Positions 1 to 64,000 are shown, counted from the stretch's first letter. The stretch: DNA of 64,000 nucleotides from an uncultured Lachnospiraceae bacterium (GCA_947628955.1 CANRBX010000003.1:1-64000); one strand, 5' to 3'. The notes: a model not told the origin generated them from the letters alone. Numbers and translations are program-made.

Positions 1-47
1 GTTTATGCCATTTTTATTGGCTAAAGTATTGATTTTTCAAGGTTCAT

Positions 48-63
48 CACACCAAATGGTGTG
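48..63. repeat. Perfect short palindrome CACACC-AAAT-GGTGTG at the left edge of the YfcC homology
   Basis: Read directly; YfcC-like reading frame (GKFEYLI...) starts at position 63 and the same frame has a stop (TGA) at 30-32. Confidence 0.6.
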
Positions 64-917
64 GGAAGTTTGAGTATCTGATTAAAACGGAGGTTACGTA
101 TACGGTCAATGGCACGGAGAGCACCCGCACGGTGATCGATCCGGATAGCTTTCAGTATGTGCTGGATGAAAACGGCAACAAGGTGACAAAGGTGGCTCCG
201 CTGTTCGGGACGGAGGATTTTGGCGGGCAGGGCATCCTGAATTACGTGTTTGAAGGTATGACCGTCGGTGATAAATGGGGCACCGCGGTCGGCATTATCG
301 TGTTTATCCTGGTCGTGGGCGGCGCGTTCGGCATCGTGCTGCGCACCGGGGCGATCGACGCGGGTATCATGCAGATCATTACGATCCTGAACGGCAAGGA
401 AATTTTGCTGATTCCGATCCTGACCATTCTTTTCTCCCTCGGCGGAGCGGTGTTTGGCATGGGTGAGGAGGCGATTCCGTTCGTCATGATCCTGGTGCCG
501 ATGTTTATCGCTATGGGCTACGACGCGATCGTTGGCATCATGTGTTCCTATGTGGCGACCCAGATCGGTTTCGGTACCTCCTGGCAGAATCCGTTCGGCC
601 TGGCCGTTGCACAGGGGATCGCCGGCGTTCCGGTAATGTCGGGCGCCTGGTTCCGTATTCCGCTGTGGATCATCTTTACCGGCCTGACGATCCTTTTCAC
701 AATGCACTATGCGAAGAAGATCAAAAAGAACCCGCGGCTGTCCACCGCATACGAATCCGATATGGCTTACCGCGAGAAATTCAATGACGATAAAAAGAAA
801 GAGCTGACAGATTTTTCAAATGGAAGTCTGTCAGTTCTTTTGCGTTATCCGTTTTTTTATATCTATTTAATAAATAAATTATACTTGACTGCAGGAAAAT
901 CAAATGATATTATTTAA
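63..917 (+). pseudogene. YfcC/C4-dicarboxylate anaerobic carrier-like transporter, truncated at both ends
   Basis: GKFEY motif and multiple TM helices typical of YfcC (PF03606); N-terminal TM missing, in-frame stop upstream; C-terminal half missing, ORF ends in non-homologous sequence after KKKEL. Confidence 0.65.
798..844 (+). terminator. Rho-independent-like hairpin
   Basis: GAGCTGACAGATTT / AAGTCTGTCAGTTC stem followed by TTTT, lying inside the truncated ORF. Confidence 0.6.
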
Positions 918-972
918 TTGTATCATTATTAGATAGAATGAGTAAATTGAGTTCCTTTATGAGGTTAATAAA

Positions 973-2031
973 ATGAGATCATTTGATTATAACAATAAAT
1001 GGGAAAAGTTGCTTACACCGGACATCGTTGCTTTGCTTACGCAGATCCATGAATTTAAGGGCGAGCAATCGCTGTTCATAGAGGCAAAGGCAGATACGCT
1101 GATGCAGCTTGTAGAAATAGCCAGGATACAGAGCACCGAAGCATCTAATAAGATAGAAGGTATATATACATCAGATGCCCGGTTAAAGGCATTGGTCAGG
1201 GACAAGACAACTCCCAGGACCAGAAATGAGCGGGAAATTGCAGGATACAGGGATGTGCTGAATACAATTCATGAAAGTCATGATCATATACCGGTTAAGC
1301 CCAATATGATATTGCAGCTTCACAGAGATCTTTATAAATTTGAAGGTTATGATATTGGCGGCAGGTATAAATCTGCTGACAATATTATAGAAGAAGAGGA
1401 TGCGCAGGGAAATAAGCATGTAAGATTCAGGCCGGTTGCTGCATGGGAAACTCCGGAAGCTATGCAAAATCTATGTGACGAATTTGGCAGGGCTATGGGA
1501 AGAAGCAGAATTGATCCGCTTATTTTAATACCCATGTTTATTCTGGATTTTCTTTGTATTCACCCGTTTGACGATGGAAATGGCAGAATGAGCAGACTTC
1601 TTACTTTGCTTTTGCTTTACAGGGCGGGATATATTGTTGGAAAGTATATCAGTATTGAACGCCTGATTGAAAAGACTAAGGATTCTTATTATGCAAGCTT
1701 GCAGGAAAGTTCTGCCGAATGGCTTGCAGGAGAAAATGACTATATTCCCTTTGTGCAGTATATGCTGGGTGTAGTGGCTGCCGCTTACAGGGATTTTTCC
1801 ATGAGAGTGGAAATATTGATCACAAGCGGTTTGTCTAAACCGGAGCGCATTGCAAAGCTGATTCAAAGTACCTATGGAGAGATAACGAAATCGCAGATTC
1901 TGGAACGGTGCCCGGATATCAGTCAAATTACAGTGCAAAGAACGCTTGCCGCTCTCCTGGAATCGGAGGACATCATAAAGATAGGCGGCGGCAGATATAC
2001 AAAGTATGTCTGGAACAGGGAGAAGGAATAA
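973..2031 (+). CDS. Fic family protein
   Basis: HPFDDGNGRMSRL Fic motif; N-terminal STEASNKIEG inhibitory-type motif; adjacent to hsd genes. Confidence 0.9.
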   Translation: MRSFDYNNKWEKLLTPDIVALLTQIHEFKGEQSLFIEAKADTLMQLVEIARIQSTEASNKIEGIYTSDARLKALVRDKTTPRTRNEREIAGYRDVLNTIHESHDHIPVKPNMILQLHRDLYKFEGYDIGGRYKSADNIIEEEDAQGNKHVRFRPVAAWETPEAMQNLCDEFGRAMGRSRIDPLILIPMFILDFLCIHPFDDGNGRMSRLLTLLLLYRAGYIVGKYISIERLIEKTKDSYYASLQESSAEWLAGENDYIPFVQYMLGVVAAAYRDFSMRVEILITSGLSKPERIAKLIQSTYGEITKSQILERCPDISQITVQRTLAALLESEDIIKIGGGRYTKYVWNREKE

Positions 2032-2040
2032 AGGAGAAAG

Positions 2041-3543
2041 ATGATGATCGGAGAACTTGGAAATAAGATTGACAGCCTGTGGGAAATATTCTGGAATGGA
2101 GGAATCACAAATCCTCTTGATGTCGTAGAACAGATGACCTATCTGATGTTTATCAGAGATCTGGATGACACAGATAATCTTCGCGCTAAGGAAGCGGCTA
2201 TGCTGGGACTTCCTTATAGGAGCATTTTCGCAGACGAAGTGGAAATCGGTGATCGAAAGGTGGACGGCTGTCAGCTTAAGTGGTCTGTTTTTCATGACTT
2301 TCCGGCACAGAGAATGTATTCTGTTGTGCAGGAGTGGGTATTTCCTTTCATTAAGAACCTTCATGGAGATAAAAGCAGCGCATACAGTAAATATATGGAT
2401 GATGCCATATTTAAGATAAATACTCCTCTTATGCTCTCTAAAATTGTAGATGCCATGGATGAGATTTATTCCATGATGAAGGAACTGCATCAGACAGATA
2501 TCCGGGGTGATGTCTATGAATATCTGCTTTCCAAGATTGCGCAGTCAGGCGTAAACGGCCAGTTCAGGACGCCGAGACACATCATCCGCATGATGGTTGA
2601 AATGATGGATCCGAAGCCGTCAGATCTTATCTGTGACCCTGCCTGCGGTACATCCGGATTCCTTGTTACAAGCGGCGATTATCTGAGAGATAAATATAAG
2701 AAAGAAGTGCTCCTTGACAAGCAGAACCGAAATCATTTTATGAATGAGATGTTTCATGGCTATGATATGGACAGAACGATGCTGCGCATAGGAGCCATGA
2801 ATATGATGACACACGGTGTAGAGAATCCTTTTATTGAGTATCGGGACAGCTTGTCGGATCAGAATCCGGACAGGGATATGTATACTTTGATATTGGCCAA
2901 TCCGCCTTTTAAAGGAAATCTTGATGCGGATACGGTGTCTGTGGATTTGCAGAAGATATGTAAGACGAAAAAAACAGAGCTCCTGTTTCTGGCTCTTTTT
3001 GTGAGAATGCTTAAGATAGGAGGCAGATGTGCCTGTATCGTACCGGACGGAGTGCTGTTTGGATCTTCCAAAGCGCATAAAGCGATCCGGCAGGAGCTTG
3101 TGGAGAACCAGCGGCTTGAGACAGTGATTTCAATGCCATCAGGGGTGTTTAAACCGTATGCCGGAGTTTCGACAGGAATCCTTGTGTTTACCAAAACAGG
3201 GCATGGCGGAACGGATGATGTATGGTTTTATGATATGACTGCTGACGGACTTAGTCTTGATGATAAGAGAACGCCTATATCGGACAATGATATCCCCGAT
3301 ATCATTAGCCGTTTCAAAAATCTGAGTGCGGAGAAAGACAGGAAGCGCACGGACAAGTCATTTATGGTATCAAAAAAGGAAATTGCAGATAATGACTATG
3401 ACCTGTCCATAAACAAATATAAGGAAGTGAAATATGTTCCGGTGGAGTACCCGCCGACATCTGAGATCATGGCGAATCTCAGGGAACTTGAGAGGCAGAT
3501 AAATCATGAGATGGATGAGCTGGAAAGGCTTTTAAATGAGTAA
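2041..3543 (+). CDS. hsdM: Type I restriction-modification system DNA methyltransferase subunit
   Basis: DPACGTSGFL and NPPF motifs; gene order. Confidence 0.93.
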   Translation: MMIGELGNKIDSLWEIFWNGGITNPLDVVEQMTYLMFIRDLDDTDNLRAKEAAMLGLPYRSIFADEVEIGDRKVDGCQLKWSVFHDFPAQRMYSVVQEWVFPFIKNLHGDKSSAYSKYMDDAIFKINTPLMLSKIVDAMDEIYSMMKELHQTDIRGDVYEYLLSKIAQSGVNGQFRTPRHIIRMMVEMMDPKPSDLICDPACGTSGFLVTSGDYLRDKYKKEVLLDKQNRNHFMNEMFHGYDMDRTMLRIGAMNMMTHGVENPFIEYRDSLSDQNPDRDMYTLILANPPFKGNLDADTVSVDLQKICKTKKTELLFLALFVRMLKIGGRCACIVPDGVLFGSSKAHKAIRQELVENQRLETVISMPSGVFKPYAGVSTGILVFTKTGHGGTDDVWFYDMTADGLSLDDKRTPISDNDIPDIISRFKNLSAEKDRKRTDKSFMVSKKEIADNDYDLSINKYKEVKYVPVEYPPTSEIMANLRELERQINHEMDELERLLNE

Positions 3544-3597
3544 TGCGGTGTGTTTTAAGGGTGTTGCTATAATAAATTTGTATTTGTGGGGATGACG

Positions 3598-4755
3598 ATG
3601 AAAACTCAGAAATTAGGAGAACTTTGTGATATTGTTTCTGGTGGGACACCTTCCCGAACGAGAATGGACTTCTGGCAGGGCGGAACAATACCCTGGATTA
3701 AAATAGGAAATATAAAAGATAAGTATGTATATGAAGCGGATGAATTTATAACAGCGGAGGGCATGAATGGCTCGGCTGCAAAAATGTTGCGCAAAGGTAC
3801 AATTCTTTACACTATTTTTGCGACACTTGGAGAGGTTGGAATCTTAAATATTGATGCCTGCACCAATCAAGCTATTGCAGGAATTTCAATAAAAGATTCC
3901 ACTAGAGTTTTGACAGATTATTTGTATTATTATTTGAAATCGAGGAAAAGATATGTTGGCGATATCGGTCGAGGTGTTGCGCAAAATAATATCAATATGT
4001 CAATATTGAAGGGCTTTGATGTACCGCTTCCCGATATTCAAAGGCAAAAAGAGATTGCAATTCTTCTTGAGCAAATAGAAAGGATTATTCATATTCGAAA
4101 ACAAGAACTTCATTTATTGGACAACCTTGTCAAAGCCCGATTTGTTGAGATGTTCGGAGATGTGATTCATAACACTAAAGGCTGGACAGCGCACATATTT
4201 TCTGAAATAACCTCATCACGTTTAGGTAAGATGTTGGATGCAAAACAACAAACAGGAGAAAATGCTTTCCCATATTTGGCAAATTTTAATGTACAGTGGT
4301 TTCGGTTTGAATTGGACACGTTAAACCAGATGGATTTTGATGAAAGAGAACGTGTTGAATTTGAACTGAAAGAGGGAGATCTTTTGGTATGTGAGGGTGG
4401 AGAGATTGGTCGTTGCGCTGTATGGCATAATGATTTACAGCCATGTTTTTTTCAGAAAGCGTTGCATCGCGTGAGGTGTGATCGTGATGTTATCCATCCT
4501 GATTACTTGTCTTGGTGGTTTAAATATAATTGCGATCATGGTGGTTTTACTTCTATTGCAGGAGCAAAAGCTACAATTGCTCATTTGTCTGGGGTAAAAT
4601 TAAAAAAATTGCAAGTTGTTTCACCTCCATTGGAGCTACAGAATCAATTCTCCGCCTTTGTCGCTCAAGTCGACAAATCAAAAGTTGCCATACAGGCAGC
4701 ATTAGATGAAGCGCAGACACTTTTTGACAGTTTGATGCAGAGATATTTTGGATAA
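3598..4755 (+). CDS. hsdS: Type I restriction-modification specificity subunit (two TRDs)
   Basis: KLGELCDIVSGGTPSR...IPWIKIGNI and second TRD; between hsdM and hsdR. Confidence 0.9.
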   Translation: MKTQKLGELCDIVSGGTPSRTRMDFWQGGTIPWIKIGNIKDKYVYEADEFITAEGMNGSAAKMLRKGTILYTIFATLGEVGILNIDACTNQAIAGISIKDSTRVLTDYLYYYLKSRKRYVGDIGRGVAQNNINMSILKGFDVPLPDIQRQKEIAILLEQIERIIHIRKQELHLLDNLVKARFVEMFGDVIHNTKGWTAHIFSEITSSRLGKMLDAKQQTGENAFPYLANFNVQWFRFELDTLNQMDFDERERVEFELKEGDLLVCEGGEIGRCAVWHNDLQPCFFQKALHRVRCDRDVIHPDYLSWWFKYNCDHGGFTSIAGAKATIAHLSGVKLKKLQVVSPPLELQNQFSAFVAQVDKSKVAIQAALDEAQTLFDSLMQRYFG

Positions 4756-4915
4756 AAGAATTCAAGAATATAGTGGCGTAGGATGTTGGTAAAGAAAGGA
4801 TAAAAATTGCATGAAATAAAGCTATAGATAAAATACAGCTATTATTTGCCCCATTCAAGTGTCAGCATTTTGGATAGAATGCTCATATTTCATGATATTT
4901 TGCAGGAGGTAGTTT

Positions 4916-7900
4916 ATGTCTAACTTTGATTATCTGAAAGAAGAGCCTAAATTTGCCTCATTCTCCGATGTGGCGATTGCGGCTGAGAAAATATTATATA
5001 TTGATGCTGCTTCCTGCGTCCTTAATTGCCGCAGGGCAATGGAATTTGCGGTCAAGTGGATGTATTCCGTAGATGCCGCTCTTCATAAGCCTTATCAGGA
5101 TAATCTGGTCAGCCTTATGAGCACGGAAGAGTTCCGTGATATCATCGATGAAGATCTGCTGAAACGCATGAACTTTATTCGCCGGATGGGAAATAATGCT
5201 GCACATTCGGGTGGAAGAATTACGGAGGACCAGGCGGTTCTGTGCCTTGAAAATCTTCAGATATTCCTTGATTTTGTGTGCTATTGCTATGCGGATGAAT
5301 ATGAAGAGCATGTTTTTGACAGGGCTTTGCTTACAAAAGAAGAGGCGGCTCCTGCACAGAAGGAGATTCCGGATGTTGATCTTGAGAAGCTGATCGCGGA
5401 GAATCAATTCCTCAAGAAAGAACTCACTGCAAGAAGAGCAGAGCAGGCAGAGACATATGTTCCCAAGCCGCTGGACCTGTCTGAATATAAGACGCGCAGG
5501 ATCTATATTGATGCAATGCTGATGGATGCCGGATGGGTGGAGGGCTCTGACTGGCTCAATGAAGTGGAGCTACCGGGGATGCCAAATAAATCTGAGGCGG
5601 GATTTGCAGATTATGTTCTCTATGATAACGCGCATAAACCCCTGGCCGTGATTGAGGCAAAGCGCACGTGTACGGATGTATCGAAAGGACGGCAGCAGGC
5701 AAAGCTCTATGCCGATCTTCTTGAAAAACAATGCCACAGGAGACCCTGCATATTTCTGACAAACGGATTTGAAACCAGAATTATTGACGGACAGTACCCG
5801 GAGAGAAAAGCTGCGTGTATCTATTCCAAAGCAGACCTTGAGAAGCTGTTTAATCTCAGACAGCTGCGGACATCCCTTGCTCACATTCACGTGGATAAGA
5901 AGATTGCCGGCAGATATTATCAGGAAGCAGCCGTTAAAGCGGTATGCGACAGTTTTGACAAGAAGAACCGCCGCAAAGCGCTGCTTGTCATGGCCACAGG
6001 TTCCGGGAAAACGAGGACTGTTATAGAGTTGTGCCATGTGCTTCTTGACGCCGGATGGATTAAGAATATTCTCTTCCTGGCAGATCGAACATCACTTGTG
6101 ACGCAGGCCAAAAGAGCTTTTGTCAATAACTATCCGACTCTTTCCGTGACAAACCTCTGTGAGGAGAAGGACAATTATAATGCACATTGTGTATTTTCTA
6201 CTTATCAGACAATGATGAGCTGCATTGATTCTGTAAAGGCAGAGGGACAAAAGCTGTTTACCAGCGGGCATTTTGATCTTGTTATCTGCGATGAGGCTCA
6301 CAGATCGATTTATAACAAATATAAAGATATTTTTACCTATTTCGATGCTCTGCTGGTTGGTCTTACAGCTACGCCGAAGAATGATATTGATAAGAATACG
6401 TACGAGATATTTGACCTGGAGCAGGGAGTTCCGACTTATGGATATGAACTTGCTCAGGCTGTTAAGGACGGATATCTTGTGGATTTTCTGTCAGTAGAAA
6501 CAAAAACCAAATTTATTGAACAGGGAATCGTTTATGCGGATCTTTCTGAGGAGGATAAGGAAATCTATGAAAAAACTTTTGAAATGGAGGATGGCGATGT
6601 GCCGGAGGCTATCAGCTCATCGGCACTGAATTCCTGGGTTTTTAATGAAGATACGATAAGACAGGTACTTCACACCGTCATGACAGAGGGCATTAAGACA
6701 GATTATGGACAGAAGCTTGGAAAGACGATCATATTTGCCAAAAACCACGATCATGCAGAAAGGATATTGAAGATATTTAATAAAGATTATCCGCATCTGA
6801 ACGGCTTTGCGCAGGTAATAGACAACAGGATCAATTATGCGCAGTCCCTGATTGATGAGTTTTCCGAAGCTGGCAAGCTGCCGCAGATTGCAATATCCGT
6901 CGATATGATGGATACCGGCATCGATGTGCCGGAGGTTGTGAATCTGGTGTTCTTTAAGAAAGTAATGAGCTATGCCAAGTTCTGGCAGATGATCGGGCGT
7001 GGTACAAGGCTTTGTAAAGGCCTGATTGACGGAGAGGACAAGAGCAAATTTTATATTTTTGATTTTTGCGGTAATTTTGAGTTTTTCCGTATGAGCAAGG
7101 GACGACCAACCGCAAATATGGTTGCTCTGCAGGGGGCGGTCTTTAATCTTCAATTTGAAATAGCTTATAAGCTTCAGGACCTGACCTGCCAGGTGGACAG
7201 ACTGATCGCATATCGCAATGCTTTGGTTAAAATGATGGCCGGAAAAGTGCAGGAGCTTCCGAGAGATAATTTTGCAGTCAGGCAGCATTTGAAATATGTG
7301 GATTTATATTCAGCGGAGATGAATTATCAGACACTGACTTACGAGGACACTTTGCTTGTCCGTGAAGAATTGGCCCCGCTTATCCTGCCGGATGACGATG
7401 AGGCGAGCGCTGTGCGTTTTGATGCGCTTATGTACGGAATAGAGCTTGCCTTTCTTGCGGGAAAGAAATATGGCAGAGCACGCAGCGATTTATTCAGGCG
7501 CGTGAGCGGAATTGCCGGTGTGGCCAATATTCCGGAAATAAAAGGGCAGGCAGAATTGCTTGATAAGATTCTTCACACGGATTACATCAATAATTGTGGG
7601 ATCAACGAATTCGAAGAAATCAGAGAGAGGCTGCGCAGCCTGATGAAATATATTCCGCATGACAAGCTTCGCTATGACACGAATTTTGAGGATGATATTC
7701 TTTCCGTTTCCTGGAATGAATCTGAGCTTGAAAATGATGACCTGAAAAATTATAAAGCGAAGGCAGAATATTATATTCGTGAGCATCAGGATCATGAGGT
7801 GATTCAGAAGCTTAAATCCAACATACCGCTTTCTCACGGAGATATTGAAGAATTGGAAAAGATTCTCTGGTCTAAGCTTGGCACTAAGGAGGAATATGAG

Positions 7901-8206
7901 CAGGAATATGGGACAAAACCGCTTGGCGAATTTGTGCGCGAAATTGTAGGACTTGATATGAAGGCCGCTAAGGCCGCTTTTTCAGATTATCTGGACGGCA
8001 GCGGACTTGACAGCAGGCAGATATATTTTGTGAATCAAATTGTGGAGTATATTGTTCATAATGGTGTGATGAAGGATCTCTCGGTATTGCAGGAGTCCCC
8101 GTTTACGGATCAGGGAAGCGTTGTGGAAATTTTCACAGATATGAGCGTGTGGATGGGAATCCGAAAGGTTATTGAAAATATAAATGCTAACGCAATAGCT
8201 GCATAA
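4916..8206 (+). CDS. hsdR: Type I restriction endonuclease subunit with N-terminal DUF4145-like domain
   Basis: MATGSGKTRT Walker A, DEAHRS box, TATPK, nuclease domain IEAKRT. Confidence 0.93.
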   Translation: MSNFDYLKEEPKFASFSDVAIAAEKILYIDAASCVLNCRRAMEFAVKWMYSVDAALHKPYQDNLVSLMSTEEFRDIIDEDLLKRMNFIRRMGNNAAHSGGRITEDQAVLCLENLQIFLDFVCYCYADEYEEHVFDRALLTKEEAAPAQKEIPDVDLEKLIAENQFLKKELTARRAEQAETYVPKPLDLSEYKTRRIYIDAMLMDAGWVEGSDWLNEVELPGMPNKSEAGFADYVLYDNAHKPLAVIEAKRTCTDVSKGRQQAKLYADLLEKQCHRRPCIFLTNGFETRIIDGQYPERKAACIYSKADLEKLFNLRQLRTSLAHIHVDKKIAGRYYQEAAVKAVCDSFDKKNRRKALLVMATGSGKTRTVIELCHVLLDAGWIKNILFLADRTSLVTQAKRAFVNNYPTLSVTNLCEEKDNYNAHCVFSTYQTMMSCIDSVKAEGQKLFTSGHFDLVICDEAHRSIYNKYKDIFTYFDALLVGLTATPKNDIDKNTYEIFDLEQGVPTYGYELAQAVKDGYLVDFLSVETKTKFIEQGIVYADLSEEDKEIYEKTFEMEDGDVPEAISSSALNSWVFNEDTIRQVLHTVMTEGIKTDYGQKLGKTIIFAKNHDHAERILKIFNKDYPHLNGFAQVIDNRINYAQSLIDEFSEAGKLPQIAISVDMMDTGIDVPEVVNLVFFKKVMSYAKFWQMIGRGTRLCKGLIDGEDKSKFYIFDFCGNFEFFRMSKGRPTANMVALQGAVFNLQFEIAYKLQDLTCQVDRLIAYRNALVKMMAGKVQELPRDNFAVRQHLKYVDLYSAEMNYQTLTYEDTLLVREELAPLILPDDDEASAVRFDALMYGIELAFLAGKKYGRARSDLFRRVSGIAGVANIPEIKGQAELLDKILHTDYINNCGINEFEEIRERLRSLMKYIPHDKLRYDTNFEDDILSVSWNESELENDDLKNYKAKAEYYIREHQDHEVIQKLKSNIPLSHGDIEELEKILWSKLGTKEEYEQEYGTKPLGEFVREIVGLDMKAAKAAFSDYLDGSGLDSRQIYFVNQIVEYIVHNGVMKDLSVLQESPFTDQGSVVEIFTDMSVWMGIRKVIENINANAIAA

Positions 8207-8225
8207 ATAAGAACAGGGCCGGAAA

Positions 8226-8438
8226 ATCAGGTTTTCCTGGATTGCCGTACCGGGAGGAAGCTATTATTCCCGGTTTGGGTTTGAAAGCGGGAAACCGTAT
8301 GGGATTACGGTATCGGAGAATGAATTTGACAATGAGCATTTACAGATTTTATTTTTGGACGAATCTATAAAGGGTAAGGTTTCCGGGAGGCTTGTTTACT
8401 GCGATGTGTTTTACGATACAGACGGAAATCTGCTGTGA
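8226..8438 (+). pseudogene. C-terminal remnant of a GNAT N-acetyltransferase
   Basis: In-frame translation IRFSWIAVPGGSYYSRFGFESGKPYGITVSENEFDNEHLQILFLDESIKGKVSGRLVYCDVFYDTDGNLL*; YYSRFGFE is typical of GNAT C-termini; no N-terminal half. Confidence 0.5.
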
Positions 8439-8531
8439 GTTGTACCAGAAATTCAATGACAGAACGTGCCTGCCGTAATATAATAAAAAATAAACCATAA
8501 TATCAGGAGATATTGAGAAGGAGCGGATGAC

Positions 8532-8849
8532 ATGCGGCCGGATTTCCCTAAAATCGATGTGCACAAAACGGGTCAGAATATCAGGCGGATCATGGTCGGG
8601 CGGGGAATGAAGGTCAGAGATATTCAGGAGTACCTGGGATTTTCCGCTCCCCAGAGTATCTACCACTGGTTTGCCGGGAAAAGTCTTCCGACGGTGGACA
8701 ATTTATATGCGCTGAGCGAATTATTCTGTGTGCCTGTCGATATGCTGATATGCGGAACCAGAAGAAGAAATTTTGTGCCCGGCGGGCATTCTGAAGGCGG
8801 ATGGCTTCTTGTATATTATGAGAAATACCTGGAATTTCTGGCGGGTTAG
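8532..8849 (+). CDS. XRE/Cro-CI type helix-turn-helix protein
   Basis: TGQNIRRIMVGRGMKVRDIQEYLGFSAPQSIYHWFAGKSLPTVDNLYALSELFCV HTH pattern. Confidence 0.8.
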   Translation: MRPDFPKIDVHKTGQNIRRIMVGRGMKVRDIQEYLGFSAPQSIYHWFAGKSLPTVDNLYALSELFCVPVDMLICGTRRRNFVPGGHSEGGWLLVYYEKYLEFLAG

Positions 8850-8997
8850 TGCTGCAGGCATTCTTTGTGGGACAGGAAAGCCTGCTGCCGCACGCCGGCG
8901 TGCTGAGTGCAGAGGCTTCCGGTGTGTGAGGAAGCAACTTCCTTTTATATGGCAATGTTATATGGTAATGACGCAATGAAGAAAAGAGGCTGTCTGC

Positions 8998-9645
8998 TTG
9001 ATACATTTCATGATTGATTATGAAAACACAAGGAGCAAGGGGCTGCAGGGAGCGGAATATCTTCAGCCGGATGATGCGGTGACTATATTTTACAGCCCGG
9101 CCTGTATGAAGATTGAGCAGAAAAGATTGTGTCAGCTGAAAGAATCAGGGTGCGGCTTCTATCTCTGCAAACTGCAGAAATCAGGAAAGAATGCGCTGGA
9201 TTTTTATATCGCTTCCCGCATCGGAGAGATCTATGGCCGCGGCTACAGCGGCATGACTGCCATCGTGAGCAATGACACGGGATTCCGTGCGGTCAGGGAA
9301 TACTGGGAAAGCTGTGCGGCTGTGCCCAGAGAGATCATTTTGTGTCCGGACATAGAGAAGTGCATCTTTTCGTCGGGGGAAAACAGCTTCCGACAGCGGC
9401 AGATCCGCATGGAGAAACAGGAACTTCCCCTCGAAGAAGAGTACGGGAAGTATGTGGAACAGCGGAGGATCCGCAGAGAACTGGAGGACAGCTTTGCCAA
9501 TACGGATTATGAGGGCCTCATTGAGCAGATTATGGACATGGTGGAATCTCCCAGGCCGCTTAAGGTTCTTTACCTGGACGCACTGAAACAGTTTGGCAAA
9601 AAGGACGGGTTGGAAATATATCACAGGGTCAGGCAGATCATCTAG
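8998..9645 (+). CDS. NYN/PIN-like domain protein (putative ribonuclease)
   Basis: IDYENTRSKGL, KNALDFYIASRIGEIY, VSNDTGF spacing of acidic residues typical of PIN/NYN fold. Confidence 0.65.
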   Translation: MIHFMIDYENTRSKGLQGAEYLQPDDAVTIFYSPACMKIEQKRLCQLKESGCGFYLCKLQKSGKNALDFYIASRIGEIYGRGYSGMTAIVSNDTGFRAVREYWESCAAVPREIILCPDIEKCIFSSGENSFRQRQIRMEKQELPLEEEYGKYVEQRRIRRELEDSFANTDYEGLIEQIMDMVESPRPLKVLYLDALKQFGKKDGLEIYHRVRQII

Positions 9646-9667
9646 TATCGCGTTTGAAAACAGCTAT

Positions 9668-9738
9668 GAGGCTGCCGCAGAATATACAGGCCGGGTTTGG
9701 CACAGCCCGGCGAGTATTTTGCGGCAGCCTCTGTTTTT
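9668..9738. terminator. Long-stem bidirectional terminator-like element (also dispersed repeat copy 1)
   Basis: GAGGCTGCCGCA...TGCGGCAGCCTC with internal GCCGGG/CCCGGC, then TGTTTTT; between convergent genes. Confidence 0.75.
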
Positions 9739-9739
9739 G

Positions 9740-10579
9740 CTATCCTTTCACGCCTCCTGCGGTCAGCCCCGCCGCCAGATGCTTTTCGATGCACAGGAAG
9801 AGGATGATGACCGGCACGGTCGCGAACAGTGAGGTCGCGAACAGGTACTGCCACTGGATCATGTTGAAGCCGTAGAAGACATTGATGCCGACCGTGATGG
9901 GCTTCAGCGTGTCCGTGGACATCAGCGTCAGCGCGATCGTGTATTCATTCCAGGAATTGATGAACACGAAGATCAGCGTGGTGACGATGCCGGGTGCGGC
10001 CATCGGCAGGAGCACCCGGATCAGGGCGCCGACCGTTCCGCAGCCGTCGATCTTGGAGGCCTGCTCCATCTCGGGGGAGATGGACAGAAACGTTCCGCGC
10101 AGCAGCCAGATCGCGAACGCCTGGTTGAATGCGGCGTTCAAAAGGATCAGGCCGAGCAGGCTGTTCACGAGGCCGAGGTTCGTCATCAGCTTGTAGATGC
10201 CGACGAGCAGCACGACCGGTGCGAACATCTGGCTCATGATGACGAGCCCGAGAAAAACGGTCTTGCCCCTGAACTGCATGCGGCTCATCGCGTAGGCCGC
10301 CGGGATGCCGCAGAGGATCGCGACGAGTGTCGCTCCGCCTGCCACGATCACCGAGTTCATAAAGTACCGGAAAATCGGGGCCGCAGACCAGATTTCGATG
10401 AAATTCGACCATTTCCACTCGACCGGAAAGATCGTCATGTTGAGCGCATACATTTCATTGCGGTCCTTCGCGGCGGTCGTGAACATGACGAAATACGGGT
10501 AGAGGATGACGACGCACAGAACGATCACGAACAGATAGATAAAAACTTTCTTCCAGATTTTTTTAGTTTTCCGTGTCAT
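9740..10579 (-). CDS. Carbohydrate ABC transporter permease (MalG type)
   Basis: Binding-protein-dependent permease motif, start MTRKTKKIWKKVF. Confidence 0.92.
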   Translation of the reverse strand: MTRKTKKIWKKVFIYLFVIVLCVVILYPYFVMFTTAAKDRNEMYALNMTIFPVEWKWSNFIEIWSAAPIFRYFMNSVIVAGGATLVAILCGIPAAYAMSRMQFRGKTVFLGLVIMSQMFAPVVLLVGIYKLMTNLGLVNSLLGLILLNAAFNQAFAIWLLRGTFLSISPEMEQASKIDGCGTVGALIRVLLPMAAPGIVTTLIFVFINSWNEYTIALTLMSTDTLKPITVGINVFYGFNMIQWQYLFATSLFATVPVIILFLCIEKHLAAGLTAGGVKG

Positions 10580-11466
10580 TGCTCCTCCTTTTCCGCCCGC
10601 AGGGACAGGATCATATAAGTGCTCGCGCAGATACAAAGGATGACGAAACCGATCACGGAGACCGCGGCGGCCTGGCCGGATTTGCCGTTGTAGAACGACA
10701 GCTTGTAGAGATAGGTTGCCAGGGTATGTGTCCGGTCCGCAGGATCGCCTTTGGTGATCGTCCAGATGATCGGGAACGAGTTGAATACGTAAATAATATT
10801 CAGCACCGTGGATACGGTAAGGCTGGGCTTCAGAAGCGGGAGCGTGATCATCCGCAGCTTCTGCCAGAAGCCGGCCCCGTCGATGTCCGCAGCCTCGTAA
10901 AAGGCGTAGTCAATGCTCTGCAGCCCGGAGAGGACGCAGAAGGTGACAAACGGAAAGGTGACGAAGATGCCGATCCAGCACTCCCAGGCGAAATACGCCG
11001 CGGCATTTGGCGCCCAGTTTACATAGGCTTTGATGATGCCGAGCTTCTGCAGGATCACGTTCAGTGAACCGTAGTCGGCGTTGATGATATATTTCCAGAT
11101 GACAGACTGGATGATCAGGGATGTCGCCCAGGGAAACACTACGATCGCCCGGACAATTTTGCGTCCCACAAATTCCTGGTTGAGCACCATTGCGATGATA
11201 AAACCGAGGACAGTGGAAAATCCCACGACGGATACGGTCCACACCAGGGTATTCTGAAGCGTATGCCAGAAGGTAGGCGATGCGAAGATCTGTTTGAAAT
11301 TCTTAAAATCATTGTAGCCTTTGATGACGCCTGCACGCGAGATCTCGGACAGAGACAGCTGGAATACCGTCACGATCGGGATTGCGATCATCACCGCCAT
11401 CAGAGCAAGGCTCGGAAGCATCCATACGTAGGGTTCGATCTTTTTCAGCGCGGCATGTTTTTTCAT
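10576..11466 (-). CDS. Carbohydrate ABC transporter permease (MalF type)
   Basis: Six-TM permease, overlaps downstream permease by 4 bp. Confidence 0.92.
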   Translation of the reverse strand: MKKHAALKKIEPYVWMLPSLALMAVMIAIPIVTVFQLSLSEISRAGVIKGYNDFKNFKQIFASPTFWHTLQNTLVWTVSVVGFSTVLGFIIAMVLNQEFVGRKIVRAIVVFPWATSLIIQSVIWKYIINADYGSLNVILQKLGIIKAYVNWAPNAAAYFAWECWIGIFVTFPFVTFCVLSGLQSIDYAFYEAADIDGAGFWQKLRMITLPLLKPSLTVSTVLNIIYVFNSFPIIWTITKGDPADRTHTLATYLYKLSFYNGKSGQAAAVSVIGFVILCICASTYMILSLRAEKEEQ

Positions 11467-11578
11467 CCATTCGCCCCCTTGCATTTAAAATAGTATCCGT
11501 GCGCGTCTGCCGCGCACAGCGTCCTGCCGTGCGGGAGGCCCGGAAGGATCAGAATCTTCAGGCAGACTTCCCGCAGGC

Positions 11579-11614
11579 GAAAAAACAGGAGCCGGAACCA
11601 TGTCCGGCTCCTGT
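11579..11614 (-). terminator. Intra-operon terminator/attenuator downstream of binding-protein gene
   Basis: ACAGGAGCCGGA/TCCGGCTCCTGT stem with T-run on minus strand. Confidence 0.75.
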
Positions 11615-11643
11615 TCGAACCAGTCTGTGATGACATTTACTGT

Positions 11644-12966
11644 TTATTCAGCTTCTGCCTCAGTTTCCGCTTCATTTTCCTCTGCGAGCAGCAGGATCTC
11701 CTCCTGCAGCGCATCCAGCGTCTCCTGAGCGTCCGCGCCCTGGCAGATCTGCTGTTCCGCATTGATCACGCCCTGCTTCACGTCGTTCCATTCCGGCTTG
11801 GCGGTCGGATAGAAGTCGCAGGAAGCGAGCATCGTGCAGAATGCGTCGAAGTAATCGCTGTTGCCGGCACCGCCGTCGCCGCCCTTCTGGTACTGCTCGG
11901 CGTTCTCCACAAGGATGTCTGCGGAGTCAGAGGTGACAGGCAGGAAGCCCTCGAATACCATGTATCCCGCATACGTATCTGCATCATAGAATGCGTCGAA
12001 GAATTTGCTGATCGCAGCGGTGCGCGCTTCCTGATCCGGAGCGTCGTCGTCGCGGAATGCCATCAGACGGTCGCACACGCCCATCTGGACGGGAGCCGCG
12101 TCTGCTTCCTTGGTCGGCATGGTGGCAACTGCGAAATTGACGTCTGCAGCGATATCGTACAGGTTGCACGGCCCGAGCATCATGGCAAGGGAGCCTGCAG
12201 CGAACGCATCCTGCTGCGGATAACGTGTCTCGGTGTACGGATCAGCGGTGCAGTAGCCGGAGTCGATGAGAGTCTTCATAAACTCAACCGCCTCTACGTT
12301 GGCCGCGCTGTTGAGCGCCCAGTTGCCGTCCTCGTCTACGAATCCGCCGCCGTTGTTCCAGGTGTAGTAGGAGAAAGCGGCCTGGCCCTCGTCTGTGGAG
12401 ATGTCAAGGCTCCACGGAACAATGTTCTCATCGTATGCCTTGATCGCCGCACATGCGTCCAGAACCTCATCCCAGGTGCCGGGAACCTTTGCGCCCGCCG
12501 CGTTCAGGATGTCCTCGTTGTAGAAGAAGGCGCGGACAGAAGCCAGGATCGGAAGCGCCCAGACGGTGCCGTTCATCTCGTTTGCATTCCAGAAGCTCGG
12601 AAGGATCTTGGCCTTTAACTCGTCAGAAGTATATTCCTCTGCCGGCATCAGCAGATCGTCAGCGACATAGTCTGCGAATGTGTCGATATTCAGAATATCA
12701 GGAGTCTGATTCGTGGAGATTCTGGTGTTGACCACCGTGTACAGATCGTTCCAGGAAACGATCTCGATGTTCAGGTCGATATCCGGGTTTGCCGCCTCAA
12801 AGGCGCCCTCGAATCCGTCCTCGCCGAGCCACCATTCCTGGGTGTGATCGCCGTACTGAGAGATGATCACGTTCAGAGTGGTCTTTTCACCGCCCTCTGC
12901 CAGAGCAGTCGGAGCCATTCCCAGTACCATGGCAAGTGCAAGAGTTGCTGCAAGAATCTTTTTCAT
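11644..12966 (-). CDS. Extracellular solute-binding protein family 1
   Basis: Signal peptide MKKILAATLALAMVLGMAPTALA; SBP_bac_1 features; no lipobox cysteine. Confidence 0.9.
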   Translation of the reverse strand: MKKILAATLALAMVLGMAPTALAEGGEKTTLNVIISQYGDHTQEWWLGEDGFEGAFEAANPDIDLNIEIVSWNDLYTVVNTRISTNQTPDILNIDTFADYVADDLLMPAEEYTSDELKAKILPSFWNANEMNGTVWALPILASVRAFFYNEDILNAAGAKVPGTWDEVLDACAAIKAYDENIVPWSLDISTDEGQAAFSYYTWNNGGGFVDEDGNWALNSAANVEAVEFMKTLIDSGYCTADPYTETRYPQQDAFAAGSLAMMLGPCNLYDIAADVNFAVATMPTKEADAAPVQMGVCDRLMAFRDDDAPDQEARTAAISKFFDAFYDADTYAGYMVFEGFLPVTSDSADILVENAEQYQKGGDGGAGNSDYFDAFCTMLASCDFYPTAKPEWNDVKQGVINAEQQICQGADAQETLDALQEEILLLAEENEAETEAEAE

Positions 12967-13237
12967 TGTTTGAAACCCTCCTTTTTCATGTTGTCATATT
13001 GCCTTAATGTCTCCGCGAATGTTCTCTTTTTTCACGAAATTCGCGGCCGGATCCCTGGTAATATTTCACAAAAGCATCCGGGTGTTTAATATTATACTTG
13101 TTCACTTTGCGTTGTTATAGAGAAAAACGTACATATCATAGAAAAATCGTACAAATTCTGAAAAAACAGGCAATTTTCACATGTATAATTGCAAAAAGAA
13201 GCTTTGTAAGACGATAAAGGCACGCCGAAGAAATTGT

Positions 13238-13427
13238 GAGAGACAGCCTTCAGACATCCGCGTCCAGGGGATTATGAAGGACGGCCATCAGGCGTCCGCA
13301 TCCGGGAAATGATGAGGAACAGTCTTCAGACGTCTGCATCCGGGAAATGATGGGGGACGGCCCTCAGGTGTCCGCATCCGGGAAATGATGAGGGACAGCC
13401 CTCAGGCGTCAGCGTCCGGGGAAGTCT
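13238..13427. repeat. Tandem repeat, 5 x 38 bp, last copy overlaps the AraC stop codon
   Basis: Unit starts at 13238, 13276, 13314, 13352, 13390; e.g. gaaggacggccatcaggcgtccgcatccgggaaatgat. Confidence 0.95.
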
Positions 13428-14280
13428 GCCCGTGCCGGTGCGCCTTGCGGAATGCGCTGGGGGTCGTGCCGGTGACGGAGCGGAAGACCTTGGAGAAATA
13501 ATTGTAGTCCCCGATCCCTACAGCCTCTGCGATCGCGGAGACCGGCTGGTCGCTCTGGATCAGCAGAGTCCTGGCCGCGCTGATCCGGCGCTGGGTGATC
13601 AGCCAGGAGAGCGTTTTGCCGCCGGACAGTTCCCTCGCCAGGAGGCACAGGCGCGTGCGGCCGATGTGGAGCTGGGACGAGATCGACGCCAGAGACAGCT
13701 TTTCTATGTAGTGCTGGTCCAGATAGAGCGCGAGCCGCTCGGCGTCCGTGCGCTCCGCGGCCAGGATCATTTCCTTGCGCTGAATATAGGAAGAGAGCGC
13801 CTCCAGGATCTCTGAGTAGGCGCGCAGCTGTGCGGCGGAGTACTGCCGGAACTGGAAAAACGCGCTCCGCAGATCCTCCGTCTCGCGCTCGGAGCACCAG
13901 TCCAGCGTCCGGCGGCAGTTTTCCCACTGTTCTTCGATCGGCGTATCGTCGAGCAGCTGTCCGTAGATCAGGTAGGCCAGCGGCGGCAGGCCGGGGCCGG
14001 AGCGCACCGGCAGGACGGCCTCGCAGATGCCCGCATGGCAGCGGTAGGAATAGAAGCCGGGGCCGTGGTCGGCGCATTCCCGCACGGCGCGCGCGTCGCA
14101 GGCGACACAGCGCTCGTGCCCCTCCGCCGTGGAGTTGATCCGCTCACAGAACGGCGCGTGGTCGGAGCTGAGACAGATATCGCGCCCCTGGCTGTTGAGG
14201 ATGTTGGCGCGGATGCCGGTGAGCAGGTACAGGCTGGATACGAGCTTCAGCAGCTGCTCGTGGTCGAAGAGAACATTCAT
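13402..14280 (-). CDS. AraC family regulator with PocR-type sensory domain
   Basis: N-terminal cysteine-rich PocR-like domain (CERINSTAEGHERCVACDARAVRECADHGPGFYSYRCHAG), C-terminal AraC HTH. Confidence 0.88.
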   Translation of the reverse strand: MNVLFDHEQLLKLVSSLYLLTGIRANILNSQGRDICLSSDHAPFCERINSTAEGHERCVACDARAVRECADHGPGFYSYRCHAGICEAVLPVRSGPGLPPLAYLIYGQLLDDTPIEEQWENCRRTLDWCSERETEDLRSAFFQFRQYSAAQLRAYSEILEALSSYIQRKEMILAAERTDAERLALYLDQHYIEKLSLASISSQLHIGRTRLCLLARELSGGKTLSWLITQRRISAARTLLIQSDQPVSAIAEAVGIGDYNYFSKVFRSVTGTTPSAFRKAHRHGQTSPDADA

Positions 14281-14397
14281 GAAAAACCTCCGCATTTCAG
14301 AAAAAATAGTATAAAACCCATCTGTTCCGTATTATATTTCTAATTCTGTCAGAATTCAAGGGAAAAATCTGCTGCCGGATGCCCTTATGGCGGGGGC

Positions 14398-14454
14398 GTT
14401 ACTGTTCAGCTCAGGCCGGAGCACTTGTTGCTGAGGCCGTAAGAAAGTGATTCA
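14398..14454 (+). repeat. 57-bp dispersed intergenic repeat, copy 1
   Basis: GTTACTGTTCAGCTCAGGCCGGAGCACTTGTTGCTGAGGCCGTAAGAAAGTGATTCA; 52/57 identical to 26252-26308. Confidence 0.9.
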
Positions 14455-14517
14455 CGCGGGGGCCGGGAAAGTGATAAATAAAGCGTGAAAGTTTATTCAT
14501 TCTGTTGAATTTTTCTG

Positions 14518-16800
14518 ATGACATCTGAAAAAGAAAATGATATGATTAGATATCAGAAAGTTCCGGAGGACGCTGCATTGGGTGAGGACAGAGAAGATAA
14601 TCGCCGGTCAATTGAATATATGATGTCTGCGTTTGCGCGCTTTGGCAGAGACGACCAGGATTTTATGAGGCTGCTCGGAAAATACGGCGGGGAGTCCCTG
14701 TCTCTTGAGGACGCGTACAGGAAGAGCTGCGCGCTGCAGCTGAAGAGCTTTGCGGACGAGATGCCGGGCGGCTTTTTTATCTACCGGGCGACGGGCGGCG
14801 AAGAGCTTCTCTATGCCAACGACGCGATGCTGCGCCTGTTCTGCTGCGACACGATAGAGGAATTCCGGGAGTGGACCGGAAATTCCTTCCGCGGGATCGT
14901 GCACCCGGAGGATCTGGACATGGTAGAGTCGAGCATTGTGGAACAGATCCGCGACAGCCGGTATGACCTGGATTATGTGGAATACCGGATCATCCGCAGG
15001 GACGGGGAAGTGCGCTGGGTGGACGACTACGGCCACTTTGTGGATACGGAGGACGGCGGCATTTTCTATGTGTTCATCGGGGACGCGACGGAGAAGAAGG
15101 CCCGCCTGACGGCGGAGCGCGCCGCGCTTCAAAATGAGAGCATCCGCAGGGAGGAAAAATGGAAGAACCAGGCCGAGGTGTACAGCAGGGAGCTCGAGAC
15201 GATCAGCCAGGAGCATTTCCGGCACCTGGAGGTGATCGAGGGGCTCAGCATTGACTACGCTTCGATCCTCTATGTGGACCTGAAGGAGGATATGATCTGT
15301 GTCTACCGGCTGGGAGAACAGTTCCGCCCCCTGTTCGGGGGAAAATCCCGGATAGACGGGGTGATGGATTTCTTCGGGCGCTATATCAGCCTGTGGGTGC
15401 ATCCGGAGGACCAGGAGATGCTCCGGAGGATGCTTTCCACAGACAACATACGCAAAAAGCTGTCGAACCGGAATGCGTTCCAGCTCCACTTCCGCATCCT
15501 CGTGGAGAACCGCGAGGCGTACCGGCAGCTCCACGTTGTGAACGTGGGGAAGGGGCCGCAGGTGACGCAGGTGGTCCTGGGCTTCCGCAGCGTGGACAAC
15601 GAGGTCCGGCATGAGCTTGAACAGAGGCGTGTGCTGGAGGTGGCGCTGGAGCAGGCCAAGACGGCGAATGTCGCGCGGAATGCGTTCCTCGCCAACATGT
15701 CGCACGATCTGAGGACGCCGCTGAACGCGATCATGGGCTACACGCAGCTTGTACAGAGGCACATGGACAGCCCGGAGATGATCCGCGAATACGTAGACGG
15801 CATTGAGAGCTCCGGGAAGCTTCTGCTCCAGCTTCTGAGCGATGTGCTCGAGATCACAAAGATCGAGTCGGATCAGATCCATATCGAGGAGACTGAGTGC
15901 GGCCTGAGGGAGATCGTCGGGGAAGTGTACAATGAGACTCTGCCGTTCGCGCAGGCGAAGTCGATCGCGGTATCCTGCGACGTCTCCGGCCTCGAACACC
16001 CGGATGTCTACGCGGACGGCGGAAAGCTGAAGGAGGTTCTCGCGCATCTTGCGAAAAATGCCGTCAAATACACGCTGAAGGGCGGAACCGTCTCCATCAC
16101 GGCGGAGGAGACGAGGCGCCTGTCGGGAGATTACGCGGTCTACCGGTTTGTGGTGGAGGACACGGGGATCGGCATTGGCAGGGATTTCCTGCCGCATCTT
16201 TTTGAGCCGTTCGAGAGGGAAAAGAATACGACCCAGAGCGGTGTGGAAGGGACGGGACTCGGGCTCGCGATCACGAAAAATATCGTGGACAAGATGGGCG
16301 GCATCATTGAGGTGTCCAGCGAGCAGGACAGGGGCAGCCGCTTTACCGTCACACTCAGCTTCCGTCTGATCCAGAGGCGCGGCAGCACGGAGGAGTACAG
16401 AGAGACCACGCTCGACAGGCTCCGCAGCGGACAGAAGATCCTGCTTGTCGAGGACAACGAGATCAATCTTGAGATAGAGGTCGAGCTTCTGCGGTTCTCC
16501 GGGTTCCGGGTGGACACGGCGGTAAACGGGAAGATCGCCGTGGACATGGTGAAAAACTCGCGGCCGGGGGAATACGCCCTGATCCTGATGGATATCCAGA
16601 TGCCGGTGATGGACGGCAACCAGGCCGCGCAGGAGATCCGCCGCCTGACGGATCCGCGGCTTGCCGGGATCCCGATCGTCGCGCTGTCCGCAAACGCGTT
16701 TGACGAGGACAGGAAGCGGTCGATGAAGAGCGGGATGAACGCGCATCTGTCCAAGCCGGTCAATATGGCGCGGCTGACCGAGCTGCTCGATGAGCTGTGA
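14518..16800 (+). CDS. PAS domain hybrid sensor histidine kinase/response regulator
   Basis: PAS region, HisKA NMSHDLRTPLNAIMGY, HATPase DTGIGI, receiver LMDIQMPVMDG. Confidence 0.92.
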   Translation: MTSEKENDMIRYQKVPEDAALGEDREDNRRSIEYMMSAFARFGRDDQDFMRLLGKYGGESLSLEDAYRKSCALQLKSFADEMPGGFFIYRATGGEELLYANDAMLRLFCCDTIEEFREWTGNSFRGIVHPEDLDMVESSIVEQIRDSRYDLDYVEYRIIRRDGEVRWVDDYGHFVDTEDGGIFYVFIGDATEKKARLTAERAALQNESIRREEKWKNQAEVYSRELETISQEHFRHLEVIEGLSIDYASILYVDLKEDMICVYRLGEQFRPLFGGKSRIDGVMDFFGRYISLWVHPEDQEMLRRMLSTDNIRKKLSNRNAFQLHFRILVENREAYRQLHVVNVGKGPQVTQVVLGFRSVDNEVRHELEQRRVLEVALEQAKTANVARNAFLANMSHDLRTPLNAIMGYTQLVQRHMDSPEMIREYVDGIESSGKLLLQLLSDVLEITKIESDQIHIEETECGLREIVGEVYNETLPFAQAKSIAVSCDVSGLEHPDVYADGGKLKEVLAHLAKNAVKYTLKGGTVSITAEETRRLSGDYAVYRFVVEDTGIGIGRDFLPHLFEPFEREKNTTQSGVEGTGLGLAITKNIVDKMGGIIEVSSEQDRGSRFTVTLSFRLIQRRGSTEEYRETTLDRLRSGQKILLVEDNEINLEIEVELLRFSGFRVDTAVNGKIAVDMVKNSRPGEYALILMDIQMPVMDGNQAAQEIRRLTDPRLAGIPIVALSANAFDEDRKRSMKSGMNAHLSKPVNMARLTELLDEL

Positions 16801-16844
16801 CAGGAAAACTGGCGTGAAATAAAGTAAAATACAGGATGAGTAAC

Positions 16845-16950
16845 AGGGGCTGACGAAAATATACAGGGAGGGTTTGCCACAATCCGGCTGTACATACAGA
16901 TGAACAGCGGATTTGCGGCAGCCCGACAGGTATTTTGCGGCAGCTCCTTG
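16845..16950. repeat. Dispersed palindromic element, copy 2 (related to 9668-9738)
   Basis: ggggctgacgaaaatatacagggagggtttgccacaatccgg ... ggtattttgcggcagctcc matches the 9668 element with an inserted middle segment. Confidence 0.7.
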
Positions 16951-16974
16951 TTTGAGCATGGAAAGGGTGTTTAT

Positions 16975-18900
16975 ATGAGACGTTTTTTCCAGTATATGAA
17001 ACCATACAGAGGGATGATCGCGCTGGTGATCGCGCTGAAGCTGCTGGCGACAATGACGGAGCTTCTTCTGCCGTACATACTGGAGCACATCATCGACGTT
17101 ACGGTTCCGAAGGGCGTGTTGCATGAGATCTTTCTCTGGGGCGCCCTGATGATCGCGACGGCCCTGCTCGCACGGACTTTCAACATCGCGGGAAACCGCA
17201 GGGCGGTGGAGAATGCGCACAACGTGTCCTACCGGATCCGGCAGGATCTGTTTGCGCGTACGGCGAATCTGTCGGGAAACCAGTTCGATGAGTTCGGCCT
17301 GCCGAGCCTGATCAGCCGCATGACGAGCGACAGCTATAACGTGCAGTCCTGCGCGCAGATGCTGCAGACGCTCTGCGTCCGCGCCCCGATCATGCTGCTC
17401 GGAGGGATCGCGATCACGCTGATGATGGACTGGGTGCTCGCGTCCATCCTCTGTGTGATGCTGCCGATCCTTCTTCTGGTGGTGCTCGGGGTCTCCCGAT
17501 ACGGGATCCCGCTCTACAACCAGGTGCAGCAGAGCCTTGATGACGTCGTGCGCGTGATGCGGGAGAACATCAGCGGGATCCGTGTGGTAAAGGCGCTGTC
17601 TAAGGCGGACTATGAGAAGCGCAGATTTGCCGCCAGCAACGACCGGATGGCGGACAGGGACATCAGGGCGGGCACGGTGATGGCGCTGCCCGGGCCGATC
17701 ATGCAGCTCAGCCTGAACGTCGGACTGACGGCCGTGGTGTTCATCGGGGCGGTGCGGGTGAACAGCGGCGCGGCGGAGCCCGGCGTGATCCTCGCATTTC
17801 TTACCTATTTTAATATGGTTCTGCAGGGGGTTATGGGGCTGAACCGCATTTTCATGATGTTCAGCAAGGCCACGGCGTCTGCAAACCGCATTTCGGAGGT
17901 GCTCGATACGCCGGAGGACCAGCGCGTGCTCAGGCCGGACGAGGCCATGCAGCCCGCGGGGGATGAGTTTATCCGCTTTGAGCATGTCAGCTTCCGGTAC
18001 GGAGAGGAAGATGAGGGGACAGACCGGGATGTCCCGATCCGGGAGACAGAGAAGACGCGCCGGGATGGGCCGGCCCGGGAGACGAAGAAGACACGCCGGG
18101 ATGCCCCGGCCCGGGAAACGGAGAGGACGCGCCGGAATGGCACGGCCCGGGAGGCGAAGAAGACAGGCCATGAGATCCCGGCGCGGGGAGAGGCTCAGAG
18201 CACGCCCGGCGGCCGCGAGAAATGCCTGGACGATATCAGCTTTGCGATCCGGCGCGGCGAGAGCCTCGGGATCATCGGCCCGACGGGCTGCGGAAAGACG
18301 ACGATCGTGAACCTGCTGATGCGCTTTTATGACGCCTCAGAGGGCGGCGTTTTTGTGGACGGACGCGACGTACGCACGTACGAAAAGGATGAGCTGCACA
18401 GGAAATTCGGTGTGGCTTTTCAGAACGACATGGTATTCAATGACACGCTGCGGCGCAATATTTCCTTCGGGCGCCAGGTGACGGAAGCGGCGATGCAGGG
18501 GGCCGTGGAGGACGCGATGGCCGCAGAGTACATCGCTGGCCTGACGGACGGCCTTGACCACGTGGCCGATATCCGGGGAGCGAATCTGTCCGGAGGGCAG
18601 AGACAGAGGCTGCTGATCGCCCGGGCGCTCGCAGCGGATCCGGAGGTCCTGATCCTGGATGACTCTTCTTCCGCGCTGGATTACCGGACGGACGCCGCCC
18701 TGCGCAGGGCCGTACTGGAGCACCACAGGAACACGACGACCATCCTGATCGCCCAGCGCGTCAGCTCGGTGATGAATATGACAAACATTCTCGTGATGGA
18801 CGACGGGCGCTGCATCGGCTATGGCGACCATGAGCACCTGCTCGCAGCCTGCCCGGAGTACCGGGAGATTTTCGAGACACAGATGGGCGCGCTGGCGTGA
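16975..18900 (+). CDS. ABC transporter ATP-binding/permease (exporter half 1) with repetitive linker
   Basis: TMD plus GPTGCGKTT, LSGGQRQR; repeated RETEKTRRDGPA-like linker between TMD and NBD. Confidence 0.92.
   Translation: MRRFFQYMKPYRGMIALVIALKLLATMTELLLPYILEHIIDVTVPKGVLHEIFLWGALMIATALLARTFNIAGNRRAVENAHNVSYRIRQDLFARTANLSGNQFDEFGLPSLISRMTSDSYNVQSCAQMLQTLCVRAPIMLLGGIAITLMMDWVLASILCVMLPILLLVVLGVSRYGIPLYNQVQQSLDDVVRVMRENISGIRVVKALSKADYEKRRFAASNDRMADRDIRAGTVMALPGPIMQLSLNVGLTAVVFIGAVRVNSGAAEPGVILAFLTYFNMVLQGVMGLNRIFMMFSKATASANRISEVLDTPEDQRVLRPDEAMQPAGDEFIRFEHVSFRYGEEDEGTDRDVPIRETEKTRRDGPARETKKTRRDAPARETERTRRNGTAREAKKTGHEIPARGEAQSTPGGREKCLDDISFAIRRGESLGIIGPTGCGKTTIVNLLMRFYDASEGGVFVDGRDVRTYEKDELHRKFGVAFQNDMVFNDTLRRNISFGRQVTEAAMQGAVEDAMAAEYIAGLTDGLDHVADIRGANLSGGQRQRLLIARALAADPEVLILDDSSSALDYRTDAALRRAVLEHHRNTTTILIAQRVSSVMNMTNILVMDDGRCIGYGDHEHLLAACPEYREIFETQMGALA
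18025..18168 (+). repeat. In-frame 36-bp (12-aa) tandem repeat x4 in exporter linker
   Basis: Units at 18025, 18061, 18097, 18133: cgggatg.cccgg.ccgggagac..agaagac.cgc. Confidence 0.93.
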
Positions 18901-18999
18901 CCGCGCAGAGAGTGAGACTGCGCGCCGGGCGCTGCGCTCTCAGGTGATGCGTGGTCAGCCGCAGGGCGGCGCATTGATCTTCAGAGGGAGGAAAGAACC

Positions 19000-20778
19000 A
19001 TGCCGGGACCGGGAGACCGCGGAGGAAAAAAGGAGAAGCCGAAGGATGCGAAGGGGACGCTTCTGCGCATCCTGTCCTACTTAAGCGGCTATAAATGGAC
19101 AGTGCTCGGCCTGACTGCCCTTGCTTTTCTGAGCAATGTCGGCAATCTGCTCGGGCCGGGCTTTGCCGGCCAGGCGATCCATGCGGCCGGGGCAGGAGCC
19201 GGGAAAGTGGATTTTGCGGTGGTATTTTATTATGGGCGCTGCATGCTGATCGCTTATACGGCGAGCGGCCTGCTGACCTTTTTTGTCAATGTGGGGATGA
19301 TGCGCGTCAGCCGCCGCGTGGCCCAGAAGATGCGCGACGATGTGTTCCGCAAGCTTATGGCGATGCCGGTGGGATTTTTCGACCGCAACCAGGCGGGCGA
19401 CATCATCAGCCGCGTCAGCTATGACATCGATGTGCTGAGCACCAGCCTCTCGACGGACGTGGTGCAGATCATCACGAGCGTCGTCACGGTGGTCGGGTCA
19501 TTTGTGATGATGTGCGTGATCTCCCTGCCGCTCGTGGTGTGCATGCTGGTGACGATCCCGATGGCGGTGCTGTACACGCGGCGCATGGGGCGCAGGACAC
19601 GCCCGCTGTACTCGAAGCGCAGCGCTTCCTACGGCCGCATGAACGGATTTGTGGAGGAAATGTTTACCGGACAGAAGACGATCCTTGCCTACGCTTACGA
19701 GGACGGGGTCTGCGAGGAATTCAGCGCGATTAACCACGCGGCCGCGGACGCCTACCGCGACGCGGACTCGCTCGGAATGACGATGGGGCCGACGGTGGGA
19801 TTCATCAACAACCTCGGCCTGGCGCTGATCGGCCTGGTGGGGGCGGTGCTCTACCTGTGGCGGATCGTCGACCTCGGCCAGATCTCTTCGTTTGTGCTCT
19901 ATTCGAGAAAATTCTCCGGGCCGATCAATGAGATCGCAAACATCATCAATGAGATCTACTCGGCCCTGGCCGCGGCCGAGCGCGTGTTCCGCCTGCTGGA
20001 CGAGGCGGAGGAGACGGAGGACATCCGCGGAGCGAAGGTGCTCGAAAATGTCCGCGGAGACGTGGAGGCGCGCCATGTGTCCTTCGGATACGTGCCTGGC
20101 AGGACGATCCTGCACGACCTCAGCATGGAGGCCCGGGAGGGACAGACGATCGCGATCGTCGGGCCGACCGGCGCGGGCAAGAGCACGATCATCAATCTGC
20201 TGATGCGTTTTTACGATGTCGGCGCCGGGGAGATCCTCGTGGACGGAAATGAGATCCGCGCGCTCACGCGGGACAGCCTGCGGCGCGCCTATGCGATGGT
20301 GCTGCAGGAGACGTGGGTGTTCGGCGGCACGATCTACGACAATATTGCCTACGGCAAGGAAAATGCGACAATGGAGGAGGTGGTCGCCGCGGCGAAGGCC
20401 GCCCGCATCCACAGCTATATCATGCGGCTGCCGGACGGCTATCAGACGGTGATCAGCGAGGACGGCACGAACATCAGCAAGGGCCAGAAGCAGCTGCTGA
20501 CGATCGCGCGCGCGATGCTCTACAACACACAGATGCTGATCCTGGACGAGGCGACCAGCAATGTGGACACCAGCACGGAGCGCCAGGTGCAGCAGGCGAT
20601 GCGCCGCCTCATGGCTGGCAGGACCTGCTTCGTGATCGCACACCGGCTCTCAACGATCCAGAATGCAGACCGCATCCTGGTCGTCGACCACGGGGATGTG
20701 ATCGAGCAGGGCACGCACGACGAGCTGATGGCGCGCAGAGGCTTCTATTACCGGCTCTACGCCTCACAGTTTGAGTAG
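19000..20778 (+). CDS. ABC transporter ATP-binding/permease (exporter half 2)
   Basis: TMD plus GPTGAGKST, ISKGQKQLLTIARA; next to half 1. Confidence 0.93.
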   Translation: MPGPGDRGGKKEKPKDAKGTLLRILSYLSGYKWTVLGLTALAFLSNVGNLLGPGFAGQAIHAAGAGAGKVDFAVVFYYGRCMLIAYTASGLLTFFVNVGMMRVSRRVAQKMRDDVFRKLMAMPVGFFDRNQAGDIISRVSYDIDVLSTSLSTDVVQIITSVVTVVGSFVMMCVISLPLVVCMLVTIPMAVLYTRRMGRRTRPLYSKRSASYGRMNGFVEEMFTGQKTILAYAYEDGVCEEFSAINHAAADAYRDADSLGMTMGPTVGFINNLGLALIGLVGAVLYLWRIVDLGQISSFVLYSRKFSGPINEIANIINEIYSALAAAERVFRLLDEAEETEDIRGAKVLENVRGDVEARHVSFGYVPGRTILHDLSMEAREGQTIAIVGPTGAGKSTIINLLMRFYDVGAGEILVDGNEIRALTRDSLRRAYAMVLQETWVFGGTIYDNIAYGKENATMEEVVAAAKAARIHSYIMRLPDGYQTVISEDGTNISKGQKQLLTIARAMLYNTQMLILDEATSNVDTSTERQVQQAMRRLMAGRTCFVIAHRLSTIQNADRILVVDHGDVIEQGTHDELMARRGFYYRLYASQFE

Positions 20779-20891
20779 GATCCGCGCGGCCCGGTGAAGA
20801 CGGGCGCGGGCGGGAAAGCGGCGGACATGGCCTGCGGAGCCGGATTCTGTCGAGATTGGCAGATTGCATAACGGGCGGAAGCGGAAACTTT

Positions 20892-20934
20892 GTTCAAAAC
20901 GTCCTTTGATTTTGAACGGACAATTTGTTACAAT
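20892..20934 (+). promoter_or_regulatory. Sigma-A-like promoter of carD with inverted repeat over the -35
   Basis: TTGATT (20906) - 17 bp - TACAAT (20929); GTTCAAAA(20892)/TTTTGAAC(20910) inverted repeat. Confidence 0.6.
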
Positions 20935-21025
20935 ATTTAAAAAGGGATCATTGTAGCTTTGAGGATACTGGACAGATGCCGGTTTTTATTCGGGTACGGC
21001 AGCAGGATCAAAGGAGGTTCGGAAA

Positions 21026-21529
21026 ATGTATCGGATTGGAGAACAGATTGTCTATGGCACGACAGGTGTGTGCCGCGTGGAGGCCATCGGCCCTCTGGAT
21101 ATGCAGGGCGTCAGAAAGGATGTAGATTACTATACACTGTCTCCGGTCTATCAGGGCGGCAGGATTTTTGCTCCGGTAGATACTTCTGTCTATACGCGTC
21201 CGGTGATGACGAGGGAGGAGGCGCTGGCGCTGATCGACCAGATCCCTGAGATCGACGGGGAGGTCTGCGAGAACAACAATCCGCGTCTGCTCAACGAGCA
21301 CTATCAGGGTTATCTGAACAGCGGAAACTGTGTGGATCTGGTGCGGGTGGTCCGGGCCGTGTATATCAAAAAGAAACGCGCCGCCGCAAGAGGACGCCGC
21401 CTGAGCCAGGTGGATGAGCGCTGCATGAAGCGCGCCGAGGAGATGCTCCACAATGAGCTGGCTTCCGCTCTGGGGATCGCGCCCGGAGAGGTGAAAAACT
21501 ATATCACCGGAATACTGGAAAAAGAATAA
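21026..21529 (+). CDS. CarD family transcriptional regulator
   Basis: MYRIGEQIVYGTTGVCRVEAI N-terminal CarD_CdnL_TRCF domain. Confidence 0.88.
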   Translation: MYRIGEQIVYGTTGVCRVEAIGPLDMQGVRKDVDYYTLSPVYQGGRIFAPVDTSVYTRPVMTREEALALIDQIPEIDGEVCENNNPRLLNEHYQGYLNSGNCVDLVRVVRAVYIKKKRAAARGRRLSQVDERCMKRAEEMLHNELASALGIAPGEVKNYITGILEKE

Positions 21530-21539
21530 CATCTGTTTC

Positions 21540-22535
21540 TCAGCGGGTGAAGATCAGTTCGATCCCGAACCCGCTCTCGCAGGGGATCTGCTCTTTCAGG
21601 CGCACCCCGACGCACAGCTTCTGACCATATTTGCTGACAAGATACAGGCCCATCCCGGTGGCCTTCCGGCTGCCGGGACGGCTGCCCGTGAAGCCCTTGT
21701 CAAAGAGAAAAGGCGTGTCCTCCGGCGGCACGCTTTTGCCGTTATTGCAGATATCCAGATGAATTTCGTCCCCTTCCTGCCGGATGCCGACCGCTATTTT
21801 TCCTTTTTCACTGTCCGCGTATTTTACGGCATTGCTGAAAAGCTGAGAGATCATGAACAGAACAATCCTCCGGTCAGAATCCACTTCGGCCGGCTTCAGG
21901 GCCAGTACTGCCGATATGTGCTGTTCCTCCAGAAAAGGCCGGTACTCCGAAAGCGCCTCCGCGGCGCACTCATCCAGGCGGAAGCGGGAGAGCTGTATGT
22001 CCGGATGATCCGCCTGCAGCCGCGCATAGTACAGGATCCGCTCGATATCTTCATGCAGCTGGTGCTGTGCGTACTGCAGCCGCGTGTACACGTAGGGCGG
22101 CATCTCGTCCCTGTGGTTGTCCAGGATCATCGTGGAGAGCGCGAGCGGTGTTTTCGCCTCATGCACCCACGCCTCGATATAGTCGTGGTATTCGTTTGTC
22201 TCGGCGAGCTTTTCACTGATCTGCGCCTGCAGCGAAAAAATCTGTGCGCAGAGCATATCTGCCGCCCGGCTGCCTGAAAAGTGTGCAGGGAGCTCCGCGC
22301 CCGTCTGTTCCTTCGAAAGCTCCAGAAAGTGCAGGAGGGCGTCTTCCTCTTTTTTTCGGATGTGAATCTCCGCGCCGATGCCGGCCGCCAGTGAGACGGC
22401 CGTGAACAGGCCGAGGAACAGCAGCATATAGCGGAAGGCCGCGGGGCGCAGAAGCCATGTCGCAAAGAGAAATACCGCGTCTGTCAGCAGAAACAGAAGA
22501 AGCCAGTGCAGGGAACGCCTGATAAAAAGCTTCAT
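21540..22535 (-). CDS. Sensor histidine kinase, BceS-like (intramembrane-sensing)
   Basis: Two N-terminal TM, short sensor, YIEAWVHEAKTPLALS H-box; operon with ABC genes. Confidence 0.88.
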   Translation of the reverse strand: MKLFIRRSLHWLLLFLLTDAVFLFATWLLRPAAFRYMLLFLGLFTAVSLAAGIGAEIHIRKKEEDALLHFLELSKEQTGAELPAHFSGSRAADMLCAQIFSLQAQISEKLAETNEYHDYIEAWVHEAKTPLALSTMILDNHRDEMPPYVYTRLQYAQHQLHEDIERILYYARLQADHPDIQLSRFRLDECAAEALSEYRPFLEEQHISAVLALKPAEVDSDRRIVLFMISQLFSNAVKYADSEKGKIAVGIRQEGDEIHLDICNNGKSVPPEDTPFLFDKGFTGSRPGSRKATGMGLYLVSKYGQKLCVGVRLKEQIPCESGFGIELIFTR

Positions 22536-23206
22536 AAGTCAGCCACCTCTAATATATATCCCTTTCCTCTGATATTTTTCACAGCATCTCCCAGGCCGAT
22601 CCCGGCCAGGTTCTTCCGCAGACGGCTCATATTGACCTGAAGAATGTTCTCATCCACGAACTCGTCCGTCCCCCAGACGGCGGAAAACAGCTCCCCTCTT
22701 CCCACGGTGTCCGGACAGCGCTCCATCAGAAACCTCAGGATTTTTCCCTCTGTCTCGGGGAGCAGCAGCACGCGGCCGCGCCAGGTCAGCTTGTAGGTAT
22801 CCGTATCCAGTGTCAGAGGGCCGGCGGAGAGAAGCGAGCGCAGCCTTTGCCATGTCTGCAGAAGGCGCGCCGCCCTTGCCAGAAGCCGGTCCGGATGGCA
22901 CGGCTTTGCAAGAAAATCATCGGCCCCCAGCCCCAGGGCGGTCAGCTCGTCGGCGAGGGTGTCCCGCGCGGTCAGGATCAGGATCGGAAAGGAGGACTTC
23001 GCCTTCAGGCTTCTGCACAGATCATAGCCGGATTTTCCCGGCAGATTTACATCAAGCACGACAAGATCCGGCCGCAGCGCCGCGATCTCCGCCTCCACTG
23101 TTTCAAAGGAAGCGGGGGCCGCAGCGTCATAGCCGGCTTTTTCAAAGGTGTGGAGCAGTTCCTCCCGCAGGTAGCGGTCGTCCTCCACGATCACGATCCG
23201 GGACAT
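22532..23206 (-). CDS. OmpR-family response regulator, BceR-like
   Basis: MSRIVIVEDDRYLREELL, LDVNLPGKSGYDLCR, C-terminal winged helix. Confidence 0.92.
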   Translation of the reverse strand: MSRIVIVEDDRYLREELLHTFEKAGYDAAAPASFETVEAEIAALRPDLVVLDVNLPGKSGYDLCRSLKAKSSFPILILTARDTLADELTALGLGADDFLAKPCHPDRLLARAARLLQTWQRLRSLLSAGPLTLDTDTYKLTWRGRVLLLPETEGKILRFLMERCPDTVGRGELFSAVWGTDEFVDENILQVNMSRLRKNLAGIGLGDAVKNIRGKGYILEVADL

Positions 23207-23210
23207 AGGA

Positions 23211-25250
23211 TCACCTCCGCTCGGACCGGCTGATCTCCCGGCCGGCTGTCTGCTTTACAATATGGATATAGAGCGCCTCCAGCCCGGCGAAGGAGATCAG
23301 AGCCAGTGCGGAGAGCGCCGCCGTCTTCCGGACGGAAACGCCGACCGGCAGCCGGGCAAAGCTGGTAAACATTGTGACGATCGCCGCCGCGCCGCTGGCC
23401 AGTGCGGTGGCCAGCACCAGAGCGAAATAAAGGTCAATCTGCTTCTTCACAGAGCGGTGCATGGAATCCCTGTCAGCGCCCAGCATGGACAGGATCTCAT
23501 AGCGGTGCCTGGTCCGGCGCTGGCTGATCAGATATTTCAGCCCGATCACCGTGTTTGCGATCAGCCAGAACAGCGCGCCGAGGTAGATCGTGAGGTAGCA
23601 CGACGCGACCGTATAGAAGAGATTTCTGCCGATCCCTCCGAGATAGCTGTCGTACTCGATGCCGGTGTCCGAAAGCAGCGCGTCCATTTTCCGGACCGCC
23701 TGCATCAGACCCGTTTCTTCCACCACATCGCCGCGCAGCCGCACATTCCGGCAGTATGGTTCCGGGTTTTTGGCGAGCTTCGCGTAGAGCTCATCCGGCA
23801 CGATCCACCCAAGGTAAAGAGTGATGGCCTGGTCGGCCACGATGTTGTCGTAAAAGAGGGCGGGAAGGAGCTCATAATCGCTTCCGTCTATGCCGACGCT
23901 CACATGCTGTGACAGCGCCTCCTGAAGCATGGAGCCGAAGTCACCGTCGTTTGCCATGGAAGAGTAGAGCGCTGCCTTTCCTCCGGACAGGTCGAGCCGC
24001 TCCCGGCCCAGACTCTCCAGGATGCTGTTGTACGAGCTCTCTGCGATCACGTATTCCAGTCCGCGGTCCTGAACATTCTCGAGGATGTTCTGTGCTCCGC
24101 TGACGCCGGAGAGCGCGGCCTCCAGCGCGGAGGTGTCATAAATATGTTCCCGGCCTTCGGAAAAACTGCCGCGGCTGTTTCCTGTGTGGGACAGATACAG
24201 GGGATAGCTTTCCCCGGTCATTTCCCGGATCTCCTGCCGCTCGAGAACGGCGTCAATCTGGGCCTCTTCTCCGAAGAGCGAAAAATCAGCGCTGCGGCTG
24301 CTGACAGAGCTGCCGAGCCCCATGGCGATGCCGAAGGAAATGCAGGCGAGCGCCATCATCAGCAGCAGAGAGGACACGGCGAGCGATCTGTGCTGGGAGA
24401 GGACATTTTCCTGTACCTGCCTTGCGGTAAAGGTCCGGAGCCCGGCCTTCGAACGTCCCCCGTTTCGGATGCGCCGCCCGAGAAATCCGCCCAGTCCGCG
24501 GTACAGAAGAAAGGTGCCGGCAATCCCCAGGACGACGACGGCAAGCATGACGGAAAAATGCAGTGTCCGCAGGCGGAAGATGCCGAGATAATATGCGAGG
24601 AGCAGAAATCCGGCTCCCAGGCACAGGAAAAGCATGCTTCCGGGGACGGAGGGGACGGCCTGCCTTCCGGTGTCGCCGCCGCGGAAAAAATCCGCAGGCT
24701 CTGTCCGGCCAAGCCCGATACAGATGATCAGCATGGACAAAAGCTGAACGAAGACGAAGCCGCACACCGTCCACAGCACCGCATTCAGAGAAAAGGAAAA
24801 ACGGTGCCCGATGATCCCCAGTCCCGCGATTTTCGCCGTGGCGAGGCTGATCCCCTCTGTCAGCAGGAGCGCCGTGGGAAGGCCTGCGAGCAGAGAGAGC
24901 ATGCTGCTCCACAGTGTTTCGGCGAACAGCAGGGCGAACAGGCGGCCCTTTTTCATCCCAAGGATCAGGTACAGCCCAAGCTCCCGCCTGCGGCTGTCTG
25001 TCTGGTACCGGCAGGCAAAGTAGACGAGGAAAAAGACAAAGAACAAAGAGACGGCATATACAATGGGAAGCATTCCCAGAAGCTTTGCCACAGCGTCGCT
25101 TTCTATTGTGGAGAGGAACTGCACGACGTCTTGCCCGCCGAGGGAGAGCAGGGTATAAAAGGCTATGATCGCGATGACGAGAGAGCCGAAAAACAGGCCG
25201 TTCCCCCTCCGGTTTCTGGCGGCATTCTGCCGTATCTGCTTAAAGTACAT
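23211..25250 (-). CDS. FtsX-family ABC permease, BceB-like
   Basis: 10-TM FtsX organization with large extracellular loop; adjacent to ATPase and TCS. Confidence 0.9.
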   Translation of the reverse strand: MYFKQIRQNAARNRRGNGLFFGSLVIAIIAFYTLLSLGGQDVVQFLSTIESDAVAKLLGMLPIVYAVSLFFVFFLVYFACRYQTDSRRRELGLYLILGMKKGRLFALLFAETLWSSMLSLLAGLPTALLLTEGISLATAKIAGLGIIGHRFSFSLNAVLWTVCGFVFVQLLSMLIICIGLGRTEPADFFRGGDTGRQAVPSVPGSMLFLCLGAGFLLLAYYLGIFRLRTLHFSVMLAVVVLGIAGTFLLYRGLGGFLGRRIRNGGRSKAGLRTFTARQVQENVLSQHRSLAVSSLLLMMALACISFGIAMGLGSSVSSRSADFSLFGEEAQIDAVLERQEIREMTGESYPLYLSHTGNSRGSFSEGREHIYDTSALEAALSGVSGAQNILENVQDRGLEYVIAESSYNSILESLGRERLDLSGGKAALYSSMANDGDFGSMLQEALSQHVSVGIDGSDYELLPALFYDNIVADQAITLYLGWIVPDELYAKLAKNPEPYCRNVRLRGDVVEETGLMQAVRKMDALLSDTGIEYDSYLGGIGRNLFYTVASCYLTIYLGALFWLIANTVIGLKYLISQRRTRHRYEILSMLGADRDSMHRSVKKQIDLYFALVLATALASGAAAIVTMFTSFARLPVGVSVRKTAALSALALISFAGLEALYIHIVKQTAGREISRSERR

Positions 25251-26022
25251 TGGCGCTTCCTCCTCCCAGCTGTGCCAGCACAGTCACAATACGCTCATAA
25301 AATGCCTGCCTCGGTTCACTCTGTACGTTCCGGCGCAGCTCGTGGAAAAGCTGCCCGTCCTGGATGAAGAGGATCCGCGAGCAGTAGCTTGCGGCGCCGG
25401 GGTCATGGGTCACCATCATGATGGTCTTATTCTGCGTGCGGTTCACGTCCGACAATTTATCGAGCAGCGTTCTGGAGTTTTTGCTGTCCAGGGCCCCGGT
25501 TGGCTCGTCGGCCAGCAGAATGGCCGGATCGGAGACCAGCGCCCGCGCCGCCGCCACCCGCTGCTTCTGGCCGCCGGAGATCTCGGACGGAAACTTATCC
25601 AGCACCTGGGAGATGTCCAGCATGTCGGAGACCGCCCGGATCTTCTTCTCTGCCTGCCCCTGCGCCATGCCGTGCAGCGAGAGGGGGAGCGCGATGTTCT
25701 CCCCTGCCGTCAGGTTGTCCAGAAGCTCAAACTCCTGAAACAGGTATCCGATTTCCCGGCCCCGGTAATCGGCCAGCCTTGCGCCGCGGAAGCCGGAGAT
25801 GTCCTGGCCCCTGAGGATGATCTTTCCCGAGGTGGGCCTGAGCATCGTGGCGATGCAGTTCAGCAGCGTGGTTTTTCCGGAGCCGCTGGCGCCCATGATC
25901 CCCAGGAACTCCCCCTCCAGCACCCGGAAGGAAATGTTTTTCAGGGCCTCTGTCTGATTAGCGCCCCTGCCGTAGGTTTTTGTCAGGTTTTCCACCTGCA
26001 GAATGTCTGTTCTGGTATTCAT
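25240..26022 (-). CDS. ABC transporter ATP-binding protein, BceA-like
   Basis: GASGSGKTTLLN, SGGQKQRVAAARAL, LLADEPTGALDS. Confidence 0.95.
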   Translation of the reverse strand: MNTRTDILQVENLTKTYGRGANQTEALKNISFRVLEGEFLGIMGASGSGKTTLLNCIATMLRPTSGKIILRGQDISGFRGARLADYRGREIGYLFQEFELLDNLTAGENIALPLSLHGMAQGQAEKKIRAVSDMLDISQVLDKFPSEISGGQKQRVAAARALVSDPAILLADEPTGALDSKNSRTLLDKLSDVNRTQNKTIMMVTHDPGAASYCSRILFIQDGQLFHELRRNVQSEPRQAFYERIVTVLAQLGGGSANVL

Positions 26023-26078
26023 AAAGGGTTCCTCCTTCTCTGTACTGCCATCTTACCAGAAGAAAGCGGAGCCCGCCA

Positions 26079-26095
26079 CTTACAGATGCTGTAAG
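26079..26095. promoter_or_regulatory. Candidate operator upstream of bceA-like gene
   Basis: CTTACA-GATGC-TGTAAG palindrome; direct repeats AGGTTTCCGTCAGGTATCTG at 26094 and 26139, and 13-bp GCCAGCTAATACT x2 at 26161-26186. Confidence 0.45.
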
Positions 26096-26251
26096 GTTTC
26101 CGTCAGGTATCTGAATCTGCGATAAAGATCTGCGGCAGAGGTTTCCGTCAGGTATCTGCCGCCAGCTAATACTGCCAGCTAATACTATAACATACAGCCG
26201 GGCAGATTGTGAGAAAATATCTTAACTTCTCCGCGGTTTTATGGTAGGATA

Positions 26252-26308
26252 GTTACTGTTCAGACCAGGCCGAAGCACTTGCTGCTGAGGCTGTAAGAAA
26301 GTGATTCA
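26252..26308 (+). repeat. 57-bp dispersed intergenic repeat, copy 2
   Basis: GTTACTGTTCAGACCAGGCCGAAGCACTTGCTGCTGAGGCTGTAAGAAAGTGATTCA. Confidence 0.9.
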
Positions 26309-26384
26309 AGAGGATAGGGTGCATGAGGCGCTGGCGCAGCTTTTGACGAACATGTAGCCGAATGAAAAGAACCGTGAAAAAACA

Positions 26385-26468
26385 GAACAGAAGTTCGAAA
26401 AAGTGCTTGCAAAATCCCAGGAGATGTAGTAGAATGCATGTCAGAACAAATGTTCAGAACATATATTC
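26385..26468 (+). promoter_or_regulatory. Sigma-A promoter flanked by three LexA/Din-box-like palindromes
   Basis: GAACAGAAGTTC (26385), TTGCAA (26407)-17-TAGAAT (26430), GAACAAATGTTC (26444), GAACATATATTC (26457). Confidence 0.75.
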
Positions 26469-26500
26469 GATTATATGAGGGGATTCAGGGGAGCACGGAT

Positions 26501-27067
26501 ATGGAGAACACGGGGAGATTCAGAGGGGAAATCAAAGAGGAAACCAAAGGGAAATTCAGAACAGAGAACGAGAGAGACGCCAAAGACAGCCGGAACTGCG
26601 GCCGGCGGGACAGCTGTGATCCGGTATACCGCGAGCTGACGCGGGACAGCTGCGATCCGATATACCGGGAGCTTACGAGGGACGGACGGAGATTCTGCGC
26701 GGCGGCAGCGCTTCTGGAAGAGCTGCTTGTCCTCGCGGTGTTCGGGATAAGGATCAGCACATCCCCGGCGCCGGTGCTGGCATTTCTGTGGGTATTGTTT
26801 GCAATCCTGACGGCGGCGGCGCTGATCGGGGCCAGCCATCTGGCAGAGCTGTTCGGGCGCTTCAGGACGGCGGCGCGCTGTGTGAAAGCGTACGGCTGTG
26901 CGGGAGCGAACGGGCAGAGAGCCGCAGCGGCAGACAGGCAAAGGGCCGCGGGAGCAGACATGCAGAGAGCTGCAGGGGCAGACCGGCAGAGGACTGTGGC
27001 GGAGGACAGGAGAAGAACTGCGGCGGCAGACAGGCAGGATCGCGTCCCGGAGAGGGCGGCGGCCTGA
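26501..27067 (+). CDS. Uncharacterized membrane protein with repetitive N- and C-terminal segments (putatively SOS-regulated)
   Basis: GGGGAG RBS 7 nt upstream of ATG 26501; hydrophobic core LLVLAVFGIRIS..APVLAFLWVLFAILTAAALIGA; 8-aa repeats at C-terminus. Confidence 0.6.
   Translation: MENTGRFRGEIKEETKGKFRTENERDAKDSRNCGRRDSCDPVYRELTRDSCDPIYRELTRDGRRFCAAAALLEELLVLAVFGIRISTSPAPVLAFLWVLFAILTAAALIGASHLAELFGRFRTAARCVKAYGCAGANGQRAAAADRQRAAGADMQRAAGADRQRTVAEDRRRTAAADRQDRVPERAAA
26918..27037 (+). repeat. In-frame 24-bp (8-aa) repeats x5, RAAxADRQ-like
   Basis: RAAAADRQ RAAGADMQ RAAGADRQ RTVAEDRR RTAAADRQ. Confidence 0.85.
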
Positions 27068-27176
27068 CGCATGTTTTTCATATTCATCTGCCTTTAAATC
27101 ATCTAATAGATAAGAGCGTATGGGGCAGCACGGAAAAGACTGACAGCAGATAATGAATGGGAGAGCTTGAGACAGC

Positions 27177-27959
27177 ATGGAAAATACGGAGAAGAAAGCA
27201 GAAGAACAAAAAGAAAAGCAAAAAGAAAAGCAAAAAGAAAAGCAAAAAGAAAAGCAAAAAGAAAAGCAAAAAGAAAAGCAAATAAAAGACTGCGGAAGGG
27301 AAAGGCCGTATGACGCGGTCATTTTTGACCTGGACGGAACCCTGCTGGACACCCTTGCGGATCTTGCCGCCAGTGTGAACGCGGCGATGAGGCAGTTCGG
27401 CCTGCCGGAGCGCACGCCGGATGAGGTGCGGGCGTTTGTCGGGAACGGGATCCGAAAGCTGATACAGAGAGCGGTGCCGGGCGGAGAGTCGCATCCGGAG
27501 TTTGAGAGGATCCTGGATTTCTTCCGGGAACATTACGGAGAGCACTGCATGGATGAGACCGAGGCGTATCCCGGGATCCTCTCTCTGCTGGACTGGCTGA
27601 AGAGGACGGACATACACGCGGCGATCGTATCCAACAAGGCGGACTTTGCGGTGAAGAAGCTGCGGGACGTCTACTTTAAAGAGCTTGTGGAGGCCGCCAT
27701 CGGCGAGCGGGAGGGCGTCCGGAAAAAGCCGGAGCCGGATTCTGTGCTTCAGGCGCTTGCAGAGCTCGGCGTGGAGTGCGGGCGCGCCGTCTATGTCGGG
27801 GACTCGGATGTTGACCTGCAGACCGCCAGGAATGCGGGGCTCGACTGCATCCTGGTCTCCTGGGGGTTCCGCAGCCGGGACTTCCTGCTCGCGGCGGGGG
27901 CCGTGCCCGGACAGATCGTCGCCAGCGTAAGGGAGCTGAAAACCCTCCTGGAGAGATAA
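27177..27959 (+). CDS. HAD family hydrolase, phosphoglycolate phosphatase-like, with lysine-rich N-terminal repeat
   Basis: FDLDGTLLDT, VSNK, KPEPD, VGDSDVD HAD motifs. Confidence 0.88.
   Translation: MENTEKKAEEQKEKQKEKQKEKQKEKQKEKQKEKQIKDCGRERPYDAVIFDLDGTLLDTLADLAASVNAAMRQFGLPERTPDEVRAFVGNGIRKLIQRAVPGGESHPEFERILDFFREHYGEHCMDETEAYPGILSLLDWLKRTDIHAAIVSNKADFAVKKLRDVYFKELVEAAIGEREGVRKKPEPDSVLQALAELGVECGRAVYVGDSDVDLQTARNAGLDCILVSWGFRSRDFLLAAGAVPGQIVASVRELKTLLER
27210..27281 (+). repeat. 12-bp microsatellite (KEKQ) x6, in frame
   Basis: aaagaaaagcaa-type unit repeated six times. Confidence 0.97.
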
Positions 27960-28100
27960 ACAGCAGAAGAGATATGTGCATATTTCATAAAAATGAAAAC
28001 AAAAATTGTGCATTTCTTATAAAACGGCTGAATTTATAAAAAGTTTATTATTTTGGTTGACCGTCGTGGAATTTGGGTGTAGACTACGTACTGTCAGGCA

Positions 28101-28131
28101 AGGGCGCTGTGGATTACCGCAGCGCCCTTTT
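28101..28131 (+). terminator. Rho-independent terminator between HAD gene and amt
   Basis: GGGCGCTGTGG-ATTA-CCGCAGCGCCC-TTTT. Confidence 0.85.
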
Positions 28132-28351
28132 CACGTGCAGAGGATTTCATTCGTCCTCCCGCAGCGTGGATTCGCGGAGCGGGTCTCCGCGGGGCAGATA
28201 CTGCAAAACTCTTGACAGGCCGGCCAAGTCTCCAGCAGCTTTGCATATCACAGATCTTTTGCAGACGGCATCCGAAACGTGCTGTGTTTGTCTCCGCAGG
28301 CGTTTTTGCCGGGGCAGCGGGCTCTGTGATCGTCTGAAATCAGGAGGAGGT

Positions 28352-30091
28352 ATGGATTTTATGGAAGAATTAAAAGCTTTGACAAGCAGTCTGGACACTT
28401 CGTGGATACTGATCGGCGCGGCGCTGGTATTCTTTATGCAGGCCGGCTTCGCGATGGTAGAGACCGGACTGACAAGGGCGAAAAACGCCGGAAACATTGT
28501 GATGAAGAACCTGATGGATTTCTGTATCGGCACACCGATCTACTGGTTCATCGGATTTGGGATCATGTTTGGCAGCACAGCGCCTCTGTTCGGGGGGATT
28601 GACCTGTTCTGCATGAAAACAGACGACTATGCGACGATGATTTTCCAGACTGTATTCTGCGCGACTTCCGCGACCATCGTTTCTGGTGCGATGGCGGAGC
28701 GGACAAAATTCTCGGCATACTGTGTCTACAGCGCGCTGATCAGCCTGTTTGTATATCCGATTTCCGGCCACTGGATCTGGGGCGGCGGATGGCTTGCCCA
28801 GCTGGGATTCCATGATTTCGCAGGTTCGACGGCGGTACATATGGTCGGCGGTGTTGCGGCGTTCATCGGCGCGGCGGTGCTCGGGCCGCGTATCGGCAAA
28901 TATGACAAGAACGGCAAGCCGAACGCGATCCTTGGCCACAGCATGACGCTCGCGGCGCTCGGCGTGTTTATCCTCTGGTTCTGCTGGTTCGGATTCAACG
29001 GATGCTCGACGGTTGCCCTCTCCGGGGACAATGCGGCGAGAGCGGCCAGGATTTTCTACACGACGAACCTTGCGGCGGCCGTCGCTACCGTGACCGTAAT
29101 GCTTTTCACCTGGGTTCGCTACAAGAAGCCGGATGTCTCCATGACGCTGAACGGCTCCCTGGCAGGTCTGGTTGCGATCACGGCCGGCTGCGATACGGTG
29201 ACCCCGGTGGGCGCGGCAGCCATTGGCGTCATCGCAGGCTTTGCGGTGGTGCTTGGGATCGAGTTTGTGGATCAGAAGCTGAAGGTAGACGACCCGGTGG
29301 GCGCAGTCGGCGTCCATGGCATCTGCGGTGCGACGGGCACGCTTCTGACCGGACTGTTTGCATACTATGATTTTGGAAACGGCGAGAGGCTCGGCGTACT
29401 CTACGGCGGCGGCTTCCACTTCTTCCTGACCCAGCTGCTCGGCGTGGTCTGTGTGATCGCGTGGGTGGCGGTGACGATGGTGATCATCTTTAACGTGCTG
29501 AAAAGGACAGTCGGGCTGCGGGCTTCCGCGACGGAGGAGATCGAGGGCCTGGATATCCACGAGCACGGACTTGCCTCGGCTTATGCGGACTTTGCGCAGA
29601 CCTCCAGCATCAACAACTTCGGCGGCACGCGCGACGTCTCTGCCGCATCGCTCCCGGAGAAGCCGGTGCATGTGGATGAGGCGGTGCCGGTACAGCTGAA
29701 GAGTTCAGGCGCGGCCGTTGCGAGCGATACGAATATCACGAGGATCACGATCGTGGCGAAGCAGAGCAAGTTCGACGAGCTGAAGGAGGCGCTGAACGCG
29801 ATCGGCGTTACCGGCATGACTGTGACCAATGTGCTCGGCTGCGGCACGCAGAAGGGCAAGGCAGAGTACTACCGCGGCGTGCAGATGGATCTGAACCTGC
29901 TCCCGAAGATCCAGGTGGATGTCGTCGTGAGCAAGGTATCGCCGGACGCGGTGATCGCGGCGGCAAAGAAAGCGCTGTACACCGGGCACATCGGGGACGG
30001 TAAGATCTTTGTCTACAACGTGGCGAACGTCATCAAGGTGAGGACCGGCGAGGAAGGCTACGACGCGCTGCAGGGAGAAGATTTCTTCTAA
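28352..30091 (+). CDS. amt: Ammonium transporter with C-terminal fused PII-like domain
   Basis: Start MDFMEELKALTSSLD after AGGAGGAGGT; Amt core; C-terminal ITIVAKQSKFDELKEALNAIGVTGMTVTNVLGCGTQKG...GHIGDGKIFVYNV PII signature. Confidence 0.92.
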   Translation: MDFMEELKALTSSLDTSWILIGAALVFFMQAGFAMVETGLTRAKNAGNIVMKNLMDFCIGTPIYWFIGFGIMFGSTAPLFGGIDLFCMKTDDYATMIFQTVFCATSATIVSGAMAERTKFSAYCVYSALISLFVYPISGHWIWGGGWLAQLGFHDFAGSTAVHMVGGVAAFIGAAVLGPRIGKYDKNGKPNAILGHSMTLAALGVFILWFCWFGFNGCSTVALSGDNAARAARIFYTTNLAAAVATVTVMLFTWVRYKKPDVSMTLNGSLAGLVAITAGCDTVTPVGAAAIGVIAGFAVVLGIEFVDQKLKVDDPVGAVGVHGICGATGTLLTGLFAYYDFGNGERLGVLYGGGFHFFLTQLLGVVCVIAWVAVTMVIIFNVLKRTVGLRASATEEIEGLDIHEHGLASAYADFAQTSSINNFGGTRDVSAASLPEKPVHVDEAVPVQLKSSGAAVASDTNITRITIVAKQSKFDELKEALNAIGVTGMTVTNVLGCGTQKGKAEYYRGVQMDLNLLPKIQVDVVVSKVSPDAVIAAAKKALYTGHIGDGKIFVYNVANVIKVRTGEEGYDALQGEDFF

Positions 30092-30139
30092 ACCCGTATG
30101 GCATCATTTTCCGGACAGCTCATGATATATGAATAGAAA

Positions 30140-30187
30140 GCCGGAGAGGAATTTCTGCAAAAAGTGATTCCTCTCCGGCGATTTTGT
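30140..30187 (+). terminator. Rho-independent-like terminator after amt
   Basis: GCCGGAGAGGAAT/ATTCCTCTCCGGC perfect 13-bp stem. Confidence 0.8.
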
Positions 30188-30310
30188 GTTATGATAAAAA
30201 TTACTGCGGCAGGAGAAGCAGGCAGGTGAAGGAAGGATCCGGCAGGGACTGCACTGCGGCGGGGAACGGAAGGATACCAAAACAAAGAGTACGGAAATGG
30301 AGAGCAGAGG

Positions 30311-31036
30311 ATGGAACTGAAGGCAGTATTGTTTGATCTGGACGGGACGCTGCTCCCGATGGATCAGGATGAATTTACGCGGGGGTATTTCGGGCTGCTT
30401 GCCAGAAAGCTCGCGCCGTACGGCTATGAGGCGGATCAGCTTGTCAGCGCGGTCTGGAGCGGGACGGCGGAGATGGTGAAAAATGACGGAAGTGTCAGCA
30501 ACGAGGCTGCTTTCTGGAGAAAATTTGCGGAGATCTACGGGGAAGCGGGACTTGCAGACCGGGAGATAATCGAAGAGTTTTACCGGAATGAATTTAACAG
30601 TGCAAAAATGTTCTGCGGATATAATGAGCAGGCGGCAGGGACGGTCAGGGCGCTGAAGGAGAAGGGGTTTCGCGTGGCGCTCGCGACGAATCCGCTCTTC
30701 CCGCGTGTGGCGACCGAGGCACGTATCCGCTGGGCCGGTCTGGAACCGGAGGAGTTTGAATTTTTCACGACATATGAGAACATCGGATACTGCAAGCCCA
30801 ATACCGCATATTATGCTGAGGCCGCCAGGCGGATGGGGCTCGATCCCGGGGAATGCCTGATGGTCGGAAACGACGTCGGGGAGGATATGACTGCACGGGA
30901 CATCGGGATGCGGGTTTTTCTGCTGACGGACTGCATGATCAACCGGGAGGCCCGGGACATCAGCGCCTTTCCGCATGGAGATTTCAAAAAGCTGATGGAG
31001 CATATAGATTCCTATGGCCAGGAGATTGGATCGTGA
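30311..31036 (+). CDS. HAD family hydrolase
   Basis: FDLDGTLLPMD, KPNTAYY, MVGNDVGEDM. Confidence 0.88.
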   Translation: MELKAVLFDLDGTLLPMDQDEFTRGYFGLLARKLAPYGYEADQLVSAVWSGTAEMVKNDGSVSNEAAFWRKFAEIYGEAGLADREIIEEFYRNEFNSAKMFCGYNEQAAGTVRALKEKGFRVALATNPLFPRVATEARIRWAGLEPEEFEFFTTYENIGYCKPNTAYYAEAARRMGLDPGECLMVGNDVGEDMTARDIGMRVFLLTDCMINREARDISAFPHGDFKKLMEHIDSYGQEIGS

Positions 31037-33531
31037 TGAAAAAAGAGACAGGCGCCCCGCGCTGTATCGAGATCCGCGGGGCAAGGGTACATAATCTGAA
31101 AAATATTGATATTGACATACCGCTGAACCAGATCGTCGGGATCGCCGGCGTATCCGGCTCCGGGAAATCCTCCCTGGCGCTCGGCGTGCTGTATGCGGAG
31201 GGCTCCAGAAGATATCTGGAGGCGTTGTCCACGTATACGCGCAGAAGAATGACGCAGGCCATGAAGGCGCAGGTGGACGAGGTGCGCTATATCCCGGCGG
31301 CGCTCGCGCTGCATCAGCGGCCCGGAGTGCCGGGGATCCGCAGCACATTCGGAACATCCACAGAGCTTTTGAACAGCCTGCGGCTGATGTTCTCACGGCT
31401 TGCCAGCCATCCGTGCCCGAACGGGCATTACCATAGCCCGACGCTGGACATAGCGGCGGACAGGGAGCTGGTATGCCCGGTGTGCGGGGAGCATTTTTAC
31501 GGCCCTGCCGCGGAAGAGCTTGCGTTTAACAGCCAGGGCGCGTGCCATACCTGCGGCGGCACCGGGATCGTGCGCACCGTCGACCGGGCGACGCTCGTGC
31601 CGGACGAATCGATATCGATCGATGACGGGGCCGTGGCGCCGTGGAACTCCCTGATGTGGTCGCTGATGACCGACGTCTGCCGTGCAATGGGCGTGCGGAC
31701 AGACGTGCCGTTTTCCGAGCTGACGGAGGAAGAGCGTGACATTGTCTACAATGGCCCGGCGGTCAAAAAACATATTTTTTACAAATCAAAAACTACAAAC
31801 GAGGCGGGCGAGATCGATTTTACCTATTACAATGCCGTCTACACAGTAGAAAACGCGCTGGCAAAGGTGAAGGACGAAAAGGGAATGAAGCGCGTGGAAA
31901 AATTCCTGAAGCAGGATGTCTGTCCGGACTGCCATGGGACAAGGCTCTCGGAGCGCGCCCGCGCACCGCGGCTTCGCGGGATCTCGCTGGATCAGGCGTG
32001 TGAAAAGACCCTGTCAGAGCTGGTCGAGTGGGTGAAGGGCGTGCCGGAGTCGCTGCCGGAGGAGATGCGCCCGATGGCGGAGAGCATCTGCGAATCCTTC
32101 CAGAGTACGGCAAAGCGCCTCACTGACCTTGGGCTCTCCTACCTGTCGCTCGACCGTGCGGCTTCGACGCTCTCCACCGGGGAGCGCCAGCGGATGCAGC
32201 TGGCCCGCGCGGTGCGCAACAGGACGACTGGCGTGCTGTATGTTCTGGATGAACCGTCGATCGGCCTGCATCCGGTCAATATTGAGGGGCTGACCGGTGT
32301 GATGGACGATCTGATCGCGGACGGCAATACCGTCGTGCTGGTAGATCACGATACACAGGTTCTGTCGCACGCGGACTGGCTGATAGAGCTTGGCCCGGAG
32401 GCAGGAGCGGGAGGGGGAAGCGTGCTCGCCCGGGGACGGGTACAGGATCTTGCGCGCAGCCCGGTCTCCCTGATCGGACCGTATCTGGCGCCGGAGCGCA
32501 GGGAGAGTCTGAGAAAGCAGACCGCCGCGGAGCACTTGTTTGATCTGGGAGAGATCCGGATGACGACGGACTGGATACATACCGTGCAGCCGCTCACGGT
32601 GCGCTTCCCGAAGGGCCGGCTGTCGGTGGTGACCGGCGTGTCGGGTTCCGGCAAGACGACGATGGTACTGGAGAGCCTGATCCCGGCCCTGGAGGCGGTG
32701 ACCTCCGGCCAGAGGCTGCCGGAGCATGTCCGCTCCGTCGATGCGGACGGGATCCGGCAGGTGAAGCTGATCGATGCCACCCCGATCGGGATTAACGTCC
32801 GCTCTACGGTGGCGACCTATGCGAATGTCCACGACGAGCTGCGCAAGATTTATGCGCGGACGGAAGGCGCAAAAGCGGCGGGATATAAGGCAGGGGATTT
32901 TTCGTACAATACCGGAAAGCTGCGCTGCCCGGTCTGCGACGGGACGGGCACGATCAGCCTCGACGTGCAGTTCCTGCCGGATGTGGACATCCCGTGTCCG
33001 GACTGCCGCGGCTCCCGGTATGACCGGCAGGCGTTTCGCATCCTGCGCAGAAAGAAGGACGGCACAGCCTGCTCGCTGCCGGATCTGATGGCGATGAGCG
33101 TGGATGAGGCGCTTGAGGCATGCGCCGACCTGAAGCTGGTGCACAGCCGCCTCCAGGTGCTCCACGACGTAGGGCTTGGGTATCTGACGCTCGGCGAAGA
33201 AACGCCGAGCCTCTCCGGTGGCGAGGCACAGCGCCTGAAGCTTGCAAGCGAGATGGGGAAGGGTCAGACCGGCTCTGTCTTTGTGTTTGACGAGCCGACG
33301 ATCGGGCTGCACCCGCTCGACGTCAGAACCCTTCTCAGCGTATTTCAGAATCTGATCGACCAGGGCGCTACCGTGATCGTTATCGAGCATGATCCCGATG
33401 TGATCCGCAGCGCGGACTATATTGTGGACATGGGGCCGGGAGGCGGCAAAGAGGGCGGCAGGATCGTCACATCGGGTACCGTCGATATGATAAAGGCAGA
33501 TGAACGAAGCGCCACGGGGAGATACCTGTAG
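31036..33531 (+). CDS. UvrA-like excinuclease ABC subunit A paralog
   Basis: GVSGSGKSSLALGVLYAEGSRRYLE, CPVC zinc-finger motifs, LSGGEAQRLKLASE; about 830 aa, shorter than canonical UvrA; TGATG overlap with upstream HAD gene. Confidence 0.88.
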   Translation: MKKETGAPRCIEIRGARVHNLKNIDIDIPLNQIVGIAGVSGSGKSSLALGVLYAEGSRRYLEALSTYTRRRMTQAMKAQVDEVRYIPAALALHQRPGVPGIRSTFGTSTELLNSLRLMFSRLASHPCPNGHYHSPTLDIAADRELVCPVCGEHFYGPAAEELAFNSQGACHTCGGTGIVRTVDRATLVPDESISIDDGAVAPWNSLMWSLMTDVCRAMGVRTDVPFSELTEEERDIVYNGPAVKKHIFYKSKTTNEAGEIDFTYYNAVYTVENALAKVKDEKGMKRVEKFLKQDVCPDCHGTRLSERARAPRLRGISLDQACEKTLSELVEWVKGVPESLPEEMRPMAESICESFQSTAKRLTDLGLSYLSLDRAASTLSTGERQRMQLARAVRNRTTGVLYVLDEPSIGLHPVNIEGLTGVMDDLIADGNTVVLVDHDTQVLSHADWLIELGPEAGAGGGSVLARGRVQDLARSPVSLIGPYLAPERRESLRKQTAAEHLFDLGEIRMTTDWIHTVQPLTVRFPKGRLSVVTGVSGSGKTTMVLESLIPALEAVTSGQRLPEHVRSVDADGIRQVKLIDATPIGINVRSTVATYANVHDELRKIYARTEGAKAAGYKAGDFSYNTGKLRCPVCDGTGTISLDVQFLPDVDIPCPDCRGSRYDRQAFRILRRKKDGTACSLPDLMAMSVDEALEACADLKLVHSRLQVLHDVGLGYLTLGEETPSLSGGEAQRLKLASEMGKGQTGSVFVFDEPTIGLHPLDVRTLLSVFQNLIDQGATVIVIEHDPDVIRSADYIVDMGPGGGKEGGRIVTSGTVDMIKADERSATGRYL

Positions 33532-33563
33532 CTGTCTGTCGGCGGCCTGCCTCTGTGAGAGAC

Positions 33564-33705
33564 GGCTAGTGCAAACCGGATCGGACAGGGCGGAGCAGGG
33601 TCATGAACCGGGCCAGTGCAAGCCAGATGGAACAAGATGGGCAGGCTCATGAGGCCGGGTCGGTGCGAGCCGGACAAAATAGGGCGTGGCAGGGTCATGA
33701 ACCCG
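33564..33705. repeat. Tandem repeat 3 x 47 bp, last copy overlaps the PPTase stop codon
   Basis: Units at 33564, 33611, 33658: ggc.agtgcaagccggat....gcagggtcatgaaccg. Confidence 0.88.
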
Positions 33706-34582
33706 GGGCCGCGGGCAGATCCTTCGGCACAGAGACAAACCGTACAGCCGGGCGTTCCCCGTCCCTGTCTTCAAAGCACAGGGCCAGAAGATGCCCGGTT
33801 CTGAGAACCTGCTGAAAACAGGAGGTATGTGGCTTCGAGCACCGGATCGTGTATGATTCCGGGCTCTGGATGACGTCCTTCCATGTTTCTGGGGGGAAGG
33901 AAGACAGGATGTCCTTCCGCACTTCCGAAGGCAGGGAAGATGGGACGCCCTGCTGTGCTTTCGGAGGGAAGGAAGGGCTTACCTGCCGCGTTTCCGGAAG
34001 AAAGGAAGATGGAATGTCATGCCGCGCATCCGAAGGCAGGGAAGATGGGACGCCCTGTCGTGCTTTCGGAGGGAAGGAAGGGTTTACCTGCTGCGCTTCC
34101 GGAAGAAAGGAAAATGAGATCTCCCGCAGCGGAACATCCACCCCGGTGCCGGTCATTTTCACGTATGCTTCTTTGAGCGTCCAGAGGCGGAAAAACCATT
34201 CGCGGCGAAGCGACTCTCCCCGCGCTGCCGCGGCTGCCAGAAGCTCCCTCTCGCCCGCGGACAGGGCCCTGGAAATCAGAACCTCTGCGAAATAGCCCGG
34301 GAGCTCCGCATCGATCCCGACGGGACGGTCGCCGAAAGCGCAGGCCGCCAGCCCGTCGCAGTGCGTGATATTAAACTGGATGCCCGGGCGGTCTGCGAGA
34401 TACGGCTTGCCGCAGGTTCCTGCGGCGAGCCGGGAATCGAGCTGCTCCGGAGCCAGGCAAAGCCCATAAAGCTCCCTAAGGCCGTGGAGCAGCAGGGCGC
34501 GCCCGAGTGCGTGCTCCTGTGCGCTGACCTCCGGGATGGAATCCGAAACCGGCACGTAATGGCTGTAATAGACTGTGATCAT
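33695..34582 (-). CDS. 4'-phosphopantetheinyl transferase, Sfp-like, with repetitive insert
   Basis: GIDAELPGYFAEVLISRALSAGERELL and FFRLWTLKEAYVKMTGTGVDVPL signatures. Confidence 0.87.
   Translation of the reverse strand: MITVYYSHYVPVSDSIPEVSAQEHALGRALLLHGLRELYGLCLAPEQLDSRLAAGTCGKPYLADRPGIQFNITHCDGLAACAFGDRPVGIDAELPGYFAEVLISRALSAGERELLAAAAARGESLRREWFFRLWTLKEAYVKMTGTGVDVPLREISFSFLPEAQQVNPSFPPKARQGVPSSLPSDARHDIPSSFLPETRQVSPSFPPKAQQGVPSSLPSEVRKDILSSFPPETWKDVIQSPESYTIRCSKPHTSCFQQVLRTGHLLALCFEDRDGERPAVRFVSVPKDLPAAPGS
33870..34115. repeat. In-frame repeats in PPTase (105-bp higher-order unit x2, about 35-bp subunits)
   Basis: PEAQQVNPSFPPKARQGVPSSLPSDARHDIPSSFL / PETRQVSPSFPPKAQQGVPSSLPSEVRKDILSSFP. 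Confidence 0.9.
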
Positions 34583-34850
34583 GCGAACCTCCTGCTGCAG
34601 TCCCTGTGTTGCTGTTCACTCCGTGATCAGCGACGCGAAGCAGAAAAAGCCGATTCTGCGATGCCTGATTCCGGCCGGCCAGGTGCTGCATCAAAATAGT
34701 ATGAATTTAAAATAGTAATTAATTCAAAATAATATGAATCAGTATAGCACAGATTTCTCCTGCGCACCACTGCAGAAAGGGCCGCCGGACGCTGAAATCG
34801 TGTGTTAAAAATCCTGTGTGGAAAATCCTGTACGGAATGGAGGAGTACCT

Positions 34851-35654
34851 ATGTATCTGGAGAAGGAAGACGTTTCTTTATATTACGAGGTGAGAGGAGA
34901 GGGGGAACCCCTGCTGCTGATCCACGGCGCGGTTGTGGACGCAGACCTGTACCGGCGGTCGGCGGAACTGCTGTCGCGGTTTTACCGGGTGATCACGTTT
35001 GACCGCAGAGGAAATTCGCGCAGTATCTGCAAGGGGGAGCGGACCTTCTGCATGGAGGATCAGGTCAGGGATATCCGCGATCTGCTGGACGAGCTCGGCG
35101 CCGGGAGCGCGTACGTGGTCGGAGCGAGCGCCGGCGCGGCGATCGGGCAGAATTTCCTGCAGACATATCCGGAGAGGGTGCGGCATCTCATCATGTACGA
35201 GCCGGCGATGCATGCGGTGATGATGGATGAGCCGGACGTCCGCGAGTGGATCGGGCAGATGCAGGAGCTGATCGGGCGGAGAAGGTACAATACCGCGATC
35301 CTGCAGTTTGCCAGACATATTGCCTCGTTTGACGAGCGCAGCCCGAAGCGCGATCCGGAAACATCGCGACGGGAGATGGGGAACCATGAGTACATGCTCA
35401 CGCAGGAATTCCCGGCCCAGGTATCCTACCGGCCGGACATGGAGAAGCTGAAGGCGGCGGCCGGTAAGATCACGGTCGCCGCGGGAGAAAAAAGCGGAAA
35501 TACCGTCTATGTGCGGACGGCGGTCCGCCTGGGAGAGATCCTCGGGAAAAAGGTGCTTTACTATCCGGGCTACCACAACCTCCCGTATGATCTGCCGGAG
35601 GAATTTGCCGTGTGCGTTCTCGGGACCCTGATGCTGAATGCCCGGGGAGAGTGA
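34851..35654 (+). CDS. Alpha/beta hydrolase
   Basis: LLLIHGAVVDADLY, VVGASAGAAIGQNF, start after GGAGG RBS. Confidence 0.85.
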   Translation: MYLEKEDVSLYYEVRGEGEPLLLIHGAVVDADLYRRSAELLSRFYRVITFDRRGNSRSICKGERTFCMEDQVRDIRDLLDELGAGSAYVVGASAGAAIGQNFLQTYPERVRHLIMYEPAMHAVMMDEPDVREWIGQMQELIGRRRYNTAILQFARHIASFDERSPKRDPETSRREMGNHEYMLTQEFPAQVSYRPDMEKLKAAAGKITVAAGEKSGNTVYVRTAVRLGEILGKKVLYYPGYHNLPYDLPEEFAVCVLGTLMLNARGE

Positions 35655-35739
35655 GGACGGCACGGCCCTGGTGCAGCGATTCGCAGATAACTGCACCAGA
35701 TCGACTGCCTGATTTCCCGACTGCACAGGCCCGGAATCC

Positions 35740-37710
35740 TCAGCGCGGCCCGCACTGCTCCGCCTCGCCGCCGCCGGTGAAAAAGGAAATGATCTCATCC
35801 TTTGTCTTCAGCATTTTGAGCGTCTCGATGTCGAGCGACTCATTGCAGAAGGTGTGGCTCAGCAGGAAGAGCATGGCCGCGTCTTCCGGGCGGAGCGCGG
35901 CGAGGACGACGATGCGGATCTTGCGGGAATTCCAGATAACGCGGTGATCGAAGGTCGTGACGGACAGCCGCGTCTCGGAGGACGGCGCCAGCGAGTGCAT
36001 AAATACGATGCCGGGGCTGATCACGAAGGTTGAGATGGATTCGCGGCGCAGCAGGTCTGTAACGTATTCCGCCGGGACGATGCCGTCCGAGACAAAATCG
36101 GAGGCCATGGATTCGATCACATTAAATTTATCGTCCGGTTCCGCCTTTTCATGCCAGTGGGCTTTGGCGAGGAGCTGCTTAAGCGGCAGGCTGCCGGTAT
36201 GGCAGAGCTTCTGGACGCGCCGGCTGTGGATGCAGGCCGAGAGCGTCAGGTAGTCGCGCGGGCTCAGAAACGGGCTGAGCTGGATCGTGTCGACGCCGGG
36301 CTGGTCGGTGATCTTTTTCCGAACGGTCGAAAGGATCAGGTCGGTGTCCCGGAAGTCGCGGGCGTTTTTCAGGTTGATCGGCAGCAGAGCGGTCACATCG
36401 ATGTATTTGCCGAACGCGCCGAGCACCTTCCGCTTCAGGGACCATGCGGCCGGCATGTTCAGATGGCAGCAGATGACGGCTTTCAGCTTGAGCTCCGGAT
36501 GCGTGTCATACAGAAATTCCAGCGCGCCGGAGACACAGTAGGCCAGGTAGAGAAGCTCGGTCTCGGTCACATAGCAGCCCAGGTGCGAGAGCGCCAGATC
36601 TTCAATGAGATAGGCGATCTCATACTCTGTGAGCAGATTTTCTTTCGCAATATCGTAATTTCCCTGTTCATTAAAAATGCGGTCGGGCACCTGCAGGTAC
36701 TGAATATAGAAAAGCAGGGTAATATAGAAATCTTCATCTTTGGAAAAATCAAGGCCGAAGATTTCCAGAACCCTTTTCAGGTAAGCGTCGGCGAGACGGA
36801 TTGTCACGTCGGTGAAATGTGAGTGCACATTCTGCCGGCTCACCTCGGCGACGCCGGGCAGGCAGGCATTGACGACCCTCAGATAGATGTCGTCCTTTTC
36901 TTCCCGGGAAAAGGAGCGGGCGAACTGCGCCTCGAGCGCCCGGAACAGATCGTCGACCGCGTGGGAGACCGGCAGGTTTTTCCGCGGAACCGGTTCGGCC
37001 GCGGGAAGCGGGTGGCCGGATCTGACGCGGTGGTACATGATCGCCACGGCGAGGTTCAGCGACACCAGGCTCGGGTCCTCCATTGCGATGTGGTATCTGC
37101 CGAGATGGACCGGGATTTCATCCATGATGTATTCCAGGACGTCCCTGTCCAGAAAATGATAGCCGTAATAGGCATTGTCCCGCGCATTATAATTCCAGTC
37201 CTCGTGAAAAAGACGGTTGAGAACGGCCCGTCTTTTTTTCTCGTCCGGCTCCAGTGACAGAAGCTCCCGGTTCTGGATGAACTGGATCTGCGGCCCGGAG
37301 AGCACATATTTCATGCGCAGGTGGTGCAGGTCGTGCTCCAGGGTTGTGTGACTGACGTACATTTCGTCTTCCAGGTCGTAAATATCGAGCGGCTCGTCCG
37401 ACAGGCAGAGCCGGAATGCCAGATAGCGGACCCGGTCGTCCTTTGTGAAAAAGGCGTAGTCGATCTGATTCATGTTGTTGATCAGCTCCGGCTCTTCCGC
37501 AAAGTAGAGATAGCCCTTGCTGCGCTCCGAGAGGATCCGGGCGTGATACGGGGCGAGCGTCCGGTTGATCTCCGCGACGTCGCTGCGTATGGTCCGGGGC
37601 GAGACATTCAGCTGCCTGGCCAGCGTATTTCCCGTGATGAAGCCGTCGGTTCCCTGCATAATATGAAGAAGCTTTTTCTGCCGCAGCGACAGGTTCAGTG
37701 TGTTGTTCAT
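35740..37710 (-). CDS. BglG-family/PRD-containing transcriptional regulator
   Basis: N-terminal HTH (LARQLNVSPRTIRSDVAEIN), PRD and PTS EIIB/EIIA-like domains. Confidence 0.88.
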   Translation of the reverse strand: MNNTLNLSLRQKKLLHIMQGTDGFITGNTLARQLNVSPRTIRSDVAEINRTLAPYHARILSERSKGYLYFAEEPELINNMNQIDYAFFTKDDRVRYLAFRLCLSDEPLDIYDLEDEMYVSHTTLEHDLHHLRMKYVLSGPQIQFIQNRELLSLEPDEKKRRAVLNRLFHEDWNYNARDNAYYGYHFLDRDVLEYIMDEIPVHLGRYHIAMEDPSLVSLNLAVAIMYHRVRSGHPLPAAEPVPRKNLPVSHAVDDLFRALEAQFARSFSREEKDDIYLRVVNACLPGVAEVSRQNVHSHFTDVTIRLADAYLKRVLEIFGLDFSKDEDFYITLLFYIQYLQVPDRIFNEQGNYDIAKENLLTEYEIAYLIEDLALSHLGCYVTETELLYLAYCVSGALEFLYDTHPELKLKAVICCHLNMPAAWSLKRKVLGAFGKYIDVTALLPINLKNARDFRDTDLILSTVRKKITDQPGVDTIQLSPFLSPRDYLTLSACIHSRRVQKLCHTGSLPLKQLLAKAHWHEKAEPDDKFNVIESMASDFVSDGIVPAEYVTDLLRRESISTFVISPGIVFMHSLAPSSETRLSVTTFDHRVIWNSRKIRIVVLAALRPEDAAMLFLLSHTFCNESLDIETLKMLKTKDEIISFFTGGGEAEQCGPR

Positions 37711-37932
37711 GAAAATGGTCTCCTCTGCGTGTACATTATTGTGATCCTGCGTATGTGGAATTGCCGGCAGACGGGGCGAAGCACTGTTTCCTCCCGAAAC
37801 AGAATGCAGAGCGCCCTGTGCACTGCATTCAGTTTATCACAAGCCGTTGCCGTTTTGAAGAGGAAAAAGGAAATTTGAGGATCGGCGGAAAAGGATTTAT
37901 GATAAAAACAAAAAAACAGGAGGTACGGTAGC

Positions 37933-38571
37933 ATGAAATACGAAAACATTAGAAAGATTGTTCTGGATGCGATTCTGGAGGCAGTGGACATGGGGCTGGT
38001 GCATGGCACATCCGGCAACATCGCGCTGAGGGACGACACGGACGATGTCATTGCGGTTACGCCGAGCGGAATTTCCTACAAGGGAATGACGGCTGATCAG
38101 ATCGCGATCGTGGACCTGAACGGCAAGTGGCTGGACGGCCCGTTCAAGCCGTCATCTGAGATCCCGATGCACTCGGCTGTCATCAGGGCGAGAAAAGATG
38201 TGAAGGCGACGGTACATACGCACGGCATGTTCGCGACGATCGCAGCGATGAGCGGGGAGCTTCTGCCGGTGACGCCGCCTCAGACAGAGTTCGTGCCGGT
38301 AGGCATCGTGCCGTTCACAATGCCGGGCAGCAACGAGGTGGCGGAGCGCGTTGTCGAGGCGCTCGGCGCTGACGGCAGGGCTGTCCTGATCAAGAATCAC
38401 GGAATGTTCTGCTGCGGCAAGAACATGAAGGCTGCAATGGCGGCTGCGATCTACACGGAAGAGATGGCTCAGACCGCGTACTACGCAAAGGTTCTCGGCG
38501 TGTACCAGCCGATGCCGGAAGAGGCGATCCGCAAGATGAAAGAGCTGATCGCAGCAGACCAGGCCGTATAA
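37933..38571 (+). CDS. Class II aldolase/adducin family protein
   Basis: GTSGNIALRD, HSAVIRARKDVKATVHTHGMFAT motif. Confidence 0.92.
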   Translation: MKYENIRKIVLDAILEAVDMGLVHGTSGNIALRDDTDDVIAVTPSGISYKGMTADQIAIVDLNGKWLDGPFKPSSEIPMHSAVIRARKDVKATVHTHGMFATIAAMSGELLPVTPPQTEFVPVGIVPFTMPGSNEVAERVVEALGADGRAVLIKNHGMFCCGKNMKAAMAAAIYTEEMAQTAYYAKVLGVYQPMPEEAIRKMKELIAADQAV

Positions 38572-38654
38572 GGGAGAGGCGCCTGGCGCAGGCTTTCTGA
38601 CAAACTGCCCCTGACGGAAGAGAGGGGCGATACCAAATTTCAGGAGGAAAACAA

Positions 38655-39800
38655 ATGCCTTACGACTTTTTTGTAAAGAGTGATATTGTATTCGGATGCG
38701 GCGCGATCAAAAGACTGCCGGATATCCTGAAGGAGTACAATGCGAAAAAGGTCATGCTTGTATACGACGGCGGCGTGAAGGCGGCCGGGATCGCGGACAT
38801 CGTGCTCGCCGAGATGAAAAAGGCCGGCGTGGAGATCGTCATTTTTGACGGCGTGATCCCGAACCCGACGAACGAGGTGGTAGAGACTGCCGCGAAGATC
38901 GCGCAGGACGAGAAGGTAGACGTGTTCGTGGCGGCGGGCGGCGGCAGCAGCATCGACCTGACAAAGGCAGTCAACGTGCTGATGACGAATCCGGGCCCGA
39001 TCGGACAGTACGGCGGCATGAATCTGGTGAAAAATCCGCTTCTGCCCCTGATCGCCATTCCGACGACGGCGGGAACCTCGAGCGAGATCACGAATGTCAG
39101 CGCGCTTATCGACACCGAGAAAGTCATCAAATATGTGGTGATCGATAACAAGATCGTCGCTTCCAAGGTGATCGCAGACCCGGATTTCACGAAGACGATG
39201 CCGGTGTCTGTGACGGCCGCGACCGGCATGGATGCGATCACGCACGCGGTGGAGAGCTATATTTCCAACATGGCGACGCCGCTGACGGAGTACAATTCGC
39301 TGGCCGGACTGAAGATCCTGCACGAATATCTGCCGAGGGCCGTGAAGGACGGCTCCGACATGGAAGCGAGAGAGAAGATGATGCTCGGCTGCATCATTAC
39401 CGGATTCGGATTCTCGAATGCAAACCTTGGGCTGGTGCATGCGATCGCGCATACGCTGAGCGCGCACTTCCAGCTGGCGCACGGCATGGCAAACGCAACG
39501 GTTCTGCCGTATGTGATCGCGTTTAACGCAGAGTCCTGCCCGGAGAAAATGGTCGATATGGCGAAGACGATCGGCCTGCCGGTAAGCGGAAGCCTGGATG
39601 AGGACAAGTATCTGCTTTCGAAAGAGCTTCTGAGGCTGACGAAGGAGCTCGGCATCCGCACCCTGTCACAGCAGGGGATCAGGGAGAGCGACCTGGAAAT
39701 GCTTGCGGACGATGTGCTGCATGAGCCGGTGCTCGGCTTCAACCCGCGCCAGGGCGTGACGAAGGCGGACGTGCTGGAGATCCTGCACAAAGCATTCTGA
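38655..39800 (+). CDS. Iron-containing alcohol dehydrogenase
   Basis: GGGSSIDLTKAV, HAVESYISNMATPLTEYNSL, HAIAHTLSAHFQLAHG. Confidence 0.94.
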   Translation: MPYDFFVKSDIVFGCGAIKRLPDILKEYNAKKVMLVYDGGVKAAGIADIVLAEMKKAGVEIVIFDGVIPNPTNEVVETAAKIAQDEKVDVFVAAGGGSSIDLTKAVNVLMTNPGPIGQYGGMNLVKNPLLPLIAIPTTAGTSSEITNVSALIDTEKVIKYVVIDNKIVASKVIADPDFTKTMPVSVTAATGMDAITHAVESYISNMATPLTEYNSLAGLKILHEYLPRAVKDGSDMEAREKMMLGCIITGFGFSNANLGLVHAIAHTLSAHFQLAHGMANATVLPYVIAFNAESCPEKMVDMAKTIGLPVSGSLDEDKYLLSKELLRLTKELGIRTLSQQGIRESDLEMLADDVLHEPVLGFNPRQGVTKADVLEILHKAF

Positions 39801-39801
39801 G

Positions 39802-40002
39802 TGATAAAGCCCAGTCTCCATGCGGCCTGCGCGGCAAACGAAGTTTACCGGTGCAAGTCCGCATGAGAGACGCTAACAGATATGAGCAAAAAAGCGGATG
39901 CGAGCGAAAGAGAGCAGGAGCGATTTGCGAATATCTGGGGGAGTGCGGGAGCACGGAGCGATCCGAAGGGCTTTATCATAAGAATAAGTCCGCATGAGAC
40001 AT
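39802..40002 (+). ncRNA. Candidate structured leader RNA upstream of MFS gene
   Basis: 11-bp perfect closing stem TGATAAAGCCC/GGGCTTTATCA; internal stems GTCTCCATGCGG/CCGCATGAGAGAC, CAGATAT/ATATCTG, GTGCgggaGCAC, CGGagcgatCCG; repeated AAGTCCGCATGAGA. Confidence 0.55.
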
Positions 40003-40040
40003 AAGTCTTAGAAGAAAGTGAAAACGGAGGGAACCGGAAC

Positions 40041-41198
40041 ATGGATACTGGGAAAAAAATACGCGTGATTATTTCGATTGTCGCCATCTCATTTCTTCAG
40101 GGGCTGCAGTACTCTGTCTCCCCGGTGCTGGGACAGATTCAGGAGCATTTTTCAGGCGTCAGCGTGAGTCTTGTGCAGATGCTGATCACGGGGCCTGCGC
40201 TTCTGGCGATGGTGATCGCGCTGATCTCGGGCGCGCTTGTGGTGAAGATTACCAAGAAGCAGCTGCTGATCTTCGGAAGCTTTGTGGCCGGGATCACAGG
40301 TTTCATTCCGCTTCTGGCGGACAATTTCATGCTGCTGTTCGTGTGCCGCATCCTGTACGGGATCGGGCTCGGACTGGCGACAGCGCTGAATACGGCAGTC
40401 GTGGCAGAATTTTTTGAGGGTGACGAGCGGACATCCGCGATGGGCATCCAGGCAGCCAGTGTGGGAGCAGGTATGGTGGCGGCCACGACTCTTGCGGGAA
40501 TTCTGGGGAAGAACGGCTTTACGTGGGCGTATGCGACGCACACGATCGGCTTTATCTCCATGATCCTGATCGCGCTGATGCTGCCCGAGACCGGCACGGC
40601 AAAGGTGACCAGCACGGAAAAGATCCGTCTGAACGCGGATGTGTTCAAGGTGTCGTTTCTCGGCATGCTGGAGTTTCTGTTCCTGATCAGTTTCACGACG
40701 AACATTGCGATGCACATCAGCGGGAGCCTGGCAGGGGACACCGGCGTGTCGGGCAATCTGACCGGAATTTTTTCCGGATCGCAGATCGTGATGGGCCTGA
40801 TCCTCGGGGCGGTGTCAAAGATCACGGGTAAGTACACGCTTCCGGCGGCGATGACCAGCTTTGTGCTGGGCGCCGTCCTGCTGGTGCTGTTTCCGGGGAA
40901 CTTCGCGATGCTGGCGGTTGGAGCCGTTCTCTGCGGCTTCTCCCAGGGAATGTTCATCCCGACAGCGATGGTGGCCGTCTCAAATGCGGTCAGGCCGGTC
41001 GCGACGGCGATGGCGTCAGCCTGCTTTACGTGCTTCATGTGCGCAGGCCAGCTGATCTCGCCGACCGTGCTGAACGGTGTGTCCGGCGCGCTGTTCGGGG
41101 ACACCTCGACAACGCACGTATACATCATCGCGGCAGTCGGCATGGCGCTCTCAGCGGTGCTGGCGGTGATCATAACAAATACAATAAAAGAGCGGTAA
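40041..41198 (+). CDS. MFS transporter
   Basis: 12-TM MFS pattern, RILYGIGLGLATALNTAVV. Confidence 0.92.
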   Translation: MDTGKKIRVIISIVAISFLQGLQYSVSPVLGQIQEHFSGVSVSLVQMLITGPALLAMVIALISGALVVKITKKQLLIFGSFVAGITGFIPLLADNFMLLFVCRILYGIGLGLATALNTAVVAEFFEGDERTSAMGIQAASVGAGMVAATTLAGILGKNGFTWAYATHTIGFISMILIALMLPETGTAKVTSTEKIRLNADVFKVSFLGMLEFLFLISFTTNIAMHISGSLAGDTGVSGNLTGIFSGSQIVMGLILGAVSKITGKYTLPAAMTSFVLGAVLLVLFPGNFAMLAVGAVLCGFSQGMFIPTAMVAVSNAVRPVATAMASACFTCFMCAGQLISPTVLNGVSGALFGDTSTTHVYIIAAVGMALSAVLAVIITNTIKER

Positions 41199-41460
41199 AT
41201 TTCCGGGATCACGGGGAATGTCCGGGGAAGGCGTAAATTTGCAGATCACGGCGGATGCGTAAGGAAAACGATAGTTTCCGGCATCATAGCGGATACGCGA
41301 GGGAAATGGCATATTTCGGACATTGCGGCGAATGCTCGTGAGAAGCGGTAAATTTCCGGATTACGGCGAACGCTTGGGAAAACGATAATTTCCGGTATTA
41401 CGGCAGGTGCCTGAGGGAAATGGCATATTTCTGACATCATGGTGAATGTCCGGGGAAGGT
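41192..41460. repeat. Diverged tandem repeat, 7 x about 38 bp, with 114-bp higher-order period
   Basis: Unit starts 41192, 41231, 41269, 41308, 41345, 41383, 41422; triplets U2-U4 and U5-U7 match at 114 bp offset; begins at the MFS stop codon. Confidence 0.88.
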
Positions 41461-41637
41461 GGATCCCCGGAGAAGTACGGCGGAGTTCAGGATCCGGAAA
41501 AAAGAGACAGATAAGGATAAGGAAAGAGTTTTGAAATAGAAATGTTCCATTCGGCGCATACAGGGCGGCCGGGGGATACAAAAGGGCGAAGACGAAAAGC
41601 AACGAAAACGAAGAGTAAAAATGGAGGAAATGATCAG

Positions 41638-42693
41638 ATGAAGAAGAAAATGGCATTATGTACGCCGATCCCTGAGAAATTTATGGCGTATATCAACGAG
41701 CAGTGCGATGTTACGATCTGCGGCGAGCTGAAGCATGGAAAAGGAAACGTCACAGAGGAAATGACGAGAGAAGAGTGCATGGGCAATGAGCTGGTCGTGC
41801 TTGGCGACGAGTATGCGGGCGCGGACACGATCAAGGCATGGGCAGATTCCGGCATGAAGTTCATGGGCGTTGCGAAGGGAACGCCGGCGACGGTGGATTA
41901 CGACGCGATCGCAGCTGCAGGGCTTGAGCTGTCCTACACGCCGGGCAGAAACCGCGTGGCCGTGGCAGAGTTCAACATGGGCCTGATGATCGCTGCGGCG
42001 AGACACCTGACGCTGAGTGCAACGGGCCTCTCTAAGGGCGAGCATGTCGGTCCGGCCAAGGACGACATCTATGATGTACCGGATATCAAGAACGTGACAT
42101 TTGGACCGCTCGATGAGAAACATCCGTTTACGGATTATGGCATCGGCTTTGAGCTGTACGGCAAGAAGCTCGGCATCGCAGGCTACGGCGCGATCGGCCG
42201 CGAGGTGGCTGTCCGCGCGATGGCGTTTGGCATGGAGATCCTGGCTTACGATCCGTACATGCCGGCTGAGAGGATTGAGAAGGACGGCGCGAAGGCAGTC
42301 GATCTCGACACGATGCTGAGCGAGAGCGACATCGTGAGCATCCATCTTCCGGTTCTCCCGTCCACGAAGGGCATGGTGAACAAGGACTGGTTCTCAAAGA
42401 TGAAGCCGACTGCATATGTGATCAACACGGCGAGAGCAGCCGTTATCGACCAGAAGGATTTCGTGGAAGCACTGCAGAACAAGGTGATCGCGGGCGCTGC
42501 GATCGATGTGTACTGGGAAGAGCCGGTGCCGGCGAACCATCCGCTGCTGAAGATGAGAAACGTCGTGTGCACGCCGCATATGGCCGGCCTCACAACCGAC
42601 GTCGACAGCTGGTCCGGCACAATGATGGGCGAGGAAGTAACCGCTTATCTGAAGGGCGAGCCGAGAAAGTACCTGTGGAAGGTCAGAAAATAA
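41638..42693 (+). CDS. D-isomer specific 2-hydroxyacid dehydrogenase family protein
   Basis: LGIAGYGAIGREVAVRAMAFGM, INTARAAVIDQKDFVEAL, DVYWEEPVP. Confidence 0.92.
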   Translation: MKKKMALCTPIPEKFMAYINEQCDVTICGELKHGKGNVTEEMTREECMGNELVVLGDEYAGADTIKAWADSGMKFMGVAKGTPATVDYDAIAAAGLELSYTPGRNRVAVAEFNMGLMIAAARHLTLSATGLSKGEHVGPAKDDIYDVPDIKNVTFGPLDEKHPFTDYGIGFELYGKKLGIAGYGAIGREVAVRAMAFGMEILAYDPYMPAERIEKDGAKAVDLDTMLSESDIVSIHLPVLPSTKGMVNKDWFSKMKPTAYVINTARAAVIDQKDFVEALQNKVIAGAAIDVYWEEPVPANHPLLKMRNVVCTPHMAGLTTDVDSWSGTMMGEEVTAYLKGEPRKYLWKVRK

Positions 42694-42729
42694 GAGACAG
42701 ATGTCCTGAGACGGCATGTGTTAAGATTC

Positions 42730-42777
42730 ATGGCAGCGGAAAGCCTGTACAGCGGACTTTTCGCTGCCATAGTTTTT
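42730..42777 (+). terminator. Rho-independent terminator
   Basis: ATGGCAGCG...CGCTGCCAT then GTTTTT. Confidence 0.85.
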
Positions 42778-43076
42778 ACAGTCATATTTTGATCATACTG
42801 GAGCCTATGGCTTTTGCGGCAGATTAAACAAAATGGAATCCGGGGCAGTATTTGGAGAATGGTGCGACAGATGTCAGAGCAGATTTTCTTTATTGACATG
42901 ACAGGGAATGCGTTATAAAAAGAAGTCAGGGAGAACCGAAAATGAAACTGGCAATAAAAGCAGAAAAAGCAGGATGATGGCAGAGGAAAAGCAAATGGAT
43001 TTTTATGCAGATGCGTCCGGATGGATATGCATAGTGGGCGGATCTGCAAAGAGGATACAAGGAAGGACAGACGGAC

Positions 43077-44429
43077 ATGGCAAAAAACGATATGACAAGC
43101 GGAAGGATCTGGGAGCAGATTGTGAGATTTGCCCTGCCGATCATGGGAGGCATTTTTCTGCAGATGCTTTACAGCACGGTGGATGGGATTGTGGTCGGCA
43201 ATTTTGTAAGCGAGGCCGCGCTTGGCGCCGTGAACACGGCGGGAACCTTCGGAAACCTGCTGCTTGCGGTTGCGAACGGCCTTTCGGGCGGCGGAAGTGT
43301 ATACATTGCGCAGCTGTACGGGGCGCGGGAGCGCCGGCAGATGAAATGCGCCGTGTCAACCATGCTGCTTCTGATGATCGGGCTTGGCCTTGCATTTACA
43401 GCGGCGGGGGAGCTGGCAGCGGGCGGGGTGCTGACACACATTCTCGCCGTCCCGGAGGATGCGTACGGTTACGCCCTTTTCTATCTGCGCGTGTTTCTCA
43501 TGGGGCTGACGTTTCAGTTTCTCTACAATACATTTGCGGCAATTCTGCGTGCGGTCGGGGACTCTGCGGCTACCATGCTGTTTTTGATTCTCTCGTCTGT
43601 GGTGAATATTGTGCTGGATCTCGTTTTCGTAGCGGTGTTTCACTGGGGCGTTGCGGGCGCCGCGGCCGCGACCGTGATTGCGCAGGCGCTCTCCGTGCTG
43701 GCCTGCATGCTTTATATCCGAAAAAAACAGCCTCTGCTCACCGTGCCGCAGGGCGAGTGGCTGTTTGACCGTTCGATCTGCGTCGTTCTATTGAAGACAG
43801 GACTTCCGATGTCGTTTCAGAATGTGATTTCGAACATGGGAACACTTTCGATCCAGAGGCTGACGAACCGTTACGGTTCGACATTCATGGCCGGAGTCGC
43901 GGCGGCGGGCAAATTTGACATGTACGCATCGGTGCCGATCATGAGTTTTTCACAGGCAGTGTTCGTGTTTACAGGGCAGAACGTCGGGGCCGGCGATTAT
44001 GGAAGAGTGCGCCGCGGCTGTCTGTGCGGACTGGCAATGTCGTTTGCGGGGGCCATTGTCATGGGAACGTGTTTCTGGTTCCTCGGGGAAGGATTTGTCC
44101 GCATGTTCGGATGCGAGGGCGCGGCCGTGGAGGCGGGCACACAGTACCTGCATTTCCTGGCATTTGCCCTGCTGTTTGCGCCGGCTCTTTTCGTCACGCG
44201 CAGCATGATGCAGGGCGCCGGCGATGTGTTTGCGCCGACCGTCATCACATTTATAGCGCTGGGGCTGCGCGTGTTTTCCGCGTATGCGATGGCGGCGACT
44301 TCGATCGGACAGAGGGCTGTCTGGTATTCGATCGGCGTCGATTTCTCAAGCTGTTCGATCATGCTCGTTTCCTGGCTGATGACGGGCCGCTGGAAACGGA
44401 AAGCTCTTGTGAAAAAAGAGGCGTCATAA
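43077..44429 (+). CDS. MATE family efflux transporter
   Basis: MATE motifs, 12 TM; IWEQIVRFALPIMGGIFLQMLYSTVDGIVVGNFV. Confidence 0.93.
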   Translation: MAKNDMTSGRIWEQIVRFALPIMGGIFLQMLYSTVDGIVVGNFVSEAALGAVNTAGTFGNLLLAVANGLSGGGSVYIAQLYGARERRQMKCAVSTMLLLMIGLGLAFTAAGELAAGGVLTHILAVPEDAYGYALFYLRVFLMGLTFQFLYNTFAAILRAVGDSAATMLFLILSSVVNIVLDLVFVAVFHWGVAGAAAATVIAQALSVLACMLYIRKKQPLLTVPQGEWLFDRSICVVLLKTGLPMSFQNVISNMGTLSIQRLTNRYGSTFMAGVAAAGKFDMYASVPIMSFSQAVFVFTGQNVGAGDYGRVRRGCLCGLAMSFAGAIVMGTCFWFLGEGFVRMFGCEGAAVEAGTQYLHFLAFALLFAPALFVTRSMMQGAGDVFAPTVITFIALGLRVFSAYAMAATSIGQRAVWYSIGVDFSSCSIMLVSWLMTGRWKRKALVKKEAS

Positions 44430-44489
44430 TGTGAAAAATGGCTACTTGCTCATGTTTAGCGGGACCCATAATACGAAAGGAGAGACACG

Positions 44490-45467
44490 ATGAAAATTTC
44501 AGCCTTTTACGAAAACATTTTAGAAGGCGCCGGGAACGACGGCCTGGAGATCAGAACGGCCCTGGCCGGCCTGAAACAGGAGGGCATGGAAAAGGTTTAC
44601 ATTTCTTATGACACTCTGAAAAACGACGCAGAGGAAAAGATTGTGAAGATACTGCGGGAGCTGGGCCTGGGCGTGGAAGGAATCTACGGATTTTTCAGAT
44701 TTGAGCAGTTCCCGACGGATGACAGCTACCGGGGCATGATCGACCTTGCCGTGAAATTGAATGCCGGGAATGTGCTGCTGGTGCCCGGCCTTATCGCGGA
44801 GGATGCCCAGGAGAAGCGCGCACAGCTTCTGGAAAATATGTGGACAGGCCTGAGAAATGCGGTTCAATATGGGAAAAAACAGGGAATCGCCGTCTCGATT
44901 GAAGACTTTGACGGGCTTGACGCGCCATACTGCAGCATAAAGGGTACAGCAGAATTCCTGGACAATGTGCAGGGATTGCAGCTCAGCTTTGATACGGGAA
45001 ATTTTGTGATGTATCATGAGGACGAGCTGGAAGCTCTCGAATTGTTTAAAGATAAAATCTGTACCGTTCACATGAAGGATCGGTGCCGTGAGAACGACCT
45101 TGTCAGAAAAACGAACCTGTCCTGTGGACGAAACCGCAAAGCGACCGAACCCCCTGCAGTGTCCGATTTTGTGCAGCCTGACGGGGCAGGTGGGACTCAA
45201 TCGTGCAGCGAAAAAGAGTCTCCGTTTACGGTATGCGCGGACAGTAAAAAGGAACTTCCGTTTACGATATGTGCGGACGGTGAAAAAGTATGTACCGTTC
45301 CGGTCGGGAGCGGATTTATACATATGAAAGAAATCCTGACAAGGCTAAAAAAACAGGGGTATGACGGCGGGCTGATTGCAGAACTGTACGGACATCCGGC
45401 GGAAAATATGTATCATGGGATCAGGGATTCAGTGAGATGGCTCGGAGAGACATGGGCCGCAGTCTGA
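44490..45467 (+). CDS. Sugar phosphate isomerase/epimerase (TIM barrel) with repetitive insert
   Basis: SIEDFDG, LSFDTGNF, HMKDR, GGLIAELYG. Confidence 0.85.
   Translation: MKISAFYENILEGAGNDGLEIRTALAGLKQEGMEKVYISYDTLKNDAEEKIVKILRELGLGVEGIYGFFRFEQFPTDDSYRGMIDLAVKLNAGNVLLVPGLIAEDAQEKRAQLLENMWTGLRNAVQYGKKQGIAVSIEDFDGLDAPYCSIKGTAEFLDNVQGLQLSFDTGNFVMYHEDELEALELFKDKICTVHMKDRCRENDLVRKTNLSCGRNRKATEPPAVSDFVQPDGAGGTQSCSEKESPFTVCADSKKELPFTICADGEKVCTVPVGSGFIHMKEILTRLKKQGYDGGLIAELYGHPAENMYHGIRDSVRWLGETWAAV
45205..45310 (+). repeat. In-frame about 36-bp repeat in TIM-barrel insert
   Basis: KESPFTVCADSK / KELPFTICADGE / KVCTVPVGSG. Confidence 0.75.
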
Positions 45468-45694
45468 AAGAAGATCTGAGTGTGTGAAAGAAAGTCTGTA
45501 AATTCAGATCTTCTATGATAATTGCTGGGGCTGTAAGTTCATAGACTTCGCAGAGTCTGAGCTCTGAGCTCCGCTTTGGTTAGCGTTAAACGAGCGCTTC
45601 TGCTACTCAGCATCTCTCTTTTACTTTGCTCTCATGTTTGAGCAGAAAACTATTTGTTAAGCGAAGTGCATAATTTTTAATAAGTTTTGATTTT

Positions 45695-45747
45695 AGAGGG
45701 CATTCCCAAGGCCATTTGAAATGACTGGGAGGATGCCCTCTTTTTTT
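45695..45747 (+). terminator. Strong rho-independent terminator
   Basis: AGAGGGCAT...ATGCCCTC followed by TTTTTTT. Confidence 0.9.
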
Positions 45748-45929
45748 GCATGAATTTTGATTTTGCAAAAAGGCATGGAAGTTTATCTGCCTTGATAAAT
45801 ACCCGGATATTCCTGCCGAATCAGTTTATCGTACAATTCTTTTTCTTATATCTCCTTATTCTGAATTTATCCCATCACTTTTATGCAACATTTATATGCA
45901 GATTTGAGACGCAAAAAGACCCTGTTGGA

Positions 45930-46406
45930 GCCTAAAAAGTGGTCACACTTGGAATCTCCGCGCAATGCGGTGGGACTTTTCTGGCGGTGGATAACTTGCC
46001 ACGAAACGTGGCAGTCTGCCAAAAACCACAGAGCACAGGGATTGTAAGATTGAAATTCACAGATTCCGGAGACCGCAGACTCCTAAGACTGTAGACTCTG
46101 AAAACTATTGATTTTAGACAAACCCGGGAGGGGAAGCATGGGCCCGGAGGCAATGCTTCCCCGAACGGCGTCACAGCAGCGTTTTCATCCGGGCTGTCCT
46201 TGGGGACAGCCTGGAATGGCGAAGCTATGCCCTGCTGACGGAGCTTGGGCAAACTACGATGGCAAAGCAAGGTTCTGTCGGCAGTATCCAGGCAAACCAG
46301 AATGGCAAGACCTATATCCTGCTGGCAGCACATGGGCAAATCAGAATGATAATGCTGCAGGTTCTGCAGGCTTGAATTACGAGGCATACGGAAAGGGGCT
46401 GTTTGG
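45930..46406 (+). promoter_or_regulatory. Structured leader region upstream of loaP-like gene
   Basis: Hairpins TGCCACG-AAA-CGTGGCA (45997), GGGGAAGCAT/ATGCTTCCCC (46130-46162), GGCTGTCC-TTGG-GGACAGCC (46192-46211). Confidence 0.5.
46211..46372 (+). repeat. Tandem repeat about 44 bp x3.7 just upstream of loaP-like gene
   Basis: Units at 46211, 46255, 46298, 46342: cagaatggcaagacctatatcctgctggcagcacatgggcaaat. Confidence 0.85.
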
Positions 46407-47498
46407 ATGCTGCGCTGGTATATCATGCAGACTTATACCGGACAGGAGGAAAAGCTGGTGGAGATGGTTCGCCGTGTTGTCCCCCGGGAATTCTACGACG
46501 ACTGCTTCGTTATTTACCATGAGCAGCTCTGGAAGCGCCACCAGGAAAATCAGATCCATATCCGTAGGGTCTTCCCGGGGTATGTGTTCATCACATCCGG
46601 GGATCCGGAGGGGCTGTTCCTCTGCCTGAAAAAGGTTCCGGCCATGTCGAAGCTGCTGGCAGACGGGATACCGGCAGACAGCGGGCTTACATTCCTTCCG
46701 ATGTATCCGGATGAGGCCGCTTTTCTGGGCAGCCTTCTGGACGAGGACCACATCATCCGGCTGTCTTACGTGGCGACGGATGGGAAGGACCATGTCACAT
46801 ATATTTCCGGGCCATTGAAATCATGTGTTTCAGGACATTCAAAGATTGATAGTTCCGAACATCTGGATAAATGTCGCTTCGGGCCTTCAAAGGAAGTTCC
46901 TTCCAGTCCTTCGATTTCGGAAGCGGCCCTTTCTGAACAGTTAACACCAGACAGCAGAAATACTGCAAACCCACCGGTAAGTTACCGGTTCCGGAAGCGT
47001 TACGCAGTGATCAGGGTACTGCTTTCCGGGGAGGAAAAGGAGATCCGTTTGGGGATCATCCTGAATGATGACATCCGCAGGGAGCTTTCCTATGGGAAAG
47101 TTGAGGCGCCGATGAAAATGCCGGAAAAATACCGGGTGCCGGAAATGGCCAGGACTGGCGTGGCCTGTCCTGATGGAAACACAGGCCTTGATAACAGGGC
47201 TTTCCTAGTTGGAGCGGCTGGTACTGCCAGGACTGGCAATGAAAAGTCTTTGCCTGTCGGAACAGGATTTTCCCAGAAAGAAAGCCCGCAGGGGAGCTTG
47301 CAGGATACGTCGGAGGATACGATACGGTGCCTGCCAGAGTTTGTTCCGGGAGATGCTGTGACCGTATCGGAAGGGAGCCTTGCCGGACTTCCGGCAGTCG
47401 TCTGCAGGGTGGGAAAGCAGAAAGCAAGGATCAAAGTATATCTGTTTGGACGGAATCTGGAAATGGAGGTACCGCTCAGCAGTCTGAAGAAGGTTTAG
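46407..47498 (+). CDS. loaP: LoaP-like NusG-family antiterminator with long internal insertions
   Basis: WYIMQTYTGQEEKLVEMVRR NGN domain, RRVFPGYVFI, C-terminal KOW (FVPGDAVTVSEGSLAGLPAVV); heads glycan locus. Confidence 0.82.
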   Translation: MLRWYIMQTYTGQEEKLVEMVRRVVPREFYDDCFVIYHEQLWKRHQENQIHIRRVFPGYVFITSGDPEGLFLCLKKVPAMSKLLADGIPADSGLTFLPMYPDEAAFLGSLLDEDHIIRLSYVATDGKDHVTYISGPLKSCVSGHSKIDSSEHLDKCRFGPSKEVPSSPSISEAALSEQLTPDSRNTANPPVSYRFRKRYAVIRVLLSGEEKEIRLGIILNDDIRRELSYGKVEAPMKMPEKYRVPEMARTGVACPDGNTGLDNRAFLVGAAGTARTGNEKSLPVGTGFSQKESPQGSLQDTSEDTIRCLPEFVPGDAVTVSEGSLAGLPAVVCRVGKQKARIKVYLFGRNLEMEVPLSSLKKV

Positions 47499-47681
47499 GG
47501 AAGTGCGTTTCATGAACGGCTTCCCTTTTTATATATGGAGAGAGTATATGCTGTTTTCCCGAGCCGGGTTTCTCAGAGGGGGAAGACCTCTGAAACCGGA
47601 AATGAAATGGACGCAGGAAATCCGGGATAGATATACGATATACAGCCAGGCTGAAAACAAAACAGATACAGAGGAAAGGAC

Positions 47682-48953
47682 ATGCAGACAGAAGCATTTG
47701 AGAAGAAGGTATGGCTCTCATCCCCGACGATGCATGGGGATGAGCTCCGGTATGTAACGGAGGCCATAGAGACAAACTGGGTCAGCACCGTGGGGGAGAA
47801 CCTGACGGAGCTGGAGAGACTGGCCTGCGGATACACGGGCTGCGGGAATGCGGTGGCCCTGTCATCCGGGACTGCTGCACTCCACCTGGCCGTGAAGCTG
47901 GCCGGGGAGAGGCTTTACGGACAACCAAGGGCAGGCCATGGGACACTGGAGGGCCGCAGGGTCTTCTGCTCGGATATGACATTTGACGCCACGGTAAACC
48001 CGGTGGCTTACGAGGGCGGAGAGGCAGTCTTCATTGACTCAGAATACGAGACCTGGAACATGGATCCGGAAGCGCTGGAGAAGGCATTTGGGATCTACCC
48101 GGAGGTGAAGCTGGTGGTGCTGGCGAACCTGTACGGGACGCCGGCAAAGCTGGACCAGATCCGGGATATATGCAATGCGCATGGGGCACTGCTGATTGAG
48201 GATGCGGCGGAATCCCTGGGAGCGACGTATAAGGGGATCCAGACAGGGAATTTCGGCGCTTATAACGTGATCTCCTTCAACGGGAACAAGATCATCACCG
48301 GGAGTTCCGGAGGGATGCTGCTGACGGATGACAGGGAGGCAGCGGACAAGGCCCGGAAATGGTCGACGCAGAGCCGGGAAGCGGCGCCGTGGTACCAGCA
48401 TGAGGAGCTGGGGTACAACTACCGGATGAGCAACATCATCGCGGGGATCGTGAGGGGCCAGTTCCCCTATCTGGATGAGCATATCCGGCAGAAGAAAGAG
48501 ATCTACATGAGGTACAGGGAAGGGTTCAGGGATCTGCCGGTACAGATGAACCCGTACATAGAGGGGAGCATGGAACCGAACTTCTGGCTGAGCTGTCTGC
48601 TGATCGACCGGGAAGCGATGTGCCGGCAGGTGAGGGGCGAGAAGGAAGCATTATATATAGAAGAAAAAGGAAAGAGCTGCCCGACGCAGATTTTGGAGAA
48701 GCTGACCTGGTGTAATGCGGAAGGACGCCCGATCTGGAAGCCGATGCATTTGCAGCCAGTGTACCGAATGAACCCGTTCGTCACAAAGGATGGGAGCGGA
48801 AGGGCGAGGTCAAATGCTTATATAAATACAGACGCTGCCGCAGACGTCGGAGCGGATATCTTTGGGCGGGGGCTGTGCCTGCCGAGCGACAACAAGATGA
48901 CCGAAGAGCAGCAGAACAGGGTTATTGATATCGTCCGCGGCTGCTTTCAATGA
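47682..48953 (+). CDS. DegT/DnrJ/EryC1/StrS aminotransferase (PglE-like)
   Basis: SSGTAALHLAVKLAG, EDAAESLGATYKG, SFNGNKIITGSSGGMLLT, NYRMSNI. Confidence 0.94.
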   Translation: MQTEAFEKKVWLSSPTMHGDELRYVTEAIETNWVSTVGENLTELERLACGYTGCGNAVALSSGTAALHLAVKLAGERLYGQPRAGHGTLEGRRVFCSDMTFDATVNPVAYEGGEAVFIDSEYETWNMDPEALEKAFGIYPEVKLVVLANLYGTPAKLDQIRDICNAHGALLIEDAAESLGATYKGIQTGNFGAYNVISFNGNKIITGSSGGMLLTDDREAADKARKWSTQSREAAPWYQHEELGYNYRMSNIIAGIVRGQFPYLDEHIRQKKEIYMRYREGFRDLPVQMNPYIEGSMEPNFWLSCLLIDREAMCRQVRGEKEALYIEEKGKSCPTQILEKLTWCNAEGRPIWKPMHLQPVYRMNPFVTKDGSGRARSNAYINTDAAADVGADIFGRGLCLPSDNKMTEEQQNRVIDIVRGCFQ

Positions 48954-49140
48954 TTATCGGAGTAATGGACATGGCATATGCTTCAGATGCTTCTTACACA
49001 GATCAGAATATTTTGGAAGAATTGATTTCATAGGAGTAAACAGATTATGAATGATGGGGCCACGGATAGGAACAGGCGGTATTTCATTGTGGTATTGCCC
49101 CAAAATAGTGTGAGAAATAGAGAGAGTATTTTACGTTAAT

Positions 49141-50691
49141 ATGTGGGATAAGAAGTATAGAGATGAGCTGGCCTGCCGCCGTTCTTCTGCGATGTCAGGC
49201 GGCGGGGAAAAGCGTATCGAAAACCAGCATAAAAAAGGGAAGCTGACGGCCAGAGAACGACTGGACTGTCTTTTTGACAAGGGCTCTTTTGTGGAGATCA
49301 ATACCCTGGTAGAATCTCAGGATTCACACTTCGGAATGGATAAAAAGAGAATACCCGGTGACGGGGTAGTTACCGGCTATGGTACTGTCAATGGCCGTGT
49401 AGTCTATGCATCCGCCCAGGACTTCACTGTGATCGGAGGAACTCTCGGGGAATATCATTCGAAAAAGATCTGCCATATTATGGATATGGCCCTTCAGATG
49501 AAAGCGCCGTATGTCAGCATCAATGATTCCGGCGGGGCCCGCATCGAGGAGGGGATCAGTTCCCTAGATGGCTATAGCGGGATTTTCTACCGGAACACGA
49601 AGGCCTCCGGTATTATCCCGCAGATATCTGTGATCATGGGTCCATGCGCAGGCGGCGCCTGCTATTCGCCGGCCATTACGGACTTTATCTTTATGACGAA
49701 AAGGACGGCCAATATGTTCATCACAGGGCCGGCAGTTGTGAAGGCCGTGGTTGGGGAGGACATCAGTGCGGAAGAACTTGGGGGTGCGGATGTCCATGCC
49801 GCTGAAAGCGGAGTAGTTCATTTTACTTATGATGATGACAAGGCCTGTCTGGATGGGGTGAAAAAACTCCTGTCATATCTGCCAGAAAATTGTGATGAGA
49901 AGCCGCCATTGGTGATAGGCAAGGCCAGGGATGAGTCTTACCGGCTGGAAGAAATCGTACCCGACAACCAGAGAAAATCGTATGACATGAAGGAAGTTAT
50001 CAATGCTTTCGTGGATACGGAGTCTTTCTTTGAGGTTCATGAAGAATTTGCCAGGAATATCATAGTCGGATTCGCCCGGATCGATGGGGAGACGATAGGC
50101 GTCGTAGGAAATAATCCCAAGGGGGGAATGGCAGGTTCTCTGGATATTGATTCTTCTGAAAAAGCCGCGAGGTTTGTCCGTTTCTGTGACTGTTTCAACA
50201 TCCCCCTGCTGACTCTCGTGGATGTACCGGGATTCTTCCCCGGCAGTAAGCAGGAGCATGGGGGAATCATCAGGCGGGGAGCCAAGCTCTTATACGCTTA
50301 TGCGGAAGCAACGGTACCGAAGGTCACCCTGATCCTGCGGAAGGCCTATGGCGGCGCGTATATAGCGATGAACAGCAAAGGAATGGGTGCCGATATCGTA
50401 TTCGCCTGGCCGATTGCCGAGACGGCTGTAATGGGCGCGGAAGGGGCTGTCGGCATCATGTACGGGAAGCAGATCGCGGCCTCCCAGGATCCGGAAACAG
50501 AGAAGAACAGGCTGGTGGCAGAATATGAAGGGCAGTTCATGACGCCATATATTGCGGCTGAACGGGGATACATTGATGAAGTCATCCTTCCGGAAGAAAC
50601 ACGGGGACGGATCCAAAGCGCCTTTGAGGCATTGAAGCTGAAGGACAGACAGGCGGCGGGCTTCCGGGCGCATGGGAATATTCCATTGTAA
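49141..50691 (+). CDS. Acyl-CoA carboxylase carboxyltransferase subunit (PccB/MmdA-like)
   Basis: LTARERLDCLFDKGSFVEI, GGARIEEGI, VDVPGFFPGSKQEHGGIIRRGAKLLYAYAEATVPKVTLILRKAYGGAYIAM. Confidence 0.93.
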   Translation: MWDKKYRDELACRRSSAMSGGGEKRIENQHKKGKLTARERLDCLFDKGSFVEINTLVESQDSHFGMDKKRIPGDGVVTGYGTVNGRVVYASAQDFTVIGGTLGEYHSKKICHIMDMALQMKAPYVSINDSGGARIEEGISSLDGYSGIFYRNTKASGIIPQISVIMGPCAGGACYSPAITDFIFMTKRTANMFITGPAVVKAVVGEDISAEELGGADVHAAESGVVHFTYDDDKACLDGVKKLLSYLPENCDEKPPLVIGKARDESYRLEEIVPDNQRKSYDMKEVINAFVDTESFFEVHEEFARNIIVGFARIDGETIGVVGNNPKGGMAGSLDIDSSEKAARFVRFCDCFNIPLLTLVDVPGFFPGSKQEHGGIIRRGAKLLYAYAEATVPKVTLILRKAYGGAYIAMNSKGMGADIVFAWPIAETAVMGAEGAVGIMYGKQIAASQDPETEKNRLVAEYEGQFMTPYIAAERGYIDEVILPEETRGRIQSAFEALKLKDRQAAGFRAHGNIPL

Positions 50692-50696
50692 GGAAG

Positions 50697-51341
50697 ATGA
50701 AAATGAAAAACATTGTGATTATTGGTGCCGGAGACCTGGGAAAAGAGATTGTCTGGCTGATTGAGGATATCAATAAAAGGAGGCCTACATACCTGATCCT
50801 TGGATTCCTGGATGATGAAATAGCTAAGAATCAGAAAGAGTTTTATGGGTATAAGGTTCTTGGGCCAGTGGACCGGCTGGATGAATTGACTGTGCCATTC
50901 AGTGGAGTCATGGCGTTTCAGGACGGCAGCGTCCGCAGAAGGATTGCTGAGTCGCACCCAAAAGTGGCGAACTGGGAGACAATTATCCACCCGACAGCTG
51001 TGATTGCGGATTCAAGTAAGATTGGGAAAGGAAGCATTTTTTTCCCGCAGACAACTGTTTCAGTAGATAGTCAGCTGGGAAAGTTTGGATTGTATTATAT
51101 TCACTCGACGGTCTGCAATGACTGCAGTGTTGGAAATTATGTTTCAGTGATGACCGGGGCATCAATTCTTGAACATGCGAAGGTCGGAGATGGATGTTTC
51201 CTTGCGGCAGGCAGCTGTGTATATCCGCACAGGCAAGTTGGCAAGGAAGTAAAAGCAGGAGTTGAGGCAACAATTTCCCGGGATTGCAGTGACGGCGCGG
51301 AAGTCAATGAGAAGGGATCGGGCTTTTTCTTATTCAAGTAG
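50697..51341 (+). CDS. NeuD/PglD-family hexapeptide acyltransferase
   Basis: NIVIIGAGDLGKEIVWLIEDIN nucleotide-binding N-term and left-handed beta-helix C-term. Confidence 0.85.
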   Translation: MKMKNIVIIGAGDLGKEIVWLIEDINKRRPTYLILGFLDDEIAKNQKEFYGYKVLGPVDRLDELTVPFSGVMAFQDGSVRRRIAESHPKVANWETIIHPTAVIADSSKIGKGSIFFPQTTVSVDSQLGKFGLYYIHSTVCNDCSVGNYVSVMTGASILEHAKVGDGCFLAAGSCVYPHRQVGKEVKAGVEATISRDCSDGAEVNEKGSGFFLFK

Positions 51342-51358
51342 ACAGAAAAGGAGAAATC

Positions 51359-52231
51359 ATGGTAAACGCATTATTATTCCCCGGACAGGGATCCCAGGAA
51401 GTCGGAATGGGAAAAGAACTGTATGAACAGTTGCAACAAGCCAAAGCTCTGCTGGATGAAGCGTGTGACATCGCAGGATATGATCTGAAAGATCTGATGT
51501 TTAACGGCCCAATAGAGAAACTGACGGATACGAAATATGCCCAGCCGGCAATTTATATCTGCTCCGCCATGTATCTGGAAAAGGCGAAGCAAAACGGTCT
51601 GGAATATAGCTATGTGGCGGGGCACAGCCTGGGCGAATACAGCGCTCTTTATGCCGCAGGAGTTTTCAGCTTTGCAGATGGACTGCGGTTGATCTGCAGG
51701 CGCGGAGAGGCGATGAGCGATGAGAATGGAAAAGGAATTATGGCTGCGGTTCTTGGTTTGGACGAGAATGAGCTTCGGAATTATGTCGAAGAAACGCCGG
51801 GAGTGGTTATGGCAAATCTGAATACAAAGACGCAGATCGTTATTTCCGGTACAAAAGAAGGCGTAGACAGGATTGCGGTTGCTCTCTCCGGCAGGGAGGA
51901 TGTCAAGGTTCGGCAGTTGAATGTCAGTGCGGCGTTCCATAGCCCGCAGATGAAGGATGCGGCAGAGGTTATGGAAAAGGAGATAGAGAAAGTAAGTTTC
52001 CATGGGCCAAAGGCTTGCGTGGTATCGAATGTGACGGGAAAGCCGACGAAGAATATAAAAGAAATTCGAAAAAATCTTCTGCTGCAGATCACCGGGCAGG
52101 TCCGGTGGTATGACAGCATTATGGCAATGAAAAACGCTGGAGTGGAAGCATTCTATGAAGTTGGGAATGGACAGGTCCTGAGGAAGATGAACCGGGCCAT
52201 TACGCTTCAGCCCAAATGTTTCAGTATATAG
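51359..52231 (+). CDS. fabD: ACP S-malonyltransferase
   Basis: LFPGQGSQEVGMGKEL, AGHSLGEYSAL. Confidence 0.94.
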   Translation: MVNALLFPGQGSQEVGMGKELYEQLQQAKALLDEACDIAGYDLKDLMFNGPIEKLTDTKYAQPAIYICSAMYLEKAKQNGLEYSYVAGHSLGEYSALYAAGVFSFADGLRLICRRGEAMSDENGKGIMAAVLGLDENELRNYVEETPGVVMANLNTKTQIVISGTKEGVDRIAVALSGREDVKVRQLNVSAAFHSPQMKDAAEVMEKEIEKVSFHGPKACVVSNVTGKPTKNIKEIRKNLLLQITGQVRWYDSIMAMKNAGVEAFYEVGNGQVLRKMNRAITLQPKCFSI

Positions 52232-52249
52232 GAGCCTGGAAAAAGAAAA

Positions 52250-52879
52250 ATGACAGATTTAATCATTGTTGGAGCAAGCGGATTTGGGCGGGAGCTCTTA
52301 GCTACAATAGAATCTATCAATGAGATTGAACCCACATGGAATGTCCTTGGGTTTATTGATGATGATCCTGATGCATTGGATGGATATGAGATAGACTATA
52401 AAGTCCTTGGTTCTATAACAGATTGGAAACCGAAAGGTGAGGAACTGTATGCACTTGGGATTGCAAATCCCAGGACAAAGGAAAAGATTGTTCCTATTCT
52501 CAAGAATAGAGGGGCGCGGTTTGCTACTGTGATTGCCCCTACAGCGACGGTGGAGAGAGGAACGAAGCTTGGAGAAGGGGTCGTAGCATTTGGGTATACA
52601 GGGATCAGCGTTAATGTCCGAGTTGGGAATTTTGTTTTCTTTAATGCCATGGTGGGCATCGGGCATGATGCTGATATAGGGGATTACTGTACATTTGGTC
52701 CCAAGGCCTGTATATCTGGAAAATCCTCAATCGGTAAATGTGTGAATGTTGGTGCACTTGCCTCAACATATCCGGGCGTATCTGTCGGAGATTATGCCAC
52801 TATTGGTATGAACAGCGCTGTTATAAGACGGGTTAAACCAAACACTACAGTTATTGGTGTACCCGCAAAAAAAATATAA
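52250..52879 (+). CDS. NeuD/PglD-family hexapeptide acyltransferase
   Basis: DLIIVGASGFGRELLATIESINEIEPTWNVLGFIDDD; hexapeptide repeats. Confidence 0.9.
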   Translation: MTDLIIVGASGFGRELLATIESINEIEPTWNVLGFIDDDPDALDGYEIDYKVLGSITDWKPKGEELYALGIANPRTKEKIVPILKNRGARFATVIAPTATVERGTKLGEGVVAFGYTGISVNVRVGNFVFFNAMVGIGHDADIGDYCTFGPKACISGKSSIGKCVNVGALASTYPGVSVGDYATIGMNSAVIRRVKPNTTVIGVPAKKI

Positions 52880-52899
52880 TACTCTATAGGAGGAGAAAA

Positions 52900-53121
52900 A
52901 TGAATAACGAAAAGAAAATGGAATTACTGGCGGACATCCTTGATATTGAGGCCGAGGAGCTGACCCCGGAAACCAGATTGGTTGATATGGAGGAGTGGGA
53001 TTCTATCGCTGCACTATCCTTTATCGCAATGATGGATGAGGAATTCGGTAAGGAGTTCAAAGGTGCGGATGTCAAGAAAATTGTTACCGTTCAAGACGCC
53101 CTGAATGTCATGGAGGAGTAA
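52900..53121 (+). CDS. Acyl carrier protein
   Basis: EEWDSIAALSFI phosphopantetheine site. Confidence 0.9.
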   Translation: MNNEKKMELLADILDIEAEELTPETRLVDMEEWDSIAALSFIAMMDEEFGKEFKGADVKKIVTVQDALNVMEE

Positions 53122-53126
53122 TACAG

Positions 53127-54188
53127 GTGCTAGCTAAGGAGTTTCATAATGTCCGGATCACCGGACTTGCGTGCGCTGTCCCGAACAATAAGGTCAGAAC
53201 GGACAGCTATGCTTACCATTTCGGAGAAGAAGCCGTTGCCAAGTTTAAAAAGGCTACCGGAATAGAAGCGCGTTTTCTTTCTGACGGTCGTCAGACTGCG
53301 TCAGATCTTTGCTATGTTGCAGCAAGAAAATTGATGGAGAAAAAAGGTCTGACCGAAGATGATATTGACGCGCTTATTTTTATTACGCAGACGCCGGATT
53401 ACAAAATCCCTTCTTCCGCATTTGTTCTCCATAAAAGACTTAACATCAAAAAGGACTGCATTGTTTTTGACGTTAATCTGGGGTGCTCTGGCTATGTCAA
53501 CGGTATCTATATAGTAGCAGGACTTATTGAAAGCGGCACTATCAATCGCGCTTTGCTGTTGGTAGGAGATGCGGATACAAATCATCAGATTACGGATGAT
53601 ACGTCTTTCACTATGATGTTTGGAGATGCAGGATCTGCTACCTTGCTGGAGCGCGACGAAGGAAACATCCGAGGCCTGATTCGCTCTGACGGCGATGGTT
53701 TCAACACGCTCATTACTCCGATTCCGGGAGCAAGATTCCCCGGAGTTTACCCTGGTATGGAGGCGGATGACCTTAAGATTGCAAAAAAAATGGACGGCGA
53801 CGACGTATTCCTGTTTGCCATCACAAAGGTTCCGAAGCTTTTCAAGGAGTTTTTCACGACATTCGGCACGAACGTGGACGACTACGATTATGTGATACTT
53901 CATCAGGCAAATCTGATGATCATCAACCAGATAGCGAAGAAGCTTAAAGTACCGGCAGAGAAAATACCGGTCTCTTTAACGGAGTATGGGAATACGGATG
54001 GTGCTTCTGTTCCAGTCGGTATTGTGGATCTCTGCGAAAAAATGGAAGGAACAAGGAAATTAAACCTGATCACTTCCGGTTTTGGCATCGGTCTGTCCTG
54101 GGGAGTCGTGTCGTTCGAAATGGATACCTCTGACGTTTTGCCCATGATTTTTACAGACGATTATTTCAGGGAGGGAAAAGATGTCTGA
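53127..54188 (+). CDS. 3-oxoacyl-ACP synthase III family protein (KASIII-1)
   Basis: Catalytic Cys in LGCSGY, HQAN, EYGNTDGASVP. Confidence 0.92.
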   Translation: MLAKEFHNVRITGLACAVPNNKVRTDSYAYHFGEEAVAKFKKATGIEARFLSDGRQTASDLCYVAARKLMEKKGLTEDDIDALIFITQTPDYKIPSSAFVLHKRLNIKKDCIVFDVNLGCSGYVNGIYIVAGLIESGTINRALLLVGDADTNHQITDDTSFTMMFGDAGSATLLERDEGNIRGLIRSDGDGFNTLITPIPGARFPGVYPGMEADDLKIAKKMDGDDVFLFAITKVPKLFKEFFTTFGTNVDDYDYVILHQANLMIINQIAKKLKVPAEKIPVSLTEYGNTDGASVPVGIVDLCEKMEGTRKLNLITSGFGIGLSWGVVSFEMDTSDVLPMIFTDDYFREGKDV

Positions 54189-54900
54189 AGCAAAAACAGT
54201 ATTAGTAACCGGATGTACCTCTGGCATTGGTCTTGTGGTGTCGCACTATTTGCATGATCAGGGGTATCGACTAGTACTGGTTGGAAGAAACGAGGAAAAG
54301 CTCAAAAAGGTTTCCTCGGAAACAGGAAATGCGCCTTACATTGTATGTGACCTTGAGGATGGCGATCAAATTCGTGGGATTTTCGATTATTGCATCAAAA
54401 TTGGAATGAAGTTGAGCGGTTTGATACACTGCGCCGGATTTACTTTAAATTCGCCTATTCGTTCATTGCGGGATGAGGATATGAAAAGGCAAATGCAAAT
54501 TCATTATTATGCTTTTGTAGACTTGTGCAAGAATTTTTACAGGAGAAGTATTTCCTCTGATGGATCCAGTATTGTAGTCATGTCGTCTTTTTCAACCTAT
54601 ACGAAGAGAAAAGGTTCCGTAGCTTATGCCGCGGCAAAAAGCGCGGTAAATACAGCAGTGTCCATTGCGTCTAAAGAGTTCTTGAAACGGTCTATTCGGG
54701 TAAACGCGATTTTATCGGCATATGTTGATACCCCATTGATTGATGGCCTGGACGAGCTTCTGGATGTATCTGAAGTACAACCGATGGGTCTCATTCCACC
54801 AAAAGCCATTGCTGAATTGGCGGAGTTTCTGATTTCGGATAAGTCAAAATACATAACCGGCGCTCTTATTCCGGTATCGGCAGGCATGGAGGGCAACTGA
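54181..54900 (+). CDS. SDR family oxidoreductase
   Basis: VTGCTSGIG, YAAAKSAV. Confidence 0.92.
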   Translation: MSEAKTVLVTGCTSGIGLVVSHYLHDQGYRLVLVGRNEEKLKKVSSETGNAPYIVCDLEDGDQIRGIFDYCIKIGMKLSGLIHCAGFTLNSPIRSLRDEDMKRQMQIHYYAFVDLCKNFYRRSISSDGSSIVVMSSFSTYTKRKGSVAYAAAKSAVNTAVSIASKEFLKRSIRVNAILSAYVDTPLIDGLDELLDVSEVQPMGLIPPKAIAELAEFLISDKSKYITGALIPVSAGMEGN

Positions 54901-54901
54901 T

Positions 54902-55663
54902 ATGTGGAATCCGTATGACTTCAGTGGAAAAAGATTTATCGTTACCGGCGCCGGCTCAGGCATAGGGAAAGCGACCGCTGTGCGTCTCTCGGAGCAGGGG
55001 GCCGAGGTATGTTTGATCGTGAGGAGCGAAAGACGGGCCGAAGAAGTAAAGCCCCTTCTGCCCGGGACGGGCCATCGGTTTTACATCAAGGATCTGAACG
55101 AATCCGGCGGATATAAGGAGATTTTTGATGACATTGTCAGCGACGGGCATAAGATTGATGGATTGGTTTACAGCGCCGGGATCGCCAAAATTCTGCCGGT
55201 GACCCTGTTCAATAAAGCGAACATGGATGAGAGCATGACGGTCAATTTATATTCCTTCGCTGAAATGGTGGGGCTTTTATCAAAAAAGAAGTACCACGAT
55301 AAGGCTAACGTGGTGGGCGTGTCATCCATTTCTGTCCGATATCCGCAGAAATGTCAGGGAATTTATTTAGCGACAAAAGCAGGCATGAACGCTATGGTCA
55401 CATCGATGGCCATCGAGCTGGCGGATAAGAATATTCGTATCAATACCCTGATGCCCGGAGCCGTAAACACCCCCATGTTGAAAGCAGCCCATGCGGACAA
55501 GACGAAAGAGCAAATCGAAGAGGTTCTGAAAAAATCCGTTCTTGGCCTAGCGGAACCCGAGGATATAGCGGACATCATCCTGTTTTTACTTTCGGATGCA
55601 TCGAGGATGATTACGGGCCGGGAAATATACGCCGACGGCGGGCTGATAAACGTATGCATCTGA
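54902..55663 (+). CDS. SDR family oxidoreductase
   Basis: VTGAGSGIGKA, YLATKAGMN. Confidence 0.92.
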   Translation: MWNPYDFSGKRFIVTGAGSGIGKATAVRLSEQGAEVCLIVRSERRAEEVKPLLPGTGHRFYIKDLNESGGYKEIFDDIVSDGHKIDGLVYSAGIAKILPVTLFNKANMDESMTVNLYSFAEMVGLLSKKKYHDKANVVGVSSISVRYPQKCQGIYLATKAGMNAMVTSMAIELADKNIRINTLMPGAVNTPMLKAAHADKTKEQIEEVLKKSVLGLAEPEDIADIILFLLSDASRMITGREIYADGGLINVCI

Positions 55664-55667
55664 ATTA

Positions 55668-56546
55668 TTGAGAGGGAGTGTGAAATCATTGGACGGGCTT
55701 TTTTCGGATTCTAACGGCAAAATTTATTCTGCTCAGGATGTTTACAATTCTCTTCGGGATATAGGGGCTGGGGACTGCGGCAGCTTGTTTATACATTCCG
55801 ACGTGATGTTCGGCAGCCCGTTGCCCGGATTTAAACGGCGGGAGTATCTCAGCACGCTATATCAGGTCGTAGAAAGATTGGGCGTGAAGCAAATCATCGT
55901 TCCGACGTTTACATACAGTTTTTGCAATAATGAGGATTACGACGTTTTGAACAGCAAAACCTCTATGGGGGCATTTAACGAGTATGTGCGAAAATTGGAC
56001 GGAAGGTATAGAACTATTGACCCGCTTCTTTCGGTTTCTGTCCCCTCTGCACTGAAGCGGAAATTTGAAAATATAAGCAATCATTCTCTTGGAGTTGACA
56101 GCGGGCTAGACCGGCTCCATCACCTTGACGGTGTGAAATTCCTCTTTTTGGGTGCGGAAATGGCAGACTGCTTTACATATGTTCATTATGTTGAGAAGAT
56201 GATGGATGTTCCGTACAGATTTGATATGGCGTTTGAGGGTGATATTGTTGATTACGATAACAAACGTTCAAGACGCAGGCAGGTTATCCATACACAGTGT
56301 GGCGGTGTAAAGCTGCCGCCAAAATATGATTATTTTGAAAACAGTATGGTTGAAAAAGGAATGCTGAAAAAGAAAAGACTGGGCAATAAGTATGTCGCCT
56401 GCATTTCGGAATGTGATGCATATAGGGAAATTGCAAACAATATAAAAAACAATATCAATTATTACCTGGAAGAACCTTTTGCGGCGGGAGATTTAACGCA
56501 CATATACACATACGACCGCACGAAGGGTAGAATAACGCATTGCTGA
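55668..56546 (+). CDS. AAC(3)-family acyltransferase
   Basis: LFIHSDVMFG, VPTFTYSFCN, DPLLSVSVPS, LFLGAEMADCFTYVHYVE pattern. Confidence 0.82.
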   Translation: MRGSVKSLDGLFSDSNGKIYSAQDVYNSLRDIGAGDCGSLFIHSDVMFGSPLPGFKRREYLSTLYQVVERLGVKQIIVPTFTYSFCNNEDYDVLNSKTSMGAFNEYVRKLDGRYRTIDPLLSVSVPSALKRKFENISNHSLGVDSGLDRLHHLDGVKFLFLGAEMADCFTYVHYVEKMMDVPYRFDMAFEGDIVDYDNKRSRRRQVIHTQCGGVKLPPKYDYFENSMVEKGMLKKKRLGNKYVACISECDAYREIANNIKNNINYYLEEPFAAGDLTHIYTYDRTKGRITHC

Positions 56547-56559
56547 AGGAGAAAGAAAA

Positions 56560-58083
56560 GTGAAAACCCATTTGCTCGATTTCTTTGAAATTACGCAGAA
56601 GGCCAAGCCGGATGCTGTCGCCGTGGTTCACAAAAAAGAAAGCATCACCTTTTCCGCCTTGAAAGACCGGGCAGAAAAACTGGCAACGATCCTTGAAGAT
56701 AATATTGGCGGAAGGATCAACTCTCCTATTGCGGTCTTTCTCCCCAAGGAGATCAACACGGTCACGGCAGATCTGGGGATCATGTATTCCTGCAATCCGT
56801 TCATGAATCTTGATGTGAAAACACCTAGGGAAAGAATCATGAATATCTTCGAGATGGTGAAGCCCTCTGCTGTTATCACAAGGAAGATTTATAAAGGTAT
56901 TCTGGAGGGCCTGGATATTCCGATTGTGTTCATGGATGAAATTGACTGGAGCGGTGTGAAATTCAGCGAAGCCCATCTCATCGAAAAGAGAAAGCGGCTC
57001 ATAGATACAGATCCGTTTTGCCTCATTAATACGTCCGGGTCGACCGGGACCCCGAAGGGTGTTGTCTTAAATCACAGAAGCTTCTTCGATTTTATGGCAG
57101 TCTCCAATGAGAACTTTGGCTTTGACGGTTCCGAGATACTGGGTTCCCTGTCACCGGTTGTGTTTGATATTTTTGATTTTGAATTGTGTATGCTGATGGT
57201 GAACGGTTCCCAGCTGGTGCTTCTGGATGCGTTTCTGGCATCGTTCCCGGTTCGATTGCTGGAGGCATTGGCGGAGAATAAGGTAAGTTTTATTTTCTGG
57301 GTGCCGTCCATCATGGTCAACATAGCCAACTTAAAGCTTTTGGAGCGTGTACCTCTGCCAGATTTGAAGTTGGTATGGTTTGCAGGGGAAGTCTTCCCCA
57401 CGAAACAGTTTTTGGTGTGGTACGATAATCTTCCCAATACAAAATTCGCAAACCTTTATGGCCCTATTGAGATCACGCTTGACTGCACGTTCTACGTTGT
57501 CAATGAACGGCCGGCGGAGAGCGAACCCCTGCCGATCGGGGTCCCTTACCGCAATACGGATATCCTGATCCTGAATGAGGATGACCGGCCCTGTGGGACA
57601 GGGGAGGAAGGGGAACTTTGTGTACGCGGAACTTCCCTTGCTATGGGTTATTACAATAATCCGGAGAAGACGGCCGCAGCCTTTACACAGAATCCGCTAA
57701 ATAAGTCTTATCCGGAGACCATCTATCGGACCGGCGATATGGTTTACCGGCGGGAAGACGGGAACATCATGTTCAAGGGAAGGAAAGACAGCCTGATCAA
57801 GCATATGGGTTATCGGATAGAGCTTGGAGAGATCGAACACGCTATAGAGAATGATCTTAAGATCGTCCGGTATTGCTGTGCGGTTTACCAGTACGCAAAA
57901 AAGGCGATCGTTCTCTATTATGAGAATGACTCTGAAATCTCTGAAAAGGATTTCCGAAGTGCATTGGGAAAGGTATTCCCCGCGTATATGATTCCGGGAA
58001 TATTTATAAAAACGGACGAATTGCCACGGAATACAAACGGAAAGATAGACAGGCTGTTATTAAAGAACTTGGCAAATAACTGA
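56560..58083 (+). CDS. Stand-alone adenylation (AMP-binding) protein, DltA/NRPS A-domain type
   Basis: NTSGSTGTPKGVVLNHRS, NLYGPIEITLDCTFY, YRTGD, NGKIDR. Confidence 0.92.
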   Translation: MKTHLLDFFEITQKAKPDAVAVVHKKESITFSALKDRAEKLATILEDNIGGRINSPIAVFLPKEINTVTADLGIMYSCNPFMNLDVKTPRERIMNIFEMVKPSAVITRKIYKGILEGLDIPIVFMDEIDWSGVKFSEAHLIEKRKRLIDTDPFCLINTSGSTGTPKGVVLNHRSFFDFMAVSNENFGFDGSEILGSLSPVVFDIFDFELCMLMVNGSQLVLLDAFLASFPVRLLEALAENKVSFIFWVPSIMVNIANLKLLERVPLPDLKLVWFAGEVFPTKQFLVWYDNLPNTKFANLYGPIEITLDCTFYVVNERPAESEPLPIGVPYRNTDILILNEDDRPCGTGEEGELCVRGTSLAMGYYNNPEKTAAAFTQNPLNKSYPETIYRTGDMVYRREDGNIMFKGRKDSLIKHMGYRIELGEIEHAIENDLKIVRYCCAVYQYAKKAIVLYYENDSEISEKDFRSALGKVFPAYMIPGIFIKTDELPRNTNGKIDRLLLKNLANN

Positions 58084-58096
58084 AAGGACAATTGAT

Positions 58097-58327
58097 ATGA
58101 ACGATATCGCGGAGATGCTGATTGAATTGAAGCCAGAGGTCAACTTCGGGGAAAGCGATGATTTTATTATGGATGGCCTTCTGGATTCCTTTGATATTAT
58201 CTCGCTTACGAGTATGATCGAGGAAAAATACGGGATAACTGTAGACGGGCTGGACATTGTCCCAGAGAATTTCTGCTCTGTCGAAGCGGTTATAGAGCTT
58301 ATTAGGAAGTCCGGAGGAACAGTCTGA
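58097..58327 (+). CDS. Acyl/peptidyl carrier protein
   Basis: GLLDSFDIISL phosphopantetheine site, DltC-like size. Confidence 0.9.
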   Translation: MNDIAEMLIELKPEVNFGESDDFIMDGLLDSFDIISLTSMIEEKYGITVDGLDIVPENFCSVEAVIELIRKSGGTV

Positions 58328-59397
58328 TGCAGACGCGGTTTATCGATAAGGCCATCACTTCCATCCTGGGTGTATTACCGGAGACGGTGGGGCTGTTTGA
58401 TGATGAGGTCGGCAATTATACTTTTCCGCCGAAGCAGACACTGCGTCTAAAAAGGATGATGGGTTTTAAACAACACCGTCTGGCGAAAGGAACTACTACG
58501 GTGTCTGATTTTGGAACATACGGACTAAGATATATGCTGGATAATGGGTGGATCCGTGCGGATGAAATCGGTGCGCTTATTGTGGTAACGCTTTGCCCGG
58601 ATTACTTTGTGCCGCATGTCAGCAATATCGTACAGGCGGACTGTGGGCTTCCGACGGATACGATCTGCATGGATATCGCGCAGGGCTGTTGCGGTTTTAT
58701 CCTGGGGCTCATGCAGGCATTTCTGCTGTTGGAACACATGGAGGGGAAAAAGGCCGTCCTGATTAATGGAGATGTACTGAGCCATAAGATTTCAAAGCGT
58801 GACAGGAATGATTATCCGCTGATCGGTGATGCGGCGGCGATAACGGTCGTGGAGAATCGGAAAAATACGCCGGAGGTCTACTTTGAGTTCCATAATGACG
58901 GTTCCCGGGGGAATGCGCTTAAAATACCCGCGGGAGCGTTCCGGATGCCATCATCCCCTGAAACAGCGGAAATGACAGATCAGGGGGATGGAAATTTCAG
59001 GGCGCTCGACCATATGCATATGGACGGGGGCGGGGTATTTAATTTTGTCCAGACCGAGGTACCGCCGATGTTGGAACATGCTTTTAAGGAGGCAGGCCTT
59101 TCTGTCAATGAAATAGACTGTTTCCTGTTCCACCAGCCAAACCGCTTTATGTTGCAGAAGCTTGCGGAGAAGGCGCAGCTGCCATTTGAAAAACTTCCCA
59201 TGAACCTGGTTGAGAACTATGGCAATCCCAGCGGAGCATCCATACCGCTTACGGCCATCCTGAATTACAGGGATGAGCTGTTGAATGAAAAGAAAAGGTG
59301 CTGCCTGTCTGCGTTTGGTTCCGGGCTGGCCTGGGGAGCCATGTTTATGGAAATAGGCGGGCTTGAGCATTGCGAAATGATAGAAACAGATCTGTAA
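58327..59397 (+). CDS. 3-oxoacyl-ACP synthase III family protein (KASIII-2)
   Basis: AQGCCGF active-site Cys, FHQPN, NYGNPSGASIP. Confidence 0.92.
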   Translation: MQTRFIDKAITSILGVLPETVGLFDDEVGNYTFPPKQTLRLKRMMGFKQHRLAKGTTTVSDFGTYGLRYMLDNGWIRADEIGALIVVTLCPDYFVPHVSNIVQADCGLPTDTICMDIAQGCCGFILGLMQAFLLLEHMEGKKAVLINGDVLSHKISKRDRNDYPLIGDAAAITVVENRKNTPEVYFEFHNDGSRGNALKIPAGAFRMPSSPETAEMTDQGDGNFRALDHMHMDGGGVFNFVQTEVPPMLEHAFKEAGLSVNEIDCFLFHQPNRFMLQKLAEKAQLPFEKLPMNLVENYGNPSGASIPLTAILNYRDELLNEKKRCCLSAFGSGLAWGAMFMEIGGLEHCEMIETDL

Positions 59398-59439
59398 TTG
59401 ATAAATTGGAAAGCAAATTCGTTTCGGCTGAGGTGCATA

Positions 59440-60354
59440 ATGAGGTTTAAGAAAATACTGGTCATAGGTTCCGGGAAAATAGCGTCAGACTGTGTCAGGA
59501 TCCTGTGCAGGGACATGGAAATAACATATATTGAGGCCATAGAATCGGCAAACAACCAGTTTTCCATGTTGAAAAAAGCATGTGTAAAATATGCCCTGCG
59601 CTACAGGACATTATTAAAAAAGGAGCTTATTTCGGAAGCGATTATGGAAGCTTCGCAGGCAGGGCCCCTGCTGATTATCAGCGCCAATAACAGGTACCTT
59701 TTTCCTGCCGGTATATGTGAACTGCCGGAGGTGGAAATCATTAATTTCCATTACGGGTACCTTCCCAGATACAGGGGGATGAACATTCCGACATGGGTCA
59801 TTTATAACAACGAGCCATTTACAGGCGTCACGTGGCATTATGTCACAAGCGAGGTAGACCGCGGTGAGATCATCATCCAGCAGAAGATTCTGCTCTCCGA
59901 AGACACCACGGCTTACGAAGTGGTACGCGATGGCATGAGAGCCGGGACGGAGCTGTTCCGGTTCTTTATCCCGGAACTTCTGAAAAAAAAGATAAGCGGG
60001 AAGGAGATACTTACCAATGAGCATGTATACCTGAACAAGCGTCTTCCCGAGGATGGAAAACTGGACCCGGACAAGGATGTTTTGGAAATATACAGGCTGC
60101 TGCGAAGCTTCGATTACGGAAGGACAGGGACCCTGAAGCCGTTAAAGGTGTGTATGGACGGTACGGATTATCTTGTGGAAGGCTATTCCCTGGAAGATTC
60201 CGGTGTCGAGGAGAAAACGGTGCTGCTTCAGCAGGACAGGCTGGTGATTACCGGAGGGAGAAAGACGTTGATGATCGATCTGAGGAAAGAGGATGAAGAG
60301 GATAGATATCGGCAGCGGTATGAGCATCTATCAGTTTACAGGCAGAACTCTTGA
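59440..60354 (+). CDS. Formyltransferase-family protein
   Basis: ISANNRY, INFHYGYLPRYRGMNIPTW, VTSEVDRGEIIIQQ. Confidence 0.87.
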   Translation: MRFKKILVIGSGKIASDCVRILCRDMEITYIEAIESANNQFSMLKKACVKYALRYRTLLKKELISEAIMEASQAGPLLIISANNRYLFPAGICELPEVEIINFHYGYLPRYRGMNIPTWVIYNNEPFTGVTWHYVTSEVDRGEIIIQQKILLSEDTTAYEVVRDGMRAGTELFRFFIPELLKKKISGKEILTNEHVYLNKRLPEDGKLDPDKDVLEIYRLLRSFDYGRTGTLKPLKVCMDGTDYLVEGYSLEDSGVEEKTVLLQQDRLVITGGRKTLMIDLRKEDEEDRYRQRYEHLSVYRQNS

Positions 60355-61087
60355 TGCCAATTCATTTGTCATAATGGAGGGAAATGAGGCGCTTATCATT
60401 GACGCGGTTGACAGCAGTGATATGGTCTCTTTTTTATTGGATCGGTATGAGGGAAAGGATGCCAATGGCGTGTCTTCTGAATTATGGACGCTTGACAGAG
60501 GGATTGCCGGCGGCGGAACCCCGAAACTGACCATCCTGTTGACGCATGAGCATTTTGACCATATCAGTGGCTTGGCGGTTTTAAGGGATAGATTCAGGTG
60601 CCATGTGGTTTCTTCCGGGGACTGCAGTGCGCGGATACAGTCGTCGCAGACAAACCTGTCTTCGATAGGGGATGCTCTATTGCTAATGCACAGCGGGATG
60701 CAACAGGAGCCACACGATACCATTCCGCGATACGGTGCGGATGCGTCGGATGAAGAATTTATTCAGGACAGCGTTATTGTATGGCATGGACATAACATTT
60801 TTTGCCATCTTATGCGCGGGCACTCATTGGGGTCTGTGGGCTATATCCTTGACGGGAGTATTCTGTTCTCTGGAGACGAAATACTTGCGATTCCGACATT
60901 GACCAGACTGCCCGGGGGAAATACGAAGGCGTTCTGGTACGAGGATATGCCATGGCTGAAATCAATCAGTGATCAGATTTTCTTGGTGTGTCCGGGCCAT
61001 GGGACACCGGGAAAGTTGGAAGATATGATAAGCGGCAATACAATGCCGAAAAGATTCAGGAATATGGGAGAGAAAGCAAATGCATAG
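60293..61087 (+). CDS. MBL-fold metallohydrolase, copy 1
   Basis: [21 protein letters not shown] motifs. Confidence 0.92.
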   Translation: MKRIDIGSGMSIYQFTGRTLDANSFVIMEGNEALIIDAVDSSDMVSFLLDRYEGKDANGVSSELWTLDRGIAGGGTPKLTILLTHEHFDHISGLAVLRDRFRCHVVSSGDCSARIQSSQTNLSSIGDALLLMHSGMQQEPHDTIPRYGADASDEEFIQDSVIVWHGHNIFCHLMRGHSLGSVGYILDGSILFSGDEILAIPTLTRLPGGNTKAFWYEDMPWLKSISDQIFLVCPGHGTPGKLEDMISGNTMPKRFRNMGEKANA

Positions 61088-61154
61088 GCAGGGCATCTAT
61101 GAAAGATATATAAAACGACCGCAGGATTTGTTCATCCGGTTAAAGACATCATGA
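61080..61154 (+). pseudogene. 5' fragment of sugar transferase gene left by duplication
   Basis: [24 protein letters not shown]: first 16 residues match the intact gene at 62187. Confidence 0.85.
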
Positions 61155-61366
61155 GTGCGGTGGAATATGTTAATGAAGACATACAGACAATTGGCCTGGC
61201 GGCCGAAGGCGAGAAAGCACTGAGGTTTGCAAATGCCGCATCTGCCAGGGGAGCAGTAAGGTTTCCTGCCTGTGGGAGGATGCTTAATTTTGATTCACCC
61301 TGGGATGGAATATACCTGGCAGACAGAATGGTCAGATGGGTTACAATAGGCGGACCGATGGTATGA
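61127..61366 (+). pseudogene. C-terminal gene remnant, possibly LuxC-like acyl-CoA reductase
   Basis: FVHPVKDIMSAVEYVNEDIQTIGLAAEGEKALRFANAASARGAVRFPACGRMLNFDSPWDGIYLADRMVRWVTIG; layout resembles LuxC C-termini. Confidence 0.4.
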
Positions 61367-61405
61367 AAAAACATATCTATATAAGGTTTATTGTGGTGGA
61401 AAGTG

Positions 61406-62194
61406 ATGGACAAAGTAGACATCGGTGGCGGCATTTACATTTACCGGTTTGAAGGTGATTATTTCGATGCCAATTCATATATCATAATAGAAGGAAATGA
61501 GGCGCTTATCATTGACGCAGTTGACAGCAGTGATATGGTCTCTTTTTTATTGGGCGAATATGAGGGAGGGGATACTAATGCCATGTTCTCTGAATTATGG
61601 ATGCCTGACAGAGAGACTGCCGGTGGTGGGAATCCGGGATTGACTATCCTGCTGACGCATGAACATTTTGACCATATCGGCGGGCTGGAGACGCTGCGCA
61701 GCCGGTTCAGATGTCATGTAATCGCGTCGAAAGAATGCAGCAGACGGATCCAGTCATCCCAGGCCAACCTGTCTTCGATCGGGGATACTCTGCTGGCCAT
61801 GCATAACGGAACAGGGCCGAAGAAATTGATCCCGAGATATGAAGCAGCGGCGGCAGATGCGGAATTTCCAGATGAATGTTCCATCATGTGGAACGGGCAC
61901 AGGATATTGTGCCATCCTATGCGCGGGCATTCGCCCGGCTCCGCCGGATACATTCTGGATGGGAAAATCCTGTTTTCCGGAGATGAGATCCTTCCGATCC
62001 CGACAGTGACCAGGCTGCCCGGAGGGGATACGAGGGCGTTCTGGTATGAGGATATGCCATGGCTGGAATCGCTCGGGACCCAGCTCTCTTTAGTGTGTCC
62101 GGGCCATGGGACGCCGGGGAAGCTGGAAGATATGATAAGCGTCAATGCGATGCCGAAAAGGTTCAGGAATATGGGAGAGAAAGCAAATGCATAG
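61406..62194 (+). CDS. MBL-fold metallohydrolase, copy 2
   Basis: Close paralog of 60293-61087, same motifs. Confidence 0.92.
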
Positions 62195-62810
62195 GCAGGG
62201 TATCTATGAGAGGTACATAAAACGGCCGCAGGATTTCCTGTGTGCGCTTCTGGCATCGATCGTACTTTCTCCGGTGATGCTGGTGACGGCGCTGCTTGTG
62301 CGGAAAAAGCTGGGCCGCCCGGTCCTGTTCACCCAGGACAGGCCGGGAAAAGACGGGAAGGTTTTTAAACTTTATAAGTTCCGGTCCATGACAAGCCAGA
62401 GGGATAAGGATGGGAAACTGCTTCCGGATGAGGCAAGGCTTACCGGCTTTGGAAAGAAGCTGCGGTCGACATCCCTCGATGAGCTTCCGGAGCTGTTCAA
62501 TGTTTTAAAAGGGGACATGAGCGTAGTGGGGCCGAGGCCGCTGCTGGTCGAATATCTGCCACGGTACAATAAGCACCAGGCCAGAAGGCATGAAGTGCGG
62601 CCGGGGATCACTGGCCTGGCGCAGGTGCACGGCCGGAATGCGATCAGCTGGGAGGAAAAGTTCGGCTGGGACGTGAAATATGTGGAGCATGTCACGTTTT
62701 TAGGGGATTGGAAGATTATCTTTCTGACGGTAATGGCCGTGCTGAAAAGGGAAGGGATCAGCGCGGTGGGGGAGGCAACGATGGGGGAGTTTACGGAAAA
62801 AGAGAGCTGA
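62187..62810 (+). CDS. Initiating sugar transferase (monotopic PGT, PglC-like)
   Basis: [59 protein letters not shown]. Confidence 0.93.
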
Positions 62811-62923
62811 ACATAAGTAATATCAGGAAAAGTTTTAATAAGATGCGTCTGTATTCCTGCTTAGAGATTTTATATAGACGAAAGTATGATGTCCAATTTT
62901 GTATGCCATTTGGAGGGATTAAA

Positions 62924-63859
62924 ATGCCTAATAAAGTAAATCCTTTTTTTGAAACCTATGAAATAGACGAAGAAACCAGTAAAAAGATGAAACAAAAGCT
63001 ATTGGAAATGCTTGTATATTTTCGTGATTTTTGTAATGAGCATGGACTGATGTTTTATCTTATAGGAGGTGCTGCTATAGGTGCTGTGCGTGAGCACGGT
63101 TTTATCCCATGGGATGATGATATTGATTGCGTAATGCCACAACCAGATTATGATCGTTTTCCCGAGTTATGGGAGAAATATGGGGATAAAGAACGATATG
63201 TATTTTGTCGCACTGATGAAAACGTTAATTACCATCATGCAGCATCTTCTTTAAGAGATCCGAATACGACATTTATCTGTTCTTACAATAAGAATCAGGA
63301 TATCTGCCATGGTATTGCACTTGAGTTTGGTTCCATAGTTGCAGCTCCTGATTCGAGATTTTTGCAGGCAGTTCAGACATTTGATGGAATGTTATTTTCA
63401 CTTTTTAACTTTCAACGTCTTCCCAATAACAGAGGAAGGTTTCTTCGCATATGTACCCGGATAGCATATGCGCTCGTCCCGTCGAAGAAAATGAAAGATA
63501 GAATTTGGCAATACGCAGGACGAAGAGTGGCAAGGTATTCTTGGGAAAGATGCAAATATGTTCGCCAGATATGGGATAAGACTACATTTATTCTTTTCCC
63601 AAAAGAATGGTTTACCTCGCAGGTCTGGTTTGATTTCGAAGGCGAGAGGGTTCCGCTGATGGCAGGATATAAAGGGTATTTAAAGTTTTGCTTTGGCGAT
63701 TATATGCAAAGGCCTCCCGTTGAAGAGCAGGTGGCAAAACACGAGTTGATTTATGTAGACATGGATCATCCATATACCGATTACGCTGGAATTTATTACT
63801 TCCCTGATAAAGATCCGCGAAACACAAAAAAGAAAAAAGGTATCAAAAGAAAAAAATGA
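62924..63859 (+). CDS. LicD family phosphotransferase
   Basis: [34 protein letters not shown]. Confidence 0.92.
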
Positions 63860-64000
63860 ATATTGCATTGATCTTTGCAGGTGGGACTGGAAAAAGAATG
63901 AATACAACATCCCGTCCAAAACAATTTTTAGAGTTACATGGCAAGCCAATCCTGGTTTACACTCTGGAGCAATTTGAAAACCATCCTGAAATTGACGGGA
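63856..64000 (+). CDS. IspD/TarI-like cytidylyltransferase, truncated by window end
   Basis: [46 protein letters not shown]. Confidence 0.9.

Follow-up and report, generated by a model that had tools for sequence, protein, structure and literature searches.

Gene content of the operon

The window, that is, the whole 64,000-nucleotide stretch of DNA that was analysed, comes from a Lachnospiraceae-like bacterium and carries a surface-glycan operon. The genes between 49141 and 60354 read on the plus strand as a single operon, with intergenic gaps of -8 to +20 bp, and follow each other from the carboxyltransferase to the formyltransferase-like gene in the order given in Table 1. As the initial annotation had claimed, ACP1 is followed by KASIII-1, and an adenylation protein (A protein) by ACP2 and KASIII-2; the coordinates, all the motifs named for the two pairs and the common operon were confirmed. 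The pairing of a KASIII with an A-domain also holds, but the remark that this takes the place of FabD is incomplete, because both FabD and a carboxyltransferase are encoded in the same operon. On the same strand, a NusG-like regulator and a LegC-type aminotransferase lie upstream, while two metallo-beta-lactamase-fold (MBL) proteins, a PglC-like sugar transferase and LicD lie downstream. Further along contig C3, genes resembling glycosyltransferases and a FlaA1-type dehydratase were noted by reading the sequence. The PglC-like transferase ties the acyl unit to glycan assembly.

Three side observations were made in the window. The NusG-like protein near the operon head (46407-47498) has 363 residues, far more than usual for NusG/LoaP. 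The two MBL genes (60293-62194) are tandem duplicates with 71% protein identity and 77% DNA identity over 785 bp. At 14518-18171, very long ORFs overlap on opposite strands (760 aa on plus, 1187 aa on minus).

Table 1. Features of the operon and its flanks, with window coordinates
Feature	Coordinates	Strand	Evidence
DegT/LegC-type sugar aminotransferase (makes amino sugar)	47682..48953	+	Pfam PF01041 2.7e-75; NCBIfam best match LegC-family
Carboxyltransferase, PccB/MmdA type; probably dedicated to malonyl-CoA supply	49141..50691	+	Pfam PF01039 1.8e-189
PglD-like left-handed beta-helix acyltransferase 1	50697..51341	+	PF17836 + PF00132
FabD malonyl transferase	51359..52231	+	PF00698 6e-44
PglD-like acyltransferase 2	52250..52879	+	PF17836 + PF00132
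ACP1, WDSI class (EEWDSIAAL); proposed malonyl/extender carrier	52900..53121	+	PF00550
KASIII-1 (GCSG, HQAN, YGNTDG); probably optional second condensing enzyme	53127..54188	+	PF08541/PF08545
SDR1, ketoreductase-like	54181..54900	+	PF13561 2.2e-41; alignment with FabG
SDR2, ketoreductase-like; conserved partner of KASIII-2 unit	54902..55663	+	PF13561 1.4e-50
AAC(3)/Antibiotic_NAT-family N-acyltransferase; proposed acyl transfer to amino sugar	55668..56546	+	PF02522 9.4e-20
Stand-alone adenylation protein, pocket code DIFFWALLDK	56560..58083	+	Pfam AMP-binding; TIGR01733 1.6e-91
ACP2, LLDSFD class; proposed aminoacyl carrier	58097..58327	+	Weak NCBIfam ACP matches; orthologues
KASIII-2 (GCCG, HQPN, YGNPSG); separate-clade condensing enzyme	58327..59397	+	Pfam; clade 100/100
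Formyltransferase	59398..60354	+	PF00551; best PDB match a sugar formyltransferase
MBL-fold hydrolase 1; possible thioesterase/editing	60293..61087	+	PF00753
MBL-fold hydrolase 2	61391..62194	+	Tandem duplicate of hydrolase 1
PglC-like polyprenyl-phosphate sugar transferase	62145..62810	+	PF02397 1.9e-61

KASIII proteins, adenylation protein and ACP2

Both KASIII proteins exceed the Pfam cut-offs for the ACP_syn_III and ACP_syn_III_C domains and have the same best PDB match, the 3-oxoacyl-ACP synthase 4efi, but share just 29% identity. Are they housekeeping FabH? Neither reaches the cut-off of the NCBIfam fabH model (TIGR00747, 292.1 bits), KASIII-1 scoring 184.6 and KASIII-2 145.8 bits. Residues were then compared, in E. 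coli numbering, with those of five FabH, one from E. coli and four housekeeping ones from relatives. The C112/H244/N274 triad is present in 31/31 KASIII-2 sequences and 10/10 KASIII-1-like ones, so that both active sites are intact, as initially described. The FabH residues W32, R36, T37 and R249, which serve as contacts for CoA and the donor ACP, are lost from all 31 KASIII-2 in the alignment: W32 is replaced by R or K, R36 by V, I, M or Q, T37 by M or I and R249 by F, and A246 is P throughout. In the five FabH, W32, T37 and R249 are always kept and R36 is H in one. The KASIII-1-like proteins lack W32, R36 and R249 while T37 is retained in 9 of 10. Since KASIII-1 is also without W32 and R36, their absence is no specific mark of aminoacyl priming; since both enzymes are without them, the use of acyl-CoA, assumed at first as the KASIII substrate, is doubtful. 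On the tree, the 15 KASIII-2 proteins included, out of the 31 surveyed from at least seven families, form one clade (support 100/100) with a long stem (1.25). Thus KASIII-2 shares its family and triad with FabH, but stands apart from it both in phylogeny and at these contact positions. An AlphaFold model of KASIII-2, built from three sequences, had a mean pLDDT of 46, too poor for use.

In the organism's own genome, four KASIII matches were found, all inside two glycan loci. No stand-alone housekeeping FabH was found in this assembly, which is 94% complete, so its absence is not certain; the fab cluster (L038, contig C18) holds ACP, FabD, FabG and FabF but no FabH. A congeneric species (G152) does have a stand-alone FabH.

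The adenylation protein has intact core motifs, and its TIGR01733 score of 307.1 bits is slightly under the 317.4 cut-off. Its pocket positions, anchored by motif, read DIFFWALLDK. Nine other orthologues have exactly this code and two more differ from it by a single letter, at identities as low as 56%; further A proteins of the unit have DNLFLALVDK or DILFLAMVDK, and the pattern D..F.A..DK is conserved in nearly all. The pocket residues D235 and K517 are present and point to an alpha-amino acid as the probable substrate. The specificity code called for by the initial annotation could thus be read, and the 10 letters gave no confident assignment to one amino acid. ACP2 has no Pfam match and only weak NCBIfam ACP matches; its 14 aligned orthologues are 37-91% identical.

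Conservation of the unit among relatives

Relatives of KASIII-2 are rare. They were found in 6/298 genomes of the family sample, 5/388 of the class, 6/398 of the phylum (a figure that includes L036, which is KASIII-1-like and excluded from the KASIII-2 count) and 14/189 of one other order. The survey rests mainly on these genome-sample searches, as a scan of genome contigs gave only three loci; the relatives named in that scan belong to Lachnospiraceae and to Clostridia MAGs. Genes around the 31 loci were identified by blastp with proteins of the window and relatives, and 15 loci were well covered, with at least 6 kb on either side. All 15 full loci have the A protein, ACP2 (in L015 found by manual reading of a gap), another ACP that is not ACP2, and at least one SDR. 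GNAT is present in 12/15, the AAC(3)-like gene in 9/15, KASIII-1-like in 7/15, and formyltransferase and MBL in 6/15 each.

Note that KASIII-1 is missing from 8 of the 15 full loci (L015, L017, L018, L023, L025, L035, L078 and L084), and a second ACP and an SDR are kept in all eight. For example in Paenibacillus cellulosilyticus (L023, NZ_CP054613), ACP, SDR, AAC3, A, GNAT, ACP2, KASIII-2 and MBL lie in a row. Malonyl-supply genes also occur beside KASIII-2 in loci without KASIII-1: L015 has FabD and a carboxyltransferase, and a carboxyltransferase lies beside KASIII-2 in L017 (ACCA type) and L018. In the distant loci L077, L078, L080, L082, L085 and L086 an SDR lies immediately 3' of KASIII-2, and L077 has the compact order ACP2-KASIII-2-SDR-AAC3-A-ACP-formyltransferase. 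One locus on a contig of another genome (L033, G751 contig C130, 1-4240) looks decayed, with the A gene interrupted by a long opposite-strand ORF and the formyltransferase frame broken.

Pairwise distances of KASIII-2, ACP2 and A co-vary (r 0.75-0.84, at most 2/2000 permutations; the non-orthologous A protein of L017 was left out), most clearly between ACP2 and KASIII-2 (r=0.84, 0/2000 permutations). KASIII-2 and ACP1 distances also co-vary (r 0.56, 0/2000), while no co-variation was seen between SDR2 and ACP1 (r 0.05). Such co-variation may be simple co-inheritance. The retention of an ACP1-type carrier and SDR without KASIII-1 makes it most likely that KASIII-2 also relies on ACP1 and an SDR, although the SDR and second ACP could belong to a different pathway encoded in this glycan locus.

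Genes for acyl transfer and capping are more variable. The AAC(3)-like proteins conserve a His/Glu pair in 9 sequences. The protein of the window meets only the Pfam family PF02522; with 33.2 bits against a cut-off of 270 on NCBIfam AAC_3, it is by this score no aminoglycoside resistance enzyme. The closest relatives have a GNAT-like gene of about 260 residues after KASIII-2, two members of which match Pfam GNAT well and the others weakly or not. A search of the window for this gene or a remnant found none (best E 0.064). A formyltransferase is present in each of the three full loci without GNAT (probability by chance about 0.04, our own count), which suggests that the amine acetylated elsewhere may be formylated in these loci. 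Since the formyltransferase of the window resembles a sugar formyltransferase, a sugar amine is an equally likely target.

Proposed pathway, its alternatives and known systems

What would such a unit make? The sequence holds intact enzymes in one operon, and the A-ACP2-KASIII-2 core with a second ACP and an SDR is conserved in several families. The links between the parts are those of gene neighbourhood and sequence. On these grounds, we consider the chances about even that the region is a carrier-protein acyl-assembly unit, which extends an aminoacyl group by two carbons and decorates an amino sugar of the surface glycan with the product. In this scenario, the A protein would activate an alpha-amino acid and load it on ACP2, and malonyl for ACP1 would be supplied by the carboxyltransferase and FabD. 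KASIII-2 would take the aminoacyl group from ACP2, not from CoA, and condense it with malonyl-ACP1; an SDR would reduce the beta-keto group, and the AAC(3)-like enzyme would move the resulting gamma-amino-beta-hydroxyacyl group to the sugar amine. The free amine may be capped by the formyltransferase here or by GNAT in most relatives. KASIII-1 and SDR1 would be optional and would make or lengthen a second acyl unit carried by ACP1; the two ACP/KASIII pairs would thus converge.

Does KASIII-2 condense, or does it only transfer? Butirosin and clorobiocin come from aminoacyl-carrier pathways, and CloN2 of clorobiocin is a KASIII-like acyltransferase. In AFC-BC11 as in these two, carrier and A protein are both stand-alone, the carrier receives its amino acid from the A protein, and a KASIII-like enzyme handles the chain. 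KASIII-2 might likewise be an acyltransferase of the SfaN, ChlB3 or AfcL type, taking over the aminoacyl group of ACP2 and passing it to ACP1 or to the acceptor. The gene logic is the same (A protein, carrier, KASIII-like protein, second carrier), KASIII-2 lacks the CoA and ACP contacts of FabH, and acyl transfer was shown for AfcL of the AFC-BC11 antibiotic pathway (AfcQ/AfcK/AfcL) and is cited for SfaN, also a KASIII-like acyltransferase (PMC12186527). However, AfcL is reported to have a Cys-His-Asp triad and makes an amide (PMC12186527), whereas the Asp-for-Asn mark of AfcL/ChlB3-type acyltransferases is absent here, with Asn in 31/31 KASIII-2, and the unit lies in a glycan operon. Cys-His-Asn throughout, SDRs in every full locus and malonyl-supply genes in some KASIII-1-free loci favour condensation; transfer is unlikely, though a serious candidate. 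Extension of an aminoacyl-carrier group by KASIII-2, as first suggested, fits best.

The initial annotation had assigned one separate branch to each ACP/KASIII pair. By such a division, ACP1, KASIII-1 and the SDRs would make a 3-hydroxyacyl group, e.g. 3-hydroxybutyryl, while A, ACP2 and KASIII-2 would make or transfer an aminoacyl group, each with its own acyltransferase (PglD-like, AAC(3)-like). The window does have two KASIII, two SDRs and several acyltransferases, and KASIII-1-type loci without KASIII-2 exist (L005, L036). But the second ACP and SDR remain in 8/8 KASIII-1-free loci, and the window offers one ACP1 only for both KASIII. Two independent branches are therefore quite improbable; the earlier interpretation was partly right, but the parts more likely converge, with KASIII-1 optional. 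Another explanation is D-alanylation by A and ACP2 as a DltA/DltC-like pair, the KASIII genes being lipid genes that have nothing to do with it. The A protein does show DltA-like similarity (8.4e-77), but its 244.8 bits on the NCBIfam DltA model are far under the 559.85 cut-off and the pocket code conserved in the unit is not DltA-like, so its identity as DltA was rejected. As ACP2 also overlaps KASIII-2 by 1 bp and co-varies with it across families, D-alanylation is scarcely credible.

Which sugar would carry the product of the converging pathway? The unit lies a few kb from a flagellin-like and a NeuA-like gene in L037 and adjoins NeuA/NeuB-like genes in L019; in place of these, the locus of the window contains PglC, LicD and a LegC-type aminotransferase. 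From these neighbours, the acyl product is likely to go to the amino sugar that the glycan of each host offers. A comparable case may be the C. jejuni flagellin glycosylation locus, in which ACPs, a FabH2 and an amino-acid-activating enzyme are annotated (Cj1299, Cj1303, Cj1304, Cj1307, Cj1308). On NF009519, the model of the Campylobacter-type FabH, KASIII-2 scores 182.7 bits, far under the cut-off of 436. Pseudaminic acid on C. jejuni flagellin bears acyl and aminoacyl groups, e.g. N-acetylglutamine and di-O-methylglycerate (PMC3068675). In the papers that a literature search found, the function of Cj1303/Cj1307 is not described.

Carrier-protein genes are already known in flagellin glycosylation islands: the Aeromonas group II islands and those of Enterobacteriaceae (FGIs) have acp, 3-oxoacyl-ACP reductase, AMP-dependent synthetase, luxE and luxC (PMC7874193, PMC4875605). 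They resemble our locus in having a carrier, a reductase and an adenylating enzyme in a glycan locus with a proposed acyl decoration, but LuxE/LuxC are listed there and neither KASIII nor an aminoacyl-type A protein/ACP2 pair. Closer to the Aeromonas islands is another locus of this genome, diverged from the first (L005, contig C4, 40000-58500), with a carboxyltransferase 68% identical to that of the window, two PglD-like genes, FabD, SDR, KASIII, two ACPs and KASIII, followed by MBL, SDR, a split transketolase, AMP ligase, GNAT, LuxE and LuxC. Acyl decoration of surface glycans by way of carrier proteins is a known kind of system. Searches of an open-access library found no paper on the present A-ACP-KASIII unit, which is not proof of novelty.

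A more general scenario, which we put forward tentatively as somewhat short of an even chance, is that a dedicated KASIII clade, primed by an aminoacyl carrier protein and not by acyl-CoA, makes a statine-like gamma-amino-beta-hydroxy acid for polysaccharide and flagellin sugars in several Bacillota families. Bacterial glycan loci repeatedly contain acyl-carrier genes, which are commonly attributed to 'fatty acid synthesis' or 'liposugar'; the pocket code and a KASIII clade with invariant residues turn this into a testable pathway with an acyl group, an amino acid and a sugar. If true, it would be a hybrid amino-acid/polyketide route of glycan decoration. It would also mean a new class of non-sugar decorations on the surface glycans of gut bacteria, and KASIII-2 with HQPN and R249F would be a marker for finding them.
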